A stretch of 45,744 nucleotides of DNA, from NCBI RefSeq assembly GCF_005144475.1, contig NZ_SWJZ01000054.1:1-45744 (forward strand), given 5' to 3'. Shown piece by piece: positions 1-45,744 of the stretch; within the stretch, counting starts at the first letter, position 1; each line of letters starts with the position of its first letter. The translations under genes and the position numbers were made by a program. The notes under the pieces were generated by a model. The model had not been told where the DNA came from. It worked only from the letters and a program-made list of their open reading frames with translations, and did not search any database. This DNA is from Rhodobacter capsulatus (GTDB lineage Bacteria > Pseudomonadota > Alphaproteobacteria > Rhodobacterales > Rhodobacteraceae).

Positions 1-19
1 ATCTCCCACCCCATCCACC

Positions 20-46
20 CCCCGCCGCCGGCGGGGATTCTTTTTT
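20..46 (+). terminator. Possible rho-independent terminator at the contig start
   Basis: A perfect inverted repeat (CCCCGCCG-C-CGGCGGGG, 20-36) is followed by a T-rich tract (ATTCTTTTTT). Read on the plus strand this is a classic intrinsic terminator, so it would end a gene lying before the contig and converging on the J-domain gene. The stem would open to a loop of about five bases in practice. It lies beside a suspicious homopolymer, so the local assembly is uncertain. Confidence 0.45.
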
Positions 47-60
47 AATATCACCAAAAC

Positions 61-93
61 GGGGGGGGGGGGGGGGGCCCCCCCCCCCCCCCC
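61..93. other. G17-C16 homopolymer pair, probable artefact
   Basis: Seventeen G are followed directly by sixteen C, forming a perfect palindrome three bases before the stop codon of the first gene. Nothing else in the window looks like this except the poly-G at the other end. A fold-back of a poly-G artefact read is the simplest explanation. Sequence to its left may not be truly contiguous with the gene on its right. Confidence 0.7.
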
Positions 94-96
94 GCT

Positions 97-720
97 TCAT
101 TTGAAGTTGCGGCTGTCCTTGATCTGGTCCCAGGCCCAGACCACCTGCTGCAGCATCTCCTCCTGGCTGCGGTCGCCGCCGTTCATGTCGGGGTGCAGCA
201 CCTTGATCAGCGCCTTGTAGCAGCCGCGGATCTCGGTCTTCGTCATCGTGTCGCGGGCATCCAGAAGTTCCAGCGCGCGCCGCTCTGTCGGCGGCAGCTT
301 GCGGCCGATGACCGTCCGCCCCGGGTTTTGCGTCGCATTCGCGCCCAGCAGTTCCATCGGGTCGGTGATGCCGTGGCGCGCCCAGCCCTTTTCCTCTTTC
401 GAGCGGCCAAAGGGTTTCGTCGGCCGTTCCCAGACATTGGCATTGTCCAGAAACTGCTGGAATTCCTCGTCCGACTGGCCCTGGAAATAGTTCCAGCGCA
501 GGTTGTATTCCCGCACATGGTCCTTGCAGAACCAGAAATAATCATCGAGCACCTTCGGGCTTTTCGGCGCGCGATACTGCCCCGGCTCCTTGCAATCGGG
601 GTGATCGCATTGTCGCGTCGAGGTCTCGAAGGCGCCGGACATGCCGCGCTTGCCCTTGGTCCGACTTTTCTTGTCGGCCGCGGCAGAGATGTTGAAGCCG
701 AAAGGGTCGGTCTTGCTCAT
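97..720 (-). CDS. J-domain (DnaJ-like) protein with a putative zinc knuckle
   Basis: A 207-residue protein whose C-terminal quarter is a J-domain with the HPD tripeptide at residues 176-178, the signature that stimulates Hsp70 (DnaK) ATPase. The N-terminal part is charged and has C38, C43, C65 and H68 spaced like a small zinc-binding knuckle. That part lacks the Gly/Phe region and CxxCxGxG repeats of true DnaJ, so this is a specialised co-chaperone of unknown client. I chose the ATG at 720 over the upstream ATG at 732 because the protein family starts near MSKxDPFGF. Recall of related genomes suggests this gene commonly sits near cobS/cobT in Rhodobacterales. There is no signal peptide, so it should be cytoplasmic. 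Confidence 0.85.
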   Translation of the reverse strand: MSKTDPFGFNISAAADKKSRTKGKRGMSGAFETSTRQCDHPDCKEPGQYRAPKSPKVLDDYFWFCKDHVREYNLRWNYFQGQSDEEFQQFLDNANVWERPTKPFGRSKEEKGWARHGITDPMELLGANATQNPGRTVIGRKLPPTERRALELLDARDTMTKTEIRGCYKALIKVLHPDMNGGDRSQEEMLQQVVWAWDQIKDSRNFK

Positions 721-865
721 GGGGCCTCGCAAATCACGTCCGCAAGCTGGGCGCGGTCAGGGTTTCGGCACGGCTTCTGGGTCCGCTCGCCGACTCGGGT
801 GCCAGAGGATAGAGGATTTCCCGGCCAAGCCAAGGGCAAGCCGGCAGATTGACGAAGGAACCTGC

Positions 866-1237
866 TCAGAAGCTCTCGTCCGCCGCCGGCCCCAGCCGCG
901 GCGCGCGGCCCTCGGGGGCGAAGGCGGTCAGCCTGCCGCGCCGCTCGGTCGAAAAGGTCAGGCCGGTCTCGTCTTCCGCCTCGCCTTCCTCCGGCTCGGC
1001 CGTGGCCAGCGCGCGGCGGAACACCAGCAGATGGTGAATCACCGTCGTCTTCGAGGCGAGCCCGGCCCGTTCCTCGGCGGGCAGCGTCTCGGCGCGCCAA
1101 TATTCCCAGCCCTCGCGCGCCAGCTCGTTCATCAGCTCGCCCAGGGCATGGGCAAAGCGCTCTGCCCCGGTCTTCAGACCGCGATCTTTTTCGCCCCGCA
1201 CCGGCGCGGGAACCACCTTGTAGTCGTAAAGCTGCAT
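866..1237 (-). CDS. DUF4177 domain protein
   Basis: A 123-residue protein. The first 60 residues (MQLYDYKVVPAP..., then LAREGWEYWRAETLP) match the DUF4177 pattern of a short beta-strand followed by a helix ending in GWE. The C-terminal half is low-complexity and acidic/basic and is probably disordered. Function is unknown. The start at 1237 has a clear GAGGTG ribosome-binding site 5-10 bases upstream. An extension to 1372 is possible in frame, but it reads as an unlikely Arg/Cys-rich peptide. The gene is divergent from cobS; the 164-bp gap between them presumably holds both promoters. The 145 bp between this gene and the J-domain gene show no recognisable signal. Confidence 0.75.
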   Translation of the reverse strand: MQLYDYKVVPAPVRGEKDRGLKTGAERFAHALGELMNELAREGWEYWRAETLPAEERAGLASKTTVIHHLLVFRRALATAEPEEGEAEDETGLTFSTERRGRLTAFAPEGRAPRLGPAADESF

Positions 1238-1401
1238 GGCGCACCTCGTTTTGGCCGCGACAGATACGCCTTGCGCGCGGCAGGTCAAGCAACGAAGGGG
1301 TGAACGGACGCGCCGCCGCCCTTGTCCCGGGCACAATCCGCCTCTTGCGCAGACCTGCCCCTTCAGCCACAACTCGAAAGATTGCTTGAAGAGGACCGAA
1401 G

Positions 1402-2376
1402 ATGCTCGACCAGACCGCCAAGCCCACCGAAGAGATCGATCTGCGCGAAGTCTTCGGGATCGACAGCGACATGAAGGTGAAAGCCTTTGCCGAACGCACC
1501 GACCGCGTGCCGGATCTTGATCCGACCTACAAGTTCGACCCCGACACCACGACGGCGATTCTGGCAGGCTTTGCCTACAACCGCCGCGTGATGATCCAGG
1601 GCTATCACGGCACCGGCAAATCGACCCATATCGAGCAGGTGGCGGCGCGGCTGAACTGGCCCTGCGTGCGGGTCAACCTGGACAGCCATGTGAGCCGGAT
1701 CGACCTGATCGGCAAGGATGCGATCAAGCTGGTCGATGGCAAGCAGGTCACGGTCTTCCACGAGGGGATCCTGCCCTGGGCTTTGCGCAACCCGACCGCG
1801 ATCGTCTTCGACGAATACGACGCCGGCCGGGCGGACGTGATGTTCGTCATTCAGCGCGTTCTGGAAGCCGACGGCAAGCTGACGCTGCTTGATCAGAACG
1901 AGGTGATCACGCCGAACCCCTATTTCCGGCTCTTTGCCACCGCGAACACCGTGGGTCTGGGCGACACGACCGGGCTTTACCACGGCACGCAGCAGATCAA
2001 CCAGGGCCAGATGGACCGCTGGTCGCTCGTTGCGACGCTGAATTACCTCAGCCACGACGCCGAGGCCGCGATCGTGCTGTCGAAGGTGCCGCATTACAAC
2101 ACCGATAAGGGCCGCAAGGTGATCAACCAGATGGTCACCGTGGCGGACCTCACCCGGACCGCCTTCATGGCCGGGAACCTCTCGACGGTGATGAGCCCCC
2201 GCACGGTGATCGCCTGGGCGCAGAACGCCGACATCTTCCGCAATGTGGGCTATGCCTTCCGGCTGACCTTCCTGAACAAATGCGACGAATTGGAACGCGC
2301 CACCGTGGCCGAGTTCTACCAGCGCCTGTTCGACGAGGAACTGCCCGAAAGCGCCGCCGTCATCGCGGGGCGTTAA
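1402..2376 (+). CDS. cobS: Cobaltochelatase subunit CobS (AAA+ ATPase)
   Basis: A 324-residue MoxR/CobS-type AAA+ ATPase. The Walker A motif is GYHGTGKS at residues 67-74 and the Walker B motif is IVFDEYD at 134-140. The N-terminus ([16 protein letters not shown]) is characteristic of CobS. In the aerobic B12 pathway CobS and CobT form the chaperone-like ring that works with the large subunit CobN to insert cobalt into hydrogenobyrinate a,c-diamide. cobT follows after 9 bases, so the two are co-transcribed. A GAGGA ribosome-binding site precedes the ATG. No cobN is in this window. I looked for a cobalamin riboswitch in the upstream 164 bp and saw none. Confidence 0.95.
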
Positions 2377-2385
2377 GGGGGGGCG

Positions 2386-4260
2386 ATGACGAAGCCCACC
2401 GACAACCCCGCCGATCCGTTCAAGAAGGCCTTGGCCGAGGCCACGCGGACGCTCGCCGACGCGCCCGAACTGAGCATCAGTTTCAGCGTCGATCCCTCGG
2501 GCGTGGCGGGCGATCAGATGCGCCTGCCGCAGGTCAGCCGCCGGATGACGCGCGACGAGATCATGATGGCGCGCGGCACCGGCGATGCGCTGGCGCTGCG
2601 GCAACGCCATCACGATACGGCCGTGGCCGCGCGCTATGCGCCCGCGGGCGACATGGCGAAATCGCTTTACGAGGCGATGGAAACCGCGCGGTGCGAAGCG
2701 CTTGGCGCGCGCGACATGCCGGGCACGCTGACCAATATCGACTTCAAGATCGGCCATGAGGCCGAGCGCAAGGGCTATGGCCAGATCCGCACCCAGGCCG
2801 AGGCGCCCTTGGCGGTGGCCGCGGGCTACATGGTGCGCGAAATGGCGACGGGGCGGAAGCTGCCGCAGGCGGCGAACCATGTGCTCGACCTCTGGCGCGG
2901 CTTCCTTGAAGATCAGGCGGGCGCGGAGTTTCAGGGCATCGAGGCGGCGCTGGCCGATCAGGCGGCCTTTGCCCGGCTCGCGCGCAAGGTGATTGCCGAT
3001 CTGGGCTATGGCGATCAGCTGGGCGAGGATCCCGACGCGCAGCAAAACGACGAGGCCGATCAGGAGAGCGAGGAAGACCCCGAGGCGGATCAGGACAACC
3101 GCTCGGAGGAAGAGCAGCAGGACGACGAGGGCGAGGCCAGCCCCGAGCAAAGTCAGGAACAGCAGCAGGATCAGCGGCAAACCACGGTCAGCCAGGACGA
3201 TCTGGCCGATGACGAAAGCGGCGACGAGATCGACATGCCGCAGGCCGATGCGCCGCCCGAGCCGCCGCCGCCCGCGCCGCATTCGAACGCCGATCCGAAT
3301 TACACCGTCTTCACCACCGAGTTCGACGAGGAAATCCGCGCCGAGGATCTGGCCGAGGCGGCGGAACTGGAACGGCTGCGCGCCTATCTGGACACCCAGC
3401 TCGAACCGCTGAAAGGCGCCGTGGCGCGGCTGGCGAACAAGCTGCAACGGCGGCTGCAGGCGCAGCAGAACCGCAGCTGGGAATTCGACCGCGAGGAAGG
3501 CACGCTCGATGCCGGGCGGCTGGCCCGCGTCGTGGCGAACCCGACGACGCCCTTGTCGTTCAAGATCGAAAAGGACACCGAGTTCCGCGACACCTGCGTG
3601 ACGCTGCTTCTGGACAATTCCGGCTCGATGCGCGGGCGGCCGATTTCCATCGCCGCGATCTGCGCCGATGTGCTGGCGCGCACGCTCGAACGCTGCTCGG
3701 TCAAGGTCGAGATCCTCGGCTTCACCACCCGGGCCTGGAAGGGCGGGCAATCGCGCGAAAGATGGCTGGCCGAGGGGCGCAAACAGGGGCCGGGGCGGCT
3801 CAACGACCTGCGCCACATCATCTACAAATCGGCCGATGCGCCGTGGCGGCGGGTGCGCGCGAACCTGGGCCTGATGATGAAGGAAGGCCTGCTCAAGGAA
3901 AACATCGACGGCGAGGCGCTCGAATGGGCGTGGAAGCGGTCAATGGCGCGGCCCGAGGCGCGGAAAATCCTGATGGTGATTTCAGACGGCGCCCCGGTCG
4001 ATGATTCCACGCTTTCGGTCAACCCCGCGATTTATCTTGAAAAACACCTGCGCGACGTGATCGCCATGGTGGAACGCAAACGCGCGGTCGAACTGCTCGC
4101 CATCGGCATCGGCCATGATGTGACGCGCTATTATTCGCGCGCCGTCACCATCACCGATGTCGAACAGCTGGCGGGCGCGATGACCGAACAGCTCGCCGCG
4201 CTGTTTGACAGCGATCCGCGGGCGCGGGCGCGCATTCTGGGCACGAAAAAGACGGGGTAA
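2386..4260 (+). CDS. cobT: Cobaltochelatase subunit CobT (VWA domain)
   Basis: A 624-residue protein with the expected CobT layout. A helical N-terminal region (1-210) is followed by a very acidic, Gln-rich linker (about 215-310) and a C-terminal von Willebrand A domain. The MIDAS motif DNSGSM begins at residue 410, inside the run [14 protein letters not shown]. The VWA domain binds Mg2+ and contacts CobS, and CobS-CobT then activates CobN for cobalt insertion. The length is normal for the family. The acidic linker resembles the one in the magnesium chelatase subunit BchD/ChlD, but overall similarity to CobT is clearer. The pepP-like gene starts 8 bases after the stop. Confidence 0.95.
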
Positions 4261-4267
4261 GCCGCGC

Positions 4268-6067
4268 ATGTTTCAGGATTTCACCACCCGCTCGACCCGC
4301 GCGAACGGCCCGGCCCGGCTTGCCGCGTTGCGCAAGGCGATCGCGTCGGAGGGTCTGACCGGCTTCCTGATCCCGCGCGCCGACGTGCATCAGGGCGAAT
4401 ATGTCGCCGAGTGTGACGCGCGGCTGGGCTGGCTGACCGGCTTCACCGGCTCGGCCGGGTTCTGCCTCGTGCTGCCCGACATCGCCGGGGTCTTCATCGA
4501 CGGCCGCTACCGGGTGCAGGTGAAATCCGAGGTCGATCTGACCGCCTTCACCCCCGTCCCCTGGCCCGAGGTCAAGGCCGGTCCCTGGCTTCTGGACCAC
4601 CTGCCCGAGGGCGGGCGGATCGGCTTCGACCCCTGGCTGCACAGCCGCAAGGAGGTGGAGGATCTGCGCAAGGCGCTGGACGGCTCGGCCATCGACCTGG
4701 TCGAGACGGCGAACCTGATCGACGCGATCTGGACCGACCGCCCCGCCCCGCCGAGCGCGCCCGCCCGGGTGCATCCGCTGGAGTTTGCGGGGGAGCCGAG
4801 CGCGGAAAAGCGCCAGCGTCTGGGCGCGGCGCTGATGAAACAGGGGGCGCAGGCGGCGGTGCTGACCCTGCCCGACAGCATCGCATGGCTTTTGAACATC
4901 CGCGGCGCCGACATTGCCCGCAACCCGGTGATGCAGGCCTTTGCCGTGCTGCAGGCGAACGGCGATCTGACGCTTTTTGCCGAGGCCGCGAAGCTCTCGG
5001 ATGCGCTGCGCGCGCATCTGGGCAACGCGGTGACGTTGCGCCCGGTCGCGGCCTTCGACGGTGCGCTGCGCAGCCTGACCGGGCCGGTGCTGGTCGATCC
5101 GGGCTCGGCGCCGCATCAGGTCGGCCGCGAGCTGGAGGAGGCCGGCACAGAGGTGATCTGGGCCGAGGATCCCTGCATCCTGCCCAAGGCCCGCAAGACC
5201 CCGGCCGAGGTCGCGGGGATGCAGGCCGCCCATCTGCGCGACGGCGCGGCGGTGGTCGAGTTCCTGGCCTGGCTCGACACCGAGGCGCCCAAGGGCGCCC
5301 TGACCGAAATCGACGTGGTCACGCAGCTGGAACACCACCGCCGCGCCACGGGGCAGCTTCTGGACATCAGCTTCGACACGATCTGCGGCGCCGGGCCGAA
5401 CGGCGCGATCGTGCATTACCGGGTGACCGAAGCGACGAACCGCCGCGTCAGCCCCGGGGAACTCTTGCTGATCGACAGTGGCGCGCAATACCCGGACGGC
5501 ACCACCGACATCACCCGCACCCTCGCCGTGGGCCCGGTCCCCGAGGGCGCGGCCGAGGCCTTTACCCGGGTGCTGCAGGGGATGATCGCGATTTCCCGCG
5601 CCCGTTTCCCGCGCGGCCTTGCGGGGCGCGATCTTGACGCGCTGGCGCGGGTGGCGCTCTGGCAGGCGGGGATGGATTACGACCACGGCACGGGGCACGG
5701 CGTCGGCGCGGCGCTGTGCGTGCACGAAGGCCCGGCGCGGATCTCGCGCGTGTCCGACGTGGCCCTTGCGCCGGGCATGATCCTGTCGAACGAGCCGGGC
5801 CATTACCGCGAGGGACACTGGGGCATCCGGATCGAAAACCTGATCCTGGTGACCGAGGCGCCGAAATGCGGCGAGGGCCGCGATCATCTGTGCTTCGAAA
5901 CCCTGACCTGGGTGCCGATCGACCGCCGCCTGATCGTGACCGAGATGCTCTCGCGCGGCGAACGCGACTGGCTTGACGCCTATCACGCGGGCGTTCTGGC
6001 GCGGATCGGCCCGCTTGTGGGCCCCGCGGCCCGCGACTGGCTGAGGGCAGCCTGCGCGCCGCTTTGA
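4268..6067 (+). CDS. Xaa-Pro aminopeptidase (peptidase M24B)
   Basis: A 599-residue aminopeptidase P-family protein that removes an N-terminal residue preceding proline. It has the three-part form of the longer family members: two creatinase-like N-terminal domains (about 1-310) and a pita-bread catalytic domain. Metal ligands are visible in order: the two Asp of DSGAQYPDGTTDITRT, the His of GHGVGAALCVHEGP, the Glu of NEPGHY and the Glu of RIEN. The ATG at 4268 is chosen because it gives the family start MFQDF; a longer reading from 4205 would overlap cobT. It is probably the last gene of the cobST operon, though no metabolic link to B12 is obvious. Confidence 0.92.
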   Translation: MFQDFTTRSTRANGPARLAALRKAIASEGLTGFLIPRADVHQGEYVAECDARLGWLTGFTGSAGFCLVLPDIAGVFIDGRYRVQVKSEVDLTAFTPVPWPEVKAGPWLLDHLPEGGRIGFDPWLHSRKEVEDLRKALDGSAIDLVETANLIDAIWTDRPAPPSAPARVHPLEFAGEPSAEKRQRLGAALMKQGAQAAVLTLPDSIAWLLNIRGADIARNPVMQAFAVLQANGDLTLFAEAAKLSDALRAHLGNAVTLRPVAAFDGALRSLTGPVLVDPGSAPHQVGRELEEAGTEVIWAEDPCILPKARKTPAEVAGMQAAHLRDGAAVVEFLAWLDTEAPKGALTEIDVVTQLEHHRRATGQLLDISFDTICGAGPNGAIVHYRVTEATNRRVSPGELLLIDSGAQYPDGTTDITRTLAVGPVPEGAAEAFTRVLQGMIAISRARFPRGLAGRDLDALARVALWQAGMDYDHGTGHGVGAALCVHEGPARISRVSDVALAPGMILSNEPGHYREGHWGIRIENLILVTEAPKCGEGRDHLCFETLTWVPIDRRLIVTEMLSRGERDWLDAYHAGVLARIGPLVGPAARDWLRAACAPL

Positions 6068-6076
6068 CAGCAAGAA

Positions 6077-6240
6077 GGGGGGGCTCTGCCCCCCGTCCCT
6101 GCGGGACTCCCCCCGGGATATTTGCACCAAGGTGAAAACAGCTCTCGGTTTTCCTTGGCAAAATACGCCGTGGGGGAATTGCCGAAGGCAAGGGGGGCGC
6201 GCAGCCCCCCGCTGCGGGGGTCCGGGGGCAGAGCCCCCGG
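6077..6240. repeat. Paired inverted structured intergenic element, copy A
   Basis: This element fills almost all of the 179-bp gap between the converging pepP-like and ackA genes. The left half has an outer hairpin GGGGGGC-TCT-GCCCCCC (6078-6094), a middle hairpin GTCCC-TGC-GGGAC, and a core (6109-6137) containing GGGATATTTGCACCAAGG. The right half is inverted: core 6147-6176, middle hairpin TTGCC-GAA-GGCAA, outer hairpin 6192-6210, plus an extra hairpin CCGGGGGC-AGA-GCCCCCGG at 6222-6240. The right core is a diverged subtype related to the copy at 25180-25206. Hairpins on both strands could end transcription from either side, but no long T tract follows them. Confidence 0.85.
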
Positions 6241-6246
6241 CCTGGC

Positions 6247-7416
6247 TCAGAGATGCAGCGCGCCCTTGGCGGCCTGGGCGATCACCACTTCCTCGTTCGT
6301 CGGGATCACCCGCACCGCGACGCGCCCGGTGGAAATCTCGCGCGCATGCGCCAGGTTCGCCGTCTCGTCGAGCGTGATCCCCGCCCAATCCAGCCCCTCG
6401 CAGACCGCCGCGCGCACATGCGAGGAATTCTCGCCCACCCCGCCGCAGAACACCAGCGCATCCATCCCGCCCATCGCCGCCGCCAGCGAGGCGACCTCGC
6501 GTTTCACCCGGTGGCAGAAATAGTCGATCGCCTCCTTGGCATGCGGGTTCTTCGACGCCTCGAGCGTGCGCATGTCATTCGACACCCCCGACATCCCGAT
6601 CAGCCCCGAACGGCGGAACAGAAGGTCGGTGATGTCCTCGGCGTTCATCTTTTCCTGGTCCATCAGATAGACCACCACGCCTGCGTCCAGCTCGCCCGCC
6701 CGCGTCCCCATCGGCAGACCCGAGAGCGTCGAGAAGCCCATGGTGCAGGCGATCGACTGGCCATCATGCACGGCGCAGATCGAGGCGCCCGAGCCCAGGT
6801 GCGCGATCACCACGCGGCCCGCACGCAGCGCGGGTTCCTCGGCCGCCAGCACGCCGTCGATATAGGTGTAGCTCAGACCGTGGAAACCGTAGCGCCGCAC
6901 GCCCTTTTCGTAATAGTGCCGCGGCAGCGCATAGGTGTCATCGACAAAGGGATGGCCGCGATGAAAGGCGGTGTCGAAACAGGCGACGTTCGGCACGCCC
7001 GGAAAGGCCTCGATCGCCGCGCGCACGCCCGCCAGGTTGTGCGGCTGGTGCAGCGGCGCGAACGGGTTCAGCCGCTCGAGGTGGTCCATCAGCACGTCGG
7101 TGACCTTTTCCGGCTCGGCGTGATCGGTGCCGCCATGCACGATCCGATGCCCGATCGCGATGATCTCCAGCTCCGGCATGTCGGTGCGGAACGCCCCCAA
7201 GGCCGAGCGCAGCGCCAGCGTGTGGGTGGCGAAATCATCCGGGCCCAGATGCGGCACCGGCATCGCGACGCCATCGGCATCCTTCAGTTTCAGCGAGCCC
7301 TCGGGCGCGCCCAGACGGTCGACATGCGCGGTGGCGAGCGGCGTCAGCGCCTCGTCGAACAGCCCGAGTTTCAGCGAGGACGAGCCCGCGTTCAGCGTCA
7401 GAATCGCGCGCGTCAT
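6247..7416 (-). CDS. ackA: Acetate kinase
   Basis: A 389-residue acetate kinase of the ASKHA fold, interconverting acetate plus ATP with acetyl phosphate plus ADP. The phosphate-binding motif NAGSSSLK lies at residues 9-16. GHRIVHGG, the FDTAFH region, HLGSGASICA and GTRAGELDAG are all present, and the length is typical. Its start codon overlaps the stop of the upstream phosphotransacetylase gene by one base (TGATG), so translation is coupled. Together the two form an acetyl-CoA/acetyl-phosphate/acetate module for overflow or substrate-level ATP. A role with propionate or butyrate cannot be excluded from sequence. Confidence 0.95.
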   Translation of the reverse strand: MTRAILTLNAGSSSLKLGLFDEALTPLATAHVDRLGAPEGSLKLKDADGVAMPVPHLGPDDFATHTLALRSALGAFRTDMPELEIIAIGHRIVHGGTDHAEPEKVTDVLMDHLERLNPFAPLHQPHNLAGVRAAIEAFPGVPNVACFDTAFHRGHPFVDDTYALPRHYYEKGVRRYGFHGLSYTYIDGVLAAEEPALRAGRVVIAHLGSGASICAVHDGQSIACTMGFSTLSGLPMGTRAGELDAGVVVYLMDQEKMNAEDITDLLFRRSGLIGMSGVSNDMRTLEASKNPHAKEAIDYFCHRVKREVASLAAAMGGMDALVFCGGVGENSSHVRAAVCEGLDWAGITLDETANLAHAREISTGRVAVRVIPTNEEVVIAQAAKGALHL

Positions 7417-8801
7417 CAGCGGCTCCCCCCGCAGATCCGGTTCCAGTGGATCGAGGCGACCGCAGCCGAGGCCAGCCGTGCCATCGCGCTGTCGGACCGC
7501 GAGTTCAGGATCACCGGCACCCGCGCGCCCAGCACGACACCCGCCGCTTCGGCATGGGAAATATAGGCCAGCTGCTTGGCCAGCATGTTGCCCGCGTCGA
7601 TCCCCGGCACCACCAGCACATCGGCCTGCCCGGCGACCGGACCGCGCAGCCCCTTGGTGCGCGCGGCGCCGATATCGACCGCATTGTCCATGGCCAGCGG
7701 CCCGTCGACCACCCCGCCCTTGATCTGCCCGCGCTCGGCCATCTTCGAGAGCAGCGCCGCGTCGATCGACGAGGGCATCGCCGGGTTCACCGTTTCAACC
7801 GCGCTCAACACGCCGACTTTCGGCGTCTCCATGCCGAGCGAAATCGCCAGATCGATGGCGTTTTGCACGATGTCGACCTTGGTCGCCAGATCGGGGGCAA
7901 TGTTGATCGCCGCATCGGTCACCAGCAGCGGATGGCTGACACCGGGCACGTCCATCACGAAGACATGGGTGAAACGCCGCCCGATCCGCAGCCCCTTTTC
8001 CTTGTCGAGCATCGGCCGCAGCAGGTCATCGGTGTGCAGATGCCCCTTCATGATCGACTGGGCGCGGCCCGCGCGCACCAGCTCGACCGCGGCACGGGCG
8101 GCGTCGCGGTGGCTCAGCATCTCGACGATCTCGAAGCCCGAAAGCGATTTCGACAGCGCCTTCGCCGCCGCCTCGATCTTCGCCGGATTGCCGATCAGAA
8201 TGGGTTTGATCAGCCCGCGCTCGGCCGCGATCAGCGCGCCCTCCAGCGCCGATTGCTCCTCGGGGCAAACCACCGCCGTCGCCAGTTCCGGCAGGTCCGC
8301 GGCCTTTTCCAAAAGCGCCTCGAAATGGCGGTGGCGCTGCACGATCAGCCCCGGCGCGTCGATTTCCTCGTAGCGGATGTAGGTTTTCGGCGCCAGAACC
8401 CGCGCCGTGCCCGAACAGATCAGCGCGCCGCCCTCGACCCGGCGCACCTCGGTCGCCAGCACGATCACGCCCTCGGGCTCCTTGCCCGTCACGGTGACCT
8501 TGGCCACCAGCTCCTCGCCTGCGGTGACATAATCATGGAAGCTCAGCTGCTGATCGCGGTAGCGCGTGCCCGGCCCGGGCAGGATCGAGCCCAAGAGCGA
8601 GGAGATCAGCGCGGCCACGAACAGCCCCGGCGCCAGCGGCTTTTCCTTTTGCCCGTCTTCGTCAACATGCTCGAGGTGCATCGGGTTGTGGTTCCCCGAG
8701 GCAGCGACGAAGGCATAGATATCATCGGCGGTGCAGAGCCTGCGCAGCTCTGCGCTCATCCCCGGCTCGATTTCGTGATACATGCGGCTTTCGAAAATCA
8801 T
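7416..8801 (-). CDS. Bifunctional MaoC-like hydratase / phosphate acyltransferase
   Basis: A 461-residue fusion. Residues about 1-145 form a MaoC-type hot-dog hydratase domain, with the segment HNPMHLEHVDED typical of that fold. Residues about 160-455 form a PTA/PTB phosphotransacylase domain (MKGHLHTDDLLRPML and VLVVPGIDAGNMLAKQL). The enzyme should move an acyl group between CoA and phosphate for the acetate kinase encoded next to it. Such fusions are commonly annotated as enoyl-CoA hydratase/phosphate acetyltransferase. Whether the MaoC domain is catalytic or structural here is unknown. A GGAGT-type ribosome-binding site precedes the start at 8801. The 159-bp gap to the divergent flavoprotein gene should carry both promoters. 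Confidence 0.9.
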   Translation of the reverse strand: MIFESRMYHEIEPGMSAELRRLCTADDIYAFVAASGNHNPMHLEHVDEDGQKEKPLAPGLFVAALISSLLGSILPGPGTRYRDQQLSFHDYVTAGEELVAKVTVTGKEPEGVIVLATEVRRVEGGALICSGTARVLAPKTYIRYEEIDAPGLIVQRHRHFEALLEKAADLPELATAVVCPEEQSALEGALIAAERGLIKPILIGNPAKIEAAAKALSKSLSGFEIVEMLSHRDAARAAVELVRAGRAQSIMKGHLHTDDLLRPMLDKEKGLRIGRRFTHVFVMDVPGVSHPLLVTDAAINIAPDLATKVDIVQNAIDLAISLGMETPKVGVLSAVETVNPAMPSSIDAALLSKMAERGQIKGGVVDGPLAMDNAVDIGAARTKGLRGPVAGQADVLVVPGIDAGNMLAKQLAYISHAEAAGVVLGARVPVILNSRSDSAMARLASAAVASIHWNRICGGSR

Positions 8802-8960
8802 CGCGGACTCCTTCCATCACCGCGACTCTGCGGCGTTCTCCTGTCCGAGCGAATTGGTGCATCCGCGAGAGACATTGTTCAACGTCCGCTTGCTGCGGTT
8901 TTTCGCCCCTTTCGGGACGGCGCCGATCCGCTTAAGACGGGACGACAGCGGGAGGGGCAG

Positions 8961-10346
8961 ATGGCAGACGCGACATTCTGGCAAGAGGCGCAGGTAATTT
9001 TCGGCAATCGGATCAGCAAAAAAAGGACAGATTGCGAAAGCCATGGCCAATCCGAGACCTGGTTCCCCCTGACCCCGCCCGAGGCGGTGGTCTTCCCCGA
9101 GAGCACCGAAGAGGTCGCCGCCCTCACGAAAATTTGCGCGGCCCATCGCGTGGCCCTGGTCGGCTGGGGCGCGGGAACTTCGCTTGAAGGCCATGCTCTG
9201 GCGGTCGCGGGCGGGATCGTGGTCGATTTCAGCCGCATGAACCGGGTGCTGGAGGTTCGCGCCGAAGACCGGCTGGTCCGGGTCGAACCCGGCATCCCCC
9301 GCGAGGCGCTGAATGCCGAGCTGCGCGCGACGGGGCTGTTCTTCCCGGTCGATCCGGGGGCGAATGCGTCGCTTGGCGGGATGGCCGCGACGCGGGCGAG
9401 CGGCACGACGACGGTGCGCTATGGCTCGATGCGGGACAATGTGGCGGGGCTGACGGTGGTTCTGGCCGACGGGCGGGTGATCCGCACCGGCTCCGGCGCG
9501 GTGAAATCGGCGTCGGGCTATGATCTGACGGCGCTGATGCTGGGGTCCGAAGGCACGCTTGGCATGATCACCGAACTGACGCTGCGGCTGCATGGCCAGC
9601 CCGAGGCGGTGTCCTCGGCGGTCTGCGCCTTTGACCGGTTCGAGGCGGCGGTCGAGACCGTGCAGCATGTGATCCAGCTGGGCATCGAGGTCGCGCGGAT
9701 CGAATTCGTCGACGAGGACATCGCCCGCATCTTCAACAAGATGAACGGCACCGCCCTGCCCGAGACGCCGCATCTGATGGTGGAATTCCACGGCTCGGAA
9801 GCGGGGGTGGCCGAGGCCTCGGAACGCTTCGGCGAGGTGGTGGCCGAGATGGGCGGCGCCGATTTCCAATGGGCGACGACGACCGAGGAGCGCAACCGGC
9901 TCTGGAAGATGCGGCACGGCGCCTATTCGGCCTGCATCGCCTCGCGGCCGGGCTGCATGGGGCTGGTGACCGACGTCTGCGTGCCGATCTCGCGGCTGGC
10001 CGAGGCGGTGGCGCGGGCGCGGGCGATGATTGCCGCGGCGGGGCTGACGGGGCCGATCCTCGGCCATGTCGGCGACGGCAATTTCCACGCCATCCTGCTT
10101 CTGGACCGGGACAACCCGGCCGAGCTGGAGACGGCGAAACAGGTCGCGCATGATCTCGCCGCGATGGCGCTGGCGATGGGCGGCACGATCACCGGGGAAC
10201 ACGGGATCGGCCTTGGCAAGCGGGCGATGATGGCCGAAGAACACGGAGAGGCCTGGGCGGTGATGGGGGCGATCAAGGCGGCGCTCGATCCCTTGAACAT
10301 CCTCAACCCCGGCAAGCTGGTGCCGCAAGCCGGAGAGATGCCGTGA
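8961..10346 (+). CDS. FAD-linked oxidase, D-lactate dehydrogenase-like
   Basis: A 461-residue flavoprotein of the GlcD/D-lactate dehydrogenase family. The N-terminal PCMH FAD-binding domain shows GAGTSLEGHA, DPGANASLGGMAATRASGT and SGYDLTALMLGSEGTLG. The C-terminal FAD-oxidase domain ends with GHVGDGNFHAI and ITGEHGIGLGKR. By analogy with mitochondrial LDHD it would oxidise D-lactate or another 2-hydroxy acid and pass electrons to cytochrome c or quinone. No GlcE or GlcF partner follows, which favours a single-subunit D-lactate dehydrogenase over glycolate oxidase. The start at 8961 follows a strong GGGAGGGG ribosome-binding site. The reading frame stays open far upstream, but that stretch is antisense to the acyltransferase gene. 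Confidence 0.88.
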   Translation: MADATFWQEAQVIFGNRISKKRTDCESHGQSETWFPLTPPEAVVFPESTEEVAALTKICAAHRVALVGWGAGTSLEGHALAVAGGIVVDFSRMNRVLEVRAEDRLVRVEPGIPREALNAELRATGLFFPVDPGANASLGGMAATRASGTTTVRYGSMRDNVAGLTVVLADGRVIRTGSGAVKSASGYDLTALMLGSEGTLGMITELTLRLHGQPEAVSSAVCAFDRFEAAVETVQHVIQLGIEVARIEFVDEDIARIFNKMNGTALPETPHLMVEFHGSEAGVAEASERFGEVVAEMGGADFQWATTTEERNRLWKMRHGAYSACIASRPGCMGLVTDVCVPISRLAEAVARARAMIAAAGLTGPILGHVGDGNFHAILLLDRDNPAELETAKQVAHDLAAMALAMGGTITGEHGIGLGKRAMMAEEHGEAWAVMGAIKAALDPLNILNPGKLVPQAGEMP

Positions 10347-10735
10347 GCCTGAGCCAACCGGCAGAGCTGCCGCGAACCTTTGCCGTGCTCTGGGGGGCGC
10401 GCGACGCGCTCGGGCTGTCGCAGCTTTTCGTCGAGGATGGCGAGCTTTTGAGCCTCACCGGCGGCGCGGCGCTGGGCCGGACGGCGATCGCCGAGCTGAT
10501 GGCGGGCGAATTCGCCGGCGCCTTTCAGCGCGCGCGGCTGGTGACGGGCCGCACCCGGCTGCGCCCGATCGGCACCGCGGTGACGGTGCTGATGCAACGC
10601 TTCGTGCTCTCGGGTCTGGTGGACGAGGCCGGGCAGGATGCGGGCCGGATCGGCGCCGTGCTGTGCGCCACGCTGGAATGCCTCGGCCCCGAGGATTGGC
10701 AGATCGTCACCGCGCAATTCGTCGTGGAATCGTAA
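10343..10735 (+). CDS. Small NTF2-like (SnoaL/DUF4440-type) protein
   Basis: A 130-residue protein starting at a GTG that overlaps the stop of the flavoprotein gene by four bases (GTGA), so the two are translationally coupled. The pattern of an N-terminal helix (LWGARDALGLSQLFVEDGELLSL), a central helix, and three C-terminal strands ending in DWQIVTAQFVVES suggests a cone-shaped NTF2-like fold, as in SnoaL or DUF4440 proteins. No catalytic residues can be assigned. The tight coupling implies a role with the flavoenzyme, but that is inference. Confidence 0.7.
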   Translation: MSLSQPAELPRTFAVLWGARDALGLSQLFVEDGELLSLTGGAALGRTAIAELMAGEFAGAFQRARLVTGRTRLRPIGTAVTVLMQRFVLSGLVDEAGQDAGRIGAVLCATLECLGPEDWQIVTAQFVVES

Positions 10736-10741
10736 GGCAAG

Positions 10742-10895
10742 CGGGGGGCGCTGCCCCCCCTTTGCGCTGACGCGCAAATTCCCCCCCGGGATATTTCGAC
10801 CAAGGTGAAATGGGGTCGGGGAAAGCCCCTGCCCTTTCACCTTGGTGCAAATATCCCGGGGGGAGTCCCGCAGGGACGGGGGGCAGAGCCCCCCT
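10742..10895. repeat. Paired inverted structured intergenic element, copy B
   Basis: This element occupies the whole gap between the converging small NTF2-like gene and recN. Left half: outer hairpin GGGGGGC-GCT-GCCCCCC (10743-10759), middle hairpin TTTGCG...CGCAAA (10761-10778), core 10782-10810. Right half, inverted: core 10835-10863, middle hairpin GTCCC-GCA-GGGAC (10865-10877), outer hairpin 10878-10894. The right half is, over about 60 bases, the reverse complement of the left half of copy A, identical apart from flanking bases. The left core carries a TTTCGACC variant. Confidence 0.9.
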
Positions 10896-10898
10896 GCC

Positions 10899-12548
10899 TC
10901 AGCCGTGCAGAAGCGATTGCGCCGCGGCCCGGGCGGCGTCGGTCACCTCGGCGCCCGAGATCATCCGGGCGATTTCATCGACCCGTTCGGGCGGCGGCAG
11001 CGCCTCGACGCGCGAGGTGGTCATGCCGTCCGTCACCGATTTCGCGACGCGGAAATGATGCGAGCCGCGCGCGGCGACCTGCGGGCTGTGGGTGACGACC
11101 AGAACCTGCGCGGTTTCCGACAGCTGCGCCAGCCGCCGCCCGACCGCATCGGCGGTGGCGCCGCCGACGCCGCGGTCGATCTCGTCGAAGATCAGAACCA
11201 GCGCATCGGCGCCTTTCGCCAGCACCACCTTCAGCGCCAGAAGAAAGCGCGACAATTCCCCGCCCGAGGCGATCTTGTCGAGCGGCCCCGCCGGGGCGCC
11301 CGGGTTCGTCGCCACGGTGAAGGCGACCGTATCCCAGCCCTCGGGCCCGGGCTCGCCGCGCGAAAGTTTCGTCGCAAAGACCGCGCGTTCCAGCTTCAGC
11401 GGCGCCAGCTCCGCCGCCATCGCCGCATCCAGCCGCCCCGCCGCCTCGGCCCGCGCCGCCGAAAGCCGCGTCGCCGCCGCGCCAAAGGCCGCCTCGGCCG
11501 CCGCGACATCGGCCGTCAGCCGGGAAATCCCTTCTTCGCCCGCATCAAGCGCCGCCAGCCGCGCCGAGAGCTTGCCGCTCAGCTCGGCCAGATCGTCCGG
11601 CGCCATGCCATGTTTGCGCGCCGCCGCCCGCAGCGCAAAAAGCCGCTCCTCGCAGGCTTCCAGCGCGCGCGGATCGAAGGCCATCGCCTGCAGCGCCGCC
11701 TCGATGCCCGAGACCGCCTCACCGAGCTCGATCAGCGCCCGTTCGAGCGAGGCCATCGCACCATCAAGCGCGCCTTCGGCCTTGTCGGCGGCGCCCGCAA
11801 GCCAGCGGTCGGCATCGCGCATCGCCCCCTCGGCGCCCTCGGGGCCAAGGATCTGATGCGCGCGCAGCACATCGGCGCGGATGCGTTCGGCCGCCTGCAT
11901 CAGACGGCGGCGGGTATCAAGATCGGCCTCTTCGCCCGCGACGGGGGCCAGCTTGTCCAGTTCCGCCACGGCATGGCGCAGGAAATCTTCCTCGCCCTTC
12001 ACCGCGGCCAGCGCCGCCTCGGCCTCGGAGAGCCGCTTCGCCGCCGCCGCCCGCGCCGTCCAGGCCGTGCGGACCGCCGCCAGAAGATCGTCATGGCCCG
12101 CAAAGGCATCGAGCGCGGCGCGGTGGCCGCGGGCGTTCAACAGCCCGCCATCATCCTGTTGCCCGTGCAGTTCGACCAAGGTCTCGGAGACCGCGCGCAG
12201 CACCTCGCCGCTCGCCCGGCGGTCGTTGATGAAGGCGGTCTTGCGGCCATCCAGCGCATTCACCCGGCGCAGGATCAGCTCGTCTTCGGCCGGGATCCCC
12301 GCCTCTTCCAGCACCCGGCGCGCCGGATGGCCCGCGGGCAGCTCGAACACCGCCACCACCTCGCCCTGCGACGCGCCCTTGCGGACCAGTTCCGCCCGGC
12401 CGCGCCAGCCCAGCACGAAGCCCAGACAATCAAGCAGGATCGACTTGCCCGCCCCGGTCTCGCCGGTGAGCACATTCAGACCGGCGCCGAAATCAAGGGC
12501 AAGCCGGTCGATCAGCAGCATGTCACGAATATCAAGCGTGCGCAGCAT
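10899..12548 (-). CDS. recN: DNA repair protein RecN
   Basis: A 549-residue SMC-like ATPase used in repair of double-strand breaks. The N-terminal Walker A motif is GETGAGKS (about residues 29-36). Long Ala/Glu-rich coiled coils fill the middle (about 150-370). The C-terminal half of the ATPase shows the signature KIASGGELSRFLLALK and Walker B LIFDEIDRGVGG. The length is normal. It is the last gene of the minus-strand cell-wall cluster, 30 bases after bamD, so it probably shares that transcript. I looked for an alphaproteobacterial LexA box (GAAC-N7-GAAC) just upstream and did not find one. Confidence 0.96.
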   Translation of the reverse strand: MLRTLDIRDMLLIDRLALDFGAGLNVLTGETGAGKSILLDCLGFVLGWRGRAELVRKGASQGEVVAVFELPAGHPARRVLEEAGIPAEDELILRRVNALDGRKTAFINDRRASGEVLRAVSETLVELHGQQDDGGLLNARGHRAALDAFAGHDDLLAAVRTAWTARAAAAKRLSEAEAALAAVKGEEDFLRHAVAELDKLAPVAGEEADLDTRRRLMQAAERIRADVLRAHQILGPEGAEGAMRDADRWLAGAADKAEGALDGAMASLERALIELGEAVSGIEAALQAMAFDPRALEACEERLFALRAAARKHGMAPDDLAELSGKLSARLAALDAGEEGISRLTADVAAAEAAFGAAATRLSAARAEAAGRLDAAMAAELAPLKLERAVFATKLSRGEPGPEGWDTVAFTVATNPGAPAGPLDKIASGGELSRFLLALKVVLAKGADALVLIFDEIDRGVGGATADAVGRRLAQLSETAQVLVVTHSPQVAARGSHHFRVAKSVTDGMTTSRVEALPPPERVDEIARMISGAEVTDAARAAAQSLLHG

Positions 12549-12578
12549 CTCAGCCCCCTGCCCCGGTCCCCTGCGGGA

Positions 12579-13424
12579 TCAGAGCCATTCGCCTTTGATG
12601 ACCTGCCGATAGATCGCCGAAAGCCAGCTTTTCCCCTTGGCCTCGGGTTCAAGACCGATCTTTTTCAGACGCTTGTAGGCGTCGTCATAGAAGGGCGAGG
12701 ACTGGAAGTTGTGGCCGAGGATCGCCGCCGCCGTCTGCGCCTCGTCGGTCAGGCCGAGCGAGAGATAGCATTCGACGAGCCGCATCAGCGCCTCGGGCGT
12801 GTGGGTGGTGGTCTGATACTGCTCGACCACGACGCGGAAGCGGTTGATCGCGGCGGTGTAATGACCTTTTTTCAGATAGAAGCGGCCGATCTCCATTTCC
12901 TTCGAGGCCAGATGGTCGAAGGCGAGGTCGAATTTCAACGCCGCCGAGCGGGCGTAATCGCTGTCGGGATATTCCTCGATCACCGCGCGAAGCGCCTGCA
13001 GCGCCTGGAAGGTCAGGCCCTGATCCCGGCCGACCTCGTCGATCTGGTCGTAGTAGCTCAGCGCCAGCAGATATTTCGCATAGGCGGCATCCTCGGACCC
13101 CGGATAGGTGTCGAGATAGCGCTGCGCCGAGGACCGGGCCTCTTCGTATTTCTTCGCCTTGTGGCTGGCGAAAGCCTCCATGATCAGCGCGCGCTTGGCA
13201 TATTCGGAATAGGGGTAAAGCCGCTCCACTTCCGAGAAATAGCGCAGCGCATCGGCGGGACGGCGCGGGTTGCCGACTTCAAGTTCATATTCGCCGCGCT
13301 TGTAGATTTCCTCGGCGGTGAAATTTTCCAGCGGCGGCTCCTTTTGCGTCGGACCGCAGGCCGCCAAAGCCGCAAGCAGCGCAAGACTGCCGACCCGTAG
13401 CGCCGCCGTTTTGCCCGTTGCCAT
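12579..13424 (-). CDS. bamD: Outer membrane assembly lipoprotein BamD
   Basis: A 281-residue lipoprotein with a signal peptide ending in the lipobox LAAC; the acylated Cys lies near residue 23. The mature part is TPR-like: NFTAEEIYKRGEYELEVG, then repeated units such as YPYSEYAKRALIMEAF and YPGSEDAAYAKYLLALSYYDQ. BamD is the essential lipoprotein of the BAM complex that inserts beta-barrel proteins. The length fits. A GAAGAGG ribosome-binding site precedes the ATG. The 153-bp gap to lpxC upstream includes a possible terminator, so bamD-recN may also have its own promoter there. Confidence 0.94.
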   Translation of the reverse strand: MATGKTAALRVGSLALLAALAACGPTQKEPPLENFTAEEIYKRGEYELEVGNPRRPADALRYFSEVERLYPYSEYAKRALIMEAFASHKAKKYEEARSSAQRYLDTYPGSEDAAYAKYLLALSYYDQIDEVGRDQGLTFQALQALRAVIEEYPDSDYARSAALKFDLAFDHLASKEMEIGRFYLKKGHYTAAINRFRVVVEQYQTTTHTPEALMRLVECYLSLGLTDEAQTAAAILGHNFQSSPFYDDAYKRLKKIGLEPEAKGKSWLSAIYRQVIKGEWL

Positions 13425-13514
13425 CGCTGCCTCTTCCGTTCGTCACCGGAACTGCGTCCGGTCTGCCGCCTCTGACCCCCGGGGGGGGGCCGCTGTTTCG
13501 CCCGTCCTAGCACA

Positions 13515-13550
13515 GAAAAAACGGCGGCGCAAAACGCCTTTCACGCGCCG
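13515..13550 (-). terminator. Probable rho-independent terminator after lpxC
   Basis: Read on the minus strand, CGGCGC and GCGCCG form a 6-bp stem around a 14-base loop. Six consecutive T follow after two bases. It lies 28-63 bases past the lpxC stop. The stem is short for a strong terminator, so partial read-through into bamD is plausible. Confidence 0.5.
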
Positions 13551-13577
13551 GGGGATGACTGACGCGGCCGTGAAGGC

Positions 13578-14495
13578 TCAGCGCGCCGCCATCGCCCCGC
13601 GCAGCACGCCCGCGCCCGGCAGACGATGCGCCTGCTCGGGCGAGCAGGTTTCCCAGACCCAGGCGTCCGGATCGGCGAAAAGCGCGCGCAAAAGCTTGTT
13701 CGTCAGCGCATGGCCGGCGCGATTGCCGACATAGCGCGCCATCAAGGGCGCCCCGGCCAGCGCCAGATCGCCCATCGCGTCCAGCATCTTGTGGCGCACG
13801 GCCTCATCGGCGTGACGCAGACCGCCGGGCGACAGCACCGCGGCGCCATCGACGACGACGGCGTTTTCATAGGTGCCCCCCAGCGCAAGGCCATGGGCGC
13901 GCATGTAATCGACATCGGCCTGACGGCAGAAGGTGCGGCTGTCCATCAGCTCGCGCACGAAGGCGCCATTGGCCATCTTCAGGCTTTTCGCCTGTTTGCC
14001 GATCGCCGCATCGGCGAAGTCGATGGCGAAATCGATTTCCAGCGTCGCCGCCGGTTCCAGCCGCGCGACGGCCTCGCCCTCGCGCACTTCGACCGGATGC
14101 AGCACCCGGATCGCGCGCAGATCGGCGTCAAGACGCCGCAGGCCGACGCGGCGGATCGCCTTCACGAAGGGCGCCGAGGAGCCGTCGAGAATCGGCACTT
14201 CCGGCCCGTCGATCTCGATCAGCGCATTGCCGATGCCCAGACCGGCCAGCGCCGCCATGACATGTTCGATCGTCGAGACGGAAACGCCGTCGGCGTTCAC
14301 GATCAGCGTGCACAGCTTCGAGGGCGTGACATGGTCCCACAGCGCCGGGATGCGCGGATCGACCCCCGTCACATCGGTGCGACGGAAGACGATGCCGTGA
14401 TCGGCGGGGGCGGGATGCGCAAGCATCCGCACCGGCTTGCCCGAATGCAGGCCGATCCCGACGAAGGTGACAGATGCGCCAAGCGTGGTTTGCAC
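13578..14495 (-). CDS. lpxC: UDP-3-O-acyl-N-acetylglucosamine deacetylase LpxC
   Basis: A 305-residue zinc deacetylase catalysing the committed step of lipid A synthesis. Zinc and catalytic motifs are clear: TIEHVMAALAGLGIGNALIE (zinc His), DGPEVPILDGSS, and RHKMLDAMGDLALAG (zinc His and Asp). I prefer the GTG at 14495 because it gives the family N-terminus (M)QTTLGASVTFVGIGLHSG and follows AAAGG. The in-frame GTG at 14522 adds a basic nine-residue peptide without a ribosome-binding site. It sits between ftsZ and bamD, as is common at the end of dcw clusters. The terminator after ftsZ suggests lpxC has its own promoter in the 14496-14667 region. Confidence 0.95.
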   Translation of the reverse strand: MQTTLGASVTFVGIGLHSGKPVRMLAHPAPADHGIVFRRTDVTGVDPRIPALWDHVTPSKLCTLIVNADGVSVSTIEHVMAALAGLGIGNALIEIDGPEVPILDGSSAPFVKAIRRVGLRRLDADLRAIRVLHPVEVREGEAVARLEPAATLEIDFAIDFADAAIGKQAKSLKMANGAFVRELMDSRTFCRQADVDYMRAHGLALGGTYENAVVVDGAAVLSPGGLRHADEAVRHKMLDAMGDLALAGAPLMARYVGNRAGHALTNKLLRALFADPDAWVWETCSPEQAHRLPGAGVLRGAMAAR

Positions 14496-14654
14496 GGTCG
14501 TGCTTGCCTTTCTTTTCCCCACACCGATCGTGGCGGGGAGTTCCGAGCCTCAGTTAAGAACCGTTGACCAAACACACAATTCACCTTTTGCAACAAACTG
14601 AAACAGAAGGCCGGAGCTTGGGCGAATCCCTGCCGACCAAGGCTTAAATATTTG

Positions 14655-14691
14655 ATTAACAAAAGAAAAGGGCCGGTTTTCACCGGCCCTT
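14655..14691 (-). terminator. Rho-independent terminator after ftsZ
   Basis: A perfect 9-bp stem (AAGGGCCGG and CCGGCCCTT, 14668-14691) with a six-base loop lies 20 bases beyond the ftsZ stop. On the minus strand it is followed by TTCTTTTGTT. This is the clearest intrinsic terminator in the window and separates ftsZ from lpxC. Confidence 0.88.
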
Positions 14692-14711
14692 GTGCGACAT
14701 GTTGTGATGCG

Positions 14712-16430
14712 TCAATTCGCCTGGCGACGCAGGAAAGCCGGGATCTCGATGCGATCCTGATCGGGATCCTGTTCATCGTCATAGGGCTGGTGCTGCGGCG
14801 CGGCGGGCATCTGACGCTGAGTCGGGGCCAGCGCGGCGGCCTCGGCATGGCCGGTCATCCGGTTGATCAGCGAATTGATGCCGAAGCGCGGCTTTTCGGC
14901 GGCTTGCGGCGCCGGGGCGCGGGCAAGGCTGCCCGCGGGCTGCGCCATCGGGCGGTGATAGCCCGCGGCGGGGGCCGGGTTGCCCTGCGGCACCTTGCTG
15001 ACCGCGGCCTGCAGCCGGGCCAGCGCCTCGGGCGAGGGTTGGCCGGGCGCGCGCGGACGCGGCGCGACGAAGCTGGCCTCGTCGTCCTGCAGCATCATCT
15101 CGCGCGCGGCGGCGCGGGGCTGATAGGCGGGCGGCGGCAGTTCGTCGCTGAACTGTTGCGGCTGCGGCTGCGGCGCGGGCATCGGTTGCGGCGCGGGCGC
15201 GGCGGCGACCGGCGCCTCGAACAGGTTGCGGTCATAGACCGGCTGCGCGGCCGGTTGCTGCGGCGCGGGCATCGGCTGTTGCGCGACCGGCTGCGGCGCG
15301 GGTTGCGGCGCGACGGGTTGCGGCGCGGGTTGCTGCATCACCACCGGCTGCGCCGAGGTCACGGTCAGCGCCGGACGCGCGGGCTCGACCGGCGCAGGGG
15401 CGGGATGTGCGGATTTCAGCGGCTCGGCCATCGAGCGGCGCGGCACCGGGATTTCCTGCGCCGGGGCGGCATCGATGCCGGTCGCCACGACCGACACCCG
15501 CATCATGCCATCCATCGACGGATCCAGCGTCGAGCCGACGATGATGTTCGCATCCGGGTCCACTTCCTCGCGGATGCGGTTGGCGGCTTCGTCCAGTTCG
15601 AACAGCGTCAGATCATAGCCGCCGGTGATGTTGATCAAGACGCCCTTGGCGCCGCGCAGGCTGATTTCATCGAGCAGCGGGTTCGAGATCGCCTTTTCGG
15701 CGGCCTGAACGGCGCGGTCATCGCCCGCGGATTCGCCCGTGCCCATCATCGCCTTGCCCATCTCGTCCATCACCGCGCGGACGTCGGCGAAGTCGAGGTT
15801 GATCAGGCCCGGACGGACCATCAGGTCCGTCACGCCCTTGACGCCCTGATAGAGCACGTCATCGGCCAGCGCGAAGGCTTCGGTGAAGGTGGTCTTTTCA
15901 TTCGCCAGACGGAACAGGTTCTGGTTCGGAATGATGATCAGCGTGTCGACGACCTTTTGCAGGGCTTCGATGCCCGCCTCGGCCTGACGCATGCGTTTCG
16001 GCCCTTCGAACTGGAAGGGTTTCGTCACCACGCCGACGGTCAGCACGCCCAGTTCGCGGGCGGCCTGCGCGATGATCGGGGCCGCGCCGGTGCCGGTGCC
16101 GCCGCCCATCCCCGCGGTGATGAAGCACATGTGCGCGCCGACCAGATGATCGACGATCGCCTCGATGCTTTCTTCGGCCGCGGCGGCGCCGACCGAGGGA
16201 CGGGCGCCCGCGCCGAGACCCTCGGTCACTTTCACGCCCATCTGGATCCGATCGCGCGAGCGCGATTGCTGCAGCGCCTGCGCATCGGTGTTCGCCACGA
16301 CGAATTCGACGCCTTCCAGCGCCTTGTCGATCATGTTGTTGACCGCGTTGCCACCCGCACCACCGACCCCAAAGACGGTGATCCGCGGCTTGAGGTCTTC
16401 GTGCTCTGACATGCTCAGATTCAAGGTCAT
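14712..16430 (-). CDS. ftsZ: Cell division protein FtsZ
   Basis: A 572-residue tubulin-like GTPase that forms the Z ring. The N-terminal GTPase core (about 15-330) has the tubulin signature [12 protein letters not shown] and the N-terminal motif [18 protein letters not shown] very long, Pro/Gln/Ala-rich linker (about 345-550) follows. The conserved C-terminal peptide [13 protein letters not shown] binds FtsA and other partners. The linker makes it far longer than E. coli FtsZ (383 residues), as in other Rhodobacterales. The ATG at 16430 gives the N-terminus MTLNLSM; a second ATG at 16412 is possible. Ribosome-binding sites are weak for both. It lies 202 bases after ftsA, so extra promoters in the gap are likely. 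Confidence 0.97.
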
Positions 16431-16535
16431 TGGAGTCCGCCTGTGTTCCCGCGGCCTTCATCGGCCGACTGTCCCCGAAATTACCCCCAAGTGTATCCAG
16501 CTTTCAGGGTTCCGTCACCCAAAAAACACAACAAA

Positions 16536-16630
16536 TCCACAAAATGTGGACAGTTACCAGAGGCATTCGGCGGCATTTCGCGCATGACGCAGCATCTGGG
16601 GAAGCGAATCGGCTTTCACCCTGTGGATAG
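16536..16630. promoter_or_regulatory. Cluster of DnaA-box-like motifs between ftsA and ftsZ
   Basis: The 202-bp ftsA-ftsZ gap is more AT-rich than its surroundings and contains three TCCACA cores. Two form a perfect inverted repeat TCCACA-AAA-TGTGGA (16536-16550). The third, CTATCCACA (minus strand, 16622-16630), differs from the DnaA consensus TTATCCACA by one base. They lie about 105-200 bases before the ftsZ start. Binding by DnaA is inference. Confidence 0.4.
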
Positions 16631-16632
16631 GT

Positions 16633-17961
16633 CTACCAATTGTCGCGGAACCAGCGGATCGCGCGCTTGAACGAGCGCCCTCCCATGCGTTCCAGCGGGA
16701 TCTCGAAATCCCACCATTCATCCTGCGGACAGGCCGCGAACAGCGCCAGACCGACCATCGCGGCAAAGCCCGGGCCGCGCATCGCCTCGGGCATGCCCTG
16801 AACGCGCATCGGGCGGCCCAGCCGCACGTTCTGGCCCAGGATCTTCGCCGCCAGCATGTCGAGCCCGGGGATCTGGCTCGCCCCGCCGGTCAGCACGATC
16901 TGCTGGCTCGGCAGCAGATCGAACCCGGCCACGTCCAGACTGGCACGGACCTCCTCGAGGATTTCCTCGACGCGCGGGCGCATGATGCCGATCAGCTCGG
17001 TGCGGCTGATCTGGCGGCGGTCCTTTTCCCAGTCGCCCGAATTGGCCGAGAGCTCGATCATCTCGCGGTCGTCCATGCCGGTCGCATGCACGCCGCCGTG
17101 GAAGGTCTTGATCCGCTCGGCCAGCGCCATCGGCACCTGCAGCCCGGCCGAGATGTCGCGGGTGACGGTATCGCCGCCCATCCGCACGGTATCGGCAAAA
17201 ATCATGTGTTTTTTCAGGAAGATCGAAACGCCCGTGGCGCCGCCGCCCATGTCGATGCAGGCCGCGCCCAGTTCCTGTTCATCCTCGACCAGCGCCGAAA
17301 GCCCCGCCACATAGGCCGAAGAGGCAATCCCCGCCAGTTCCAGATCGCAGCGCCGGATGCAGGTGATGATGTTCTGCACCGAGGCGGCATCGACCGTCAG
17401 CATATGCATGTCGGTGGCCAGTTTCGCGCCGACATGGCCGCGCGGATCCGAGAGCCCCGAGCGGTGATCGAGCGCGAAGTTCACCGGATGGGCATGCAGC
17501 ACCTCGCGACCCCAGCCGATGTCGGGCATGTCGCAGGCGGCCAGCACCCGGGCCACGTCCTGTTCCTCGACATGGCTGCCCGCCACATCGACATCGCCCG
17601 CCAGCCCGTAGCTGCGCGGCTCGCCCCCGGCGAAACAGGCGATGACGTGATCGACACGGGTATTCGCCATCTTCTGCGCCGCCTGCACCGCGGTGCGGAT
17701 CGCGCGTTCGGTTTCCGCCATCGCGTCGATCTCGCCGTAGCGGACGCCTTGCGACGCGATGGTCTTCGCCCCGATCACCCGCATCGCCGATTGCTGGAAC
17801 AGCGGCGTCGGATAATCATTCGCCGCTTCGGGATTTTCGAAGCGCAGCACCAGACAGGACACTTTCGAGGTGCCGATATCCAGCAGCGCGATCACGCCGC
17901 GCGCCATCGCGGTGGTCCGCATCGTCCGCATGGCACGCTGAGTCTTGTGGAACTCGGTCAT
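16633..17961 (-). CDS. ftsA: Cell division protein FtsA
   Basis: A 442-residue actin-like protein that tethers FtsZ to the membrane and recruits the divisome. ASKHA nucleotide-binding motifs are visible: VIALLDIGTSKVSCLVL near the N-terminus, CIDMGGGATGVSIF in the middle and QIVLTGGASQIPGLD near the C-terminus. The end (ERMGGRSFKRAIRWFRDNW) is an amphipathic, Arg/Trp-rich helix, as expected for the membrane-targeting sequence. Its ATG overlaps the ftsQ stop by four bases (ATGA), so translation is coupled to ftsQ. The length is slightly above the E. coli protein. Confidence 0.96.
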   Translation of the reverse strand: MTEFHKTQRAMRTMRTTAMARGVIALLDIGTSKVSCLVLRFENPEAANDYPTPLFQQSAMRVIGAKTIASQGVRYGEIDAMAETERAIRTAVQAAQKMANTRVDHVIACFAGGEPRSYGLAGDVDVAGSHVEEQDVARVLAACDMPDIGWGREVLHAHPVNFALDHRSGLSDPRGHVGAKLATDMHMLTVDAASVQNIITCIRRCDLELAGIASSAYVAGLSALVEDEQELGAACIDMGGGATGVSIFLKKHMIFADTVRMGGDTVTRDISAGLQVPMALAERIKTFHGGVHATGMDDREMIELSANSGDWEKDRRQISRTELIGIMRPRVEEILEEVRASLDVAGFDLLPSQQIVLTGGASQIPGLDMLAAKILGQNVRLGRPMRVQGMPEAMRGPGFAAMVGLALFAACPQDEWWDFEIPLERMGGRSFKRAIRWFRDNW

Positions 17962-18962
17962 GGCGAGGCCCCCGATGTGGTTTGCGCGGCCGCTTGCTGG
18001 AGCGCCACCAGCGCCGGTGCGCTGAGGCGGATCGTCGGCCGGGTTGCATTGCGCAGGTCAAGCCGGGAGAAATCGCGGCTCAGCAGATCTTCGGCGGCAT
18101 TGAGCGCCAGCGCCCGGTCGATCGCCTGCACCGGGTCCTTTTCGGGCAGCAGGATGCGGCGGTCCTTGTCGAGCACGATGTCCCAGCGCCGCTCGCCGAT
18201 GCGGATCAGCCCGCGGGCGCGCGGCAGGATCGGCTTCGCCGCGGCCAGGATCGCCAGCGCCTCGGGCACGGCCCTGTCGGCCCCCTCCCCCGCGATCAGC
18301 GGCAGGTCGGGCCGGGCGTCGCGCCGGGTCAGCGAGGCGGTGCGATGCCCGCTTTCGTCCAGCATCTGCAGCCCCAGCGCGGTGCGCCACAGGATCACCG
18401 GCTCGCGCTCGGTCACCCGCACCGAGAGCGTGCCCCCGGGTTGCACCACCAAAGCCACCGTCTTCACCGCATCGAGCCGCAAGAGCGCGGCGCGGTAGCC
18501 ATCCAGATCCAGCGCGAAGCGCGAGGCGGGCAGCCGCACCGGCAACAGCGCATGGACCGCACCTTCGACCTCGGGCGAGGCGCCCTCGATCGCCAGGGTG
18601 GACAGCTGGAACTCGGGGCGGTTCTCGATCTGCAGGCGCAGATCCTGCGACCATTCCACCAGATCGGCGCGGCGGTCGTCATTGCCCAGCCACAGGCCAA
18701 GGCCCAGGGTGACGCAAAACACCGGCAGGCCGACGCGGGTGACGACGCGCACCAGCGGCGTCAGCCAGAGCCGTTCCAGCCGGAACGACAGCCGGGTCGG
18801 CGCAACGGTGCGGCGCGGCGGCTTTTGCGGCTTCGCCGCGGGGGCCGGTTTCGGTGCCCCGTTTTTTTGTGCCCCGTTTTTTTGTGCGCCAAACTTCTGG
18901 GCCCCAAACTTCTCGGCGCCGGGCTGTTGCGGATAGCGCGGCTCGGCGATCAGCGGTCGCAT
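17958..18962 (-). CDS. ftsQ: Cell division protein FtsQ
   Basis: A 334-residue bitopic membrane protein of the FtsQBL divisome complex. A cytoplasmic N-terminal tail of about 75 residues is followed by one membrane helix ([17 protein letters not shown]), a POTRA domain ([28 protein letters not shown]) and the FtsQ beta domain. The ATG at 18962 gives [13 protein letters not shown]; an upstream ATG at 18989 would overlap ddl further. The N-terminal tail contains a pentapeptide tandem repeat, described separately. It overlaps ddl by 13 bases and ftsA by four, so the three are one translational unit. Confidence 0.94.
18846..18920 (-). repeat. 15-nt tandem repeat in the ftsQ N-terminal tail
   Basis: Five in-frame 15-nt units encode pentapeptides of the form G-A-x-K-x: [15 protein letters not shown] twice, and GAPKP. 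Two neighbouring units each contain a run of seven A on the coding strand (GTTTTTTT on the plus strand). The repeat lies in the cytoplasmic tail before the membrane helix. Confidence 0.95.
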
Positions 18963-19864
18963 GAGGCGTCCTCCACCATCCAGCGGCACAGATCGGCAAA
19001 GGACATCCCCTCGGCCGCGGCCTGTTCGGGGACAAGCGAGGTCGGCGTCATGCCGGGCTGGGTGTTGGTTTCAAGCAGGATCAGCCCCGCGGCGCCCCGG
19101 CTTTCGTCCCAGCGGAAATCGGTGCGCGAGACACCGCGGCAGCCCAGTGCCTGATGCGCGCGCAGGGCGTAATCGCGGATCGTTTCCGCAATTTCGGCGG
19201 GCAGATCGGCCGGGCAGACATGCCGCGAGCCGCCCGCAGTGTATTTGGCCGCGTAATCATACCAGCCGGTCGTCAGGATCTCGGTCACGCAAAGCGCCCG
19301 GTCGCGCATCACCGTGCAGGTGAGTTCGCGGCCCGGCGCATAGGTTTCCACCATCACCACCTCGGGCATCTCGTCGGACAGTTGCGGCGGCCGGTTGGCG
19401 CCATCCAGCACCAGATAGACGCCGACCGAAGACCCCTCGTTGTTGGGTTTCACCACATAGGGCGCGGGCAGCACATGCGCCGCCGCCACCTCGGCCTTCG
19501 TGGCCAGACGGCTTTCGACCACCGGCAGCCCGGCGGCCTTGTAGGCGGCCTTGGCGCGGGTCTTGTCCATCGCAAGGGCCGAGGCCAGCACGCCCGAATG
19601 CGTATAGGGCAGGCGCAGCCATTCCAGAATGCCCTGCACGCAGCCGTCCTCGCCCCAGCGGCCATGCAGCGCGTTGAAGACGACATCCGGCATCAGCGCC
19701 CGAAGACGCTCCGCAAGGTCCGCCCCCGCATCGATTTCCGCTACATCATATCCCGCCGCCCGCAGTGCCTTGGCGCATTCGCGCCCGGAGGACAGTGACA
19801 CCTCGCGCTCGGCCGAGGGTCCGCCCATGAGTACCGCCACGAGGGGGACCGTCCTGCTCGACAT
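18950..19864 (-). CDS. ddl: D-alanine--D-alanine ligase
   Basis: A 304-residue ATP-grasp enzyme making the D-Ala-D-Ala dipeptide for peptidoglycan. The N-terminal motif is [19 protein letters not shown], the LHGRWGEDG loop and the [18 protein letters not shown]-binding strand are present, and the C-terminal metal-binding segment [15 protein letters not shown] is intact. The length is normal for DdlB. I place the start at the ATG at 19864, because the 36 in-frame residues before it are unlike any Ddl and run back through the intergenic gap into murB. It is followed directly by ftsQ. The 77 bases back to murB hold no clear signal. Confidence 0.95.
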
Positions 19865-19941
19865 GCCCGCCACTTTCGCCCCTGCCGGGGTTCTCCCCCG
19901 GGCTGTTCTTGCCGCATCTTGTTGTGGAATGCGCGACGACC

Positions 19942-20862
19942 TCAATATTCGCCCACGCGCATGATTTCCCATTCTAGCGAAATTCCCTGCGTCTGCAAAA
20001 CCTTTTTGCGCACCTCCTCGCCCAAAGTTTCCAGATCACGGGCGGTGGCCCCCCCGGCATTGATCAGGAAATTCGAGTGCATCGGGCTGATCTGCGCGCC
20101 GCCAAGCCTGGCCCCGCGCATCCCGGCATCATCGATCACCTTCCAGGCCTTCAGCTCCTGGCTGTCATCGGCGCGGCCCGTCGAAGACGCGCCCGAGGGG
20201 TTGCGGAAGGTCGATCCGGCCGAACGCTCCTTCGTCGGCTGGCTGGCGTCGCGTCTGGCGATCTGCGCGTCCATCCGCGCGGCCAGCGCCGCGGGCTCGC
20301 CCGGCCCGGCCCGGAAACTGGCCGAGACGATCACCGCCTGCTCGGGCAGGGTCGCGCTGCGATAGGAAAGATGCAGATCTTCGGATTTGATTTCAACAAC
20401 TTCGCCCGAACGCAGCACGACCCGCGCGGCGATCAGATGATCGGCGACATAGGCGCCATAGCAGCCCGCATTCATCCGCACCGCGCCGCCGATGGCGCCC
20501 GGAATGGTGCGCAGAAAGGTCAGATCGCGCCCGGCCTCGGCCGCCTTGCGCGCGACATGGGCATCGAGCGCGGCGGCCCCCGCCGTCACGGTGTCGCCCG
20601 CGACAGAGATCGCGTTGAAGCCGCGGCCCAGCCGGATCACCACGGCGCGCAGGCCGCCGTCGCGCACGATCAGGTTCGAGCCCACGCCCATCGGAAACAC
20701 CGCGACATCCGCAGGCAGCGCGGCCAGAAAGGCACACAGATCCGCCTCGTCGGCGGGCTGAAACAGCCAATCCGCCGGGCCGCCGACGCGCAGCCAGGTC
20801 AGATCGGCCAGGGGGTAATTCGGCGTCAGCGCGCCGCGCGGGGTGTAGTTCAGGGTTTCCAT
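19942..20862 (-). CDS. murB: UDP-N-acetylenolpyruvoylglucosamine reductase MurB
   Basis: A 306-residue FAD enzyme that reduces enolpyruvyl-UDP-GlcNAc to UDP-MurNAc with NADPH. FAD-binding motifs are [27 protein letters not shown] and [18 protein letters not shown]. The catalytic Ser lies in [11 protein letters not shown], as in type II MurB. The C-terminal [14 protein letters not shown] is also present. The start at 20862 gives [17 protein letters not shown] lies just upstream, with tight spacing. The upstream gap to the DUF2484 gene is filled by a paired repeat element, so murB-ddl-ftsQ-ftsA could be partly uncoupled from murG-murC. Confidence 0.96.
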
Positions 20863-20897
20863 GCCCCTGCCATAGCGAGAGCGACCCAATGGGGCAA

Positions 20898-21045
20898 GAG
20901 GGGGGGCGCTGCCCCCCTCGGCTTCGCCTCCCCCCCCGGGATATTTGCGCCAAGGTGAAAGGGAACCCGGGGCCTGCTTTCACCTTGGTCCAAATATCCC
21001 GGGGGGTGAATTGGCCGAAAGGCCAAGAGGGGGGCAGAGCCCCCC
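20898..21045. repeat. Paired inverted structured intergenic element, copy C
   Basis: Left half: outer hairpin GGGGGGC-GCT-GCCCCCC (20901-20917), short middle hairpin GGC-TTC-GCC (20920-20928), core 20932-20960. Right half, inverted: core 20978-21006, middle hairpin TTGGCC-GAAA-GGCCAA (21011-21026), outer hairpin GGGGGGC-AGA-GCCCCCC (21029-21045). Unlike copies A and B it lies between two genes read in the same direction (DUF2484 then murB), inside the dcw cluster, so it should be transcribed. Confidence 0.9.
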
Positions 21046-21056
21046 TGCCCCGCCCG

Positions 21057-21296
21057 TCAATCGCGCGGATGCATCGCGGCGAAGAGCCGCCGCACCGGCC
21101 AGCGCAGCACACTCAAGCCCCCCGCCAGCGCGCCCATCCCCCAGACCGGGCCGTTTTCATAGGTGACCCAGCCGAGGATCGGCACCCCCGCGGCGATCAG
21201 CGCCCAGGCGGCGCGCCAGTGAAACCGGCGCGGCCCCAGCGCGATGAGGGAAGCGATCACCGCCCAGAGACAAGCGGTGGCAAGCGAAAGCGTCAT
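21057..21296 (-). CDS. DUF2484 small membrane protein
   Basis: A 79-residue protein with two or three hydrophobic segments (LATACLWAVIASLIALG, AAWALIAAGVPILGW, GMGALAGGLSVL) and a basic, Arg-rich C-terminal tail. It matches the small DUF2484 membrane proteins that I recall between murC and murB in Rhodobacterales. Function is unknown; the position suggests a link to peptidoglycan precursor synthesis or the divisome. It starts 26 bases after the murC stop and is likely part of the same transcript. Confidence 0.8.
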   Translation of the reverse strand: MTLSLATACLWAVIASLIALGPRRFHWRAAWALIAAGVPILGWVTYENGPVWGMGALAGGLSVLRWPVRRLFAAMHPRD

Positions 21297-21321
21297 GGCT
21301 GTCCTCCGATGCGGGCTGGCG

Positions 21322-22728
21322 TTATCCGAGTTTGGCGGGCAATCCGTTCGCCCAGGTCGAGATCGTCCCGGCGCCCAGGCAAACGACGATATCGCCGGGC
21401 CGCGCCTGTTCCTTGACCAGCCGCGCCAGGTCTTCCTCGTTCAGCAGGGCCCGGGCGTGGCGGTGGCCGTGGCGGATCAGCCCGGACACCAGATCATCGC
21501 GCGCAGCGCCGGGGATGGGCTCTTCGCCCGCGGCATAGACATCGGCGATGGCGACGACATCGGCCTCGTTGAAACAGGTGCAGAAGTCGTCGAAAAGGTT
21601 CTTCAGCCGGGTGTAGCGGTGCGGCTGATGCGCCGCGATCACCCGCGCGCCGGGCGTGGCCGACACGGCCTGCCGCGCGGCTTTCAGCACGGCCGCGATT
21701 TCGACGGGATGGTGGCCGTAATCGTCGATCACGGTGACGCCGCCCAGCACCTCGCCCACCTTGGTGAAGCGCCGGTTCACGCCGGCGAAATTCGCCAGCG
21801 CCTCGCGGATCTCGTCTTTCTTCATGCCCAAATGGCGGGCCACGGCGACGGCGGCCAAGGCGTTCGAGACGTTGTGATTGCCCGGCATCGGCAGGGTGCA
21901 GCCCTCGATCACCGCGCCCTCGGCCTGCAGCTGGATGTCAAAGCAGTTGCGCCCGCCCTCGAAGCGCAGGTTCGTCGCGCGCACATCGGCCTGCGCGTTG
22001 AAGCCGAAGGTCACGACGCGGCGGTCGGTGATCTTGCCCACCAGCGCCTGCACCTCGGGATGATCGGTGCAGCACACGGCCAGCCCATAGAACGGGATGC
22101 CGGAGACGAAATCGTAAAAGCCTTTGCGCAGGTTTTCGATCGTGCCCCAGTGCTCCATGTGTTCGGGGTCGATGTTCGTCACGATGGCGATCGTCGCGGG
22201 CAGCCGGTTGAAGGAACCGTCGCTTTCATCCGCCTCGACCACCATCCATTCGCCTGCCCCCGCCCGCGCGTTCGAGCCGTAAGCGTGGATGATGCCGCCG
22301 TTGATCACCGTCGGATCAAAGCCGCCCTTGTCGAGAAGCGTCGCCACCATCGTCGTCGTGGTGGTCTTGCCATGCGTGCCCGCCACGGCGATGTTCGAGC
22401 GCAGCCGCATCAGTTCGGCCAGCATCTCGGCGCGGCGGACGACGGGCAGATGGCGGCGGCGAGCTTCCTCCAGCTCCGGGTTGCCCGGCTTGATCGCCGA
22501 GGAAATCACCACCACGGCCGCTTCGCCGATGTTCGACGCGCGCTGGCCCTCGAAAAAGGTCGCGCCCAGCTCGACCAGCCGGTCGGTGATCTTGCTGGCC
22601 TTCGCATCCGAGCCCTGCACCGAAAAGCCCTGCGTCATCAGCACTTCGGCGATGCCCGACATGCCGATGCCGCCGATACCGATAAAATGGATGGGGCCCA
22701 GCTCTCCGGGCAATTTGGTCGCGTTCAT
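21322..22728 (-). CDS. murC: UDP-N-acetylmuramate--L-alanine ligase MurC
   Basis: A 468-residue Mur ligase adding L-Ala to UDP-MurNAc. The N-terminal Rossmann motif [18 protein letters not shown], the ATP loop [11 protein letters not shown], the segment [11 protein letters not shown] and the [10 protein letters not shown] motif are all present. The length is typical. The ATG at 22728 overlaps the murG stop by four bases, so murG-murC are translationally coupled. An in-frame extension back to 23049 is only antisense-like filler inside murG. Confidence 0.97.
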
Positions 22729-23828
22729 GGGCGGGGTCCTGCAAGCTTTTCGACGATGGTCACGAGCCGCGCCGTGGCATCGGGGATGCCTTCGGCCAGC
22801 GCTGCCCGCGCCATTTGCACCGCGCCTTCGGGATTGTCCAGAACAAGCGCGATCTGGCTGGAGAGCGTGGCGACCGAGGCGGCGGCCTCGGGGATCAGGA
22901 TCGCGGCGCCCGCTTCGGTCAGGCCGCGGGCATTGGCGGTCTGGTGATCGCCCGTCGCGGCGGCATAGGGAATGAGGATCGCAGGCCGCCCGATCACCGA
23001 GATATCGGCGACCGACGAGGCGCCCGAGCGCGAGATGACGAGCTGACATTCCGCCAGACGGCGGGGGACATCGGCGAAGAAGGGCGCGACCTCGGCCTCG
23101 ATGCCCGCGCGTTCATAGGCTTCGGTGACGCGGTCGGCATCTTCGGGGCGGGCCTGATGGGCGATGCGCAGATGCCGACGCAGGGGCTCGGGCAGCGCGG
23201 CAAAGGCGGCGGGAACAAGGTCCGACAGGATCCGCGCCCCCTGCGAGCCGCCGATCACCAGGACCGACATCGGGTAATCGCCCGGCGGAATGTAGGGCGC
23301 GCCCGCGCGTTCGACGACGGCGGCGCGGACCGGGTTGCCGGTATGGGTGCCCTGCACGCCGGGCGGCAGGTCGGTGGGCCAGGTGCCGCAGGCAAAGGCA
23401 TGAACGCGGCGGGCGAAGACGCGGTTGACCCGGCCCATCACGCCGTTTTGTTCATGGATCGCGCGCGGCACGCCCAGAAGCAGCGCCGAGGCGAGCGCCG
23501 GGATCGTCGGATAGCCGCCAAAGCCCACCACAACGGCGGGCCGGTCCAGCAGATTGCGCGCCACCGCCGAAACCATCCCCCCCGCCAGCCGGAACGGCAC
23601 GGCGAGTTTCGCCAGCATGCCACCGCGGGCAAAGGTGGCCGAGGCCACCTGTTCCACCGGCACCTGCGCCGGAAAGGCCCCGGCATAGCGCGCGCCGCGG
23701 GCATCGGTCGAAAGCTTCACCCGCCAGCCGCGGCGGACCATCGCCTCGGCCAGGGCCTGGGCCGGGAACATATGCCCCCCGGTCCCCCCGGCAGCGATCA
23801 GAAGCAGAGGCGGTTTCGCGTGATCCAT
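22725..23828 (-). CDS. murG: UDP-GlcNAc:undecaprenyl-PP-MurNAc-pentapeptide transferase MurG
   Basis: A 367-residue GT28 glycosyltransferase that converts lipid I to lipid II at the inner face of the membrane. The N-terminal glycine-rich loop is [20 protein letters not shown], the second G-loop is [11 protein letters not shown], and the C-terminal donor-binding domain shows [10 protein letters not shown] and [23 protein letters not shown]. The ATG at 23828 follows a GGGAGGG ribosome-binding site and lies 11 bases after the ftsW stop. It fits between the flippase-like FtsW and MurC in the usual dcw order. Confidence 0.97.
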
Positions 23829-23839
23829 GTCACCCTCCC

Positions 23840-25009
23840 TCAGGCGGCGGGACGATTGCCGAGAATCCGGGCGATCTCGTTTTGCGGCCGGGTGCGGGTG
23901 AGCGCGAGCAGGAAGCCGAGCGCGATGCCGCTGGCGATCACCGAGGAGCCGCCATAGCTGACGAAGGGCAGCGTCATGCCCTTGGCGGGCAGAAGCCGCA
24001 CCGCAACCCCCATGTTGATCAGCGCCTGCACGCCGAAGGCAAAGGCAAGGCCGGTGCCCGCGATCCGCGCGAAGGGGTCGCGTTCGGCCATCATCCGGAT
24101 CAGCGAGCGCAGCACGACGACGGCATAAAGCGCGATGATGCCCAGAACGAGGACAAGGCCGTATTCTTCCGCCGCGACGGCGACGATGAAGTCTGTGTGG
24201 GCGTCGGGCAGCGACCATTTCACCGAGCCCTCGCCGACGCCGACGCCGAAGAAGCCGCCCTCCTGGATCGCGTTCGTGGCATAGCCGATCTGGGTGCGCG
24301 GATCGACCTCGGCCGAGAGGAACCCGTTGATCCGGCGCGCGACGTGTTCGGACATGTTGTAGGCCAGAAAGCCGCCCGCCGCCGAAAGCCCGCCCGCCGC
24401 CACCAGCGGCAGGATCGGCGCGCCGGAGACGAAATACATCACCATCCAGGAGAACAGGATCAGCGAGGCCTGGCCGAAGTCGGGCTGCAGCGCCAGCGTG
24501 ACGACGATCAGCGCGGTGAGGATGAAGGAATAAAGCCGCCCGGGCGGGCCCGCCACTTCCAGCGCGGCGGCCATGAACCAGGCCGAGACGATGACGAAAC
24601 CGGGCTTGAGGAATTCCGAGGGCTGGAACGAGGCGAAGCCGAGCGAGATCCAGCGCACCGCGCCCTTGCCGAAATCGGTGCCGATCACCGGCAGCGCCAT
24701 CAGGGTGAGGAAGGCGAGCGAGAAGCCCACGACGCCGATGCGGCGGACCTGCTGCGGGCTCATCATCGAGAGCGCGACCATCACGACAAGGCCGACGCCG
24801 CCGAACAGCGCCTGACGCTTGACGTAGTAGAAGGGTTCAAGCCCGTTCTTTTCGGCCAGCGGCACCGAGGCTGCAAGGCCCAGAAGCATGCCGACGCCAA
24901 AGAGCGCGAAGACCGCGGTCAACGCCCATTTGTCGATCGTGCGCCACCAGCGTGGAAGCACGGGATCCGTCGCCCGCAAGGGGACGGTGCCGAAAACCAT
25001 TTCCGTCAT
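23840..25009 (-). CDS. ftsW: Septal peptidoglycan polymerase FtsW (SEDS family)
   Basis: A 389-residue polytopic SEDS protein with about ten membrane helices; the first real one is [20 protein letters not shown]. Family motifs include [21 protein letters not shown], the [18 protein letters not shown] loop and [17 protein letters not shown] near the C-terminus. FtsW polymerises lipid II together with FtsI. Its position directly before murG marks it as FtsW rather than RodA, which is encoded with mreBCD at the other end of the window. It is the first gene of the cluster here: the usual upstream genes (ftsI, murE, murF, mraY, murD) are not next to it. Confidence 0.96.
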
Positions 25010-25078
25010 CGCGAAAACCGCTCGTTTGCCTGATCTGCCGAGGAACGCCCGATTGCCGGGTCTTGGCACCGACTTTAG

Positions 25079-26233
<1,155 letters not shown>

Positions 26234-26236
26234 CCC

Positions 26237-27067
26237 CTAGCGCGGGTGAAAGACGAAGGAGCGCATCGAGATCGCGCCAAGATCGATCGTCTCGGTCAGG
26301 AAGGTCAGATCGTCGCCCGCATCCGAGGCGCCCGCGATGGTCAGCGTCGGCAGGTAGTGATCGAGGCTCGGATGGGCCTGCTGCAAAAGCGACCCCAGCC
26401 CGGCGCGGTCGGCAAGTGCCGCGAAATCGCGACCGGCAAGGCGATCGGTGAAAAGCGCGTCGAAGTCCTGTGCGAAATCAAGCGGTTTCGCGTCATCGCT
26501 CCAGGTCACGGCGCGCAGGTTGTGCACCACATTGCCCGAGCCGAGGATCAGCACGCCGCGGTTGCGCAGCTCTGACAGGGTCCGGCCGATCTCCAGCTGA
26601 TGGGCCAGATCGCGGCTCATGTCGATCGAGACCTGAAACACCGGCACGTCGGCCTCGGGATACAGGAACTTCAGCACCGTCCAGGCGCCGTGATCAAGGC
26701 CCCAGCTGTCGTCGCCCTCGGCCCGGTGGCTGGCCAGAAGCGAGACCACCTCGCGCGCCAGCGCCGGAGCGCCCGGGGCAGGATAGCGCTGGTCGAACAG
26801 CGCCTGCGGGAAGCCGTAGAAATCGTGGATCGTGCGCGGCAGCGCCGAGACATCGACCAGCGTCGTGCCGCGCGTCATCCAATGCGCCGAGACGACAAGG
26901 ATCGCTTTCGGCCGCGGCAGGCTGCGGCCCAGCGCGGTCCAGGCACGGCTGTTCGCGGTGTCCTCGATCGCGTTCATCGGGCTGCCATGGCCCAGAAAGA
27001 CCAGCGGCATCCGGTCCGAGGGCGCGAAGCGGTCGCGCAGGGCCGAGAGAGAGGAAACGGAGTGCAT
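26237..27067 (-). CDS. Extradiol ring-cleavage dioxygenase, LigB/DODA (YgiD) family
   Basis: A 276-residue protein of the LigB superfamily. Signature motifs are PLVFLGHGSPMNAIED, ILVVSAHWMTRGT and VLILGSGNVVHNLRA; the first two supply His residues expected to bind the Fe or Zn ion. E. coli YgiD, a 4,5-DOPA dioxygenase, has the same organisation and a similar length. The natural substrate is not known, though a catechol is likely. It lies 57 bases after a DoxX gene, and a LysR-type gene is divergent from that pair, a layout often seen with quinone or aromatic stress functions. Confidence 0.88.
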   Translation of the reverse strand: MHSVSSLSALRDRFAPSDRMPLVFLGHGSPMNAIEDTANSRAWTALGRSLPRPKAILVVSAHWMTRGTTLVDVSALPRTIHDFYGFPQALFDQRYPAPGAPALAREVVSLLASHRAEGDDSWGLDHGAWTVLKFLYPEADVPVFQVSIDMSRDLAHQLEIGRTLSELRNRGVLILGSGNVVHNLRAVTWSDDAKPLDFAQDFDALFTDRLAGRDFAALADRAGLGSLLQQAHPSLDHYLPTLTIAGASDAGDDLTFLTETIDLGAISMRSFVFHPR

Positions 27068-27124
27068 GGCTTTCTCCTTGTGCGGACCGCCCGCGGGTCG
27101 GCGCCGCGGGCGGTGACGGTTGGC

Positions 27125-27550
27125 TCAGGCGAAAAGACCAAGGCGGCGGCTCAGCCCCGGCAGCGGCAGGGCAAAGGCCCCTGCCCCCAGAAGCGCGATC
27201 ACCAGCTGGATCATCGCCCAGAACAGCGGGAATTCCCAGCCGCCGCCCGGGCCCGAGAACAGCCAGCCATTGCCCGCATGCACCCAGACCGCGCCCAGCA
27301 GCACCGGGATCAGTGCCAGCGCCACCGCCCGCGTCGCGACGCCAAGGATCAGCGCCAACCCGCCGCCCAGTTCGGCGGCGATCGTCAGATAGGCGAATAC
27401 GCCCGGCAGGCCGAGGCTTTCGAAATAGCCCACGGTGCCCGGGATGGTGAACACCGTCACCTTGAGCAGCCCATGGGCCAGGAAGGTCACCCCCGAGGTG
27501 AGGCGCAGAAGCGTGGCGGCATAATCGGAAACGGCGGCGGTCGTGGTCAT
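27125..27550 (-). CDS. DoxX-family membrane protein
   Basis: A 141-residue protein with four membrane helices, fitting the DoxX family. Typical signals are LLRLTSGVTFLAHGLLKV near the N-terminus, GLPGVFAYLTIAAELGGGLALILG, and VHAGNGWLFSGPGGGWEFPLFW with the conserved H-x-x-N/G-W pattern. DoxX proteins are poorly characterised and have been linked to quinone or thiosulfate metabolism and redox stress. The ATG at 27550 follows AGGAG at good distance. It is probably co-transcribed with the dioxygenase gene and controlled by the divergent LysR gene. Confidence 0.88.
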   Translation of the reverse strand: MTTTAAVSDYAATLLRLTSGVTFLAHGLLKVTVFTIPGTVGYFESLGLPGVFAYLTIAAELGGGLALILGVATRAVALALIPVLLGAVWVHAGNGWLFSGPGGGWEFPLFWAMIQLVIALLGAGAFALPLPGLSRRLGLFA

Positions 27551-27626
27551 CTGAAAAACTCCTGGTCGGGGCCGCCCGACGCGGCCCTGTCTGACCCCGG
27601 GATACGCCTTGCGCACCCTCCACAAA

Positions 27627-27650
27627 ATAGCGAATATCCGGAATGACTAT
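27627..27650. promoter_or_regulatory. Candidate LysR-type operator
   Basis: In the 127-bp divergent gap between doxX and the LysR gene, ATAG (27627-27630) and CTAT (27647-27650) form an inverted repeat around a TCCGGA palindrome. The region is AT-rich compared with its flanks. Partly symmetrical sites of this sort are typical for LysR regulators, which usually control the divergent gene and themselves. Weak motif evidence only. Confidence 0.3.
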
Positions 27651-27677
27651 CCTTGATTTGTTCCGAATGAGGGCGGA

Positions 27678-28604
27678 ATGGACATCACCGAAGAACTGCG
27701 GGCCTTTGTCGCCACGGCGCAGACCGGCTCTTTCACCGCCGCCGCCGATCAGCTGGGGGTGTCGAACCGGCTGACCTCGAAATATGTCGCGGAACTCGAG
27801 GCGCGGCTCGGTGTGCGGCTGTTGCAGCGCACCACGCGGCGGGTCGGGCTGACGCCTGCGGGGGCGGATCTGCTGGCGCGGGCGCCGGCGCTGCTCGATG
27901 ATCTGGATGATCTTCTGGCCGGGGTGGCCGAGGGCTCGCGCGGGTTTTCCGGGGGGATCCGGCTGTCGGCGCCGGTGACGTTGGGCGAGATCTATGTGGG
28001 CGGGATGCTGGCGCGGTTCGCCGCGGCGCATCCGGGGCTGCATTTCGATCTGCGGCTGAGCGACCGCTTCGTCGATCTGGCGCGCGACGGGATCGATGTC
28101 GCCTTTCGCATCGGCCGGTCGGACATGCTGTCGCTGAAGGCGCGGCGGATGGGCGAAAGCCGGACCGTCGTGGTGGCGAGCCCCGCCTATCTGGCCGCGC
28201 ATGGCACGCCCGAGCGCCCCGAGGATCTGGCGCGGCATGATTGCATCGTCGACACCAACCGGCAGGTGCCGCGGCGCTGGCAGTTCCACCCGGGCGGCGC
28301 GGTGCAGGGTGGCGCGGTGCAGGACGTGACCGTGCAGGACGTGACGGTGCAGGGGCGGTTTCACGTCAATTCGGCGCGGGCGGCGGCAGAGCTGGCGATG
28401 GCGGGTCTGGGCATCGCCCATGCGCCGCGGTTCGCGGTCTGCAGTGCGCTGGAAAGCGGCGCGCTGGTGCCGGTCCTGACCGGGTTCGACAGCCCGCCCA
28501 GCCCGGTCAGCGCGGTCTATCTGGAAGGCCGGGTGCTGCCGCGCAAGCTGCGGGCGCTGATCGATTTCGCCGTCGAGGACATCCGCCATGCCGGGATCCT
28601 TTAG
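27678..28604 (+). CDS. LysR-family transcriptional regulator
   Basis: A 308-residue LTTR. The N-terminal winged helix (MDITEELRAFVATAQTGSF, AADQLGVSNRLTSKYVAELE, RLGVRLLQRTTRRVGLT) is standard. The effector-binding domain (about 90-300) contains GLHFDLRLSDRFVDLARDGIDVAFRIG, close to the CrgA/DsdC-like group. Residues about 207-226 carry four tandem pentapeptides (GAVQG, GAVQD, VTVQD, VTVQG) where relatives have a short strand, an unusual local expansion. It is divergent from doxX and the dioxygenase gene and presumably controls them. GAGGGCGG provides the ribosome-binding site. Confidence 0.92.
   Translation: MDITEELRAFVATAQTGSFTAAADQLGVSNRLTSKYVAELEARLGVRLLQRTTRRVGLTPAGADLLARAPALLDDLDDLLAGVAEGSRGFSGGIRLSAPVTLGEIYVGGMLARFAAAHPGLHFDLRLSDRFVDLARDGIDVAFRIGRSDMLSLKARRMGESRTVVVASPAYLAAHGTPERPEDLARHDCIVDTNRQVPRRWQFHPGGAVQGGAVQDVTVQDVTVQGRFHVNSARAAAELAMAGLGIAHAPRFAVCSALESGALVPVLTGFDSPPSPVSAVYLEGRVLPRKLRALIDFAVEDIRHAGIL
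28296..28355 (+). repeat. 15-nt tandem repeat inside the LysR gene
   Basis: Four consecutive 15-nt units share the core GTGCAGG, encoding G-A-V-Q-G, G-A-V-Q-D, V-T-V-Q-D and V-T-V-Q-G. The frame is preserved. It falls inside the effector-binding domain. Confidence 0.93.
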
Positions 28605-28688
28605 CCGCCCGCGCCGCCGCCCGCCCGCGCGTCGGATCGGCAACAGCCCGCGCGGGATTGCCCCGTCACGAAAAAACCATTTGGCGCC

Positions 28689-28704
28689 GGGCACGTCCCT
28701 TGCC
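28689..28704 (+). promoter_or_regulatory. Candidate sigma-54 (-24/-12) promoter
   Basis: The sequence GGGCACG-TCCC-TTGCC matches the consensus TGGCACG-N4-TTGCW in ten of the eleven fixed positions of its two blocks, with exactly ten bases between the GG and GC dinucleotides. Transcription would start near 28714-28716, that is, at the ATG of the small ORF. No NifA-type upstream site (TGT-N10-ACA) was seen. Activity is inference. Confidence 0.45.
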
Positions 28705-28715
28705 ATGCTGCGGCC

Positions 28716-28979
28716 ATGACCCATGTGCCCTTTTTGATCGAAAGCGACCACGCCCGGCTGCGCCACCACCTGCGCGGCATCCGCATCATCGAGCTGCGCC
28801 AGATCGGCGGCACGCCCGAACACGGGGCCGAAATGATGGCGCATCTGGAAAGCCTCGGCTTTGCGGTGAAGTTCCGCAAGCTGGAACGGATGTCGCCGCC
28901 GCCGCTTCTGCGCATGGCCTTTCGCTATCCGGGCCCCGGCACCGCCGAAATGACGATTGCCCCCGACGTCGGCGCCTGA
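28716..28979 (+). CDS. Small hypothetical protein
   Basis: An 87-residue ORF that I do not recognise. It is predicted to be soluble. The sequence is polar and mixed alpha/beta (FLIESDHARLRHHLRGIRIIELRQIGG, then GAEMMAHLESLGFAVKFRKLER) and ends in a Pro-rich strand region. Its amino-acid make-up looks protein-like and better than the 104-residue ORF on the opposite strand. There is no ribosome-binding site before the ATG, but a sigma-54-like promoter would place the transcript start at the ATG, so a leaderless message is possible. The 116 bases after it, up to the permease gene, hold no clear signal beyond a ribosome-binding site. Confidence 0.5.
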   Translation: MTHVPFLIESDHARLRHHLRGIRIIELRQIGGTPEHGAEMMAHLESLGFAVKFRKLERMSPPPLLRMAFRYPGPGTAEMTIAPDVGA

Positions 28980-29095
28980 AGCGCCGGGGCACCCCCGAGG
29001 TCGGTCGCGGATCCGGCCAAGGTTTTCACCGCATCGGCCCTTGCAACCGGGCCGCAAAACCCCGATTTTGCCCCGGTACTCGCAAGGAGAGGCGC

Positions 29096-30199
29096 ATGGC
29101 CCTGCCGGTTCGCAACCAAATCACCATCTGGGGCATCAGTGCCGCGGTGCTTGTTCTGGTGCTTTGGAAACTGGGCGACGTGCTCTTGCCCTTTCTGGTG
29201 GGCGGCGCCATCGCCTATTTCCTGGACCCGCTGGCCGACCGGCTGGAGCGGCTGGGCCTGAGCCGGGCGCTGGCCACCACCTCCATCGCGCTGATCGCCA
29301 CGCTGGGCATCGTCATTCTGGCGCTGGCCGTGGCACCGCTGCTGCTGCGCCAGCTTGTCGGTCTGGTCGAGACCGCCCCCGCCATCGCCACAAGGCTGCA
29401 GGGGTTTCTGACCTCCACCTTCCCCTCGATGATGGAACATGGCTCGATCATCAATGAATCGCTGACCAGCCTTGGCAATGCGATCAAGGCGCGCGGCGGG
29501 GAACTGGCACAGGGGCTCTTGTCCTCGGCGATGACGCTGGTGAATGCCGTCGTCTTCATCGTCGTCGTGCCGGTCGTCACCTTTTACATGCTGCTCGACT
29601 GGGACCGGATGGTGGCGCAGATCGACGCGCTGTTGCCGCTCGACCATGCGCCGACGATCCGCCGTCTGGGCCACGACATCGACCGGGTGCTGTCGGGCTT
29701 CGTGCGCGGGCAGGTCTCGGTCTGCCTGATTCTGGGCGCGTTCTATGCCGCCGCGCTGATGGCGGCCGGGTTGAGCTTCGGTCTGCTCGCAGGCGCCATC
29801 GCCGGGGCGCTGACCTTCATTCCCTATGTCGGCGCGCTGGTCGGCGGCGCGCTGGCGATCGGGCTGGCGCTGTTCCAGTTCTGGGGCGACTGGATGTCGA
29901 TCGGCATCGTCGCCGGGATCTTCGCCATCGGCCAGTTTCTGGAAGGCAACGTGATCACCCCGCGGCTGGTCGGCAATTCGGTGGGCCTGCATCCCCTGTG
30001 GCTGATCTTCGCGCTCTCCGCCTTTGGCACGCTCTTCGGCTTTGTCGGCATGCTGGTCGCGGTGCCGGTCTCGGCGATGTTCGGCGTGCTGATCCGCTTT
30101 GCCATCGAACACTACCGGCAGGGACGGCTTTACCGCGGCCTTGCCGGGCTGGACGACACGCCGACGACGCTGTCGGACGCCACCGAGACCAAGGCCTGA
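29096..30199 (+). CDS. AI-2E family transporter (PerM/YdgG-like permease)
   Basis: A 367-residue polytopic membrane protein of the AI-2E transporter (UPF0118) family. There are about eight helices: a pair near the N-terminus (AAVLVLVLWKLGDVLLPFLVGGAIAYFLDPL), a large periplasmic or cytoplasmic domain (about 90-190) and a C-terminal helical bundle with GALTFIPYVGALVGG and QFLEGNVITPRLVGNSVGLHPLWL, the family signature. Members include TqsA, reported for autoinducer-2 export, but most have unknown substrates. The start at 29096 follows AAGGAGA. It ends one base before hdaA, a conserved neighbour in alphaproteobacteria. Confidence 0.9.
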   Translation: MALPVRNQITIWGISAAVLVLVLWKLGDVLLPFLVGGAIAYFLDPLADRLERLGLSRALATTSIALIATLGIVILALAVAPLLLRQLVGLVETAPAIATRLQGFLTSTFPSMMEHGSIINESLTSLGNAIKARGGELAQGLLSSAMTLVNAVVFIVVVPVVTFYMLLDWDRMVAQIDALLPLDHAPTIRRLGHDIDRVLSGFVRGQVSVCLILGAFYAAALMAAGLSFGLLAGAIAGALTFIPYVGALVGGALAIGLALFQFWGDWMSIGIVAGIFAIGQFLEGNVITPRLVGNSVGLHPLWLIFALSAFGTLFGFVGMLVAVPVSAMFGVLIRFAIEHYRQGRLYRGLAGLDDTPTTLSDATETKA

Positions 30200-30200
30200 C

Positions 30201-30878
30201 ATGACCCGCCAGTTGCCCCTGCCGCTGCCGGTGCGCGTCGCCGAAGGACGCGAGGATTTCTTCGTCGCCCCCGCCAATGCGCTGGCGCTGAGCCTGCTCG
30301 ATGCGCCCGAGACCTGGCCGCAGGGGCGGATGCTGCTTCTGGGCCCCGAGGGCGCGGGCAAAAGCCATCTCGCCGCGATCTGGGCGACCGAGCGGGGCGC
30401 CGCGATCCGCCCCGCCGCCGAGCTGACGCCCGAGGCGGTGGCCGATCTGGCCGCGACCGGCGCCGTGGTGATCGAGGATGCGCAGCATCTGGCCGGGAAG
30501 GCCGCGGCGGAACAGGCGCTGTTTCACCTGCTGAACCTGACCGCGGCCGAGGGCGGGCGCTGCCTGATCACCGCCCCCTGCCCGCCGCGCGACTGGGGCG
30601 TGGCGCTGCCCGATCTGAAAAGCCGTCTGGATGCCACGCAATCGGTCCGCATCGCCCCCCCCGACGAGGCGCTGCTGGCCGCCGTTCTGGTCAAGCTTTT
30701 CGCCGACCGGCAGCTGACGGTGCCGCACAGCCTGATCGACTGGCTGGTCTTGCGGATGGAACGCGCGCTGGGCACGGCGCGGGCCGTGGTGGCGGCGCTT
30801 GACACACGGGCTTTGGCCGAAGGACGCGCAATTACCCGTGCAATGGCCGCCGAAGTGCTGGACAGGTTGCAAGGCTGA
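30201..30878 (+). CDS. hdaA: DnaA inactivator HdaA (Hda homologue)
   Basis: A 225-residue protein related to the AAA+ part of DnaA but lacking its DNA-binding domain. The N-terminal QLPLPLP motif is the beta-clamp-binding peptide expected of Hda/HdaA. Walker A is [10 protein letters not shown] and Walker B is VVIEDAQHL, a variant typical of DnaA-like proteins. Bound to the sliding clamp, HdaA stimulates ATP hydrolysis by DnaA and so prevents re-initiation of replication. The ATG at 30201 directly follows the permease stop, so the two are co-transcribed. The alternative longer reading from 30099 overlaps the permease and lacks sense. Confidence 0.9.
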
Positions 30879-30885
30879 AGCCAAA

Positions 30886-30903
30886 CTGTCATCGCGCCGT
30901 CAC
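30886..30903 (+). promoter_or_regulatory. Pho box in front of ppk
   Basis: CTGTCAT-CGCG-CCGTCAC is a near-perfect pair of 7-bp PhoB half-sites with the required 4-bp spacing. A -10-like hexamer CATAAG lies at 30914-30919, ten bases after the box, which is the classic layout at PhoB-activated promoters. Transcription would begin about at the ppk ATG (30926). Confidence 0.7.
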
Positions 30904-30925
30904 AATCGAAAAGCATAAGCGCCCC

Positions 30926-33100
30926 ATGACACTCGCCGATTTCCTCTCCGCCCCCTACCCCGCCCCCGTCACCATTCCGGACGAAGAACGCACCGGACCG
31001 AAGCGGTTCTTCAACCGGGAACTGAGCTGGCTCGCCTTCAACTGGCGGGTTCTGGAAGAGGCGGAAAATCCGCGCGTGCCGCTTCTGGAACGGCTGCGCT
31101 TCCTGTCGATCTCGGCCAACAACCTGGACGAATTCTACACCGTCCGCGTGGCCGGGCTGATGGAGCTGGTGCGCGAACGCAACATCGTGCCCTCGGATGA
31201 CGGGCTGACCTCGGCCGAACAGCTGGTGCTGATCAACGCCGATGCGCGCAAGCTGATGGAAACCCAGCAGATCACCTTCAACCGGCTGCGCCGCGAGATG
31301 GAGACCGAGGGCATCCAGCTGCTCACCCGCACGAAGATCAACGCCCGCGACCGCGCCTTCCTGTCCGAGCATTTTCTGGCCAATGTCTTCCCGGTGCTCT
31401 CGCCCCTGGCGATCGACCCGGCCCACCCTTTCCCGTTCATTCCGAACACCGGCTTCTGTCTGGCGCTGGAACTGGAACGCGAGGTCGACAAGCGCCGGAT
31501 GCAGGCGCTGTTGCCGATCCCGCAGCAGATCGCCCGCTTCGTGCGCCTGCCCGGCGAGGCCCGCTTCCTGCCGCTCGAAGAGCTGCTTTTGCTGCATCTG
31601 GGCATGCTCTTTCCCGGCTATGCCGACACCGGCCATTGCGCTTTCCGGGTGCTGCGCGACAGCGATCTTGAAGTCGAGGACGAGGCCGAAGACCTGGTGC
31701 GCGAATTCGAAACCGCACTGAAACGGCGCCGCCGCGGCCAGGTGATCCGGCTCAAGATCACCGCGGGCGCCCCCGAGGCGCTGCGCCGGCTGATCATGGA
31801 CGAATTGCAGGTCGCCCCCGATGCGGTGGTCGAGGTCAAGGGCCTTCTGGGCATCGCCGATCTGTCGCAGCTGGTGCTGAACACCCGCACCGACCTGCTC
31901 TGGCCGCCGTTTTCCCCGCGCGTGCCCGAACGGGTCGAGGATCACGCGGGCGACATGTTCGCGGCGATCCGGCAGAAGGATATCTTGCTGCATCACCCCT
32001 ACGAGACCTTCGATCTGGTGATCCGCTTCCTCAATCAGGCGGCGCATGACCCGAACGTGCTGGCGATCAAGCAGACGCTTTACCGCACCTCGAAGGACAG
32101 CCCCGTGGTGGATGCCCTGTGCGAGGCGGCCGAGGCGGGCAAGTCGGTCACCGCGCTGGTGGAGCTGAAGGCGCGCTTCGACGAGGCGGCGAACATCCGT
32201 CAGTCGCGGCGGCTCGAACGCGCCGGGGCGCATGTGGTCTATGGCTTCATGCACTTGAAAACGCACGCGAAAATCTCGACCGTCGTGCGGCGGGAGGGGG
32301 ACGCGCTCGTCACCTATACCCATTATGGCACCGGCAACTACCACCCGATCACTGCGCGGATCTATACCGACCTCAGCTTCTTCACCTGCGATGCGCAGCT
32401 CGGCCGTGACGCGACCAAGGTCTTCAATTATCTCTCGGGCTATGTGCAGCCCGCGGGGCTGGAAAACCTCGCGATCTCGCCGATCACGCTGAAACCGCGG
32501 CTCTTGGAGCTGATCGGCGCCGAGATCGAGCATGCGAAAGCCGGGCGCCCGGCCGAGATCTGGGCGAAGATGAACAGCCTGATCGACCCCGAGGTGATCG
32601 ACGCGCTCTATGCCGCCTCGAATGCCGGGGTGAAGATCTCGATCGTCACCCGCGGCATCTGCGGCGTGCGGCCCGGCATCAAGGGCCTGTCCGAGAATAT
32701 CCGGGTCAAATCCATCGTCGGGCGCTTCCTCGAACATTCGCGGATCGTCTGTTTCGGCAATGGTCACGGCCTGCCCTCGGATCAGGCGCGGGTCTTCATG
32801 TCCTCCGCCGACTGGATGGGCCGCAACCTGACGCGGCGGGTCGAAACCCTGGTCGAGGCGAAGAACGAAACCGTGAAGGCGCAGATCGTGGGGCAGATCA
32901 TGACCGCGAACATGGCCGATACGGCGCAAAGCTGGCTGTTGGGCCCCGATGGCCACTACACCCGCCATCTGCCTGAAGGAAAAGAGCTTTTTTCCTGTCA
33001 TCGCTACTTCATGGAAAATCCGTCGCTGTCTGGCCGCGGCTCTGCGGGGGCGAAGGACGTTCCTGCCCTTGCCCATTCCCCCTTAGACACGATAGCGTGA
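30926..33100 (+). CDS. ppk1: Polyphosphate kinase 1
   Basis: A 724-residue PPK1 that polymerises the gamma-phosphate of ATP into polyphosphate. The N-terminal domain opens with [16 protein letters not shown]. The two phospholipase-D-like C-terminal domains carry the catalytic His447 (KTHAK, autophosphorylated) and His466 (YTHYGTGNY), plus [12 protein letters not shown] with a further active-site His. All segments needed for activity are intact and the length is typical. A Pho box lies upstream, implying induction under phosphate starvation by PhoB. No ribosome-binding site is visible before the ATG, which fits a leaderless message. ppx follows after 36 bases. Confidence 0.97.
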
Positions 33101-33111
33101 TATCGCTCACA
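33096..33111 (+). promoter_or_regulatory. CRP-like palindrome between ppk and ppx
   Basis: CGTGA-N6-TCACA matches the CRP consensus TGTGA-N6-TCACA at nine of ten positions. It overlaps the ppk stop codon and lies 26 bases before the ppx ATG. It could bind a CRP/FNR-family regulator or act as a small hairpin. Regulation is inference. Confidence 0.35.
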
Positions 33112-33136
33112 CCGTAACGACTCAGCAGGCTGCCCG

Positions 33137-34690
33137 ATGATCGCAAAGACCGTTGCCCCGCACTCGGACAACGAGGACTGGGATCCTTTCGGGCGCGAGC
33201 TGTTCGATGACCCCTCGGCGCGGGCGCTGTCGCGCGTCGGCGTCGTCGATGTCGGCTCGAACTCGGTGCGGATGGTGGTCTTTGACGGCGCCGCCCGCTC
33301 GCCCGCCTATTTCTACAACGAAAAGGTGATGGCGGGGCTGGGTCAGGGTCTGGCCGAAACCGGGATGCTGTTTCCCAAGGGCCGCGCCCGGGCGCTGGCG
33401 GCGCTGAAGCGCTTTGCGCTGCTGGCGAAGGGCATGGACATCGGGCCCCTGACCTGCGTCGCCACCGCCGCGGTGCGCGAGGCGAAGGACGGCCCGGCGT
33501 TTCAAAAGCAGGTCGAGCAGGAAACCGGCCTGCGGCTGCATGTGATCGACGGCGCCGAGGAGGCGCGGCTTTCGGCGCAGGGCGTGCTGGTCGGCTGGCC
33601 CGAGGCGCAGGGGATCATCTGCGACATCGGCGGCAACTCGATGGAACTTGCGGTTCTGGGCGGGGGTCAGGTCGGCGCGCGGGCGACCTCGCCCTTGGGT
33701 CCGTTCCGGCTGCAGCAGGTCAAAGGCGGCCGCAAGGAGCTGACCGCGCATATCCGCGAGCATATCGCCCGGCTCGCCACGGCGGTGGGGCTGGGCCATG
33801 AGCGGCTTTATCTGGTCGGCGGCTCGTGGCGGGCGATTGCGCGGCTCGACATGGAACGGCGCAACTATCCGCTGCTGGTGCTGCACGAATACCGGATGGA
33901 CCCGGAGAACCTGTTGAAAACGCTCGACTGGGTGGCCAAGCAGGACATGGCGGCGCTGCGGGCGAAGACCGGCACCTCGGAAGCGCGGATGGAGCTGGTG
34001 CCCTTGGCCGCGATGGTGCTGCGCGAGCTGATCGAGACCTTCCAGCCGAAGGAGATCGACGTCTCCTCCTATGGCATCCGCGAGGGGCTGCTGTATGAAA
34101 AGATGCCCGACAAGCTGCGCGCGCGCGACCCGTTGGTCGAGGCCTGTCGGCATGCCGAACGCACGATGTCGCGGCTGCCGGGGTTCGGCAAACGGCTGCA
34201 TGCCTTCATCGAGCCGCTGTTCGGAGAGGTCTCGCCGAAGCGCTACCGGCTGATGCGGGCGGCGTGTCTTTTGCACGACACCACCTGGCGCACCCACCCC
34301 GATTACCGCGCCGAGGCCTGTTTCGACAATGTCACCCGCGCCAACATGGCGGCGCTGAGCCATCCCGAACGGGTGTTTCTGGGGGTGTCGCTGCTGCATC
34401 GCTACAAGAATTCGCGCGCGGGCAGCCGGTTCGAGCCGCTCTTCTCGCTGCTCTCGCCCGAACAGCTGCGCGAGGCCGAGATCCTCGGCAAGGCGATGCG
34501 CTTTGGCGCGATGTTCTCGATCCAGGATCCGGGCGATGCCGGGGAGCTGGGCTACAACGCGACGACGAATGCGATCGAGCTGCGGCTGACGAAACGCGGC
34601 GCGGGCCTGTTCGGCGAGGTGGCCGAGGCCCGGTTCGCCTCGCTCGCCGCGGCGATGAAGGCGGTGCCGATGGTGGTGCTGCCGGGCTGA
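33137..34690 (+). CDS. ppx: Exopolyphosphatase (Ppx/GppA family)
   Basis: A 517-residue Ppx/GppA phosphatase releasing phosphate from the end of polyphosphate; pppGpp is an alternative substrate. ASKHA motifs include VVDVGSNSVRMVVFDG, TAAVREAKDG and IICDIGGNSMELAVLGGG. The C-terminal half (from about residue 330) is helical with an HD-like segment (ACLLHDTTWRTHPDYR), as in the longer form. It is the degradative partner of ppk directly upstream, the same pairing as in E. coli. No transcription terminator with a T tract follows, but a dense hairpin region does. Confidence 0.94.
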   Translation: MIAKTVAPHSDNEDWDPFGRELFDDPSARALSRVGVVDVGSNSVRMVVFDGAARSPAYFYNEKVMAGLGQGLAETGMLFPKGRARALAALKRFALLAKGMDIGPLTCVATAAVREAKDGPAFQKQVEQETGLRLHVIDGAEEARLSAQGVLVGWPEAQGIICDIGGNSMELAVLGGGQVGARATSPLGPFRLQQVKGGRKELTAHIREHIARLATAVGLGHERLYLVGGSWRAIARLDMERRNYPLLVLHEYRMDPENLLKTLDWVAKQDMAALRAKTGTSEARMELVPLAAMVLRELIETFQPKEIDVSSYGIREGLLYEKMPDKLRARDPLVEACRHAERTMSRLPGFGKRLHAFIEPLFGEVSPKRYRLMRAACLLHDTTWRTHPDYRAEACFDNVTRANMAALSHPERVFLGVSLLHRYKNSRAGSRFEPLFSLLSPEQLREAEILGKAMRFGAMFSIQDPGDAGELGYNATTNAIELRLTKRGAGLFGEVAEARFASLAAAMKAVPMVVLPG

Positions 34691-34783
34691 GGACGCGGTT
34701 TCGGGCGGAACAGGAAAGGCACCGCCTTTCCCCGCCCGTCAGAGCAACAGCCAGTGCAAGACCGTTTCCCCAAGCGCAACAGA

Positions 34784-34909
34784 GGCCAGCGCCTGCCCCG
34801 GCGGGCGAGAAGCGCCCGCCATGGGCGGGGCGGGCGCTGGCCGAGGGCCTTTGGGCCCCCGGCGGGGCGGAGGCGGCGTCGCTCCGGGGCGAAGGCGATG
34901 GCCTTCGCC
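34784..34909. repeat. Nested hairpin region between ppx and a converging gene
   Basis: A 17-bp inverted repeat (34784-34800 with 34826-34842, one G-T mismatch) encloses a second perfect hairpin GCGGGCG-AGAAG-CGCCCGC (34801-34819). Two more hairpins follow: GGGCC-TTT-GGGCCC near 34845 and GGCGAAGGC-GATG-GCCTTCGCC (34888-34909). It has no ATATTTG core, so it is not a copy of the repeat family elsewhere in the window. It fills most of the 234-bp gap and may serve as a bidirectional transcription end. Confidence 0.75.
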
Positions 34910-34924
34910 AGATCAGCGGTGCAA

Positions 34925-35380
34925 TTACAGATCCGTCACCGGCCCCGGCATCCGCGGCTTCGCCCGGTCGTCCGGCGCGGGCAAGGGCGGCGGCTTCGGC
35001 GCATCCGGCAGGCGGCGGATCACGATATCGCCGTTCGGCAGCCGCTCGGGCGCCTGATAGTTCCGCACATCGTCGATCAGCGCCAGGATCTCGCGCAGCT
35101 TCGGCCCAAGCTTGTCCGCCGCCTCGCCCAGACCCTTTTGCATGTCGTCGATCTCGGGGGCCATTTCCTGCAACAGCCCGCGCAGGAACATGTCCGCGCC
35201 CCGCTCGACCAGCGACTTGCCCGCCGCCATGTCATCGCGCGGGGTGGGCGCGGGCACTTCCGCCACCGGGGGCGCCACCGGGGCCGGCACGGGTTGCGGC
35301 GCCTCCTCGGCCCAGACGAACCAGCCGCCCAAAGCAAGGGCGAGCGCGGCAGATCCCAAAAGAAGCGGTTGCGGTTTCAT
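34925..35380 (-). CDS. Hypothetical membrane-anchored or exported protein
   Basis: A 151-residue protein with an N-terminal signal or anchor (PLLLGSAALALALGGWFVWA), a Pro-rich spacer (about 28-48), a helical middle (about 50-105; MFLRGLLQEMAPEIDDMQ, then KLGPKLREILALIDDVRNY) and a Pro-rich tail. No cysteine lipobox is visible. I recall similar short proteins in related genomes, sometimes wrongly named AAA+ ATPase; no Walker motif is present here. Function is unknown. It lies 18 bases downstream of no gene in its own direction and leads, on the minus strand, into the hairpin region. Confidence 0.65.
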   Translation of the reverse strand: MKPQPLLLGSAALALALGGWFVWAEEAPQPVPAPVAPPVAEVPAPTPRDDMAAGKSLVERGADMFLRGLLQEMAPEIDDMQKGLGEAADKLGPKLREILALIDDVRNYQAPERLPNGDIVIRRLPDAPKPPPLPAPDDRAKPRMPGPVTDL

Positions 35381-35398
35381 GCCGCCAATATAAGCACC

Positions 35399-36427
35399 CT
35401 AAAGCGCCAAATCCACCGAGACCGGAAAATGATCCGAGGCCTGCAGCAAGGCCTCGCGCAGGTCCGCCACCTGATAACAGCCCGGATCGTCGAACGGATG
35501 CCAGATCCGCCATTTCGGTGCATGCGCGCACAGATCGGGCGAGAGCGCGATATAATCCAGCATCGCCGACAAGAACCGCCCCGGCGGCGGCTCGGGGATG
35601 AAGAACCGCGCCGAGGCGGGCAGCGCCGTCGTCTTGCCGCGCGGCAGCCGTGCATGCGGGTCGTGCAGCTGCCGCGCGGGCGGCCCGCCGGTGCCCAGCA
35701 CGATTTCAAGACCGGAGCGGCCGAACAGCGCCTCGTATTCGTCCAGCCCCGGCCCGTCGTTGAAATCGCCCAGCACGATCAGGCTTTCGCCCGCGTCCAG
35801 AACGTCGTCGACCCGACGTCGCAGCCACAGACATTGGGCGAGCTGCTTGCGCCGGTTCTCGATCGCCAGCCGCACCTCGGAGGCCGGATCATTCGCCCCG
35901 TGCGGCGCCTTCGATTTCAGATGCACCCCGATCAGCCGCAGCCGCCTGCCCGCCGCGGGGCCGGTCAGCGCCTCCAGCTGCACCTCCAGCGGCGGTTTCG
36001 AAAACCGCACCGTATCCAGCCGGTCATCGACATCGAGATCGATCTTCAGCGACCGATCAAACCGCGGCGCGGTGGCGCTGCCCTCGCAGGGATCATGCCA
36101 AAGGCGCAGCACCTCGGGGTCGTAAAGCGCCGCGATCTCCTGCTGCGTGTCGTTTGCAAAACCGATCACCGCGCGCCGCTGCCGCAGCCCGCATGTCGCC
36201 GCAAAGGCTTCCAGCATCAGCACGGTCTTGCGCCGGGTGTTGTTGTCGGGGGCCTCGACGATGACGATGCAATCGGCATCGAGCGCGGTGAAGACGATCC
36301 CCAAGGCGCCCAGCTGCGCGCCCCGCGTCACCCCGTAACGCCCCGACTCTGCGTCATCTTCCAAAATCCGGCCGCGGCGGTCGAACAGCGCGGTGAACCA
36401 TTCGACATTGTAACAGGCGATCCGCAT
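35399..36427 (-). CDS. Endonuclease/exonuclease/phosphatase-family protein
   Basis: A 342-residue protein of the EEP (DNase I-like) fold. Hallmarks are MRIACYNVEWFTALFD at the start, DCIVIVEAPDN for the metal-binding Glu, IGVHLKSKAPHG, and VLGDFNDGPGLDEYE, where D and N are catalytic. The EEP family includes nucleases, sphingomyelinases and sugar-phosphate phosphatases, so the substrate is uncertain. There is no signal peptide. The ATG at 36427 overlaps the stop of the TerB/J-domain gene by one base, so the two are translationally coupled. Confidence 0.87.
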   Translation of the reverse strand: MRIACYNVEWFTALFDRRGRILEDDAESGRYGVTRGAQLGALGIVFTALDADCIVIVEAPDNNTRRKTVLMLEAFAATCGLRQRRAVIGFANDTQQEIAALYDPEVLRLWHDPCEGSATAPRFDRSLKIDLDVDDRLDTVRFSKPPLEVQLEALTGPAAGRRLRLIGVHLKSKAPHGANDPASEVRLAIENRRKQLAQCLWLRRRVDDVLDAGESLIVLGDFNDGPGLDEYEALFGRSGLEIVLGTGGPPARQLHDPHARLPRGKTTALPASARFFIPEPPPGRFLSAMLDYIALSPDLCAHAPKWRIWHPFDDPGCYQVADLREALLQASDHFPVSVDLAL

Positions 36428-37131
36428 CAGAGCGCCGCCTGTTTCGCCCCGGCCGAGATTTCGTGCCAGGCCCGGTTGAGCGCGATCACCCGCTCCTCGG
36501 CCAGTTTCACCGCCTCGGGCGGCAGGCCGCGCGCCATCGCGCGGTCGGGATGGGCCTCGCGCACCATCGCCTTCCAGCGCGCCCGCGCCGCCGCCAGATC
36601 GGAGCCCGGCGCCAGTTCCAGCACCGACCACGGGTCAGGCGCCGCATCGGGCACATAGGTCGCGCGGATCGAGCGGAAACAGGCCGCATCAAGCCCGAAG
36701 ATCGCCGCGACATCCTGCAGGAAAGCATCCTCGTTGTCGTGATATTCGCCATCCGCCATCGCGATGGTGAAAAGACCTTCCAGCAGATCCTGCAGCACCG
36801 GCGCCCCGGGGCCGAACATCGCCGCGATCTTGCGCGCATAGGCATCAAAGCCCGCCACATCGGTGCGGGCCATGTCGAAGACGCGGGCGGCGTTCTGTTC
36901 CTCGTCGGGGGGGATCTGGAAGATGCGCCGGAACGCCGTCACCTCGTCGCGCGTCACCAGACCATCGGCCTTGGCCATCTTGGCGCCCAGCGCGATCACC
37001 GCGATGGTGAAGGCCACGGTGCGTTCGGGCGGGGCTTTCAGATGGTCGAAGACCGCCGAAAGCCCCTCGCCCCGGGCGAGAGCCGAAAGCGCCTCGCCAA
37101 TGCGGGCCCACAGGGAAAGCGGCTTGTCCAT
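36427..37131 (-). CDS. TerB/J-domain (DjlA-like) protein
   Basis: A 234-residue protein with a TerB-like helical domain (about 35-150; AVIALGAKMAKADGLVTRDE, then LFTIAMADGEYHDNEDAFL, two acidic metal-binding-like repeats) and a C-terminal J-domain with HPD in VREAHPDRAM. The order is that of DjlA, but it lacks the N-terminal membrane helix of E. coli DjlA and should be cytoplasmic. It likely recruits DnaK to an unknown client. It is co-transcribed with the EEP gene; the GNAT gene reads into it from 17 bases upstream. Confidence 0.87.
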   Translation of the reverse strand: MDKPLSLWARIGEALSALARGEGLSAVFDHLKAPPERTVAFTIAVIALGAKMAKADGLVTRDEVTAFRRIFQIPPDEEQNAARVFDMARTDVAGFDAYARKIAAMFGPGAPVLQDLLEGLFTIAMADGEYHDNEDAFLQDVAAIFGLDAACFRSIRATYVPDAAPDPWSVLELAPGSDLAAARARWKAMVREAHPDRAMARGLPPEAVKLAEERVIALNRAWHEISAGAKQAAL

Positions 37132-37148
37132 GGCGCCAGTCTAAACGG

Positions 37149-37634
37149 TCACAACAGCTTTTGCATCAGCACAAGGTCGATAAAACGGCCGAATTTGTGC
37201 CCGGCCTGGGCGATCCGCCCGGCCTCGACATAGCCCACCGCGGCATGAAACGCGAGACCCGCGGGATTTTCCGCCGAAACCCCCGCCACCATCAGATGCA
37301 CGCCGCGGGTGCGGGCGTGATCCTCGATCGCCGCCATCAGCGCCCGGCCGACGCCCTGCCCCCGCGCCGCCTCGGACAGGATGATCGTGTGTTCCATCGA
37401 ACGCGCATAGCCAAGCCCCTTGCGGAACTGGTCGTAGCTGGCAAAGCCCAGCACCGCGCCGTCGCGCGCGGCGACGAAAAACGCCCGGCCCTCGGCCTGC
37501 CGCGCGGCGATCTGCGCGGTCAGGCTGTCGACCGTGTGCGGCGTCGGCGAGAAGCCCACCGTGGCGGTTTCGATCAGCGGATTCCAGAACCCGAGAATGG
37601 CCGGAACATCGGCAGGCGTGGCGGGGCGGATCAT
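37149..37634 (-). CDS. GNAT N-acetyltransferase (phosphinothricin acetyltransferase-like)
   Basis: A 161-residue GNAT enzyme. It starts MIRPATPADVPAILGFWN, carries the strand VLGFASYDQFR, and has the acetyl-CoA loop ARGQGVGRALMAAIEDHA followed by AENPAGLAFHAAVGYVEAGR, the pattern of PAT/YncA-like acetyltransferases. Substrates of this group include phosphinothricin, methionine sulfoximine and related amino-acid analogues. The ATG at 37634 has a strong AGGAGA ribosome-binding site. It is divergent from nhaA, with 150 bp between them. Confidence 0.9.
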   Translation of the reverse strand: MIRPATPADVPAILGFWNPLIETATVGFSPTPHTVDSLTAQIAARQAEGRAFFVAARDGAVLGFASYDQFRKGLGYARSMEHTIILSEAARGQGVGRALMAAIEDHARTRGVHLMVAGVSAENPAGLAFHAAVGYVEAGRIAQAGHKFGRFIDLVLMQKLL

Positions 37635-37784
37635 CGGACATCTCCTTTCGCGCACCATGGCCCGGGGTGGCCGCGGATGCAATCGGCGGCGCAGCAGACG
37701 AAAACGACGCGCCAAGGGTCGATTTTTCTTGCACCCGGGGCCTCAACCCCCATTTTCGAACAAACAACAGGGACAGGAGCGCCA

Positions 37785-40137
<2,353 letters not shown>

Positions 40138-40173
40138 GGCCCCGCCCAGTTTCAGTCGTGACCGGAGGCTTGC

Positions 40174-41073
40174 GTGGCACGAGACCGCGACGAGGACTAT
40201 GCCGGACCGCTGCGCCGCATCCTGATTGCGGTGCTGGCGATCGGGCTTGCGCTTTCCTTCCTTTTGTGGCGCATCGACGGCCCGCGGGTCGAGCGGCTGC
40301 GCTCGGCCTTTGTCGACCGTTTCGTGCCGACCTTCGACTGGGCGATGGTGCCGGTGACGAAGGCCCTTGGCATGGTCGAGGGCTTTCAAAGCTACGCCCG
40401 CATTTATGAACAGAACCAGGAACTTCGCCGCGAACTTCAGCAGATGAAGGCGTGGAAGGAAGCGGCGGTGCAGCTGGAGCAGCAAAACGCCAAGCTGCTT
40501 TCGCAAAATCAGGTGCGGCTGGATCCGAAGCTGACCTCGGTTTCCGGCGTCGTGCTGGCCGACAGCGGCAGCCCGTTCCGGCAATCGGTGCTGCTCAACG
40601 TGGGCTCGCGCGATGGCATCGTCGATGGCTGGGCGACGATGGACGGGCTGGGGCTTGTCGGGCGCATTTCCGGCGTCGGCAAAACGACAAGCCGGGTGGT
40701 TCTGTTGACCGACACCGCGTCCCGCGTGCCGGTGACGATCCAGCCCGCCGGGCAACGCGCGCTGCTGGCGGGGGACAATTCGACCCTGCCGCCGCTCGAC
40801 TTCCTCGAAAACCCCGATCTGGTGCGGCCGGGCGACCGGGTCGTGACCTCGGGCGACGGCGGGGTGTTCCCGGCCGGGCTGCTGGTGGGTCAGGTCGTGC
40901 AGGGGCAGGACCGCCGCTTGCGCGTGCTGCTGGCCGCCGATTACCAGCGCCTTGATTTCTTGCGCGTCCTGCGCTCGCATCCGGCCGAGCGGATCAAGGA
41001 CGTCGGCCCGCTCGTGCCGCCGCCCGCCATCGAGCCCCTGCCCCCCGCCGCCGCCGGGGGCGAGGATGGTTGA
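40174..41073 (+). CDS. mreC: Rod shape-determining protein MreC
   Basis: A 299-residue bitopic protein. A short basic tail is followed by one membrane helix (AVLAIGLALSFLLWRI), a coiled coil (EQNQELRRELQQMKAWKEA, about 70-105) and the beta-barrel-rich periplasmic MreC domain (GVVLADSGSPFRQSVLLNVG, then LGLVGRISGVGKTTSRVVLL). MreC activates the RodA-PBP2 synthase. It starts at a GTG after a GGAGG ribosome-binding site. The C-terminus is Pro/Ala-rich. Its end overlaps mreD by eight bases. Confidence 0.94.
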   Translation: MARDRDEDYAGPLRRILIAVLAIGLALSFLLWRIDGPRVERLRSAFVDRFVPTFDWAMVPVTKALGMVEGFQSYARIYEQNQELRRELQQMKAWKEAAVQLEQQNAKLLSQNQVRLDPKLTSVSGVVLADSGSPFRQSVLLNVGSRDGIVDGWATMDGLGLVGRISGVGKTTSRVVLLTDTASRVPVTIQPAGQRALLAGDNSTLPPLDFLENPDLVRPGDRVVTSGDGGVFPAGLLVGQVVQGQDRRLRVLLAADYQRLDFLRVLRSHPAERIKDVGPLVPPPAIEPLPPAAAGGEDG

Positions 41074-41605
41074 CCCCGTCACCTCGCGCCGGCTGGCGCA
41101 TGCGGCGCTTTATCTTGGCCTGGTGCTGATCATCCTGTTTCTGCGGATGCTGCCGATCAACCCGGTCTCGGACGGGTTTCCGGGCCCGGACCTGACGCTG
41201 GCGCTGACGCTGGCCTGGGTGATGCGCCGCCCCGATTACCTGCCCGCGGCGCTGATCGTCGCCGCCTTCCTGCTGGAAGATTTCATGTATTGGCGCCCGA
41301 TCGGGCTTTGGGCGCTGATCGTGCTGGGCGGCACCGAATTCCTGCGCGCGCGCGAGGAAAGCTCGCGCGATCTGCCCTTCGTGCTGGAAGCGGTGCTGAT
41401 CGGCTCGGTGATGATCGGCATGCTGCTGGCGAACCGCTTCATCCTTGGGCTGGTGATGGTCGAGCAACCGCCGCTTGGTCGCGAACTTTTGCGCATGCTG
41501 GCGACCTTTGTCGCCTATCCTTTCGTCGTGGCGCTGTCGGCGCTGGCCTTCGGGCTGCGCCGCGCCGCGCCGGGCGAGGTCGACGACCTTGGGCGGCCGC
41601 TGTGA
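41066..41605 (+). CDS. mreD: Rod shape-determining protein MreD
   Basis: A 179-residue integral membrane protein with about five helices (LYLGLVLIILFLRMLPI, LTLALTLAWVMRR, AALIVAAFLLEDFMYWRPIGLWAL and others). Sequence conservation in MreD is weak, but the position between mreC and the PBP2 gene, the size and the topology identify it. The ATG at 41066 overlaps the end of mreC. An in-frame upstream extension lies inside mreC and is not needed. Confidence 0.88.
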   Translation: MVDPVTSRRLAHAALYLGLVLIILFLRMLPINPVSDGFPGPDLTLALTLAWVMRRPDYLPAALIVAAFLLEDFMYWRPIGLWALIVLGGTEFLRAREESSRDLPFVLEAVLIGSVMIGMLLANRFILGLVMVEQPPLGRELLRMLATFVAYPFVVALSALAFGLRRAAPGEVDDLGRPL

Positions 41606-41621
41606 ACGGGGGAGCGACAGG

Positions 41622-43559
41622 ATGCTGAAGGGGCTCAGACGGCGCAGTCAGGCCAATGCCCAGGCCAGCCGCACCACGATCACCCGCCGCGCGTTGCTGC
41701 TGGGCGGCGCGCAGGCGGCGGTGGTGGCGGCGCTGGGGCTGCGGATGCGGCACATGCAGCTGGAACGCGCCGATGAATTCCGCATGCTGGCGGATGGCAA
41801 TTCGATCAAGATCCGGCTGATCCCGCCCGCGCGCGGGCTGATCTATGACCGCAACGGCCTGCTTGTGGCGGGCAACGAGCAGAATTACCGCGTCACCCTG
41901 ACCCGCGAGGATGCCGAGGACGTGCCGGGCGAGCTGGCGGCGCTGCGCCAGCTGATCCCGATGAGCGATGCGGAAGCCGCCGAGCTGCTGGCGGAAATCG
42001 CCCGCCGTCCGCCGAATGCGCCGATCACCATCGCCGACCGGCTGAGCTGGGAGGAATTCTGCTCGGTCTCGATCAACACCCCCGCCCTGCCCGGCGTCTC
42101 GCCCGAGGTCGGCCTGTCGCGGCATTACCCGCATGGGCCGGATTTCGCGCATGTGCTGGGCTATGTCGGGCCGGTGTCGGATTACGACCTGTCGAAGCTG
42201 GAAAACCCCGATCCGCTGCTGCGGATTCCGCGCTTCCAGCTGGGCAAGTCGGGGATCGAGGCGAAACTGGAAGACGAGCTGCGCGGCACCGCCGGGCAGC
42301 GCCGGGTCGAGGTGAATTCGGCCGGGCGCGAGATGCGCGAACTCAGCCGCCGCGAGGGCGATCCGGGCGTGGCGCTGCAGCTGACGCTGGATGCGCGGCT
42401 GCAGAATTTCGCGCTGCAGCGGCTGGCGGGCGAAAGCGCCGCCGCGGTGGTGATGGATGTGACGAACGGCGACATCATGGCCATCGCCTCGGCGCCGTCC
42501 TTTGACCCGAACCTGTTCGTGCGCGGCATTTCCGGCGCCGATTATGGCGCGCTGATGGAAAACGACCACCGGCCGCTGGCCGACAAGACGGTGCAGGGCG
42601 TCTATCCGCCCGGCTCGACCTTCAAGCTGGTGACGCTGCTCGCCGCGCTGGAAGCCGGGGTCGTCAGCCCCGAGGAGACCGTCTATTGCCCGGGCTACAT
42701 GACCGTGGGCGGGCGGCGCTTCGGCTGCTGGAAGCACTCGGGCCATGGCCGGGTGAATGCGGTCTACAGTCTCGAGCAAAGCTGCGACACCTATTACTAC
42801 GAGGTCTCGCAGCGCGTCGGCATCGAGGCGATCGCGGCGATGGCGAAGCGGCTGGGCATCGGCGTCAAGCATGACCTGCCGATGTCGGCGGTGGCCGAGG
42901 GCAATGCGCCGACGAAGGACTGGAAGCTGAAGCGGCACGGCAAGGACTGGCTGATCGGCGACACGATCAACGCCTCGATCGGGCAGGGCTATGTGCTCGC
43001 CTCGCCGCTGCAGCTCGCCGTGATGGTGTCGCGCGTCGCCTCGGGCCGGGCGGTGGTGCCGCGGCTGGTGCGGGCGCGCAACGGGGTCGAGGTGCCCGCC
43101 CCCGAGGCGCCCAAGCTCGACATCGATCCGGCGCATCTGGCCGTGGCGCGGCGCGGCATGTGGGCGGTGGTGAACGGCCCGCACGGGACCGCGGGCGGAT
43201 CCAAGGTCGTCACGCAGGAATGGTTGATGGCGGGCAAGACCGGCACCTCGCAGGTGCGCTCGGCCGTGGTCAACAACAAGGCCGTGCCCTGGGAGCAGCG
43301 CGACCATGCGCTGTTCGTCTGTTTCGCCCCGGTGGCCGATCCGAAATATGCGGTGGCGCTGATCGTCGAACATGGCGGCGGCGGCTCGGCGGCGGCGGCG
43401 CCGATCGCGCGCGATATCCTGCTGTTTGCGCTGGCGGGCGGGCTGCCGCCGCTGGCCGCCTATCCGGCGGCGCAGCGCGAGACGGTGAAAACCCGCTTCG
43501 AGGGGCTTGATCTGATCGATCCGGCGCAATTCGCCGCGCCGACCCGTGGCCGGGCCTGA
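41622..43559 (+). CDS. mrdA: Penicillin-binding protein 2 (elongation transpeptidase)
   Basis: A 645-residue class B PBP, the transpeptidase of the elongasome. One N-terminal membrane helix (LLLGGAQAAVVAALGLRM) is followed by the dimerisation or pedestal domain (PPARGLIYDRNG at its start) and the transpeptidase domain. The catalytic motifs are S332-T-F-K335, S387-C-D389 and K539-T-G541. The neighbours mreBCD and rodA distinguish it from the division enzyme FtsI. The ATG at 41622 follows GGGGGAG. Length and motifs are complete. Confidence 0.96.
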   Translation: MLKGLRRRSQANAQASRTTITRRALLLGGAQAAVVAALGLRMRHMQLERADEFRMLADGNSIKIRLIPPARGLIYDRNGLLVAGNEQNYRVTLTREDAEDVPGELAALRQLIPMSDAEAAELLAEIARRPPNAPITIADRLSWEEFCSVSINTPALPGVSPEVGLSRHYPHGPDFAHVLGYVGPVSDYDLSKLENPDPLLRIPRFQLGKSGIEAKLEDELRGTAGQRRVEVNSAGREMRELSRREGDPGVALQLTLDARLQNFALQRLAGESAAAVVMDVTNGDIMAIASAPSFDPNLFVRGISGADYGALMENDHRPLADKTVQGVYPPGSTFKLVTLLAALEAGVVSPEETVYCPGYMTVGGRRFGCWKHSGHGRVNAVYSLEQSCDTYYYEVSQRVGIEAIAAMAKRLGIGVKHDLPMSAVAEGNAPTKDWKLKRHGKDWLIGDTINASIGQGYVLASPLQLAVMVSRVASGRAVVPRLVRARNGVEVPAPEAPKLDIDPAHLAVARRGMWAVVNGPHGTAGGSKVVTQEWLMAGKTGTSQVRSAVVNNKAVPWEQRDHALFVCFAPVADPKYAVALIVEHGGGGSAAAAPIARDILLFALAGGLPPLAAYPAAQRETVKTRFEGLDLIDPAQFAAPTRGRA

Positions 43560-43568
43560 GGGGGCGCG

Positions 43569-44708
43569 ATGAGTTACCTTGAAAACAACCTCAAGACGAT
43601 CCCCTCCGGGCCGACGAAGATCCTGTTCCTGAACTGGCCGCTGATCTTCCTTTTGACCGCGGTGGCGGGGACCGGCTTTCTGATGCTCTATTCGGTCGCC
43701 GGGGGGAACCTTGAAACCTGGGCCGAGCCGCAGATGAAGCGTTTCGGCGTCGGGCTGGTGGCGATGATCGCGGTCGGGCTGACGCCGATCTGGTTCTGGC
43801 GCAACGTCTCGGGGGTGATCTACACCATCGCGCTGTTGCTGCTGCTGGCGGTGGAATTCGTCGGCGATATCGGGATGGGCGCGCAGCGCTGGCTCGATCT
43901 TGGCCCCTTGCGGCTGCAACCCTCGGAAATCATGAAGATCGGTCTGGTGATGCTTCTGGCCGCCTATTACGACTGGCTGCCCGCCGAAAAGGTCTCCAGC
44001 CCGATCTGGGTGGCGCTGCCGGTGGCGCTGATCCTGATGCCGACATTCCTCGTGCTGACCCAGCCCGACCTTGGCACGGCGGTGATGCTGACCTTGGGCG
44101 GCGGTTTCGTGATGTTCGCGGCCGGGGTCAGCCTTTGGTATTTCGGCACGATCATCGCCCTTGTCGTGGGGCTGGTGGCGGCGGTGCTGGAAAGCCGCGG
44201 CACCTCGTGGCAGCTGTTGCACGACTACCAGTTCAAGCGCATCGACACTTTCCTGGACCCTTCCGCCGATCCTTTGGGCGCGGGCTACAACATCATGCAG
44301 GCGCAAATCGCGCTGGGCTCGGGCGGCTGGTCGGGGCGGGGCTACATGCAGGGCACGCAAAGCCATCTGAACTTCCTGCCGGAAAAACACACCGACTTCA
44401 TCTTCACCACGCTGGCCGAGGAATTCGGCTTCATCGGCGCCTTTGGCCTTTTGGCGCTTTATGTCGGCATCATCGCTTTTGCGACCTATACCGCGCTCTC
44501 GACCAAGGACCGCTATGCCTCGCTCGTCTCGCTGGGGGTGGCGGGGACGTTCTTCTTCTTCTTCGCCATCAACATGGGGATGGTGATGGGGCTGATGCCG
44601 GTGGTGGGGGTGCCGCTGCCGATGGTCAGCTATGGCGGCACGGCGATGATGATCCTTCTGGCCGCCTTCGGCCTTGTCCAAAGCGCCCATGTCCACCGAC
44701 CGAGGTAA
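43569..44708 (+). CDS. rodA: Peptidoglycan polymerase RodA (SEDS family)
   Basis: A 379-residue polytopic SEDS glycosyltransferase. The motifs AQRWLDLGPLRLQPSEIMKIG, LLHDYQFKRIDTFLDPSADPLGAGYN, FLPEKHTDFIFTTLAEEFGF and MVSYGGTAMMIL are diagnostic of RodA. It pairs with PBP2, encoded ten bases upstream, to polymerise and cross-link side-wall peptidoglycan. It is the second SEDS gene in the window, after ftsW. It ends three bases before the next gene. Confidence 0.96.
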   Translation: MSYLENNLKTIPSGPTKILFLNWPLIFLLTAVAGTGFLMLYSVAGGNLETWAEPQMKRFGVGLVAMIAVGLTPIWFWRNVSGVIYTIALLLLLAVEFVGDIGMGAQRWLDLGPLRLQPSEIMKIGLVMLLAAYYDWLPAEKVSSPIWVALPVALILMPTFLVLTQPDLGTAVMLTLGGGFVMFAAGVSLWYFGTIIALVVGLVAAVLESRGTSWQLLHDYQFKRIDTFLDPSADPLGAGYNIMQAQIALGSGGWSGRGYMQGTQSHLNFLPEKHTDFIFTTLAEEFGFIGAFGLLALYVGIIAFATYTALSTKDRYASLVSLGVAGTFFFFFAINMGMVMGLMPVVGVPLPMVSYGGTAMMILLAAFGLVQSAHVHRPR

Positions 44709-44711
44709 ATC

Positions 44712-45650
44712 ATGCTGACCGTCCTTTTCGCCGACCGGATCGAAAACTGGCCCGCCTATGAAGTGGCGTTGACCGCGGCCTTGGCCGAGGCGGGCATCGC
44801 CGCGCGCCTCGTGCTGCCGCCGGTCGATCCGGCTTTGGTCGATTACATCGTCTACAGCCCGCGCGGCCCGGTGCAGGATTTCACCGCCTATACCCGCACG
44901 AAGGCGGTGCTGAGCCTTTGGGCCGGGGTGGAACGGGTGGTGGGCAATCCGACGCTGACGCAGCCCTTGTGCCGGATGGTCGATCAGGGGCTGGAGCGCG
45001 GCATGGTCGAATGGGTGACGGGCCATGTGCTGCGCGCCCATCTGAACATCGACTTTTTCCTGTCGCATCAAGATGGTGTCTGGCGGCAGGCGGGCCATGT
45101 GCCGCCGCTTGCGCAAGATCGTTCGGTGGTGGTGCTGGGCCTTGGCGCGCTCGGCGGCGCCTGTGCGACGACGCTTGCGGCGCTTGGCTTCAAGGTGACC
45201 GGCTGGAGCCGGACGCCGAAGACCCTGACCGGGATCACCTGTCTTGCGGGCGCCGAGGGGCTGCGCGCGGCGCTGTCACGCGCCGAGATTCTGGTCACCG
45301 TGCTGCCGAACACGCCCGAGACGACCGATCTTCTGAACGCCGAAACGCTGGCGCTGCTGCCCCGCGGTGCGGCGATCCTGAACCCCGGCCGCGGCACGCT
45401 GATTGACGATGCGGCGCTGCTGGCGGCGCTGGAAGCCGGGCAGATCGGCCATGCGACGCTCGATGTGTTCCGGGTGGAACCGCTGCCGCCCGAGCATCCC
45501 TATTGGGCGCATCCGAAGGTCACCGTCACCCCGCATATCGCGGCCGAGACCCGCCCGGCCTCGGCCGCGCGGGTGATTGCGGAGAACATCCGCCGGTTTG
45601 AGGCAGGCGAGGCGCCGCTGCATCTGGTCGATCGCACCCGCGGGTACTGA
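44712..45650 (+). CDS. ghrA: Glyoxylate/hydroxypyruvate reductase A-like dehydrogenase
   Basis: A 312-residue D-isomer-specific 2-hydroxyacid dehydrogenase. The NAD(P) loop is VVLGLGALGGACATTLAALG, followed by GWSRTPK, whose Arg suggests NADP preference. The catalytic Arg, Glu and His are expected in LNPGRGTLID, DVFRVEPLPPEHPYW and TPHIAAETRP. The order and lack of the usual N-terminal substrate domain length match GhrA, which reduces glyoxylate and hydroxypyruvate. It is in line with rodA and may be co-transcribed, but no functional link to cell shape is known. The gene is complete at the contig end. Confidence 0.88.
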   Translation: MLTVLFADRIENWPAYEVALTAALAEAGIAARLVLPPVDPALVDYIVYSPRGPVQDFTAYTRTKAVLSLWAGVERVVGNPTLTQPLCRMVDQGLERGMVEWVTGHVLRAHLNIDFFLSHQDGVWRQAGHVPPLAQDRSVVVLGLGALGGACATTLAALGFKVTGWSRTPKTLTGITCLAGAEGLRAALSRAEILVTVLPNTPETTDLLNAETLALLPRGAAILNPGRGTLIDDAALLAALEAGQIGHATLDVFRVEPLPPEHPYWAHPKVTVTPHIAAETRPASAARVIAENIRRFEAGEAPLHLVDRTRGY

Positions 45651-45655
45651 GGGCG

Positions 45656-45744
<89 letters not shown>

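What the first reader, a model, noticed from the sequence alone, without database searches (positions are those of the whole stretch)
10742..10895. A family of paired, inverted structured intergenic elements
Seen: cores containing GGGATATTTGCACCAAGG or close variants occur seven times, six of them as three face-to-face pairs (6109-6176, 10782-10863, 20932-21006) plus one single (25180-25206). Each core sits next to a GC-rich hairpin of constant shape, so a full element is about 150 bp of nested symmetry. The left half of copy A and the right half of copy B agree over about 60 bases. Known: similar motifs recur in Rhodobacterales genomes as far as I recall, but I know of no assigned function. 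Inference: a REP/BIME-like family acting as transcript ends, RNA stabilisers or protein-binding sites, perhaps moved by a RAYT-like transposase encoded elsewhere.
Basis: partly seen in the sequence, partly recalled or inferred. Interest (0 to 1): 0.72.

Follow-up and report, generated by a model that had tools for sequence, protein, structure and literature searches.

The report
Paired gene-end repeats in Rhodobacter
Rhodobacter chromosomes carry hundreds of copies of a short two-part sequence, often in mirror-image pairs with hairpins where genes end, and closely related species spell many of these copies differently in the same way, as if one unknown factor read them all.

Summary
The core occurs 277 times in this 4.2 Mb genome and 254 times in Rhodobacter capsulatus SB 1003 (reversed controls 0). 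It is almost confined to gaps between genes: 22 of 51 convergent gaps of 40 nt or more carry it, against 17 of 259 tandem and 3 of 100 divergent.

A full element is H1 hairpin, H2 hairpin, C-run, core, core', G-run, H2', H1', predicted to fold as a cloverleaf. H2 tends to keep a stem but not its letters. The core is the opposite: its TATTT-N4-CAAG frame keeps its letters even without a mate, while spacer and version positions change fast, and mates of one subtype match no better than random members.

Between sister species many cores change alike: in subtype ii, position 19 is G in one and A in the other at 16 of 20 orthologous sites.

The arrangement resembles REP/BIME elements, but the single core is not palindromic, has no GTAG or CGTC tag, and no Y1/RAYT transposase was found (0 of 18 genus genomes).

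Best reading: gene-end modules of hairpins (terminator or stabiliser) plus a bipartite site for an unidentified trans-acting factor. The function is inferred and no factor was identified.

The parts
6077..6210 (.). Element A (convergent, M24 peptidase gene / acetate kinase gene): H1 6077-6094, H2 6095-6107, core + 6115-6137 (subtype i), core - 6147-6169 (GGCGTATTTTGCCAAGGAAAACC, one base shorter in the spacer), H2' 6179-6191, H1' 6192-6210; a further hairpin at 6222-6240
   Evidence: RNA fold -112.3 kcal/mol on + strand
10743..10894 (.). Element B, the given finding (convergent, ORF of 116-130 aa without Pfam match / recN-like gene): H1 10743-10759, H2 10761-10778, core + 10788-10810, core - 10835-10857, H2' 10865-10877, H1' 10878-10894
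   Evidence: fold -127.8, z -10.6, cloverleaf; region after the same gene in 18 genomes
20900..21045 (.). Element C (tandem, DUF2484 gene then murB, both on - strand): H1 20900-20917, H2 20920-20928, core + 20938-20960, core - 20978-21000, H2' 21011-21026, H1' 21029-21045
   Evidence: the same gap in G408, G409 and G421 holds subtype ii-like cores on both arms
25160..25209 (+). Element D, single half between divergent ftsW (-) and a lactate/malate dehydrogenase gene (+): hairpin 25160-25178, core 25186-25209 (GGCGTATTTGCACCAAGGAAAACC)
   Evidence: present in 4 of 4 close species, one base shorter in G421

Best explanation
A REP/BIME-like family of gene-end modules with two functionally different parts. 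(1) GC-rich hairpins (H1 of G-run/C-run type, H2 whose stem tends to be kept while its letters change) act as RNA structures at transcript ends, most likely as orientation-independent intrinsic terminators and 3'-end protectors. (2) A 23-nt bipartite core, built on TATTT-N4-CAAG-N3-AA, is a recognition site for an unidentified trans-acting factor (most likely a DNA-binding protein, since the core is found in either orientation relative to the gene). It sits where genes end, above all between converging genes, to stop or insulate transcription or to handle the torsion that collects there. Shown: copy number, intergenic confinement, convergent enrichment, H2 stems above shuffled, letter-kept core frame independent of a mate, shared change of many sites between species, absence of a Y1 transposase. 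Inferred: the factor, its nature (DNA rather than RNA), and the action on transcription.
For: Intergenic: relaxed motif 66 times in 82.8 kb between genes, 5 times in 721.6 kb of coding sequence, reversed control 0 and 3. Convergent gaps of at least 40 nt: 22 of 51 carry a core; tandem 17 of 259; divergent 3 of 100; 0 of 10000 label shuffles reach 22. Orientation in tandem gaps 13 to 13, of which 16 are paired halves and so balanced by construction; the 10 singles split 5 to 5. Orthologous single cores, 38 comparisons aligned without asking for a motif match: the 13 positions that are most informative among the own genome's copies are identical in 465 of 494 cells (94%), TATTT plus CAAG in 326 of 342, intergenic flanks in 1217 of 1447 (84%). 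In 82 pairs the arms share a subtype far beyond chance (1591 matched positions, 1428.5 expected when mates are shuffled within species, 0 of 2000), but within a subtype they are no better matched than shuffled mates (1591 vs 1599.0, 1704 of 2000) and the N positions pair at 0.32 and 0.35, so it is the sequence and not the stem that is kept. Shared change: position 19 of subtype ii is G in G000 and A in G408 at 16 of 20 orthologous sites; 13 of 34 sites with a version change kept their spacer; genome-wide the A version counts 2, 59, 40, 18 in G000, G408, G409, G421. Junctions keep a core in 34 of 36, 32 of 35 and 23 of 29 cases. H2: in 96 halves the mean longest stem is 4.73 bp vs 3.04 after letter shuffling, 89 of 96 above their shuffled mean, 18 different stems among the 57 halves with 5 bp or more. 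An ordinary terminator sequence stands after ackA in G334 and G413, and in G420 a core pair lies in a stem followed by TTTTT (my reading of the letters).
Against: No factor was identified, and no transcript or binding data were available. Taken whole, the single core is no more conserved than its flanks (738 of 874 = 84.4% vs 84.1%): only part of its positions is slow, and the spacer (70 of 114) is faster than the flanks, which a binding site alone does not explain and a homogenising process would. Subtype sets differ at 11 of 36 junctions. The one-way look of the position-19 change has little power the other way: only 1 of 21 subtype ii sites has A in G000. The three divergent junctions (D, J17, J27) all keep their core in the four species, which an end-of-gene role does not predict. 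A single core between dnaN and a recF-like gene, a likely operon, is also kept in 4 of 4. 39 of 96 halves have an H2 stem below 5 bp. Many hairpins lack a clear U-tract. My terminator finder fired in 128 of 639 intragenic controls, so I make no claim from it. Genes were called with a home-made finder, and the sampled contigs were chosen because they had hits.
Confidence: 0.43

Rival explanations
1. Plain bidirectional intrinsic terminators: everything is RNA hairpin, and the core is only the stem sequence that happens to have spread.
For: Convergent enrichment; strong predicted folds; subtype ii pairs often have the outline AAGGGCG...CGCCCTT, like the ordinary-looking terminator beside J25 (my reading); an ordinary terminator sequence stands in its place in G334 and G413.
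Against: Mates do not compensate each other within a subtype and the central N positions pair at chance. Single cores with no mate keep the letters of their frame. Several cores lie beyond an ordinary-looking terminator (J6, J8) or in a 46-nt gap without a GC hairpin (J24).
Confidence: 0.25
2. A mobile or self-homogenising REP/REPIN-like element, moved or rewritten by a process that does not use a Y1 transposase, with no host function.
For: Discrete subtypes; 3 to 282 copies per genome in the genus; junctions with stop codons a few nt apart and no element in G411, G412, G419; subtype swaps at fixed junctions; spacer faster than flanks and whole core no slower than flanks.
Against: No PF01797 protein in any of 18 genomes. 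Positions are stable between species. No copy found on the 133 kb plasmid pRCB133 by exact pattern or weight model, where about 8.7 would be expected from the genome's 254 at up to 2 mismatches (the expectation is my arithmetic). Version changes without spacer change, 13 of 34, look like point substitutions, not re-insertion.
Confidence: 0.14
3. Topological sites: binding or loading places for gyrase or a nucleoid protein of the GapR kind where positive supercoils collect ahead of converging RNA polymerases.
For: Convergent far above divergent, as reported for GapR signal in E. coli (passages of PMC8360656); E. coli BIME-2 binds gyrase (passage of PMC2817692); orientation is free among tandem singles; chromosome only in SB 1003 as far as tested.
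Against: The passages tie GapR to torsion with a modest link to AT content, not to a 23-nt site. Whether these genomes encode GapR was not tested. Nothing links gyrase to this core.
Confidence: 0.1
4. RNA 3'-end processing module: hairpins H1/H2 upstream of an AU-rich RNase E site (RU|AUU in RTATTT).
For: TATTT is the most conserved part and RTATT fits the E. coli RNase E consensus as I recall it (recalled, no call). The order hairpin then RTATTT holds in halves that have H1 and H2.
Against: Among tandem singles the core points either way, 5 to 5, and in 11 of 20 singles it is the antisense strand that follows a stop codon within 30 nt.
Confidence: 0.05
5. DNA uptake signals that double as terminators, as in Neisseria and Pasteurellaceae.
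For: Inverted close pairs of a short conserved word at gene ends (passages and section 11 of PMC1852404).
Against: Uptake words are reported as generally 1000 copies or more; here 277. Only 5 relaxed matches in 722 kb of coding sequence against 3 for the reversed motif. That uptake words also lie in genes is recalled.
Confidence: 0.03

Closest known systems
REP / BIME elements (GTAG REPs with RAYT; E. coli BIME-1 and BIME-2)
   Same: More than 100 copies per genome, extragenic, paired in opposite orientation, next to 3' ends, mainly convergent and tandem gaps (passages of PMC2817692 and PMC3733652)
   Different: No RAYT or other Y1 protein found; no GTAG tag; the single core is not palindromic; the hairpins are separate parts beside the core
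CGTC-tagged REPs, common in alphaproteobacteria and without a dedicated transposase (PMC3733652)
   Same: Alphaproteobacterial, mostly paired, without transposase, near 3' ends of converging genes
   Different: CGTC units are 8-9 bp stems with 4-5 nt loops and mostly a CCA tail (section 6); here no CGTC at a fixed place and no such stem in the core. Rhodobacter, Paracoccus and Ruegeria are not named in the main text; its figures, which list the species, are not held
Uptake-signal terminators of Neisseria and Pasteurellaceae (PMC1852404)
   Same: Terminator hairpins made by two inverted copies of a conserved word that also occurs singly
   Different: Far fewer copies here, hardly any in genes, species-specific spelling
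HRC-8-4 motif of Rhodobacterales (PMC8632094)
   Same: Rhodobacterales intergenic terminator-like stem with conserved letters
   Different: Reported mainly between two cco operons (passages), not as a repeat family; no letters were compared

Membership tests
REP/BIME (GTAG type) | High copy, extragenic, opposite-orientation pairs | tested here: met
   277 copies; 24 of 26 neighbours +-; 66 intergenic vs 5 coding
REP/BIME (GTAG type) | Unit itself is a 20-40 bp palindrome | tested here: not met
   Longest inner stem of the 28-nt core is 2 bp in 13, 3 bp in 48, 4 bp in 8, 5 bp in 1 of 70
REP/BIME (GTAG type) | GTAG tetranucleotide at one end | tested here: not met
   GTAG once and CTAC four times in the 128-nt surroundings of 70 cores, no fixed offset
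REP/BIME (GTAG type) | Associated RAYT (Y1 tyrosine transposase, PF01797) | tested here: not met
   0 of 18 genus genomes; 5 of 14 control genomes positive
CGTC REP | CGTC tag, 8-9 bp stem, 4-5 nt loop, CCA tail | tested here: not met
   CGTC has no fixed offset (36 in all, best offset 4 of 70) and no 8-9 bp stem lies in the core. H2 begins GTCC in some halves but with a 3-5 bp stem. The CCA tail was not tested on its own
Intrinsic terminator | GC-rich hairpin followed by a U-tract | tested here: inconclusive
   H1 of element A on the minus strand is called terminator-like, but 17 sites were found in 5900-25400 where shuffles give 11.9, and my own finder fires in 128 of 639 controls
Intrinsic terminator | Transcripts end there in vivo | not testable with these tools
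   No RNA 3'-end data for these species at hand
Uptake signal sequence | About 1000 or more copies | tested here: not met
   277 copies
Uptake signal sequence | Also frequent inside genes (recalled) | tested here: not met
   5 in 722 kb coding vs 3 for reversed motif
Known Rfam family | Score above gathering threshold | tested here: not met
   0 matches in the window; with a loose E-value 34 below-threshold matches to element B, led by microRNA precursors, which I take as chance of a long hairpin

The most novel reading that the evidence does not exclude
Rhodobacter chromosomes carry several hundred sites for one or a few unknown sequence-specific factors that mark gene ends, chiefly where converging transcription meets. 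The factors' letter preference has shifted between sister species and drawn many scattered sites after it, a fast co-evolution of a global factor and its sites that can be watched across R. capsulatus and its close relatives.
Probability: 0.33. Interest if true: 0.82.

Novelty: new variant of a known kind. Interest (0 to 1): 0.6.

Why it matters
R. capsulatus SB 1003 is a laboratory organism with good genetics, and its genome holds 254 of these sites, none of them found on its plasmid. If the core is a factor-binding site, there is a global gene-end factor to be found there. If it is a homogenised repeat, it is a fast case of concerted evolution without a known transposase. In either case the four close species give a ready-made mutational series: the same junctions with different core versions.

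Tried and rejected
RAYT/Y1 transposase: searched in the own and 18 genus genomes, none. Rfam at gathering score: none; loose E-value: microRNA-type hairpins lead, rejected. My own canonical-terminator finder: hits in 128 of 639 intragenic controls, dropped. The claim that every half follows a gene's 3' end in sense orientation: dropped. The claim that the core stem is kept by compensatory changes: tested and dropped. My first conservation count of single cores was conditioned on at most 3 mismatches to the consensus and so biased; it is replaced. The position set was chosen after seeing relatives, so repeats it with positions chosen from the own genome's copies alone (1.5 bits or more); the total is the same, 465 of 494. 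Of the 12 junctions that one search reports as differing in subtype set, J5 is an artefact of my trimmed G000 piece, so 11.

Literature: word searches, one search with six core sequences (23) and one for GapR (100), in an open-access library only; each listed at most 15 results. Nothing listed describes this repeat in Rhodobacter. Only a term count of zero was seen of PMC2267715, PMC5217627 and PMC4666352. Passages were seen of PMC12306157, PMC8632094, PMC5107571, PMC7866481, PMC2864571, PMC2817692, PMC8360656, PMC3733652 (plus its section 6) and PMC1852404 (plus its section 11). The rest were seen in search listings only. A description in a subscription journal cannot be excluded.

Rows dropped before counts: 3 of 40 clustered junctions had no usable neighbour. 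J30 was found in no relative, J32 not in G409, and 8 of 37 junctions lack G421 (not located or not fetched). Relatives with a gap inside the core were left out; 3 deleted or replaced cases were left out. One of 21 singles had no gene on one side and was left out; element A counts as a single there because its other arm scores below the model's threshold.

Full report
Observation. The core GGGATATTTGCACCAAGG occurs six times in the window with up to 3 mismatches (0.01 expected) and a seventh time one base shorter, as three face-to-face pairs and one single. In the whole genome there are 127 copies of the 18-mer and 277 of the widened pattern GGSRTATTTGNNSCAAGRWRAAR with up to 2 mismatches, with 0 in the reversed controls. 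A position-weight model found 70 copies in a sample of about 804 kb (five contigs chosen because they had hits, plus the window) and 0 in the reversed sequence.

Anatomy. A full element reads H1 (G-run, loop, C-run), H2, C-run, core, short gap, core', G-run, H2', H1', and folds in prediction as a cloverleaf with H1 paired to H1' (elements B and C). Three core subtypes coexist: i GGGATATTTGNNCCAAGGTGAAA, ii GGCGTATTTGNNCCAAGAAGAAA, iii GGGATATTTGNNGCAAGATRAAR (read, used). The gap between facing cores is short for most ii and iii pairs and longer for i. H2 tends to be kept as a stem and not as a sequence: in 96 halves from four species its mean longest stem is 4.73 bp against 3.04 after letter shuffling, with 18 different stems among the 57 halves that have 5 bp or more; 39 halves have less.

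Place. With a home-made gene finder, 39 of 70 cores lie between convergent genes, 26 in tandem gaps, 4 in divergent gaps and 1 at a contig end. By junction: 22 of 51 convergent gaps of at least 40 nt, 17 of 259 tandem, 3 of 100 divergent, none of 46 convergent and none of 301 tandem gaps under 40 nt; 0 of 10000 label shuffles reach 22. The relaxed motif occurs 66 times between genes and 5 times in coding sequence, reversed control 0 and 3. In tandem gaps the orientation is 13 to 13; 16 of these are paired halves and balanced by construction, the singles are 5 to 5. In 11 of 20 singles the tail of the core comes within 30 nt of a stop codon; in 4 of 20 the head does.

Spread. Of 289 genomes drawn from the class (only 3 others of the family, none of the genus) the own genome alone is rich; the others show 0 to 3 matches, like the control. 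All 18 genomes of the genus have it, 3 to 282 copies. In the family 36 of 120 genomes match GTATTTN{3,6}CAAGAWGAAR, some with only 1 match, the richest with 154; the genomes whose places are listed differ in spelling. G409 is R. capsulatus SB 1003: its contig C2 is 132,962 bases long and its first 5000 bases are identical to pRCB133. That genome has 254 copies at up to 2 mismatches; on C2 neither the exact pattern nor the weight model finds one. In 80 named recN loci, 9 of 10 relaxed matches, in 8 loci, lie just after recN: Rhodobacter viridis, Thioclava marina, three Rhodovulum species, one Aliiroseovarius and two MAGs; reversed control 0. Similar half elements lie on plasmids of Phaeobacter, Paracoccus and Thioclava, 11 records (4 of them opened); in the three whose letters I read the core is altered or missing. 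Of two exact core patterns, one has no match in the viral collection and one has four.

The same junctions in relatives. After recN, G000 and G408 have a full pair, G409 one half, G421 subtype iii; G417, G418 and G420 have other spellings; in G411, G412 and G419 the stop codons are a few nt apart with no element. After ackA the arms differ in subtype between species, and G334 and G413 have an ordinary-looking terminator instead. Before murB the whole pair is i/i in G000 and ii-like on both arms in G408, G409 and G421. For 37 further junctions a core (up to 4 mismatches) is still there in 34 of 36 (G408), 32 of 35 (G409) and 23 of 29 (G421); the subtype set differs at 11 of 36 (corrected for J5).

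What is kept. In 82 pairs, arms share a subtype (72 of 82) far beyond chance, but within a subtype they are no more complementary than shuffled mates, and the N positions match at 0.32 and 0.35. In orthologous singles (38 comparisons, aligned without asking for a motif match) the core as a whole is identical in 738 of 874 cells, no more than its intergenic flanks, 1217 of 1447. But it is uneven: the 13 positions most informative among the own genome's copies are identical in 465 of 494, TATTT plus CAAG in 326 of 342, the rest in far fewer, the spacer in 70 of 114; 3 further cases were deleted or replaced. So a frame of letters is slow and does not depend on pairing, while the letters between are faster than their surroundings. 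The single between dnaN and a recF-like gene is present in 4 of 4 species (the recF-like piece matches SMC_N below the curated cut-off), as are the three divergent cases D, J17 and J27.

Shared change. Between G000 and G408 (neighbouring coding sequence 93% identical) 48 cores align without gaps. TATTT differs in 0 to 2% per position, the spacer in 29 to 44%. In subtype ii, position 19 is G in G000 and A in G408 at 16 of the 20 sites that have G in G000; only one site has A in G000, so the reverse could hardly be seen. In subtype iii GGGAT stands against GAGGT at 7 of 10 sites and position 19 A against G at 6 of 9. Of 34 sites with a version change, 13 kept the spacer, and the spacer changed about as often without a version change, 8 of 14; so not all changes are block copies. 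Against G409 the ii difference is seen at 13 of 22 sites, against G421 at 2 of 21. Genome-wide, the A version of ii counts 2 in G000, 59 in G408, 40 in G409, 18 in G421, 38 in G417, 13 in G418, 6 in G334, 2 in G413 and 0 in the other ten genomes. The difference in ii runs opposite to that in iii at the same position, so a single mutational bias does not explain both. The polarity is not known.

Interpretation. The hairpins behave like RNA structure, the core frame like a recognised sequence. A bipartite core whose frame is kept without a mate, stands in either orientation, avoids genes, marks gene ends and differs in the same way at many sites between species is what sites of a trans-acting factor would do. 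I commit to that reading at 0.43, with the hairpins as terminator or 3'-end protector. The fast spacer, the whole-core figure and the subtype swaps keep a homogenising process in play, alone or in addition. On checking I lowered the best reading from 0.45 to 0.43 and the novel case from 0.35 to 0.33, and raised the mobile or homogenising rival from 0.12 to 0.14, because of the whole-core figure and the third conserved divergent case. The preference for convergent gaps fits termination, torsion handling and REP-like elements alike and does not separate them.

Known relatives. The arrangement is that of REP/BIME elements, but a palindromic unit, the GTAG or CGTC tag and the RAYT were tested and not met. 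The uptake-signal terminators of Neisseria are the nearest analogue of hairpins built from two copies of a conserved word, but copy number and near absence from genes speak against membership. I file it as a new variant of the REP/BIME-like kind, not as a REP. No listing of the searches named in Tried and rejected describes it.

Noticed in passing
L309 12425-12510, minus strand (IMGVR_UViG_2740891858_000001): A mixed pair (subtype ii facing iii) with a following hairpin lies in the gap between a terminase gene and a phage portal gene of a 14 kb contig that looks like the R. capsulatus gene transfer agent cluster (that identity is recalled; proteins by Pfam, letters, found).
   Followed up: partly
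G000 contigs C101:48, C113:115, C124:24, C157:10, C164:22: Several contigs of the draft genome begin within about 115 nt of a core, so the repeat probably breaks the assembly.
   Followed up: no
recN 3' junction, L127, L138, L151, L157, L164, L168, L174, L188: The gap after recN carries a core in several genera while the rest of the named loci gave 1 of the 10 matches; in three Rhodovulum loci the antisense core begins within about 20 nt of the recN stop codon.
   Followed up: partly
own-genome sample: 46 of 97 convergent neighbours have stop codons less than 40 nt apart and carry no element; how transcription ends there is open.
   Followed up: no
window 6222-6240: A further hairpin CCGGGGGCAGAGCCCCCGG lies between H1' of element A and the acetate kinase stop codon, so this junction holds three GC hairpins on one side.
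   Followed up: no
G000:C160:159816-159843 (J24): A lone subtype ii core in a 46-nt gap between dnaN and a recF-like gene, present in four species; position 19 is A in G408 and G in the other three.
   Followed up: partly
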